From the IMG/VR virus record IMGVR_UViG_3300025168_000532, positions 1 to 27,207 of that record: DNA of 27,207 nt, one strand, 5' to 3'. This DNA is from a virus. Below, piece after piece: positions 1 to 27,207 of the stretch. The number at the start of each line of letters is the position of its first letter. The first letter of the stretch is position 1. Position numbers and translations under genes: made by a program. Below the pieces are notes generated by a model. It made no database searches, was not told the origin of the DNA, and was given only the letters and a program-made list of their open reading frames with translations.

Positions 1-156
1 CAAACTAAACAAAGAAAAGTAATGCCAGAGACATTCAGAGTTTATCCTATCTTTAGAGATGAACATGGTGAAGACCCCAGAGTGGGTGAGGCAATCGATA
101 TGTCTCTGCAAGAAGCTAAGGTAATCCTACCGAAGCAGTACTTCCATGAAACTTAA
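1..156 (+). CDS. Small unknown phage protein, possibly 5'-partial
   Basis: I do not recognise this protein. An ATG at 22 begins a 44-residue product (starts MPETFRVYPIF, ends KQYFHET) with the stop at 154-156. The frame stays open upstream of that ATG to the window edge (about seven more codons), so this may be the 3' end of a longer gene. The short form is acidic and mixed, with no membrane segment or motif. Its last 11 bases overlap the start of the next gene, an arrangement common in coupled phage genes and the main reason for believing it is real. No strong ribosome binding site precedes the ATG at 22. Confidence 0.45.
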   Translation, partial: QTKQRKVMPETFRVYPIFRDEHGEDPRVGEAIDMSLQEAKVILPKQYFHET

Positions 157-373
157 AAACTATATTAAGACTGATAATGATAGTGAATACGAATGGATCG
201 CAATGCTTAACAAAGACAACTCATATGAGATCGTTGGCAGTGTTAAGGGATCTAGAGTATTACTATATCGTGGCGAAGGTAAACAAACTAGCTTGAGTTA
301 CTTCAAGCATCTGGCTCACAAGCACGGATCTATTTCCGCAACGATACCTTTCAGCAGTTTAGCAATAGCTTAA
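146..373 (+). CDS. Small unknown phage protein, 75 aa
   Basis: Product unrecognised. The 75-residue soluble protein begins MKLKNYIKTDNDSEYEW and looks like a small mixed alpha/beta domain with alternating charged and hydrophobic residues. It has no signal peptide, membrane segment or cysteine cluster. It starts inside the last codons of the preceding small ORF (11-base overlap) and its stop codon overlaps the stop of the giant minus-strand gene by four bases, so the two transcription units converge here with no room for a terminator. The gene assignment rests on the tight packing and lack of a better ORF here. Function is unknown. Confidence 0.5.
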   Translation: MKLKNYIKTDNDSEYEWIAMLNKDNSYEIVGSVKGSRVLLYRGEGKQTSLSYFKHLAHKHGSISATIPFSSLAIA

Positions 374-3300
374 TAATCAGCGTGATCAAAATACTGTGGG
401 TAGTTTTTAAATACACTATCCAATAGTTTTAATCTCCGTAAGTACTGAGCTTCCTGCTTTTCATCATAGCGTTCTCTTAACTTTTTCTTGAGTCCTTTAT
501 GAGTTTCAGCAGGTGTCTCTGTTCTACCTGCCATGATTGTTTTGTACCTACGCTTACCGAACTGAGAACTCTTTACCAAAGAGGACATCTGTTGATCTGT
601 CATACCCGACATAGCTTGTAAATGTTTTAGGGTATGTGCTACTTCTTTATCTAAACGAATCCTATGATCTATTTCTTTATGGACAAGTTCCTTAACGTCA
701 TCGTCACCCATAGGGGCTCGTCCTAATACAGCATTCTTCCTGAGTGATAACTCTTGAGTCTCCCTCCTTATATCATATAGATATCTCCGTATGTTATTTG
801 ATAGGTCTAACGTAAATTCTTTGGCAGGTAGTATTTCTTTACCCATCCTAAGTAAAGCATCTTCCAGTTGGTTAGTTCCCATAAGGGTAGCTGCTTCTGA
901 TATAGCTCTGAAAGTCCTTGGTTCAAATGCTTCTTTCCATAAGAAGCTTAATCCTTTAGCAAAAGAATCTTCGGCTGTATCTCTTTCCAACCAGATCTTC
1001 TTATCTGTTTGTGGATCTCTATTATTTAGTAGGCTAGTAAATGCTCCTGCAAATATTTGTTGATCTAAAAATTCATCAGCAAATAAAGTCTTTGCAAAGG
1101 TTGCCCCCATAGAAGCAGCACTCTCTCCCTGTAATCCTTTCTCTAATGATCTAAGGAAAGGATCAACTATCAAAGAGTATGGATTGATGTACGTCATATC
1201 AATGGAACGATATTCACCATCCCTTTTATATAAATAGTAGGTATGTTTTCTTAGATAAGAAACCAGTGTCCTCCTTAATGCTTCATCTTCATCATCGCTG
1301 ATATCAGATAGCATCCGCACCACAACAGGCAAGAAGGCAGATGCTCCTACAATCGTACCGAAGTTACCTGCTAGTCTTTTGAAACCTCTCTTTCTTATGA
1401 CAGGGTTAGTATCATTTATCTCGTTGTATATTAACTTAATAGAATTAACTGTGATTCTAATTAACTCACCTTTGAATCGAATGAATGGTGCTAACATTAA
1501 TCCATAAGGAGAAGCCGCTAATCCTTTTACAAGGGGGCTTGCTTCGCTGTATGACTGGGCAGTCCTCTTAACTTTTTCAGCAGCTAAGAACATAAGCTCT
1601 GAATCTGAAACATCATATGGATTGTTTTCCATCTTAATGTCACGAGCTTCTTTCAAAACCTTTAGTTCATTTTCAAAGTAATAAATTTTATAGAAGGAAT
1701 CCATAGTAGCTGACGCAGATTTCAGACCCTTGAATAACTTTCCAATTCCCTTGTCCTCATCTTTCAGTAATCTCCTTACTACATTCTCCTCCTTATTTAT
1801 ATCTTTATGTGCAACTAACTCTCCAGTTATTTCATCTAACTCGTTGAGCATATCTTGTGGTGCAGTGTTACCAAAGATTAATTCGTCTAGCATCTTAGGA
1901 CGGAGTTCATCTTCTAATATGCCTAACCTTTCGAGCCTTGAATAGTAAGGGTCTATCTGTTCTGGTTCCATATAACCATCAAAGAAGAATCCTCTCTTCC
2001 TTTTCATTTCTTGCCACAGAGCTTTGGACATTTTAATCGGGGCTAATATCCCCTGCGCTGGTGCAAAGAATGCCATGTTACCAATAGCGTTACGCTCGTA
2101 GAATCCTATCGAGCCTAGTGTCTTAGCTCCCATAGCAGTTCCTGTAACTATACCTGCCCACTTTGTCATAGAGTTCGATACTCTTTGTACATCTGTATTA
2201 GTTACTTGAGATACATCATTACCCAATTCTTGAAGAGCTTTAGCTAAATCTTTTTTCACATACAAATTACGAGAACCTTTAGAACTTGCATACAATTTAA
2301 ATATATCAAACTCTGGTCTAGCTCTTGTTTTAAGATCTACCCATAAGTCTTTTTGTCTTTTATTCCCATTCTTATCTACCTCTTCAACATACCTTTTTTC
2401 TGTAGGCAGGTCTTTGAGTTGAGCCTCTGTTAGTATCCAACCATTCTCTGGTTTGGTTCCGAACTCTAACATATTTCTTAAAGCAGCAAAGTTAGCTGCT
2501 AAGATACCAGTTTGTATATACGTTTTGGATACTGCATCGAAGCCAGTGGTGTCGGCTTCCTTACCCATAAAAGCAACAAGCTCTTCTGGAATGTTTGCTC
2601 TTTGTTTTAATTTCTTAGCAGATATTGTAACTGCTGTATCTTTTGATCTATCAAATGTGTTAGGTCTTATATCTGTCCCAGCCCAACCTGCTTGATCTCC
2701 CTTCATCCTAGGATCATTTGGATTATACGAATTTAAAAAGTCTATCATCATTTGTTGTATGATGGCTGACTTCCCTAACATAGCTGGGTTATCTTTTACT
2801 TTATTTTCTCCCGCATACAACTCTGCTAGGGCTAAATCTTCAGCTTGCTTTTGAGTCTCTAAACCTTCTGCTGGTAAGGATATACCTTCAGGTAATTTAA
2901 AGTCTGTCGTATCTTTCTGTAAAAGAATCTGCCCTGCCCTTTCATTAATATAAATCTTTTTAAAGAACTTATAGGCATCCTCTCTTACCTCGCCATACAA
3001 AGGATCTTGCATTACTCTGGTAATATAGTCGGGCTCTGTGAATAATCTGTATGACGTAGTTATATAGACCTCCAAGTTGTTATCAATAGTAGCATTCAGT
3101 TTTGTATCTCCTGAATCAGTTAATGCTTTTTCCTGTATGGACTTAGACATCGCATCTACTTTTGCACGTAGTGCGTACAGGTGATTCGCTATTTCCCCTT
3201 TGGGAGTTCCATCTTCATTGAATCCTCCTAATTTTTCTATAGCATCATGTCTTCTCTTCGTAGCTTCTATCTTTTGTTTGGCATATGCTTTGTTATAAAC

Positions 3301-6300
3301 TTCTGTTCTCCTTGCATCTAGTGCATCTTTAGATCTAATGAAAGTATTATTGATCGCTTGTTCAGCAGCATTAGCTGCTGCTCTATCCATATTAGTTTCT
3401 TTTTCAGTTAGTTTTAAGTTACCAATCTGAGCCTGTCTCTCTATCTCTAATTCATCGAAAGCCTCACCGAATATTTTTTCGATAGCCCGTTTAGTATCTT
3501 TGTGTAACCTTAACCCGTTACCATCTCCCGTAATGTCTTTGAATAACTGAACAGGTGCATCTCCATCGGGGTACTCTTTGTTTACAAGATACCTCAAAGT
3601 CAGTTGGTACTTTTTAACTTCTCTAAATACAGTGTTCCTTACATTGATTTCACTTTGATTTAATTGCCTTAGTCTTGGATCATAACTACCTACAATAGAG
3701 TTAAACCATTCTTTGATTCCTTTATACTTACCTCTGTATTCACCAGTAGTTACTATGGGTATGGTTAAAGTGTCTGCTAAGTTTCCGTGTCTTATAAATA
3801 TAGGGTCGGCTCCTACACCAGAAGATAGTAGTGTACCTTCTATAGCTTCTTCCCTAACACCTTTAGTATCCAGCGCATTCTGTAATGTGTTTAGAGTTTG
3901 CAACGGATTCTCTGGGTCGAAGTCAACTGCACCCTGAGTCTTGTACCCTGCACCCATAGCATTGTACGTAGAATGGATTCTATTTAATGCTGCTGATACG
4001 TATGGGTTACTTGTATCTCTTGAGAAGAAACCAAACAGTTTATTGAAATAAGATTTAAGATACTTTTTAAATGAACCAAGAACAAAGGCAGCATCAGAAG
4101 ATTCCCCACCGATTCGAGCTTCTCGCTCCATATCTTGGGCAACTTCCTCTGTGGTAGACCCATCAATAATCCTTTGGAGTTTCATTCTAAGGAACTCATG
4201 TCCTAGAATAAACTTTTCTTTATTAACAGTAGCTGCATCATCACTCTGTAGTCTAAAATAAGAGTCAGTACTTTCATCTCTACTGTAATAACTCTTTCTT
4301 GTATTTTCTTTTTCTGTCTCAGATAAGGAGTTCCATATTTTTTGAACTTCTCCCTCTTCTAATTCATAGATAGCAGCAGCGTGTATTATTTCTTCTGACA
4401 CACCAGCTCTAATCATAGCCCTCCTATTCAAAGGAGATGCTCTACGTACTACCGAATCCAACCGATAAGGGTTAATTAATACAACAGTCTGATTATTAAT
4501 CTTAGCTAATGAAAATGCTTTTCCTTGTTTAAATTTTCTGTCCTGATCCGAAGACATTATCTTAAAGGGCAGTCCAAAAGAATTGGTTGTTATAGCAGCT
4601 TCGACTAAATCATTTCTTACTTCTTCTATATAGTCCTCCTCGATCCTTTCATTTATCTCTGTTACAGCTTCCTCTATAGCATTAGTTTGATTACTATCTA
4701 AGGTAACTCCTTCTTTTAGTTTACCCTTTCCGAGAGTTAGTTCATCAAACTCTTTGAGATCATACCTTGCATCGGCAGCTTTTTTACTAAGATCTCTGTA
4801 TGTAGAATAATTATCTAGTAGTATTTTTTTATTTATATCTTCATCACTATTCTGTTGAGTGTACTCAAGTTGATCTAGAGCATTCTTGAAAGTACTAGCT
4901 TTAGAAGCTAATGGTGTTAACTCGTTATCTAATTCTTTACGCTTAGTGTCGAGGTTAGTTGTAGACTGTTTCTGTTCTAGCAACTTTACTATTGCAAATT
5001 TTATACCATCTAATTCCTTAGATTTTTCTAATCGTTCAGCTTCGACCTTGTCGTATTCCTTTCTCGTATCCTTTATTAAATTAGGAATCTGAGATCTTCT
5101 AACTTGTGTTGTTCTATTATTAACCTGAAGGTTACCCCCTTCATTTTTTACTACCTCATACTCAATGGTTACAATAGAGTCCCCATCTTCCAGAGGGATC
5201 TCTGCATTTTCTGGTACGAACTTACCTGTTAGTTGCCCATTTATTTCAACCCTTTTGTATCCCCTTGCTATTAGGTACTGTTCTAATTCAAGTTCCCCTT
5301 TGTTATATTTTTTTGTGTTACCAAGATGTTCTTTTGTGTCTGCAATAAAAGAAGCTCCTGAGTTTATTGCAGTTACCAAATTTTGATATTCCCCTCTTGG
5401 TTGCCACTTTGCAGGATCTGGTTCTGTATCAGAGTTAAGAAAAGGTTTTAATCTGTCGCCTTCTACTTTAGTAGAAGTAGCACGTTTACCCGTTGCCCTT
5501 GCAAACTTACCTTTGACTACTGTACGTTTATTAAAAGCTCCGTTCGCTGCTAACATGACTACATCATCAGACGAATAGATACCTGTGTTAGCTTTACCAA
5601 CAGACCCCCACGCAAGTTTATATCTTAATGAAGATGATTTATGATTAGGTCTTTCTATACCATCTCCAATAAACTGAGTAGCTATAGCTACTTTATCGAG
5701 TTCTTTTCCTGTATACTTATTAGCAGCTAAATTTTTGTTAACTCTCTTTATTTCCTCAGTGACCTTATTCCGCATTTCAACAAGCTCCTCTTCCGACACC
5801 CCTTGCCTGTTCTCTAATTCCTTGTACTTGTTTAATGCCAGAACAGCATCTTCAGAAAGCTTTATTTGTGAATCATTCAGAGTTTTCCTTGTTGAAGCTC
5901 TCCATGTTTCTAACTCTTGTTTTTCTTCGTATAAATATTGTTCTCGTTCTTGTTTAGTAGAGGAAGATGTTGGATCGTTTAGATCATTTAATGCATAATC
6001 AACATAAGATTTAAGCTCTTCAAATTCTTCCTTCCTTTCTTTTGTTGCTTCTAATCTCCTCTCTGCTTTCTGAGGATTAAGTGACGCATCTAGATTGGCG
6101 TTATAAAATTCTGATGTATCTATTGCTTCAAAGTTTGGAAAGTTTAACCTTTCATAAAACCCATTAAAGTTTTCTATCCTTCGTTGGGTAAGTAGTACTT
6201 GATCAGTCGCTTGAGTTATTTGAAATATTAACTCTGCTTCAGTTTCTTGTATCTCTCTGGCTCTATCAGATAATTCACCACTAGCGAAATTACTTTTCAC

Positions 6301-9300
6301 CTTTGACAGTTCAAGCTCAAGTTCTTTTACAACCGCTTTACCTTCGGCAAATTCTTTTTGGAGTTGCTCTCTGTTAACTTCATAGGCTGGTCTAAGATCT
6401 TCCTTTCTAGATTCAAAACCTAAACGTAAATTATTATAACGCCCTCTAAAATCATCCATGATTTTTGAAAGCTGTTCTTGTTCAGTTCCTTCTGAGAGTG
6501 CATCAATATTTTCTTGTAACCACTCTCCTTGTAAGTAATAAGTAGTTTCCGCAAATATGTATCCTTCGTTTCTAGCTTCCTTGATAAATATGCCCCCATT
6601 CCTTGCATTCTCCTTAGAAGTTTGCAACGAGTCCGATACCACACTAGCTAATTCTGAATCTAAGAGTACGTTTTGTGGGTTAATCACTTCCATTAAAGCA
6701 AATATCCTTGCCTCTCCTAACTCCAACAAAGACTCTTCCATCCATTTGTAGATGGGTCTAGTTTCATCGTTGCTTGTTGGTTGCTTTGTAGGTGTAGGTG
6801 CTTCTACCTCTACCTCTACCTCTACCTCTACCTCTACCTCTACCTCTACCTCTGGCTCAGGCTCAGGCTCAGGCTCAGGCTCTACAGTAGGTGTGACATC
6901 TTCTAAATTAAATGCACCTTGTTCTAATTCAACATCATTAGCAATTAAGCCATCGTTTGGTATTTTAACTGGCTCATCAATCGGAGCTGGATTACTTTCC
7001 AAACCACCTAATGCTTTAAGCAAGCTATCCATTTGATCCCGAACAGATTTTATAATTGACTGACTTTCTTTATATGCTTCGGTAAGTTCAGTACCTGCCG
7101 AAGGGTCTATCAAAACAGGATCAGCATCCCAATTTTTCCCAAGATCCTTTAGTGTCTTATAATGATCTTCAGCATCTTCACGAGACACACTTACATTTAT
7201 TGTTTCTCCTCCATCAACTAGAGGAGCCTCAAAAGAATATTGTATACTATCATCTCCTATACCTAAAGGTGGTAAGTAATAGGTCGATACTCTATTAAAA
7301 GTTTTTTCATCTTGGCTCTCGGAGACTGCATTGTGTATGATCTTTAGTTCCCCTGTAACACGCTCACCAAACTTTTCTGGACTCATAGTCGAAGCTATCT
7401 CAAGAGGAGTAGGTGCTACATCTTCAACAGGTGTTGCAGCTTCAACAGGTGTTGCATCTTCAGTAGGTAAAGCTTGTGCGTCCTCTGGATTTAAGAAAGG
7501 GAGTGTATCATCTTCTATTTTTTGCTGTCTTTCTGGTACTATTTTCTCTGCTTCTAATATAGCAAGATTTACCGTACTACTTGTTGCACTAGTAGCTAGT
7601 TGTGTAACTTCATCTAAAGATTTTTTGGGTAACCTATCAGGAGCCCTTTCTACTTCTTCTTGTGGTGATGTTTGTAAAGGTCTTCCCGTATCTATCCTAT
7701 CCTGTTCATCTATATTAGTTACTGTATCTACATACTCTTGGAAACCTTCCTCTGAAATTTCTTCTCCCCGTAGTAAGCTCTTGGTCTGGTCGATAACAGC
7801 ATTTCTTGTTAAGGGAGAACTAGTAGCTTCTAACTTACTAATAAGTGTGTTAATTTCTTTTTGCCTAAATAATTCTATGTCTCCTCTAATAAAAGCATTT
7901 CTTTTTTGAGCAGCAGTACGTACTGCTGAAGCACCCTGACCTATAACACCTCCAATAGATCCCGCATATATAGCATCTGATATCCTATCTATCATAGGGG
8001 TATCTATTTTAAGGGCGGAGCTAACAATGAATGAATTAACGAACTCATCTATTCCCTCCTCTATAAATTCTTCTGTACCTGCTTTGGCATACTTACCATA
8101 CAAACTTTTAAATATACTAGGTGAAACCTCCTTCATCCTAGACTTCAAGTGATTACCAATTATCTGTTGAGTGTCTAGCTGAGATACCCTAGACCTACTT
8201 AACTTACCCAATACATAATTCATCTGCCCGAAGCTCAAGCCACCAAGTAAAACATTTTCAAAACCACCACGACCGAAGCGTGAGAATGCAGAGGTTATTA
8301 AACCTGTAGACATAGCTGCCAACATAGCGGAACCCAAAGCCTTATCATGTTTCTCTTCGTGTGTACCATCGTAGTTACTATAGATGGTTGCATAAGTAGC
8401 ACCTGCTGACCTATTAGCAGCCGTCAAAAATATACCCGATGTCATTATATTTTCTGCTGCCCTACCCCTAACAACTTTGTTGTTCACTAACTTTGTACCA
8501 ACCAAAGAGCTATAACTTTCAATAGCTTTTTGTATGCTCTTAGTACTAGCTCCCTCTTTGATATACTTAGTAGCAGATAGTCTAGCAGCAGCTTCTGCTG
8601 AAGACTCACCAAACTCTTTAACTAAAATACTACCTGTAAAACTCTTAGCTAATCCTTTAGCTGTTAACTTCGCTCCTTCTTTAGCACCTATATAACTAGC
8701 ACCTCCAACAGACATACCACGAGATATTAAAAATCCTGTAGCTGCTACGTCTACAACCATCGGAGCTATCGCTGTTGATATATCATGTACCCAACCTAAG
8801 TGATCACCAAAGATACTCGCTACTTGTCTTCTGTTCTGCCTGTCTTCTTCTTGCTCTACAAGAATGTTAATCGATGTTTCATTCTTGAGTAAGGCAGGTA
8901 ATACAAAAGCTAATCCTGTAAAAGAATCTTTTAGTGAATCGAAAAAAGAACCTATCCTGTTCTTAACCCCACTATAGTTTTTGGGGTTAGCTAAAAAACT
9001 ATCAAGTATCGCAGCTTTAGATATACCAAGCTCTTGGCTATTCAACACATGTTTCTGCCACTTCTTTTCTACAGTAGAGTCCTTGAACAACTCTTCATAA
9101 GCAGGGTAGTTTCTAGTTAAATAAGCAGTCCTACCTGCATACAGATTGTTAGCTTGTGCGGTCGTTAACTCTCCTTTTTGAGATTTTAATTCTACTGCTG
9201 TCTCAAACTGTCCTTTATTTAAAATAAGATTTATGTGGGGTACTGCAATACCAGACTTAGTTACCCGTATATTCTCATCTACCTTATCTGGGTCTGATAC

Positions 9301-10200
9301 AAACTTAGCCGTACCTCCTTGATACGAATCCATTATGGATACCTGCTCCAAAGCATCCATGATATCTGAATCCTGAAACCTGTTCCTTGAAACATCCTCC
9401 GAGATATCTGAACCACTAGAGTATTGTTTAGCTAGTAAGGTACGAGCTTTAGTGATCAGGGTAGAGGGGTCACCTTTCTCATTGTCTGTTATAAAATGGT
9501 TCTTAGAATCTTTGATGATATCAAGATATAAATCTTTTATGCTACTGTTATTAGCAGCCTTGGAAAACTCACCACTGATTTGATCATTCCTTATAGCTTT
9601 AAAAAGAGTTTGCCCATAAGGAGTTTTATTAAAACCCTCATTGGCTTGTGCCATGTTGTTGTGTAGGAATGCTCCTCTATTAATAGAATCAGTTATGGCT
9701 TGTCTTGGGTTAACCAGAGTAGAACCTCCAATGACTTTAAAGCTAGTGATACCATCGTCATCTATCTGTTTAAGACTAGCTATCCCCAACCTATCTTGTT
9801 CTACTAGATGTTGTTTAGCACTATTGACTTCATCAAGGAAATCATCTCTTGAAGCCCCTGTTTCGTTAACAGCACTATAAAAATTATCTCTAGCTTGTTG
9901 TCCGAAAGCTTCATATATAAGAGACGCATCGGAATCAATAGTACCTAGTTCAAGGGATGGTACATATTCAGGATCTATTTCACGTATCTTTTGTAGAGTA
10001 TTACGTGCTATTATTTCTTCAGTGTCTTGATCAAGAGTTTTTTTATCAAACTCAACATCTCTTAGGTAATTACCATAACCGAGGTACTGGTCTTTTTGAT
10101 CTTCGATATCTTTACCAATGGATGATGACCATATAGAAAAAGGCAAAGCGTTAGTGTTCTCGCCATCTTCTGACGAATCAGTAATAAGTTCTCCTGTCAC
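370..10200 (-). CDS. Giant polyvalent/internal virion protein, 3276 aa
   Basis: One uninterrupted frame from a GTG at 10200; upstream codons reach a stop before any other usual start. N-terminal residues 1-420 are mixed helical. About 425-525 and 735-765 hold Gly/Ala-rich hydrophobic stretches (for example AIYAGSIGGVIGQGAS) that could insert into membrane. Residues 1107-1133 are (Glu-Pro)5(Glu-Val)8, a linker. About 1250-1500 is strongly coiled-coil. Around 1525-1640 is a compact domain containing SGASFIADTKEHL. Residues 1936-1940 read EEIIH, resembling a zincin helix but lacking the first His. Near 2700 and 2905 are segments (FYERNAIGNMAFF, APFIRFKGELIRI) resembling C-terminal domains of large polyvalent phage proteins. 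It is the last gene of the terminase-led late operon. I infer a virion protein ejected with DNA, comparable in position and size to podovirus ejection proteins. I saw no RNA polymerase motifs. The exact role is unknown. Confidence 0.8.
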   Translation of the reverse strand: MTGELITDSSEDGENTNALPFSIWSSSIGKDIEDQKDQYLGYGNYLRDVEFDKKTLDQDTEEIIARNTLQKIREIDPEYVPSLELGTIDSDASLIYEAFGQQARDNFYSAVNETGASRDDFLDEVNSAKQHLVEQDRLGIASLKQIDDDGITSFKVIGGSTLVNPRQAITDSINRGAFLHNNMAQANEGFNKTPYGQTLFKAIRNDQISGEFSKAANNSSIKDLYLDIIKDSKNHFITDNEKGDPSTLITKARTLLAKQYSSGSDISEDVSRNRFQDSDIMDALEQVSIMDSYQGGTAKFVSDPDKVDENIRVTKSGIAVPHINLILNKGQFETAVELKSQKGELTTAQANNLYAGRTAYLTRNYPAYEELFKDSTVEKKWQKHVLNSQELGISKAAILDSFLANPKNYSGVKNRIGSFFDSLKDSFTGLAFVLPALLKNETSINILVEQEEDRQNRRQVASIFGDHLGWVHDISTAIAPMVVDVAATGFLISRGMSVGGASYIGAKEGAKLTAKGLAKSFTGSILVKEFGESSAEAAARLSATKYIKEGASTKSIQKAIESYSSLVGTKLVNNKVVRGRAAENIMTSGIFLTAANRSAGATYATIYSNYDGTHEEKHDKALGSAMLAAMSTGLITSAFSRFGRGGFENVLLGGLSFGQMNYVLGKLSRSRVSQLDTQQIIGNHLKSRMKEVSPSIFKSLYGKYAKAGTEEFIEEGIDEFVNSFIVSSALKIDTPMIDRISDAIYAGSIGGVIGQGASAVRTAAQKRNAFIRGDIELFRQKEINTLISKLEATSSPLTRNAVIDQTKSLLRGEEISEEGFQEYVDTVTNIDEQDRIDTGRPLQTSPQEEVERAPDRLPKKSLDEVTQLATSATSSTVNLAILEAEKIVPERQQKIEDDTLPFLNPEDAQALPTEDATPVEAATPVEDVAPTPLEIASTMSPEKFGERVTGELKIIHNAVSESQDEKTFNRVSTYYLPPLGIGDDSIQYSFEAPLVDGGETINVSVSREDAEDHYKTLKDLGKNWDADPVLIDPSAGTELTEAYKESQSIIKSVRDQMDSLLKALGGLESNPAPIDEPVKIPNDGLIANDVELEQGAFNLEDVTPTVEPEPEPEPEPEVEVEVEVEVEVEVEVEAPTPTKQPTSNDETRPIYKWMEESLLELGEARIFALMEVINPQNVLLDSELASVVSDSLQTSKENARNGGIFIKEARNEGYIFAETTYYLQGEWLQENIDALSEGTEQEQLSKIMDDFRGRYNNLRLGFESRKEDLRPAYEVNREQLQKEFAEGKAVVKELELELSKVKSNFASGELSDRAREIQETEAELIFQITQATDQVLLTQRRIENFNGFYERLNFPNFEAIDTSEFYNANLDASLNPQKAERRLEATKERKEEFEELKSYVDYALNDLNDPTSSSTKQEREQYLYEEKQELETWRASTRKTLNDSQIKLSEDAVLALNKYKELENRQGVSEEELVEMRNKVTEEIKRVNKNLAANKYTGKELDKVAIATQFIGDGIERPNHKSSSLRYKLAWGSVGKANTGIYSSDDVVMLAANGAFNKRTVVKGKFARATGKRATSTKVEGDRLKPFLNSDTEPDPAKWQPRGEYQNLVTAINSGASFIADTKEHLGNTKKYNKGELELEQYLIARGYKRVEINGQLTGKFVPENAEIPLEDGDSIVTIEYEVVKNEGGNLQVNNRTTQVRRSQIPNLIKDTRKEYDKVEAERLEKSKELDGIKFAIVKLLEQKQSTTNLDTKRKELDNELTPLASKASTFKNALDQLEYTQQNSDEDINKKILLDNYSTYRDLSKKAADARYDLKEFDELTLGKGKLKEGVTLDSNQTNAIEEAVTEINERIEEDYIEEVRNDLVEAAITTNSFGLPFKIMSSDQDRKFKQGKAFSLAKINNQTVVLINPYRLDSVVRRASPLNRRAMIRAGVSEEIIHAAAIYELEEGEVQKIWNSLSETEKENTRKSYYSRDESTDSYFRLQSDDAATVNKEKFILGHEFLRMKLQRIIDGSTTEEVAQDMEREARIGGESSDAAFVLGSFKKYLKSYFNKLFGFFSRDTSNPYVSAALNRIHSTYNAMGAGYKTQGAVDFDPENPLQTLNTLQNALDTKGVREEAIEGTLLSSGVGADPIFIRHGNLADTLTIPIVTTGEYRGKYKGIKEWFNSIVGSYDPRLRQLNQSEINVRNTVFREVKKYQLTLRYLVNKEYPDGDAPVQLFKDITGDGNGLRLHKDTKRAIEKIFGEAFDELEIERQAQIGNLKLTEKETNMDRAAANAAEQAINNTFIRSKDALDARRTEVYNKAYAKQKIEATKRRHDAIEKLGGFNEDGTPKGEIANHLYALRAKVDAMSKSIQEKALTDSGDTKLNATIDNNLEVYITTSYRLFTEPDYITRVMQDPLYGEVREDAYKFFKKIYINERAGQILLQKDTTDFKLPEGISLPAEGLETQKQAEDLALAELYAGENKVKDNPAMLGKSAIIQQMMIDFLNSYNPNDPRMKGDQAGWAGTDIRPNTFDRSKDTAVTISAKKLKQRANIPEELVAFMGKEADTTGFDAVSKTYIQTGILAANFAALRNMLEFGTKPENGWILTEAQLKDLPTEKRYVEEVDKNGNKRQKDLWVDLKTRARPEFDIFKLYASSKGSRNLYVKKDLAKALQELGNDVSQVTNTDVQRVSNSMTKWAGIVTGTAMGAKTLGSIGFYERNAIGNMAFFAPAQGILAPIKMSKALWQEMKRKRGFFFDGYMEPEQIDPYYSRLERLGILEDELRPKMLDELIFGNTAPQDMLNELDEITGELVAHKDINKEENVVRRLLKDEDKGIGKLFKGLKSASATMDSFYKIYYFENELKVLKEARDIKMENNPYDVSDSELMFLAAEKVKRTAQSYSEASPLVKGLAASPYGLMLAPFIRFKGELIRITVNSIKLIYNEINDTNPVIRKRGFKRLAGNFGTIVGASAFLPVVVRMLSDISDDEDEALRRTLVSYLRKHTYYLYKRDGEYRSIDMTYINPYSLIVDPFLRSLEKGLQGESAASMGATFAKTLFADEFLDQQIFAGAFTSLLNNRDPQTDKKIWLERDTAEDSFAKGLSFLWKEAFEPRTFRAISEAATLMGTNQLEDALLRMGKEILPAKEFTLDLSNNIRRYLYDIRRETQELSLRKNAVLGRAPMGDDDVKELVHKEIDHRIRLDKEVAHTLKHLQAMSGMTDQQMSSLVKSSQFGKRRYKTIMAGRTETPAETHKGLKKKLRERYDEKQEAQYLRRLKLLDSVFKNYPQYFDHADY
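6803..6883. repeat. Hexanucleotide tandem repeats coding for (EP)n(EV)n
   Basis: On the plus strand eight perfect tctacc units (6803-6850) are followed by four perfect ggctca units and a variant ggctct (6854-6883). On the minus strand they encode (Glu-Val)8 and (Glu-Pro)5 in the giant protein, residues 1107-1133. The unit is six bases, so slippage changes the linker by two residues without breaking the frame. The repeat sits between a low-complexity Pro/Glu-rich region and the coiled-coil section, consistent with a flexible acidic hinge. Confidence 0.95.
7911..7928. repeat. Perfect 18-bp palindrome inside the giant gene
   Basis: CAGCAGTACGTACTGCTG reads identically on both strands and has no spacer. 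It encodes part of an Ala/Thr/Arg-rich stretch of the giant protein just after the Gly-rich hydrophobic segment. A perfect 9-bp half-site is mildly unexpected in a window of this length. It may be a protein-binding site or coding coincidence; nothing else around it supports a role. Confidence 0.85.
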
Positions 10201-10230
10201 AGCAGTTCGGGTTATGTATTTGTATTATGT

Positions 10231-11538
10231 TTAATTATTTACTAGGCTAGCAAATTTATTTTCTTTATCGCCTCGTAAGTCGTCTTCTATTTGTGAAGTA
10301 TCCCCTTGAATATTAGCAAGGACTATATATAATAAAGCTTTTATTTTATCGGGTTCTACACTAGAACTAGTGATATCATCATATAAAGTCCCTCCAGTAG
10401 TCTTTCCAGTAGTCTTGCTAGAATTTTCCTCAGTAGCTGACCCAATGCTTTGAAGAGCTTCTTTAAGATTTGGATTAAGATCAATAACAGTCTTAACTGC
10501 CGTACGATATTCTGACGCACTATCCATATCGGCAGCAGTTATTAACGAAGTTATAGCATTAACGGAACTGTCATCAACGCCATCTCTTTCAGCTTTAGTT
10601 TTCCTTTTAATAAAAGCTCTATACATCAATTCATCGTTTCGATTTCTTGGTTCTGTACTTAATATTTCTTTGGCACCTCTTAAAGGAACTTTTTCAAGAC
10701 TATTTAAAAGAGCATTAAATTTTTTACTGCTGGAAGTACCAGCATCATATCTCTTTTTAGAATCAGCTAAGTTCTTAGCGTAATCTTGTAGAGAACTACT
10801 TTGACCTTTTTTAAAACTCAATAAGTCTTGGGCTGTTTTAGAGTCACCTATCTCAATAGCCTTGTAAGCTAAGTTGATACGCATAGAATTCTCCATGTTG
10901 TCCTGCTTCTGTGCATCAGAAAGTTGGTTGCCAACAGATTGTAAAGTGGTTTGATATAATGAAGCCAGTAATGGGCTACCTAATGCTGAGGGATTTGATA
11001 ACAAAGACTGTTGTATATCACTATACTTTTGTTTTAAAGGAGTACCCGAACCCATTATCTCTTGTAGTCTCTGAGAAACAGGGACTTGTAAAGCGTCAGC
11101 AGCTTGAGACATCCTAGCTTTTCTCTGTGCTTCTTTTAGTTGGAGGAAACTTTTTTGTTGTTGTTGCCCCATCAACTGTTGCTGCATAATTTCAGGAGTG
11201 TACTTATTATACAAAGCAGTTTGTTTAAAGGTGGGTAAGTTATTAGCCCCTGTAAAAAATTCTTGGCGTAGCGGTCCTACAATATCATCATTATAGTTTC
11301 CTTGAATTGCTGCTTGTTGACTAGCTATTAAAGCTTTCTGAGCCCCCTCTTTTGCTTTCCTTTCCATAGGGTTACTTGGACCCCTTTCGGAAACTAAATC
11401 TCTAGCTGCTTGTGTAGCTACTTGGTTAGCTGGCCCAGTAAAACCAAGATCAAGAAGTTTAGAAGCATCCCTAAGTTTAAGGCTTGATTCTGGAGTTACT
11501 TGTCTAACAGACCTAAGTGAACGTGGATTATAAGCCAT
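10231..11538 (-). CDS. Probable internal virion/structural protein, 435 aa
   Basis: Function not recognised by motif. The 435-residue soluble protein is rich in Gln, Ser, Ala and Lys, with a Gln-rich run near residue 120-130 (MQQQLMGQQQQKS) and long amphipathic helices, and it has no membrane segment or catalytic signature. Its ATG at 11538 follows the stop of the 764-aa gene after one base (TAG-A-ATG), so the two are almost certainly translationally coupled. Its own stop lies 30 bases before the GTG of the giant gene. A helical, Gln/Ala-rich protein between the terminase and a giant protein is what internal core proteins of short-tailed phages look like, so I infer a virion-internal or ejection-complex component. 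A scaffold-like or tail-associated role is also possible. Confidence 0.6.
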   Translation of the reverse strand: MAYNPRSLRSVRQVTPESSLKLRDASKLLDLGFTGPANQVATQAARDLVSERGPSNPMERKAKEGAQKALIASQQAAIQGNYNDDIVGPLRQEFFTGANNLPTFKQTALYNKYTPEIMQQQLMGQQQQKSFLQLKEAQRKARMSQAADALQVPVSQRLQEIMGSGTPLKQKYSDIQQSLLSNPSALGSPLLASLYQTTLQSVGNQLSDAQKQDNMENSMRINLAYKAIEIGDSKTAQDLLSFKKGQSSSLQDYAKNLADSKKRYDAGTSSSKKFNALLNSLEKVPLRGAKEILSTEPRNRNDELMYRAFIKRKTKAERDGVDDSSVNAITSLITAADMDSASEYRTAVKTVIDLNPNLKEALQSIGSATEENSSKTTGKTTGGTLYDDITSSSVEPDKIKALLYIVLANIQGDTSQIEDDLRGDKENKFASLVNN

Positions 11539-11539
11539 T

Positions 11540-13834
11540 CTATCTTTTGTTATTCTTTTTCTTATTCAGAAGATTAGTTACTAATGAACCTATTGGTGGA
11601 GTTTTTGGTTTACCTGCTACTGCTGTTCTGTCGTATTGGCCTTCTTTGTTAAACGGGTATTCTGCACGACTCATATCAGTAGGTGGTGTGTTAGTAGATC
11701 CTTCTGGTAAATTCATATCTTCCCAATTATAACTATTGGCCGTTACATTAGCTGGTACAACAGCTCCTGCACTATCTACAGGAATAACTTGATTACCTTC
11801 TTTCGGCATTGACGAGAATTTATTATTTAAATCTGCATCTGTCGGTGTTTGGTTTACCGCTGTAGCTTTAGGCACAACAGGTATAGCTTTAGGTACTTGT
11901 GTATTTACCGCTGTAGCTCTAGGTGCTTGTGTATTTACCGCTGTAGCTTTAGGCGCATTAGGCACATCAGTAGTGTTTGGTGCAGGTAATCCATACCCAC
12001 CTTGACCTTCAGTAATAGCAACGTCCATAACACTAGGTGTTGGTGTATTAACTGCTGTAGCTTTAGGTGCAGGTGAACTTTTAGAAGTTCTATTGTATTG
12101 AGAACTAGAACCCCAATTTACTACAGGTTCTCCTGTATTTACCGCAGTAGCTTTTGGAGCTGCTCCTGTATTTACCGCAGTAGCTGTTGGAGCAGGAGTT
12201 GCACCACTACCTCTACTTCCCCCACTCTTACTATAAAACATATCAGCAACATCTTTTTGCGCTGCTCTCATACTAGCAATTTGTGCGTCTCTTTTATCCA
12301 TAGCAGCGGAAGCTGCTAATGTTCTTTGAGCATCTGTACCTGAAAAATTAGCAGCATCAGCAACACCACCATCAATAACACCTGCTCCTTTTCTATTACC
12401 CATAGCAGCCCTCCCTGCTTTATTTAAAGAGCTTCCTATAATTCGCCCTGTTGAATCTTTAATTACCCTACCAAAATTTTCTGTAAGTGCTTTACCATCT
12501 TGAGTTGGTCCTTGGAGTTCTTTACCTTGAATTATATTAGAAGGTATACCTTTTTTACTTTGTTCTATGAAATCTTTACGCTCACGGAAACGAGCTTCTG
12601 CGTTTAATCTATTTGATCGTTGCCTTTCCGCTATGTCAGCCTTACCTGCCCGATCCATTTCTTTTACTTCCTTCCTTGATCGTAGGTAACTTAATTCAGA
12701 ATCAGGGTCTGAACCTGAACCAGATCTTGTAGTAGCAGTAGTTTTTGGTTCATCTCCAGAAGTAAAGAAAGATGAAGTCGGTCTGTTGTCTGTTGTAGGA
12801 CCAAAAATTTGATCCCTTAATGCATCATTTATAGCTTCATTTGAAGCACTTTCTTCTGGGGATGTTGCTGTACCAGAAGCTTCTCCTGCTTTTCCTTTAT
12901 AGTAAGCAGCTCTTCGTTCGGGTGAAGCTCCTCTTAAAAGTTCTTCTATAGTCGGCCCTTGCATACCAGAGCCCCCTAAATTTTTTGATCCTTCCGTTCC
13001 TGATCCTTCAGCCTCTTTTTCTTTTTTGTTTTGGAGATATTTATATCCACCTACCCCTAAAGCAAGAGGTACAGGTGATCTTTTTATGATACCCTTCCCT
13101 AAAGGACTACTAAGACCTCGATATAAACCCCTAGTAGCAGCAGATAGACCTGCCTTAGTGTAACCAGTTAATTCAGCAATAGAAGGAGCAAGTTTTGGGA
13201 GCTTAGAAGCAACGCCTTTAGCACGGTCACCTTTAGTTTTTGGTAGTAAACCAGCATCTTTTTGAGCTTTATCTAAAGACTTCATATCAATCTTAGGATC
13301 AGCCTCAGTACTGGTGGTCCTTCGTTTTGGTTTAGGGGGTACTTTTTCCGTAGTTAAATCTTTTACATCACCAGTTTTTTTCGGATCTGTTTTAGAAGAA
13401 GTTTCCCTTTTCGGTTTAGGCTTACTCTTTTTATCTTTAAATTTCTTAATAATATCTGACACAAAATTGCCTATTTTTCTTTTACTCATTGGTTCTTTAC
13501 TAGATTTTTTAGCTAAAATTTTAGATCCTATTTTTGGAATTGCTCCTACTCCTGTTAGTAGTGAAGCAGCCGTTGTAGCGTTATCTGCTACCTCAACTGC
13601 CTTCCCTAATTTTTCATATCCCACTGCATCTTTATAGGCTTTGTCTGCTTTTATTTGGATTTCTTTAGCAAGATCTGCCTTGCCAGCCATTATTAATCTT
13701 TCTTGTTCGGCTGTCAGTGTCCCCTTATCATACGCATCAGCCCACCAAGGGGCTGCTTTTGAACGCCCTTGTGGCGATAGTGGACTTTCAAAATCCTTTT
13801 TAGGTTTAGGGCGTTCTATTGACGGGTAAGCCAT
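11540..13834 (-). CDS. Low-complexity virion-type protein with PxATAVNT repeats, 764 aa
   Basis: Unrecognised protein starting at an ATG (13834) 46 bases after the terminase stop; no clear ribosome binding site. Residues about 85-110 and 225-255 carry short hydrophobic Gly/Ala stretches (LLTGVGAIPKIG; PVPLALGVGGYKYL). Between them lies a very basic region rich in Lys and Pro (about 110-175), which could bind DNA or stay disordered. The central part (about 260-400) is Ser/Gly/Glu-rich. Residues about 548-665 contain at least six copies of a PxATAVNT-type element, partly spaced at exactly ten residues. No enzymatic motif is visible. Lying between the terminase and the 435-aa and 3276-aa proteins in the same operon, it is probably another virion-internal or injected protein with disordered linkers. 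A head or tail accessory role cannot be excluded. Confidence 0.6.
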   Translation of the reverse strand: MAYPSIERPKPKKDFESPLSPQGRSKAAPWWADAYDKGTLTAEQERLIMAGKADLAKEIQIKADKAYKDAVGYEKLGKAVEVADNATTAASLLTGVGAIPKIGSKILAKKSSKEPMSKRKIGNFVSDIIKKFKDKKSKPKPKRETSSKTDPKKTGDVKDLTTEKVPPKPKRRTTSTEADPKIDMKSLDKAQKDAGLLPKTKGDRAKGVASKLPKLAPSIAELTGYTKAGLSAATRGLYRGLSSPLGKGIIKRSPVPLALGVGGYKYLQNKKEKEAEGSGTEGSKNLGGSGMQGPTIEELLRGASPERRAAYYKGKAGEASGTATSPEESASNEAINDALRDQIFGPTTDNRPTSSFFTSGDEPKTTATTRSGSGSDPDSELSYLRSRKEVKEMDRAGKADIAERQRSNRLNAEARFRERKDFIEQSKKGIPSNIIQGKELQGPTQDGKALTENFGRVIKDSTGRIIGSSLNKAGRAAMGNRKGAGVIDGGVADAANFSGTDAQRTLAASAAMDKRDAQIASMRAAQKDVADMFYSKSGGSRGSGATPAPTATAVNTGAAPKATAVNTGEPVVNWGSSSQYNRTSKSSPAPKATAVNTPTPSVMDVAITEGQGGYGLPAPNTTDVPNAPKATAVNTQAPRATAVNTQVPKAIPVVPKATAVNQTPTDADLNNKFSSMPKEGNQVIPVDSAGAVVPANVTANSYNWEDMNLPEGSTNTPPTDMSRAEYPFNKEGQYDRTAVAGKPKTPPIGSLVTNLLNKKKNNKR
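11850..12192. repeat. Degenerate 30-bp coding repeats (PxATAVNT)
   Basis: The plus-strand core gtatttaccgctgtagct and close variants recur near 11853, 11907, 11937, 12046, 12134 and 12164. The 11907 and 11937 copies, and the 12134 and 12164 copies, are about 30 bp apart, giving a ten-residue period such as APKATAVNTQ then APRATAVNTQ. Other copies are separated by unrelated Ser/Pro-rich sequence. A further partly matching copy (KAIPVVPKATAVNQ) marks the C-terminal end. The repeats differ mainly at third codon positions, so the peptide rather than the DNA appears to be conserved. Confidence 0.85.
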
Positions 13835-13880
13835 ACACTATAAATTTACTGCTTTTTCAGGTAATGGCAACCGCTCAAAT

Positions 13881-15650
13881 CTAACCCAAAGGTTGGTTTG
13901 CTAGTACTCCTGTAAGGCTTTTCATAGACCTCCTGCGCCTTGATCCCTGATTCTTGTCTCCTAAATCAAGAGGCTCTACAGCTACAAGACCATGACGTTG
14001 CCTTGCGACATCAACACATATAAAGGCAGCATCGGCTAAGTCAGGGGATCTTCCTAAACGATTCTTGTAATCTGGTTTGGATTCAAGTTTCATTCTAAGG
14101 GTAGCACCTTTAACCATATCATACTTACGTCCTACAACTTCTTGTGCTAGATCATTATTGATACCATATAGCTGTTTAGTTCTACAAAACTCCTTACCTA
14201 CAAACCAAAGTTCAGTGACCCTGTTGACATATAGTTCATGTCCGACAAGTTTACTATTAGTACTAACCCTCTTTTCAGAAGCTTTACCACCGAATGAAAC
14301 ACGAAGAATATCATCACCAAACTCAGCAGCAAGAATATCAGCCAAAGGACTGCCAGCACCTGTGGAGTCGATTCCTAAATTGGACGGGAGTATCTTCCTT
14401 TTATTGCACTCGTCCTTTATCTGCTGAACAATCTGATAAGATCGGGGGATCGCTTTGTTGGTGGCATCGTCAGTAAGAGAGATAGCTTCATCTAGTTGGC
14501 ACACGAATTGTCCAGATTTATCATAACCAACATGCCCAGTATAAAGGATAGTCCTATCCCCACCATTTGTAAAAGCAGGGTCGCAACCAGCAATAGGGGT
14601 TGGTTTATCTTGCCACTCTATAGTGCCCATAGCTCCTGACTTAACCAACTCTGAGTCTGTATATACACCATCAGCCTCATCGGAATCAAAGAACACAGCT
14701 CGTACCATTCGATAGTATCCCCTACTTTCTTGCCCTAGCAGTTCCTTATCCTCTTCAATCTTCTCTTCTGTAGGCAGCCAAGGGTAGATTGTTTTCCCCG
14801 CTAGTATATTAGGGGATCGTTCCCCATCATACCTTTCATAAATACCACCCCACTTTGTCTTCCAACTATCTTCGGTATTTGGATCTATAGAATCCCAGCC
14901 CTGTGCTGGTTCACTCCACTCACCGAAAGCGTCCCAACGAGAAGCAGGGTTTGATAAACCAACTAAACTAAATGATGGGTTCTTTGATAGGTTAGATAGA
15001 CCAGCCTGTAGAATAGCAGTAGATAATTCCGAAAGCTCATCTGCAATAAGGATGACATTTTTTTGTTTGATACCAATGAACTTACCGACAGCTTCTCTAG
15101 TCTTACTTCGTTCTGCTGCAATCAAACTCAACCCAGCTTTTTCAATTAGAATATCGTTCTCATTTATGTAAGCAACATTACCAATAGAATCTCTTATCTT
15201 AAACGGGGCTCCGTCTAACACTGTTAGTAAACTAATAACAGAACCCCATATTCTTTTACGTGCCTCACGTAATGTAGTTGATGTTAGCAGCACTAGTGTG
15301 TCTCTCGGTGCAGCTAACCAGTTCAGGATTCCCCAAGCAGCCATAGTATGTGACTTACCAGAAGAAGCAGCCCCGCCAATAGATACATATTTATTTTTGA
15401 TAACTGCTTTTATCATACTCTCTGCCCAAGGATGTTTAACCATCAGAGGTTCAGGGAGTTCATCATTATTCCAAAGCTCATCACACAACCTCCAGAAGTA
15501 ATACTCTCTTGCTTTGTCACTCTTATGATTAGAAAAGCCATAGAGTAGGGCAGTTATATTATTAGTAGCTGCAATAGTTAAACCACCCACATCCATCTTG
15601 GATGTTTTTTTATCTATGCGGGGTTCATATATACGTAAGGTTTGTGTCAT
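13881..15650 (-). CDS. terL: Phage terminase large subunit, 589 aa
   Basis: This is the DNA-packaging motor: an N-terminal ATPase drives DNA into the procapsid and a C-terminal RNase H-like nuclease cuts the concatemer. The Walker A loop is GAASSGKS (residues 93-100), Walker B ends in IADE with D204/E205, and a conserved SNP follows near 233-235. The nuclease acidic residues fit D357 (GCDPA), D428 (LGIDS) and D537/D540 (SPDLADAA). The length of 589 residues is normal for the family. The ATG at 15650 has no evident ribosome binding site and opens the minus-strand late operon. Oddly, the putative small subunit is not beside it in the same operon but diverges from it across a 43-bp spacer. The terminase call is very secure; the packaging type (cos, pac or terminal repeat) cannot be read from this sequence alone. 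Confidence 0.97.
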   Translation of the reverse strand: MTQTLRIYEPRIDKKTSKMDVGGLTIAATNNITALLYGFSNHKSDKAREYYFWRLCDELWNNDELPEPLMVKHPWAESMIKAVIKNKYVSIGGAASSGKSHTMAAWGILNWLAAPRDTLVLLTSTTLREARKRIWGSVISLLTVLDGAPFKIRDSIGNVAYINENDILIEKAGLSLIAAERSKTREAVGKFIGIKQKNVILIADELSELSTAILQAGLSNLSKNPSFSLVGLSNPASRWDAFGEWSEPAQGWDSIDPNTEDSWKTKWGGIYERYDGERSPNILAGKTIYPWLPTEEKIEEDKELLGQESRGYYRMVRAVFFDSDEADGVYTDSELVKSGAMGTIEWQDKPTPIAGCDPAFTNGGDRTILYTGHVGYDKSGQFVCQLDEAISLTDDATNKAIPRSYQIVQQIKDECNKRKILPSNLGIDSTGAGSPLADILAAEFGDDILRVSFGGKASEKRVSTNSKLVGHELYVNRVTELWFVGKEFCRTKQLYGINNDLAQEVVGRKYDMVKGATLRMKLESKPDYKNRLGRSPDLADAAFICVDVARQRHGLVAVEPLDLGDKNQGSRRRRSMKSLTGVLANQPLG

Positions 15651-15655
15651 TTAAT

Positions 15656-15684
15656 TTGAAAGATGTGTAGATATATAGTATATA
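15656..15684 (+). promoter_or_regulatory. Candidate sigma70-like promoter in the divergent spacer
   Basis: TTGAAA (15656-15661) and TATATA (15679-15684) are separated by 17 bases, an ideal sigma70 spacing with a near-consensus -35. Initiation would fall around 15691, only a few bases before the TTG start of the HTH gene. The spacer is the only gap between the divergent late and replication blocks, so a promoter is expected here. The AT-rich sequence also allows chance matches, and a TATATT at 15681 is an alternative -10. On the opposite strand a TATACT could serve the terminase operon, but I see no good -35 for it. Confidence 0.35.
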
Positions 15685-15693
15685 TTAATTAGC

Positions 15694-16317
15694 TTGGCTT
15701 ATAAATCTAAAAAATCTAAACTGCTTAAACATGCTTTGGAAATGTATGAGCAGCAATATAAACTTGTTACTATTGCGAAGGAGTTAGGTATCAATACGTC
15801 TACGCTCCGTAGATGGCTTAGAGATGCAGGGGCTAAACCTAAAAAAGATCCACATGCTATCAACCCTCCTTTAAAAGAAGAAGAGGAAGAGAAAGAAAAG
15901 AAAGATCCATTGCAGGAAACTTTAGATGATAATTTAGAAGGCAAGACAGACGAAGCTATAAAGTTAGCTAAGATGGAGGCTCGTATAGAGGAAGACAAAA
16001 ACCTTATGGAAATAGCGGAATCGCAGTCATCTCCCGCAGAAAAGTATCAATCTTATATGGCAGCTTCTGCTATAAAACTACTGCGGGATAGTATTAAAAA
16101 TCTAAGGGGTCCGAGAACAGTTAAAGAATTATCTGAGCTAGATCAGCTCATAAGACGTAACTTAGGTCTGAACGCAAAGACATCAGGAGGTTCTGGTAAG
16201 TTACAAATAGATATAAGTATTTTAAATAACGCTAAAGCAGACCGAGGTAAAGGTGCTGTTAAAGTTAAAGAGAATAAAATAATAGACGTTGAGCCAGATA
16301 AAGATGATGGAACTTAA
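15694..16317 (+). CDS. HTH protein, putative terminase small subunit, 207 aa
   Basis: Residues 1-46 form a helix-turn-helix of the Hin/transposase-like type (LVTIAKELGINTSTLRRWLRDAG), the DNA-recognition layout seen at the N terminus of many small terminase subunits. A charged Glu/Lys linker (50-110) is followed by a helical region (about 115-160) that could oligomerise, and a basic, Gly-containing tail. TTG at 15694 is chosen because the product (MAYKSKKSKLLKHALEMYEQ) keeps the complete HTH; the first internal ATG (15742) would delete the first 16 residues. No strong ribosome binding site precedes either. It is adjacent to the terminase large subunit but divergently transcribed, heading the replication block. 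A transcriptional regulator is the alternative, since an HTH beside a divergent promoter would be well placed to control both blocks. Confidence 0.65.
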   Translation: MAYKSKKSKLLKHALEMYEQQYKLVTIAKELGINTSTLRRWLRDAGAKPKKDPHAINPPLKEEEEEKEKKDPLQETLDDNLEGKTDEAIKLAKMEARIEEDKNLMEIAESQSSPAEKYQSYMAASAIKLLRDSIKNLRGPRTVKELSELDQLIRRNLGLNAKTSGGSGKLQIDISILNNAKADRGKGAVKVKENKIIDVEPDKDDGT

Positions 16318-16564
16318 AACAAAAGAAGACATTGAAAAACCTATCCTACTTTTTGCAGGATTAGAAGATGCTTATATTGGTACAGTTGAACAATATGGAA
16401 GACCTCCTGTAGCCTGTTATTCAAAACAAATAGCTATTGATACTATACAAAAGAATTACAACCTAACCAAACAACAAGCTTACGAAAGATATGAATATGA
16501 ATATCTACAAACTAACTTTGAGGAGGGTACACCATGTTTCTTAGACGATCTCCTAAAGGATTGA
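16304..16564 (+). CDS. Small phage protein, paralog of the 24981-25247 product, 86 aa
   Basis: No known function. I place the start at ATG 16304, overlapping the end of the HTH gene by 14 bases; a TTG at 16289 would add five residues. The body has a pattern I recognise from small phage proteins of unknown role: an acidic start, a D/E-A-y-I-G segment (LEDAYIGTVEQ), a central Y-S or Y-D helix, a K/E-A-Y/E helix, then a G-T/Y-P-x-F ending (EEGTPCFL). The protein at 24981-25247 has the same elements in the same order (DEAFIGLA, AVYSIERC, EAEEYFWFNV, GKGYPIFI). It is soluble with no catalytic motif visible. Confidence 0.75.
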   Translation: MMELKTKEDIEKPILLFAGLEDAYIGTVEQYGRPPVACYSKQIAIDTIQKNYNLTKQQAYERYEYEYLQTNFEEGTPCFLDDLLKD

Positions 16565-16809
16565 TGTTTCCCAATAGGGAGGTTGAAGATGACCCTCGTG
16601 TAATGATACGGGTTCAAGAGTCTAAACACGACTTTACTTTTTTAGTCGAGTCTCGTTCAGGTAAATTCTACAGAGTTATTCCTAACTCTTCTAAAGAAGT
16701 TTACTACATACAAATGCTATTAAAAAATATAGATGTGTTAGTACCCGAAGAAGGTGATGGGTTAATCATCTCAGCCAAAGCTATAGAACATTGTGATTAT
16801 AGGAGTTGA
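16534..16809 (+). CDS. Small unknown protein, 91 aa
   Basis: Unrecognised. The ATG at 16534 lies behind a strong ribosome binding site (gaggaggg, seven bases upstream) located inside the end of the previous gene, with 31 bases of overlap. The product begins MFLRRSPKGLMFPNREVEDD and continues as an apparently beta-rich small domain (FTFLVESRSGKFYRVI) with an acidic C-terminal part. There are no cysteine clusters, membrane segments or active-site motifs. Its last 17 bases overlap the RuvC-like gene. Its position within a replication operon suggests an accessory DNA-metabolism or takeover role, but nothing in the protein itself shows that. Confidence 0.75.
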   Translation: MFLRRSPKGLMFPNREVEDDPRVMIRVQESKHDFTFLVESRSGKFYRVIPNSSKEVYYIQMLLKNIDVLVPEEGDGLIISAKAIEHCDYRS

Positions 16810-17299
16810 TAACGGACTTAACGGTGGGTTAGTCGCCATATCAAAACAAACAGGGGCTGTAATTGATAAGACAGTTATGCCTACACTCCATCGGTGTAAG
16901 AAACGAGAGACGGATACACGTAAAGTATATGAGTGGGTGATGGCATTAGAGTCAGACTTTATATTTGCTATTGAAGAACCTTTACACCACGCAAAGAGTT
17001 CACAAGCTGTACGCTCTATGGCATTATCTTTTGGTAAACTGTTAGGACTGGCTGAAAACAGAGAGTGGGATGTTAGATGCGTAAAAGTACACAACTGGCA
17101 GAAGTCTATGTTAGGTCACTTGTCACCACCTTACGATACAAAGAGAGCTGCATTAGGTGTCGCTAATGACCTAGCTCCTGAAGAGTGTTGGCTTAAAAGT
17201 AAAAGATGTTCTAAAGCACATGACGGAATGGTAGATGCTTTCCTTATAGCTAGATACATAAGAAAAGGATATGCTTTAGCAGGTTATGATAAGTTATAG
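16793..17299 (+). CDS. RuvC-like Holliday junction resolvase, 168 aa
   Basis: RNase H-fold endonuclease predicted to cut four-way or branched DNA created during replication and recombination, clearing it for packaging. The acidic active site is recognisable: D6 in IIGVDNG on strand one, E61 in FAIEEP, and H143/D144 with D148 in AHDGMVDAFLIARY. The length of 168 residues is typical for phage RuvC-like proteins. Translation is taken from GTG 16793, the position that yields the invariant N-terminal strand MIIGVDNG, overlapping the previous gene by 17 bases. It lies among replication genes before the SNF2-type helicase. Related RNase H-fold nucleases exist, but the spacing of the three acidic sites favours RuvC. 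Confidence 0.9.
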   Translation: MIIGVDNGLNGGLVAISKQTGAVIDKTVMPTLHRCKKRETDTRKVYEWVMALESDFIFAIEEPLHHAKSSQAVRSMALSFGKLLGLAENREWDVRCVKVHNWQKSMLGHLSPPYDTKRAALGVANDLAPEECWLKSKRCSKAHDGMVDAFLIARYIRKGYALAGYDKL

Positions 17300-17309
17300 A
17301 ATTTTTTCC

Positions 17310-17337
17310 TTGATAGTAATTCAAGTTCTTTTATGCT
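17310..17337 (+). promoter_or_regulatory. Weak candidate promoter before the SNF2-like helicase
   Basis: The 45-bp gap after the resolvase gene is AT-rich. TTGATA (17310-17315) and TATGCT (17332-17337) are 16 bases apart, a plausible but weak sigma70-like pair. Initiation would fall almost at the ATG at 17345, leaving no room for a ribosome binding site, and none is seen. It may be chance in AT-rich DNA. Confidence 0.2.
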
Positions 17338-17344
17338 CTATTAA

Positions 17345-18640
17345 ATGAAAGACCTATTCCCCGCCCAATCTAAAGTAGCAGATTTTTTTGAAGAGAAGCT
17401 TAGAGATAATAAAAACACACTAGACTCTAGCTCTGTAGGTACAGGTAAAACTGTAGTCGCAGCACACTTAGCATTACGTTTAGGTTGCCCTGTTGCCGTG
17501 ATGTGCCCTAAAGCTGTTATTCCTTCATGGGAAAGAGAGCTAAAGGAAGTAGGTATTGATCCTATATTTGTACTAAACTTTGAGAAAGTCCGTACTGGGA
17601 ACACGCCACATATGTCTAAGAGGGGAAAGAAAATTATGAACTGGAAGGTTCCTAAGAATACTTTGTTTCTTGTAGACGAGATACATAAATGCAAAGGGCC
17701 TTATACTCAGAACGCTCAACTCGTAATAAGCCTTATTAAACAAGGGTTTTTAGTTCATGGTATGTCAGCAACAGCATGTGAAGACCCTACCGAAATGAGG
17801 GCTATCGGATATATGTTAAACCTACATAGCCTAGCTAAATCAGAGAACGGTTTGTATAATTGGTTTGGTTGGATGAAGGCTAATGGTTGCTACCAAGATG
17901 AGTGGAATGGTTGGCATTTAGGGGCAAAGAAAAATCTACAACGTATACACGATAAAATTTATGGGGTCATGGCAGCTAAACTTACAGTAGCTGACTTCCC
18001 TGATTCATTCAGAAACAACAGGGTTTTTATAGAGCCTATGCAGTTTTCTGACTCTAATAAAATTATAAAGACCTACGAAAAGTTAGGATTAACCCCTCAG
18101 ATAATAACTGATTTGATAGAGAACGGAACGGTGGACGACAGCGATCATGTTATCGTAAACATACTTCGTGCAAGACAACTGACTGAAGCTATGAAAGTCC
18201 CTGACTTAGTCACATATACTCAAGATCTAGAGGAGCAGGGTAACTCTGTAGTTCTATTTGTTAACTTTAGAGATACTGTAAAAGCCCTTTGTGATCAACT
18301 TAACTGCAAATCAATAGAGGGGGGTCAGACAGTGGACGAGCGTCAAGCTGTAGTAGATGACTTTCAGAATGACAAGACAAGTATAGTTGTTGCTAACATT
18401 GCAGCAGGGGGTACTGGACTATCATTACACGATTGTAATGGGGATAGACCAAGAGTTAGTTTGATCTGCCCTTCGTTCAATGCTAAAGACTACCTCCAAA
18501 CTTTAGGACGTATTCACCGTAACGGGGCAAAGTCTGACGCTATACAAAAAGTTTTAGTTACTTCAGGGTCTATAGAAGAAAATGTTATAGACTCAATAGA
18601 AAGAAAAATACAAAACATAGAAGAATTACATGGTAGGTAA
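17345..18640 (+). CDS. SNF2-type superfamily 2 helicase, 431 aa
   Basis: ATP-dependent DNA translocase or helicase of the SNF2-related branch of superfamily 2, common in phage replication cassettes next to family A polymerases. In order: motif I Walker A VGTGKT (31-36), motif II DEIH (111-114), motif III SAT (141-143), motif V AGGTGLS (354-360) and motif VI QTLGRIHRNG (385-394) with the expected Gln and two Arg. Both RecA-like lobes are present; there is no extra chromatin-type or nuclease domain. At 431 residues it is a compact form. The 45-base gap upstream is one of the largest in the block. Its end overlaps the next gene by 11 bases. It probably remodels forks or opens the origin; the substrate cannot be read from the sequence. 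Confidence 0.93.
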   Translation: MKDLFPAQSKVADFFEEKLRDNKNTLDSSSVGTGKTVVAAHLALRLGCPVAVMCPKAVIPSWERELKEVGIDPIFVLNFEKVRTGNTPHMSKRGKKIMNWKVPKNTLFLVDEIHKCKGPYTQNAQLVISLIKQGFLVHGMSATACEDPTEMRAIGYMLNLHSLAKSENGLYNWFGWMKANGCYQDEWNGWHLGAKKNLQRIHDKIYGVMAAKLTVADFPDSFRNNRVFIEPMQFSDSNKIIKTYEKLGLTPQIITDLIENGTVDDSDHVIVNILRARQLTEAMKVPDLVTYTQDLEEQGNSVVLFVNFRDTVKALCDQLNCKSIEGGQTVDERQAVVDDFQNDKTSIVVANIAAGGTGLSLHDCNGDRPRVSLICPSFNAKDYLQTLGRIHRNGAKSDAIQKVLVTSGSIEENVIDSIERKIQNIEELHGR

Positions 18641-18917
18641 CTTAACAAAAAAAAGAGTAGGGACAGCTATAACTTTTGACCTTGATAAATGTTTTAGTAG
18701 AGAAAGATATTTGGACTACAGCCGTTGGGAAAATTCTGATCAAGTACAAAAAAAGTATATAGATAGCTTGAAAGAAAAAGTAATGAAGGTATGTGAGGAG
18801 CATCTTGATAATTACATAGAAGAAATAGAAACAGAAAGAATCTTAGAAAAAAAACGGCAGCTCGACCAGTTGATAAAATCATGTGGTTTATCTTTAGAAG
18901 ATTTAGAAGATGAGTAA
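18630..18917 (+). CDS. Small charged coiled-coil protein, 95 aa
   Basis: Not recognised. The 95-residue product starts MVGNLTKKRVGTAITFDLDK. It has a basic N terminus, then a predicted long helix from about residue 45 (rich in Glu/Lys, ending SLEDLEDE) suited to a coiled coil or protein-protein contact. The only cysteines are isolated and there is no membrane segment. The start overlaps the helicase gene by 11 bases and the end overlaps the DUF2800 nuclease gene by eight, so it is embedded in a translationally coupled series. A partner or modulator of the flanking helicase or nuclease is an inference from location only. Confidence 0.75.
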   Translation: MVGNLTKKRVGTAITFDLDKCFSRERYLDYSRWENSDQVQKKYIDSLKEKVMKVCEEHLDNYIEEIETERILEKKRQLDQLIKSCGLSLEDLEDE

Positions 18918-20028
18918 TCAACCAGACCATAGTAGTAGAGGACACGCTCCTTTCTCACCATCAAGTCTCAAGTACGTAGCAGGTTGTTCTGGTTACGAAG
19001 GTCGATCAGGTACAAACGCTGCTGCCGAGAAAGGTACTCGTATTCACGAAGCCTTAGAAGTTCGTGATCCCTCTGCCCTGCACGATGAAGACGAAGTCCT
19101 GATCTATGAAGCAATAGTAGAGCAAGAGGAAGCATATATCACTAAGTTTGCTCAGGGTTTAGAGTACAGGGAAGAGAATGAGATAGTGTTAGATGTTGAT
19201 CTTGATTCTACTAAAACATGGGGAACCTGTGATAGACTAATTACATTTGATAATAAAGCTATACTGGCAGATTACAAAACAGGTATCAGTGAGATAGATC
19301 CACCTAGAAAGAATTGGCAAGCAAGAGCTTACACTGTGGGAGCTTTCCAAAGATACCCAGAGTTAGAAGAAATAACTTTTGTGTTTTATATACCTGTACG
19401 TAATGAAGTTTTAGAGGGTAAGTTTACAAGAGAAGAGTTACCTATTTTGGTAAAGCAAGTAGCTGACGTAATACGAAATGGTGAGAAAGTGCGTCCTCAA
19501 TGGGATGGGGGTTATCCTGAAGTGGATGCACTTTCTCCTTCAGTTAACTGTAGGTTCTGTAAGCATGAAGATTACTGTCCATCTTTAGGTGGTTTAGCTG
19601 TTGAGATAGTACAAAGAATATCAGGAGAGTCTTTACCTAAAGAAGATATTCAAGATCCAACCGATCCTAACACAGTAGAACATCTTTATACGGTAGCTAA
19701 AGTGGTAGAGAATTGGGCTAAACGGATAAAGGAACGAGCGGTTACCTTAGCTAAAGAAGGTATGGAGTTTGAAAACTTAAAGCTTAGGTCTATGGGAGCG
19801 ACACGTAAGTGTACAGATAATATAAAGTTGATAGACATAGCTAAAGAACACGATTTAGAGCAAGAAGATTTACTCAATTTGATTAATATTCCCCTTAAAA
19901 AGGTAGCTAATGCTGTAGGAAATGCTGCACCTAAAGGAGAAAAAGGAGAAAGATCAAGATCTTTTCTTGACGCTGTTGAAAACAATGGCATCATAGAGAC
20001 ATCGGAAGAAAGGTTTACCCTTTCTTAA
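18910..20028 (+). CDS. DUF2800/RecB-Cas4-like PD-(D/E)XK nuclease, 372 aa
   Basis: Phage nuclease of the RecB/Cas4-like PD-(D/E)XK group, matching the DUF2800 family in layout. Motifs: H46 within AEKGTRIHEALE, D108 in GTCDRLI, D121 and K123 in ILADYKTG, and Q137 with Y141 in WQARAY. Four cysteines are placed as in iron-sulfur members: C26 (VAGCSGYE), then C214, C217 and C223 (NCRFCKHEDYC). The C-terminal third (about 255-372) is helical and probably specific to the phage family. It lies between a small charged protein and a probable ssDNA-binding-type protein, the usual DUF2800 neighbourhood in phage replication cassettes. Likely role: single-strand exonuclease or end processing in replication or recombination. 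The family is secure; activity and cluster are inferred. Confidence 0.87.
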   Translation: MSNQPDHSSRGHAPFSPSSLKYVAGCSGYEGRSGTNAAAEKGTRIHEALEVRDPSALHDEDEVLIYEAIVEQEEAYITKFAQGLEYREENEIVLDVDLDSTKTWGTCDRLITFDNKAILADYKTGISEIDPPRKNWQARAYTVGAFQRYPELEEITFVFYIPVRNEVLEGKFTREELPILVKQVADVIRNGEKVRPQWDGGYPEVDALSPSVNCRFCKHEDYCPSLGGLAVEIVQRISGESLPKEDIQDPTDPNTVEHLYTVAKVVENWAKRIKERAVTLAKEGMEFENLKLRSMGATRKCTDNIKLIDIAKEHDLEQEDLLNLINIPLKKVANAVGNAAPKGEKGERSRSFLDAVENNGIIETSEERFTLS

Positions 20029-20068
20029 AGCAAAAAATAAGAATAAGACTAAGAACAAAAATAAGACC

Positions 20069-20725
20069 ATGCCAAATACTAAAGTAGTAGAAGCTAAAAA
20101 AGAACAACTAGCAGCACCAGTAGCTGCTCCAAGGCTTGCGATATCAGCAGAAGATATCGAAATCCCAAGACTCAATGTTATACAAGGGTCATCGGAAATT
20201 GATGGTGACGAGGGAGCCCTCGTTATTAATCGTACTCACACAATCATGCCAACAGCAGGAACACTTTCAGTGATCCCTATCACGGCAATGAAAGGGTGGG
20301 CAGAAAATGTGCCTTTTGGTTCAAATGATATAGCAAGGATTGCTTACAGCCTTGAAGAAAAAACAGCAATAGATTCTGACTCTGAGTTTGGTACTATTGA
20401 GTTTGCTGATATCACGCTGTTGATTCCAGAACCAAAGGATATTGGTGAAGACGCAGCAGATGCGTTCCCATTCCCAATCGGTGAAACGTCGTACGCAATG
20501 GGTAAAATCCATGTTCGTAAGGCGGCTTACAGAAACACATATAAAAGACTTGGTTTGTTCCAAGCAATGAACCCAGAGTCTCCTTTGTGTGCTAAACATT
20601 GGAAATTCCAAGCGGATCAAGCGACAGCTAATAGGGTCAGTTGGTACATACCACAGATGACCGTAACTAAAGAAGATACTGATGAACAGCTAATAGAGTT
20701 CGTATCAAGAATTATACCTGCATAA
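20069..20725 (+). CDS. Probable ssDNA-binding-type replication protein, 218 aa
   Basis: I recognise the general phage family pattern but cannot name it with certainty. The body has conserved-looking blocks: IPRLNVIQGSSEIDG (about 33-47), ALVINRTHTIMP, SVIPITAMKGWAENVPF, and FPFPIGETSYAMGKIHV followed by AYRNTYKRLGLF. An Ala/Pro/Lys-rich N-terminal tail (1-25) precedes it. There is no nuclease or ATPase motif, and beta-strand-like alternation suggests an OB-type or similar binding fold. It occupies the slot between DUF2800 nuclease and DNA polymerase where phages of this kind place a ssDNA-binding protein. Its codons use more C and G at third positions than its neighbours, as expected of an abundant protein. 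ATG 20069 is the only standard start in the open frame. The preceding 40 bases are a purine-rich tract without a clear Shine-Dalgarno sequence. Confidence 0.6.
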   Translation: MPNTKVVEAKKEQLAAPVAAPRLAISAEDIEIPRLNVIQGSSEIDGDEGALVINRTHTIMPTAGTLSVIPITAMKGWAENVPFGSNDIARIAYSLEEKTAIDSDSEFGTIEFADITLLIPEPKDIGEDAADAFPFPIGETSYAMGKIHVRKAAYRNTYKRLGLFQAMNPESPLCAKHWKFQADQATANRVSWYIPQMTVTKEDTDEQLIEFVSRIIPA

Positions 20726-20727
20726 TT

Positions 20728-20928
20728 ATGAGTATTGAAGAATTAGATAATAAGATATCTATTATCCAAAATGAATTGGAACAAGTAGAAGAAATTACAA
20801 AAGACATAGTCTCTAAAGCAAGGGAGTTAGCACTCTCAGAGATTAAGATGGGAACTTTAATAGAAGCGTTTGAAGCGCAACTGAAAGTTCTACAGGAGCA
20901 AAAGGAGTCTCAGCCTGAGCTAATATAA
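20728..20928 (+). CDS. Small coiled-coil protein, 66 aa
   Basis: Unrecognised 66-residue protein starting MSIEELDNKISIIQNELEQ. Almost the whole chain is a single heptad-like amphipathic helix rich in Glu, Leu, Ile and Lys, so it should form a coiled coil or dimer. Its ATG comes two bases after the stop of the 218-aa gene, implying coupled translation. It is followed by the 107-bp structured region before DNA polymerase. An accessory to the neighbouring putative ssDNA-binding protein or polymerase is possible but not shown. Confidence 0.7.
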   Translation: MSIEELDNKISIIQNELEQVEEITKDIVSKARELALSEIKMGTLIEAFEAQLKVLQEQKESQPELI

Positions 20929-20936
20929 ATCTTGTC

Positions 20937-20968
20937 CCTTGCGGGTTTACATGGAGTTTCCCGCAAGG
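20937..20968 (+). promoter_or_regulatory. RNA hairpin 1, masks the leader ORF ribosome binding site
   Basis: CCTTGCGGG (20937-20945) pairs perfectly with CCCGCAAGG (20960-20968) across a 14-base loop, a GC-rich 9-bp stem in an AT-rich genome. The 3' arm includes the first part of AAGGAG (20965-20970), the ribosome binding site of the 18-codon ORF that follows, so folding would hide that site. No U-tract follows, which argues against a simple intrinsic terminator. The stem edge and loop contain GGTTTACATG, nearly repeated in hairpin 2. Confidence 0.7.
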
Positions 20969-20975
20969 AGCAGAA

Positions 20976-21032
20976 ATGAGGGGAGCCTATCTGTACGTCT
21001 TAGGTTTACGTGCAGGTAGGCAACTCATCTAG
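20976..21032 (+). CDS. Candidate leader peptide for DNA polymerase, 18 aa
   Basis: ATG 20976 is preceded at five bases by a near-ideal ribosome binding site, AAGGAG (20965-20970), one of the best in the window. It encodes MRGAYLYVLGLRAGRQLI and ends at TAG 21030-21032, three bases before the ATG of the DNA polymerase gene. The polymerase ATG has no well-placed ribosome binding site of its own, so ribosomes finishing this ORF could re-initiate on the polymerase. Hairpin 1 overlaps the ribosome binding site and hairpin 2 lies within the coding part. The peptide itself matches nothing I know. The ORF is short enough to be fortuitous, but its placement is hard to dismiss. Confidence 0.45.
   Translation: MRGAYLYVLGLRAGRQLI
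20985..21021 (+). promoter_or_regulatory. RNA hairpin 2, just upstream of the DNA polymerase start
   Basis: GCCTATCTGTACGT (20985-20998) pairs with ACGTGCAGGTAGGC (21008-21021) over 14 positions, two of them G-U in RNA, with a nine-base loop. It lies inside the 18-codon leader ORF and ends 14 bases before the polymerase ATG. The loop and 3' arm contain GGTTTACGTG, matching nine of ten bases of the element in hairpin 1. No U-tract follows. A translational operator or a ribosome-movable regulatory stem is the most natural reading. Confidence 0.7.
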
Positions 21033-21035
21033 ACT

Positions 21036-22799
21036 ATGGATACAATAGCAATAGATTTTGAAAGTTATTATGATAAGGAATGCTCTATACGCACCCTTGG
21101 TTTATTAGGATACTTTAGCCACCCTGAATTTGATGCATATAGAGTTAGTGCAGTAGGGGATGATGGAACAAATTTTGTAGGATGCCCCAAAGAAGATTGT
21201 GACTGGGGTGTTATAGAAGGTAATCGTGTACTATCACACAACGCACAATTCGACGAAACGCTTTACCTATACGGAGTGGATCAAGGTTGGTGGAAAAAGT
21301 TTGAGTACGCTGAGTGGGTATGTACAGCAGACCTAGCAGCTTACTGTGGGTTACCAAGATCACTGAAAGGAGCCACAATCACTCTTTATAATTTAGAGGT
21401 AGATAAGTCTACTAGAGACAACATGTCGGGTAAACGATGGGAGGACATGACAAAAGAATTTCAAGATGAAGTAGATGAGTACGCATTAAAAGACTCTGAG
21501 CTTTGTTTAAAACTATGGTTAGACTTAGAAGATAAATGGCCACAACGAGAGCGAGACATTAGCCTTGCTAATAGAAGATGCGTCCAAAGAGGGATACCCA
21601 TTGATATTAAATTGTTAAAACAATCCCTGATAACAATCAACGAACAGTTATTTAAAGCGGAAACCGCTATACCTTGGATTGACGATAAACCTATTCTATC
21701 TAGAAAAGCTTTTAACGAAGAGTGTACGAAAGAGGGTCTGGTACCCCCTGCGAGCCTAGCTCTCACAGATGAAGACGCTAACAAGTGGATAAAAGAACAT
21801 GAGGGTAAGTATGAGTGGATCTCTGCTGTGCGTAATTACAGAAGAATAAACTCCCTCAAAAGAAAGTTAGAGTCTTTTGAGTATGCCACTATGGGGGATC
21901 AAAGATACTACGGAGGTATACTGTATCACGGAGCCCATACAGGTAGATTTAGTGGGAGCGGTGGTAACCTAAACTTACAGAACCTACCTAGAGGTGAAAT
22001 GTTTGGAGTTAATTTACGGAGTTTAATATCTCCAAAGAAGGGTAAGAAGTTAGTTGTTGTTGACCTATCTCAAATTGAAGTCAGGACACTTTGTTGGTTA
22101 GCGGAAGACCAAGTATCCCTAGAAGAAATTAAACAGAGTGCTGACATATACGAAGCGTTTGCAATCCGTTTTGATAAGTGGGACAAATCAAAAGGGGTAC
22201 TAAAAGATGAAGACCCCTCACTAAGACATTTAGTTAAGACTATGGTTCTCGGATGTGGTTATTCTGTATCAGCAAAGAAATTTGCTTTGATATCTAACAT
22301 GGATGAGGAAGAAGCTGTCAAGGCCGTACATTTATATAGGACAAAAATGAAACGTGTTGTGTCCCTTTGGAACAAACTCCAACGCCAGTTGCACGTAGCC
22401 TATTCATTAGGTACTGATTTTGTTGTAGACTTACCGTCAGGTCGTTCGTTGAACTATGGTGTGATACAAAATCAACTTCAATTTGGTAGGAGAAACTACA
22501 TGGCTATGATCGCTAAAGGCATTAAGAAAATACCTGTAAAGTTATACGGAGGACTTTTATCAGAAAATGCATCACAAGCACTTGCAAGAGATATATTTTC
22601 AGATATACTCATCCGCCTCGAAAAACGAGGTCTGGGAATTATTTTTCACGTCCACGACGAAGTAGTTGTCGAGGTGGACGAAAACGAAGCAGAAGGAACG
22701 CTTGAGTTAATTATTCAAGAAATGAGAACACCTCCAGAATGGATACCTGATATTCCCCTAGATGCAGAAGGTAAAATTTTGGATAAATATGAAAAGTAA
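21036..22799 (+). CDS. DNA polymerase family A with 3'-5' exonuclease, 587 aa
   Basis: Replicative phage DNA polymerase of the Pol I/T7 type. The proofreading domain shows Exo I D7 and E9 (AIDFES), Exo II HNAQFD (68-73) and Exo III Y149-x3-D153. The polymerase domain shows TGRFS (302-306), motif A VVDLSQIEVR with D343, motif B with R397, K401 and Y409, and motif C HVHDEV with H540-D541-E542. At 587 residues it is compact, without a 5' nuclease domain. In motif B the position equal to E. coli Phe762 is Leu405; in viral PolA proteins Leu there has been linked with slower synthesis and temperate life style. The gene is preceded by the structured leader region and followed two bases later by the primase-helicase. 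Confidence 0.98.
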   Translation: MDTIAIDFESYYDKECSIRTLGLLGYFSHPEFDAYRVSAVGDDGTNFVGCPKEDCDWGVIEGNRVLSHNAQFDETLYLYGVDQGWWKKFEYAEWVCTADLAAYCGLPRSLKGATITLYNLEVDKSTRDNMSGKRWEDMTKEFQDEVDEYALKDSELCLKLWLDLEDKWPQRERDISLANRRCVQRGIPIDIKLLKQSLITINEQLFKAETAIPWIDDKPILSRKAFNEECTKEGLVPPASLALTDEDANKWIKEHEGKYEWISAVRNYRRINSLKRKLESFEYATMGDQRYYGGILYHGAHTGRFSGSGGNLNLQNLPRGEMFGVNLRSLISPKKGKKLVVVDLSQIEVRTLCWLAEDQVSLEEIKQSADIYEAFAIRFDKWDKSKGVLKDEDPSLRHLVKTMVLGCGYSVSAKKFALISNMDEEEAVKAVHLYRTKMKRVVSLWNKLQRQLHVAYSLGTDFVVDLPSGRSLNYGVIQNQLQFGRRNYMAMIAKGIKKIPVKLYGGLLSENASQALARDIFSDILIRLEKRGLGIIFHVHDEVVVEVDENEAEGTLELIIQEMRTPPEWIPDIPLDAEGKILDKYEK

Positions 22800-22801
22800 A
22801 A

Positions 22802-24988
22802 ATGCATTACAAATACCTAAAAAACCTATCCGAACATAAAACATACGCAGTCAAAGCCCTCACAGAAATTACAAAAGCTCCAAAAAAGTTTACAGACAAA
22901 ATACAAAGGCGAACGTGGTCTAATCACCCAGATACAGATTACGCTTTCTATTCAATGTTCGAGGGGAATGTAGGGTCTACACGTATATCAAAAAGGGGCG
23001 AGAATAAAGTTTGTGCTATGTGGGGCTTCGTTGTCGAATACGATAACATAACTCCTGATTGGGACACGTTAGTAGATGAACTATTAACCAAGTGTGGTCC
23101 GTACCCACCTACAGTGATAACAAGAACACCGTCAGGAGGAGTCCGTTTAATATGGGAGTTCGAGGATAAACTGCTCATAGATGACAGGATGTTTAAGAAT
23201 TTTATTAATAGGTTAGCCGATAGACTTAAAGTAAGGAGGTTATTTGCAGGGTTTGATGAGTCTTGTTTATTACCACACCAGTATTTTTACTTAGGTGAAA
23301 TAATACACACTACAAACAAAAGGATACCTGAAGAGCTCTACGTTAAATTATTAATTAAAACAGGTATTGAAAACCCCCCACAAGCTCCATCATCATTAAG
23401 TATCCCATTAGATGCTGTTGAAACGGAAGTACGTGAAAATACTAAGTATAATAGTAGGTGGCCTTATCCATTTGAAGTAGGTGTAAGGGGACCATTATTT
23501 TGGATTGATGACGGTATTGAAAGAGAAGGGTGTCAGATAACACAAGATGGTATGATCTGCTACTCAGATAGAGCAGGTAAGGGTTTCTTAACGTGGAAGG
23601 AAATATTCGGAGAAAAGTTTGTTGAAGACTACGAAAATAAAAAATTAGATTATCTCATAGAGCGGTACTGGTTTACAGGAAAAACTTTTTATACAAAAAT
23701 AAATGATCGTGTTTGTATGATAGATAAAGACCAACTCAAATTAGAACTAAGGCAAGCAGGGTTTAACAAAAGAGCAAGTGCAGGAAAGCCGTTAAGTGAG
23801 CTAGAGAACGCTGTATTAATAATACAACGTGATAGTCGAATTGACGAAGTAGCCCCTATTATATTTGATGAAGCTACAGTAGTTCAATCGGGACCAAATA
23901 AGATTTTAAATACCAGTACCTTAAAAGCAATACAACCTGCGGGGGATAGTGATAAGAAAAAGTGGCCTTTTATTGATAAATGGTTAAAGCAGTTTTTTAA
24001 AGATGAGCAGTCTTTAAACTATTTCTATGCGTGGTTACAAAGAATATATTCGGCTGTTCTATATAAAGAATCAAAACAAGGACACGCTTTATTATTAGTG
24101 GGGCCAACAAACAAAGGGAAATCTTTGTTATCTAATAAGCTTATAGGGGGTTTACTCGGTGGCTTTGCAGATGCCTCTGATTATTTAAGTGGTGACAGTA
24201 AGTTCAATAAAGAATTAGGTCAGGTAGCTGCTTGGGTTATCGATGATACAACCTCTGCTGCTTCTTTTGCAGAACAAAGAAGAGCTACTGAACTCATTAA
24301 GAAAGCGACGGCTAACCCAAGGATAGAGTACCAAGCTAAATTTGAAAACTCTATAACAATCAGTTGGGCGGGGAGAGTTATCATGTCTTTAAATATGGAC
24401 GCAACAAGCTTATCAGTTATACCTGCATTAGACTCAAGTAACAGGGATAAGATAATTGCCCTGCGTATATCAGATGATGCTTCTAGCGATTTTTCTAAAC
24501 TACTCAATGTAGTAGAAGCTAGTAATACGGCCATAGAAAGTACAATGGAAGAAGAATTACCACACTTTGCTCAGTGGTTACTAGAATACGTAATACCGAA
24601 AGACATAAAAGGGGACTCAAGGTTCGGTATTAAATCCCACATAGATCCTGAAATAGATGCTGCTGCATTTGCTAACTCAAATAGATCTGTGTTGATAGAG
24701 GCTATAGAATTTTTTGCCGAAACATTAAAAGAGTATGGATATGATAAGCCCGTATGGAAAGGGACTGTCGTTAAATTAATGGCTAAAATACAAGACCTAA
24801 ACGGAAACAAGCCTTTGAATAACCTAACAAGTAATATGGGTTGGATGATTCGTGGTATGCAATCACTGGAAGAAGCTAGTAAAGTTGACAAAGATATACG
24901 ACCTATAACTTCTGTTTATAAAAACAACCTTAGAATTTACTCTATTGATTTAGATTCAAAATGGGATATAAGTACTTCTGATGACTAG
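22802..24988 (+). CDS. Primase-SF3 helicase fusion, 728 aa
   Basis: Bifunctional replication protein of the D5/VapE-like phage type. The N-terminal ~190 residues fit an archaeo-eukaryotic-type primase: acidic pair E79-x-D81 (FVVEYD), SGG at 111-113 followed by a strand (VRLIWEF), and D152 in FAGFDESCL. Residues about 215-370 are a linker. The C-terminal half is a superfamily 3 helicase: Walker A GPTNKGKS (434-441), Walker B AAWVIDD ending at D481/D482, and motif C SLN (529-531), plus a helical tail. The usual second His of primase motif II is not evident (SGGVR instead of a His-containing strand), so the priming activity is less certain than the helicase. The ATG at 22802 is two bases after the polymerase stop. 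Confidence 0.9.
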   Translation: MHYKYLKNLSEHKTYAVKALTEITKAPKKFTDKIQRRTWSNHPDTDYAFYSMFEGNVGSTRISKRGENKVCAMWGFVVEYDNITPDWDTLVDELLTKCGPYPPTVITRTPSGGVRLIWEFEDKLLIDDRMFKNFINRLADRLKVRRLFAGFDESCLLPHQYFYLGEIIHTTNKRIPEELYVKLLIKTGIENPPQAPSSLSIPLDAVETEVRENTKYNSRWPYPFEVGVRGPLFWIDDGIEREGCQITQDGMICYSDRAGKGFLTWKEIFGEKFVEDYENKKLDYLIERYWFTGKTFYTKINDRVCMIDKDQLKLELRQAGFNKRASAGKPLSELENAVLIIQRDSRIDEVAPIIFDEATVVQSGPNKILNTSTLKAIQPAGDSDKKKWPFIDKWLKQFFKDEQSLNYFYAWLQRIYSAVLYKESKQGHALLLVGPTNKGKSLLSNKLIGGLLGGFADASDYLSGDSKFNKELGQVAAWVIDDTTSAASFAEQRRATELIKKATANPRIEYQAKFENSITISWAGRVIMSLNMDATSLSVIPALDSSNRDKIIALRISDDASSDFSKLLNVVEASNTAIESTMEEELPHFAQWLLEYVIPKDIKGDSRFGIKSHIDPEIDAAAFANSNRSVLIEAIEFFAETLKEYGYDKPVWKGTVVKLMAKIQDLNGNKPLNNLTSNMGWMIRGMQSLEEASKVDKDIRPITSVYKNNLRIYSIDLDSKWDISTSDD

Positions 24989-25247
24989 AGAAGAAATTAA
25001 TGAGTTCTGTGAGGTCAACGCACCTGACGAAGACATAATAGTTCCTGATGACTTTGATGAAGCTTTTATCGGGCTCGCACTAGAAGAAGATCCTACAAGG
25101 GCTGTGTACTCAATAGAAAGATGTATTAATATACTTACTAAAGAAATGAAACCAGATGAAGCGGAAGAATACTTTTGGTTTAATGTAGCAGGATCAATAG
25201 GAAAAGGTTACCCAATATTTATTGCTACCCCTGAAGAAACTTATTGA
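24981..25247 (+). CDS. Small phage protein, paralog of the 16304-16564 product, 88 aa
   Basis: Same unknown family as the protein at 16304-16564. An acidic N terminus (MTREEINEFCEVNAPDED) leads into DDFDEAFIGLA, then AVYSIERCINIL, a helix with EAEEYFWFNVAG, and the GKGYPIFI ending. This copy is closer to the form I know from other phages, where a Tyr-containing central segment and an Asn at the end of the last helix are usual. It overlaps the primase-helicase by eight bases and is the last gene of the plus-strand block, converging with the nuclease gene on the other strand (seven-base overlap). Function unknown. Confidence 0.8.
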   Translation: MTREEINEFCEVNAPDEDIIVPDDFDEAFIGLALEEDPTRAVYSIERCINILTKEMKPDEAEEYFWFNVAGSIGKGYPIFIATPEETY

Positions 25248-25771
25248 AATAAGGTAGCAGACTGCAACTCCTCTATATCAATATGTAGCCCTGACGTTTT
25301 ATAAACAAACCCATCAGTATCTTTTTCACCTCGCTTTTTATAAGTAGCTTTCTTTAAAAGTTTTGTTGTAGGTAACCAACCAACAATCCAAACAATCATA
25401 AAATCTTTACGTACTCGTGTAAAAAAGTAAACGTCATTGTCAGGCATAAATTGTTTCTTACAATTAACTGAAGCGGAGTAATGGGGCTTTGGGGGAGTAG
25501 CACAAGATTTAGATTTAACTTCTATCTTACGTTTCTTATACTCTAAGTCGTGAGTGAACACTGAGTCGCCAACATACTTACTCCTTTTTAAATATTTATG
25601 TACCGCTATCTCACCTAAGTAACCTGCCATGCGCCCTACGCCTTGAGTAAATGAATTGGGAAGCACTCCCAATTCGCATGATCGTTTATGAGCAACAACT
25701 AAATCATCACTGGTAGGAGTGTATACAACGAAGTTATCTTTAACTTCAAAACCTTTTCTTTTATTAGACAA
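25241..25771 (-). CDS. PD-(D/E)XK-type putative endonuclease, 176 aa
   Basis: A restriction-endonuclease-like nuclease fold is suggested by E54 in GYLGEIAVHKYL, D75 in VFTHDLEY and E84-V-K86 in KIEVKSKSC, the usual E...D...ExK set, followed by a strand (NDVYFFTRV, about 112-120). Substrate unknown; phage enzymes of this kind may degrade host DNA, resolve junctions or nick. TTG 25771 is the furthest upstream usual start after the previous stop at 25779, but it lacks a ribosome binding site and a shorter product is possible. It is the last gene of the amidase-containing minus-strand unit, an unusual location for a DNA-metabolism enzyme. A perfect 9-bp hairpin lies in its 5' third. Confidence 0.72.
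   Translation of the reverse strand: MSNKRKGFEVKDNFVVYTPTSDDLVVAHKRSCELGVLPNSFTQGVGRMAGYLGEIAVHKYLKRSKYVGDSVFTHDLEYKKRKIEVKSKSCATPPKPHYSASVNCKKQFMPDNDVYFFTRVRKDFMIVWIVGWLPTTKLLKKATYKKRGEKDTDGFVYKTSGLHIDIEELQSATLFQ
25653..25675 (-). repeat. Perfect 9-bp hairpin inside the nuclease gene
   Basis: GAATTGGGA (25653-25661) and TCCCAATTC (25667-25675) are exact inverted copies separated by five bases, so the mRNA can form a compact hairpin. It lies within codons about 33-40 of the nuclease frame, near potential TTG and GTG codons in the same frame. It may influence translation or be coincidental. Confidence 0.85.
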
Positions 25772-25778
25772 AATTATT

Positions 25779-26072
25779 TTATTTTTTAAGGAAGGTATTC
25801 CACGCTGGGAAGAATATTTCTTCCATACAACGTACTACGGCTTCCTGTTCATAATTATCAGAAAACCCTACTCCTGATATTAGTAAAGCCGCTTCCATCA
25901 TTTCATGCCTTAGCGTTATAACTAAGTTTTTATCCGACTGATCAGGATTTAGTTGTATGATTTTATCATCATGAAAGTACTGCCCAAAAGTATACCCATC
26001 ATAGTCATTAAAACTTTGTAGTTTTACTTTAACTTTCTGACCTCCAATAGTAATTGATTTAGGAAGATCCAC
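25779..26072 (-). CDS. Small zincin-like protein with HEMME motif, 97 aa
   Basis: The open frame reaches 26300, but I place the start at GTG 26072, one base after the amidase stop, preceded by AAAGGTGG as ribosome binding site. This yields a 97-residue protein starting MDLPKSITIGGQKVKV. It resembles the small phage metallopeptidase-like family in which a two-strand start (PKxIxIGGxxxKV) is followed by short strands and a helix bearing HExxH. Here the helix is LRHEMMEA (H56, E57, E60): the second His is replaced by Glu, and acidic residues E75/E77 and E84/E85 follow, possibly supplying ligands. So metal binding or activity may be altered or lost. The coupling to the amidase suggests a shared late function. 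Confidence 0.65.
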   Translation of the reverse strand: MDLPKSITIGGQKVKVKLQSFNDYDGYTFGQYFHDDKIIQLNPDQSDKNLVITLRHEMMEAALLISGVGFSDNYEQEAVVRCMEEIFFPAWNTFLKK

Positions 26073-26073
26073 T

Positions 26074-26628
26074 TTACCACCTTTCTGAAAGCTCTGTGTA
26101 TAAGGATATCCCACCAGCAATAGCGGAGGCCATACTTTTCTTATTCTTAGTAGCCAATTCCCAATCTTCTTTATTAGTCCCAAAAAATGGTTCTGTAATA
26201 CATGCTGGCATAGAAGTAGCCCGTAAGAAGTAAGCCCCTCTACTACCCTTTTTACGCCCTTTAATGCCTCTGCTAGTAAACTGAGGGAAAGAGTCCTCAA
26301 ATGAATCTCTTAGAGTACGAGCAAGTAAGCGTCCTTTCTCAGAGGTATGCCAATGAAGCCACTCATGTCCCGTTGCTTTTGGGGTAGCAGCATTAAAATG
26401 TAATTCAATAGCCGTATCTACACTATCCTCATCGAGCTTTCTAGCTAACCATCGCATAGCCGTAACGTAGCTACCACCATGATAAGAGGTATAGATCTTA
26501 TACGGTTGCTGTAATTCCTTGCCAATCATCTCAGCAAGTTCGGAATTATAATCCCATTCAGTTATACCTGAAACAGAAGCTGCTCCTGAATCATTTGGTC
26601 GAGAGTGTCCTACGCAGATTGCTATCAT
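26074..26628 (-). CDS. N-acetylmuramoyl-L-alanine amidase (Amidase_3 type), 184 aa
   Basis: Zinc amidase that cleaves the lactyl-amide bond between peptidoglycan glycan and stem peptide; in a phage this is the endolysin or a virion wall-degrading enzyme. The family signature is complete: H8 in CVGHSRPNDSGA, E24 in ITEWDYN, H77 in IELHFNA and the catalytic E146 in CITEPFF. The length of 184 residues equals a bare catalytic domain with no wall-binding domain and no signal peptide, so release would need a holin, which I did not find in the window. The ATG at 26628 overlaps the stop of the upstream gene (ATGA), and the next gene starts one base after the stop. Endolysin is the likeliest role. Confidence 0.92.
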   Translation of the reverse strand: MIAICVGHSRPNDSGAASVSGITEWDYNSELAEMIGKELQQPYKIYTSYHGGSYVTAMRWLARKLDEDSVDTAIELHFNAATPKATGHEWLHWHTSEKGRLLARTLRDSFEDSFPQFTSRGIKGRKKGSRGAYFLRATSMPACITEPFFGTNKEDWELATKNKKSMASAIAGGISLYTELSERW

Positions 26629-27029
26629 TTTTTATTGGGTTGTGAATAATAATATCCATCTTTTCTCTTAACTATTTCATTACCTAGTTTTGCTTCCCTT
26701 TGAAAAGTTTCTGAAATTGTAGGGTGTTTTATTCCCTTTAATAATCTACCTGTTTCAGGGTGAAAACTACCCTTGTGGAGAAGCCAATCATTTTTTTCAG
26801 GATGCCACACCCACCCCGCAAAATCTCCTTTGTTAGCTACCTCTTCAAATGCAGGTTTACTAGCTCCGTAAACAGGGGTTCGTGGCTTCCATGAAGGTTT
26901 ATCTATTGAAGAAGGATTACTAGAAATTATTTGATCTGCAATAACATTGTCATACCCACTACCATTTGGATCAAAAGGGCCCACCCCTTTCTCAACTGCG
27001 GTTAAAAATGTATCTTCTTTGTCTGCCAC
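26625..27029 (-). CDS. Unknown phage protein, 134 aa
   Basis: Function not recognised. The chain begins MADKEDTFLTAVEKGVGPFD (GTG start 27029, sharing one base with the TAG of the upstream gene). Visible elements are GVGPFDPNGSGYDNVIADQI near the N terminus, an aromatic segment WVWHPEKNDWLLHKGSFHPE and a C-terminal block LLKGIKHPT followed by GNEIVKRKDGYYYS. I recall similar LLKG-x-HPT blocks with trailing GN-I in structural or tail-linked phage proteins, but cannot attach a name. It is soluble and has no membrane segment. It is coupled to the amidase by an ATGA overlap, so a late, virion or lysis-linked role is reasonable. Confidence 0.72.
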   Translation of the reverse strand: MADKEDTFLTAVEKGVGPFDPNGSGYDNVIADQIISSNPSSIDKPSWKPRTPVYGASKPAFEEVANKGDFAGWVWHPEKNDWLLHKGSFHPETGRLLKGIKHPTISETFQREAKLGNEIVKRKDGYYYSQPNKK

Positions 27030-27207
27030 TATTTATTATTGTTACCAATAATTATAGCACGTCTGTAGGAAAAATCACTGTGGAACTTCTGCCCTCTACC
27101 CATGAGATTGCCTTCTTTAAAGGGGTAATCGTACCCTTGAATTAGGGTAACGGTAGGTGGATCATATATTGCGCTTTCGTTCAACGCTGAGTCGCCCACT
27201 AAGTCGT
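27029..27207 (-). CDS. 3' end of an unknown gene entering from the right edge
   Basis: Reading leftward from the window edge there is one frame open for 59 codons to a TAG at 27029-27031, which shares a base with the GTG of the next gene. The visible C terminus includes GDSALNESAIYDPPTVT, GYDYPFKEGNLMGRG and ends RRAIIIGNNNK. The mixed, Tyr/Pro-containing composition suits a structural protein, but there is no recognisable motif in so short a piece. The tight stop-start contact with the next gene supports it as the preceding member of the same operon. Confidence 0.6.
   Translation of the reverse strand, partial: DLVGDSALNESAIYDPPTVTLIQGYDYPFKEGNLMGRGQKFHSDFSYRRAIIIGNNNK

Follow-up and report, generated by a model that had tools for sequence, protein, structure and literature searches.

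The question raised by this locus is whether, and in what way, the RNA ahead of a viral DNA polymerase gene controls the amount of polymerase made. In an uncultured marine lineage, independent of T4-like phages, the polymerase gene of a long, gap-poor replication operon is preceded by a 107-nt gap that contains two strong hairpins and an 18-codon ORF. To our knowledge, detailed understanding of leader-RNA control of a replicative polymerase comes essentially from the T4-like phages. A sequence-only reading of the locus had proposed that the leader ORF, the hairpins and the polymerase gene form a regulated coupled unit, possibly an autoregulated one, and inspection of the sequence confirmed every coordinate it had given for the hairpins, the AAGGAG motif, the ORF and the gap. 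The window is the whole stretch of 27,207 nt that was analysed; its features relevant here are as follows.

20069-20725, plus strand: gene for a 218-aa protein of no known family, its position kept in syntenic relatives
20728-20928, plus strand: 66-aa ORF, the last gene ahead of the leader gap (ORF and synteny comparison)
20937-20968, plus strand: upstream hairpin (stem 1), 9-bp stem and 14-nt loop
20976 (ATG)-21032 (TAG), plus strand: 18-codon leader ORF, MRGAYLYVLGLRAGRQLI, unconserved and probably incidental
20976-20980, plus strand: 5' strand (AUGAG) of a possible basal helix P1, partner 21024-21028, weakly to moderately supported
20985-21021, plus strand: main conserved hairpin P2 (stem 2), arms 20985-20998 and 21008-21021, loop 20999-21007
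21024-21028, plus strand: 3' strand (CUCAU) of the possible helix P1 (covariation, shuffled-flank score)
21022-21035, plus strand: 14-nt tail from hairpin to polymerase AUG, with neither U-tract nor Shine-Dalgarno sequence
21036-22799, plus strand: family A DNA polymerase gene, 587 aa (PF00476, E 4e-29; phrog_17)

The polymerase gene and its operon

The gene downstream of the gap had been taken for a DNA polymerase, and the profile matches to PF00476 and phrog_17 place it in family A. The syntenic order is helicase, exonuclease, 218-aa protein, 66-aa protein, a gap of 56-180 nt that carries the hairpin, and polymerase; an ORF of about 50-115 aa occupies the position of the 66-aa ORF in nearly all syntenic relatives, and a primase-like protein is also encoded, with the polymerase, after the 66-aa gene. 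From its position the 218-aa protein might, at a guess, be a single-strand-binding protein. No close annotated phage relative was found, the top polymerase matches among GenBank phages being about 28% identical, and the leader DNA gave no match to annotated phages. Polymerase relatives are found in metagenome-assembled genomes of Verrucomicrobiota (L136 and L137, 60-62% identity) and in Akkermansia genomes (37-38% identity), which suggests a verrucomicrobial host. Elsewhere in the window, a 764-aa ORF on the minus strand (11540-13834) has repeated PKATAVNT peptide units around 12000-12320 and probably encodes a structural protein; a 3276-aa ORF on the same strand (370-10200), which covers more than one third of the contig, has low-complexity stretches (PEPEPEVEVEVEVE) and no PHROG match.

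Folding of the leader

Stem 1 is formed by CCTTGCGGG (20937-20945) and its full complement CCCGCAAGG (20960-20968), the AAGGAG motif (20965-20970) overlapping its arm, and stem 2 consists of 14 pairs, two of them G-U. RNAfold recovered both hairpins in the leader, with a folding energy of -49.5 kcal/mol; dinucleotide shuffles average -31.2 +/- 3.2, which puts the leader at z -5.7. When both strands of the whole window were scanned, the two leader stems ranked first among simple hairpins, with plus-strand energies of -21.1 and -16.1 kcal/mol and a runner-up at -13.8, and no comparable hairpin was found at its other gene boundaries. Below stem 2, the helix P1 would bring the window structure to about 19 pairs in two helices separated by an asymmetric GGGA/AA internal loop; it is paired in 58.8% of cells of an 18-leader alignment and scores 4.7 against 2.9 with shuffled flanks, so that its existence is weakly supported.

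At the gathering threshold Rfam 15 gave nothing for the window or for 17 relatives, and no match to the leader alone even up to an E-value of 5. A psbJ match to the relative L096 (E 0.001) lay on the minus strand, far under the gathering score, and was discarded. Promoter-like matches around the leader were not above those in shuffled sequence.

The leader ORF and the Shine-Dalgarno question

Under the coupling proposed earlier, ribosomes translating the 18-codon ORF would melt stem 2 and then start again at the AUG of the polymerase. The geometry fits this in the window and in its 96%-identical relative L023, where the ORF traverses stem 2 and stops 3 nt before the polymerase ATG (21036), but these two are the only leaders in which the frame is intact. 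In relatives of 82-87% identity a different ORF, of 8 codons, stands in its place and stops 31-34 nt short of the polymerase AUG; the 79% group has an ORF of 6 or 11 codons, and most other clades have no comparable ORF. Of 89 loci, 15 have an ATG-initiated ORF of at least 8 codons whose end falls no more than 15 nt from the polymerase AUG; the figure for shuffled leaders is 22%, and on this comparison the leader ORF was rejected as a functional unit. The expectation that its start, stop and ribosome binding site would be conserved therefore failed, since frame, length and stop all differ beyond L023.

The AAGGAG motif is likewise confined to the window and L023, within the stem 1 arm. The Shine-Dalgarno pairing energy of the replication genes (window 15650-25247) is not clearly above random, nor is that of their counterparts in the relatives, and since the genes of the operon make no use of Shine-Dalgarno sequences the motif is best seen as a chance product of the stem 1 arm sequence. 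The polymerase ATG does lack a well-placed ribosome binding site, as had been observed, but this is nothing special to the polymerase, because the other replication genes share the absence. Some Verrucomicrobia are among the bacteria in which Shine-Dalgarno sequences are scarce (PMC10783764), which fits the pattern of the operon. Coupling through the leader ORF is thus very improbable, because the frame is unconserved, is in no excess over shuffles and has no Shine-Dalgarno use behind it. What survives of the coupled unit is a conserved stem 2 RNA ahead of the polymerase; the leader ORF, the AAGGAG motif and the coupling are not supported.

A hairpin that is kept while its sequence turns over

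A scan of IMG/VR and of genome contigs yielded over 100 related loci, 89 of which, with polymerase identities of 50-100%, had a readable leader and formed the survey set. A hairpin lies immediately ahead of the polymerase AUG at about 85 of the 89, with stems mostly of 11-18 bp and about -20 to -30 kcal/mol, and with its 3' end mostly 10-35 nt (median 14) from the AUG. The stem sequences are unrelated between clades and have been swapped out clade by clade, so that the hairpin persists at the same place in almost every member despite complete turnover of its sequence. The exceptions number about four: L109 and L113 show no clear counterpart, in L093 a pseudoknot motif takes the place of the hairpin (see below), and the stem of L066 is weaker and imperfect. 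No such hairpin was found in the leaders of four polymerases at 35-40% identity (L122, L126, L130 and L138). Across 736 kb of relatives, strong hairpins on the plus strand number 80 in polymerase leaders and 21 elsewhere. The hairpin is structured, conserved on the sense strand, uniquely placed and syntenic.

Covariation was counted on an 18-row alignment of the closest leaders, which alone was used because a 22-row MAFFT alignment misaligns the divergent ones. In these 18 leaders 96.6% of stem 2 cells are paired, and double compensatory changes are found at 6 of its 14 pairs; for stem 2 and P1 together pairing is 86.7% and drops to 28-54% when the 3' partner is slid by 1-3 columns. Of the two stems that had been singled out for alignment, stem 2 thus shows the compensatory changes looked for, and stem 1 is replaced by unrelated hairpins. 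The position of stem 1 is retained by many relatives, its strength and sequence being highly variable, with a 4-bp counterpart in L024-type leaders and a covarying AGGYUGUG/CACARCCU stem in L035-L050. A terminal loop of the form (C)GUGGGG recurs in eight leaders with differing stems (L042, L045, L057, L058, L099, L101, L161 and L164), and may possibly be a protein or RNA contact.

An inverted repeat within a replication module could also be a DNA element, such as a protein-binding palindrome, a cruciform or an origin. Such a palindrome would tolerate G-U and A-C mismatches equally, and we therefore ran a strand-neutral scan for inverted repeats on every leader, in which G-T and A-C were scored alike. 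The 61 distinct stems contain 64 G-U and no A-C, against 43:33 in shuffled leaders, the related sequences not being independent. This asymmetry indicates that what is under selection is the sense-strand RNA and not a palindrome in the DNA; it refutes a palindrome as the main function and leaves a DNA-level element with a negligible probability. Compensatory changes on the transcribed strand are one mark expected of a cis-regulatory RNA hairpin, and stem 2 bears it. Regulation of the polymerase by the leader RNA is likely, because stem 2 is kept with compensatory changes.

Two clade forms of the element

The polymerase tree separates clade A, which includes the window, from a large sister clade B. 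The hairpin is also present in a smaller outer clade (L104-L111), which makes it probable that the element is old. Clades A and B have in common that a stable hairpin occupies the operon junction directly before the polymerase. Most clade B leaders have the form of an intrinsic terminator, with an A-tract, a GC stem and a U-tract (for example AAGCCCACCGCAGAG..CTTTGCGGTGGGCTTTTT in L136), and most clade A leaders are without a U-tract, being often able instead to form a short helix at the base, with an internal loop rich in purines.

The clade B form raises the alternative that the hairpin is an intrinsic terminator or attenuator, so that most transcripts would end after the upstream genes and the polymerase would be expressed from read-through. 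The canonical clade B leaders favour this, as does a hairpin-to-AUG interval too small for a promoter; however, the window and most of clade A have AACUCAUC or similar after an equally conserved stem, and a terminator scan makes no call on the window hairpin, whose tail AACUCAUC is without a U-tract. We regard this reading as rather unlikely. Alternatively, an RNase III-type cut at the hairpin might separate the upstream and polymerase messages and set separate lifetimes for them. The roughly 19 pairs and asymmetric internal loop in the window, the site exactly at the gene boundary and a structure that is kept while its sequence evolves freely are consistent with such processing, but clade B stems, mostly of 11-15 bp and with no basal helix, are short for the enzyme, and the P1 helix is weakly supported; cleavage is a tentative possibility.

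In a clade A subclade (L041, L042, L045, L053, L057, L058 and L161-L166) a UUCAUA-type stretch lies upstream of the hairpin and could form a helix of 8-10 bp over the polymerase start codon, which is predicted to be masked. The same masking was considered for the window clade and rejected, the mean of 5.9 bp being at the shuffled level. These data bear on the autogenous operator suggested by analogy with T4, in which the polymerase or another phage protein would bind the hairpin and repress its own translation. Gene type and position are as for T4 gp43, and the start-codon helix of the subclade and the recurrence of the GUGGGG loop are in keeping with it; but no loop or sequence is common to the whole family, GUGGGG is confined to some sublineages, and start-codon pairing in the window clade does not exceed that in shuffles, which makes an operator of this type improbable.

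A pseudoknotted RNA in sister-clade leaders

The gap of one sister lineage contains a further RNA, upstream of the hairpin and absent from the window, with the motif GGN-AWU-UGYGR-CGG[hairpin]CUGGUUA-CAUC-NCC-[stem]-GUAA-YCRCA-UAAAAG-[stem]. It is roughly 70-100 nt long and comprises a UGYGR:YCRCA pseudoknot, a GGN:NCC helix and two variable hairpins. Scanning viral contigs with a pattern in which the 3' strand of the pseudoknot was fixed to YCRCA and the 5' strand was free returned 119 stretches, among them L096:2850-2925, L059:2210-2280, L077 and L168. Over 81 distinct copies, six pair types occur at the third GGN:NCC pair and five at the two variable UGYGR:YCRCA pairs, with zero violations in either. 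This polymerase follows 35 of the 79 copies examined. Other copies lie directly after HNH endonuclease ORFs (L174, L178 and L186, with L183 and L236 arranged likewise), 2 nt ahead of a 541-aa ORF (L216) or ahead of a tRNA-like sequence (L218). A search of 289 genomes sampled from the phylum to which the L136 genome belongs did not find the RNA, and Rfam 15 gave no match to it; the RNA appears to be undescribed and, judged by its covariation, is a good candidate for a new ribozyme, aptamer or riboswitch.

Proposed function of the leader

We propose that the leader is a structure-dependent cis-acting RNA element that limits polymerase output from the shared operon mRNA, a reading to which we give about an even chance (roughly 0.5). 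Its functional core would be the hairpin at 20985-21021, recognised by shape and stability rather than by sequence, and most likely it would lower the amount of polymerase and set it relative to the upstream genes of the same mRNA; both the lowered output and the step responsible are what we infer from comparative sequence data. In clade B the hairpin, with its stem and U-tract, could act as a leaky intrinsic terminator. In the window clade post-transcriptional action is more likely, because the U-tract is absent, and it may consist in RNA processing or in holding ribosomes off a polymerase start that has no Shine-Dalgarno sequence and lies 14 nt downstream. Because the window hairpin lacks a U-tract and drew no terminator call, a single mechanism across the clades is unproven.

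A more specific proposal, which we consider speculative and rather doubtful, is that a shape-only hairpin set against the 30S footprint gates replicase translation in non-Shine-Dalgarno hosts, and that in sister lineages its place has been taken, or its action complemented, by a terminator, by a helix masking the start codon or by the pseudoknotted RNA, which might sense a metabolite or self-cleave. For the element as a whole, the hairpin suggests that the RNA serves as a switch or a brake in polymerase synthesis, and the balance of the polymerase against other replication proteins in Shine-Dalgarno-less phages becomes a directly testable question.

Comparison with known systems

In T7, RNase III cuts hairpins between the early genes and so separates their messages. 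The element described here resembles those sites in being a structure-defined hairpin at an operon gene boundary, with an asymmetric loop in the window clade, and differs from them in the short stems of the sister clade and in that cleavage is predicted at most. The gp43 operator hairpin of T4 lies about 40 nt upstream of the gene 43 start; its length is 18 nt in T4 and 16 nt in RB69, the two sharing their top 10 bases, and the operator extends across the ribosome binding site (PMC3014915). Here the polymerase gene has no Shine-Dalgarno sequence for an operator to overlap, and the loops differ across the family, with none conserved to be read by the polymerase. The T4 polymerase belongs to family B and the present one to family A, with stems of 11-18 bp and free sequence; the likeness to the T4 and RB69 operators is that of an mRNA hairpin just 5' of a phage DNA polymerase start. 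Intra-operon terminators and attenuators differ from the window clade, which has no U-tract, and from an element whose position is fixed near the downstream start codon, and are matched by clade B in its A-tract, GC stem and U-tract.
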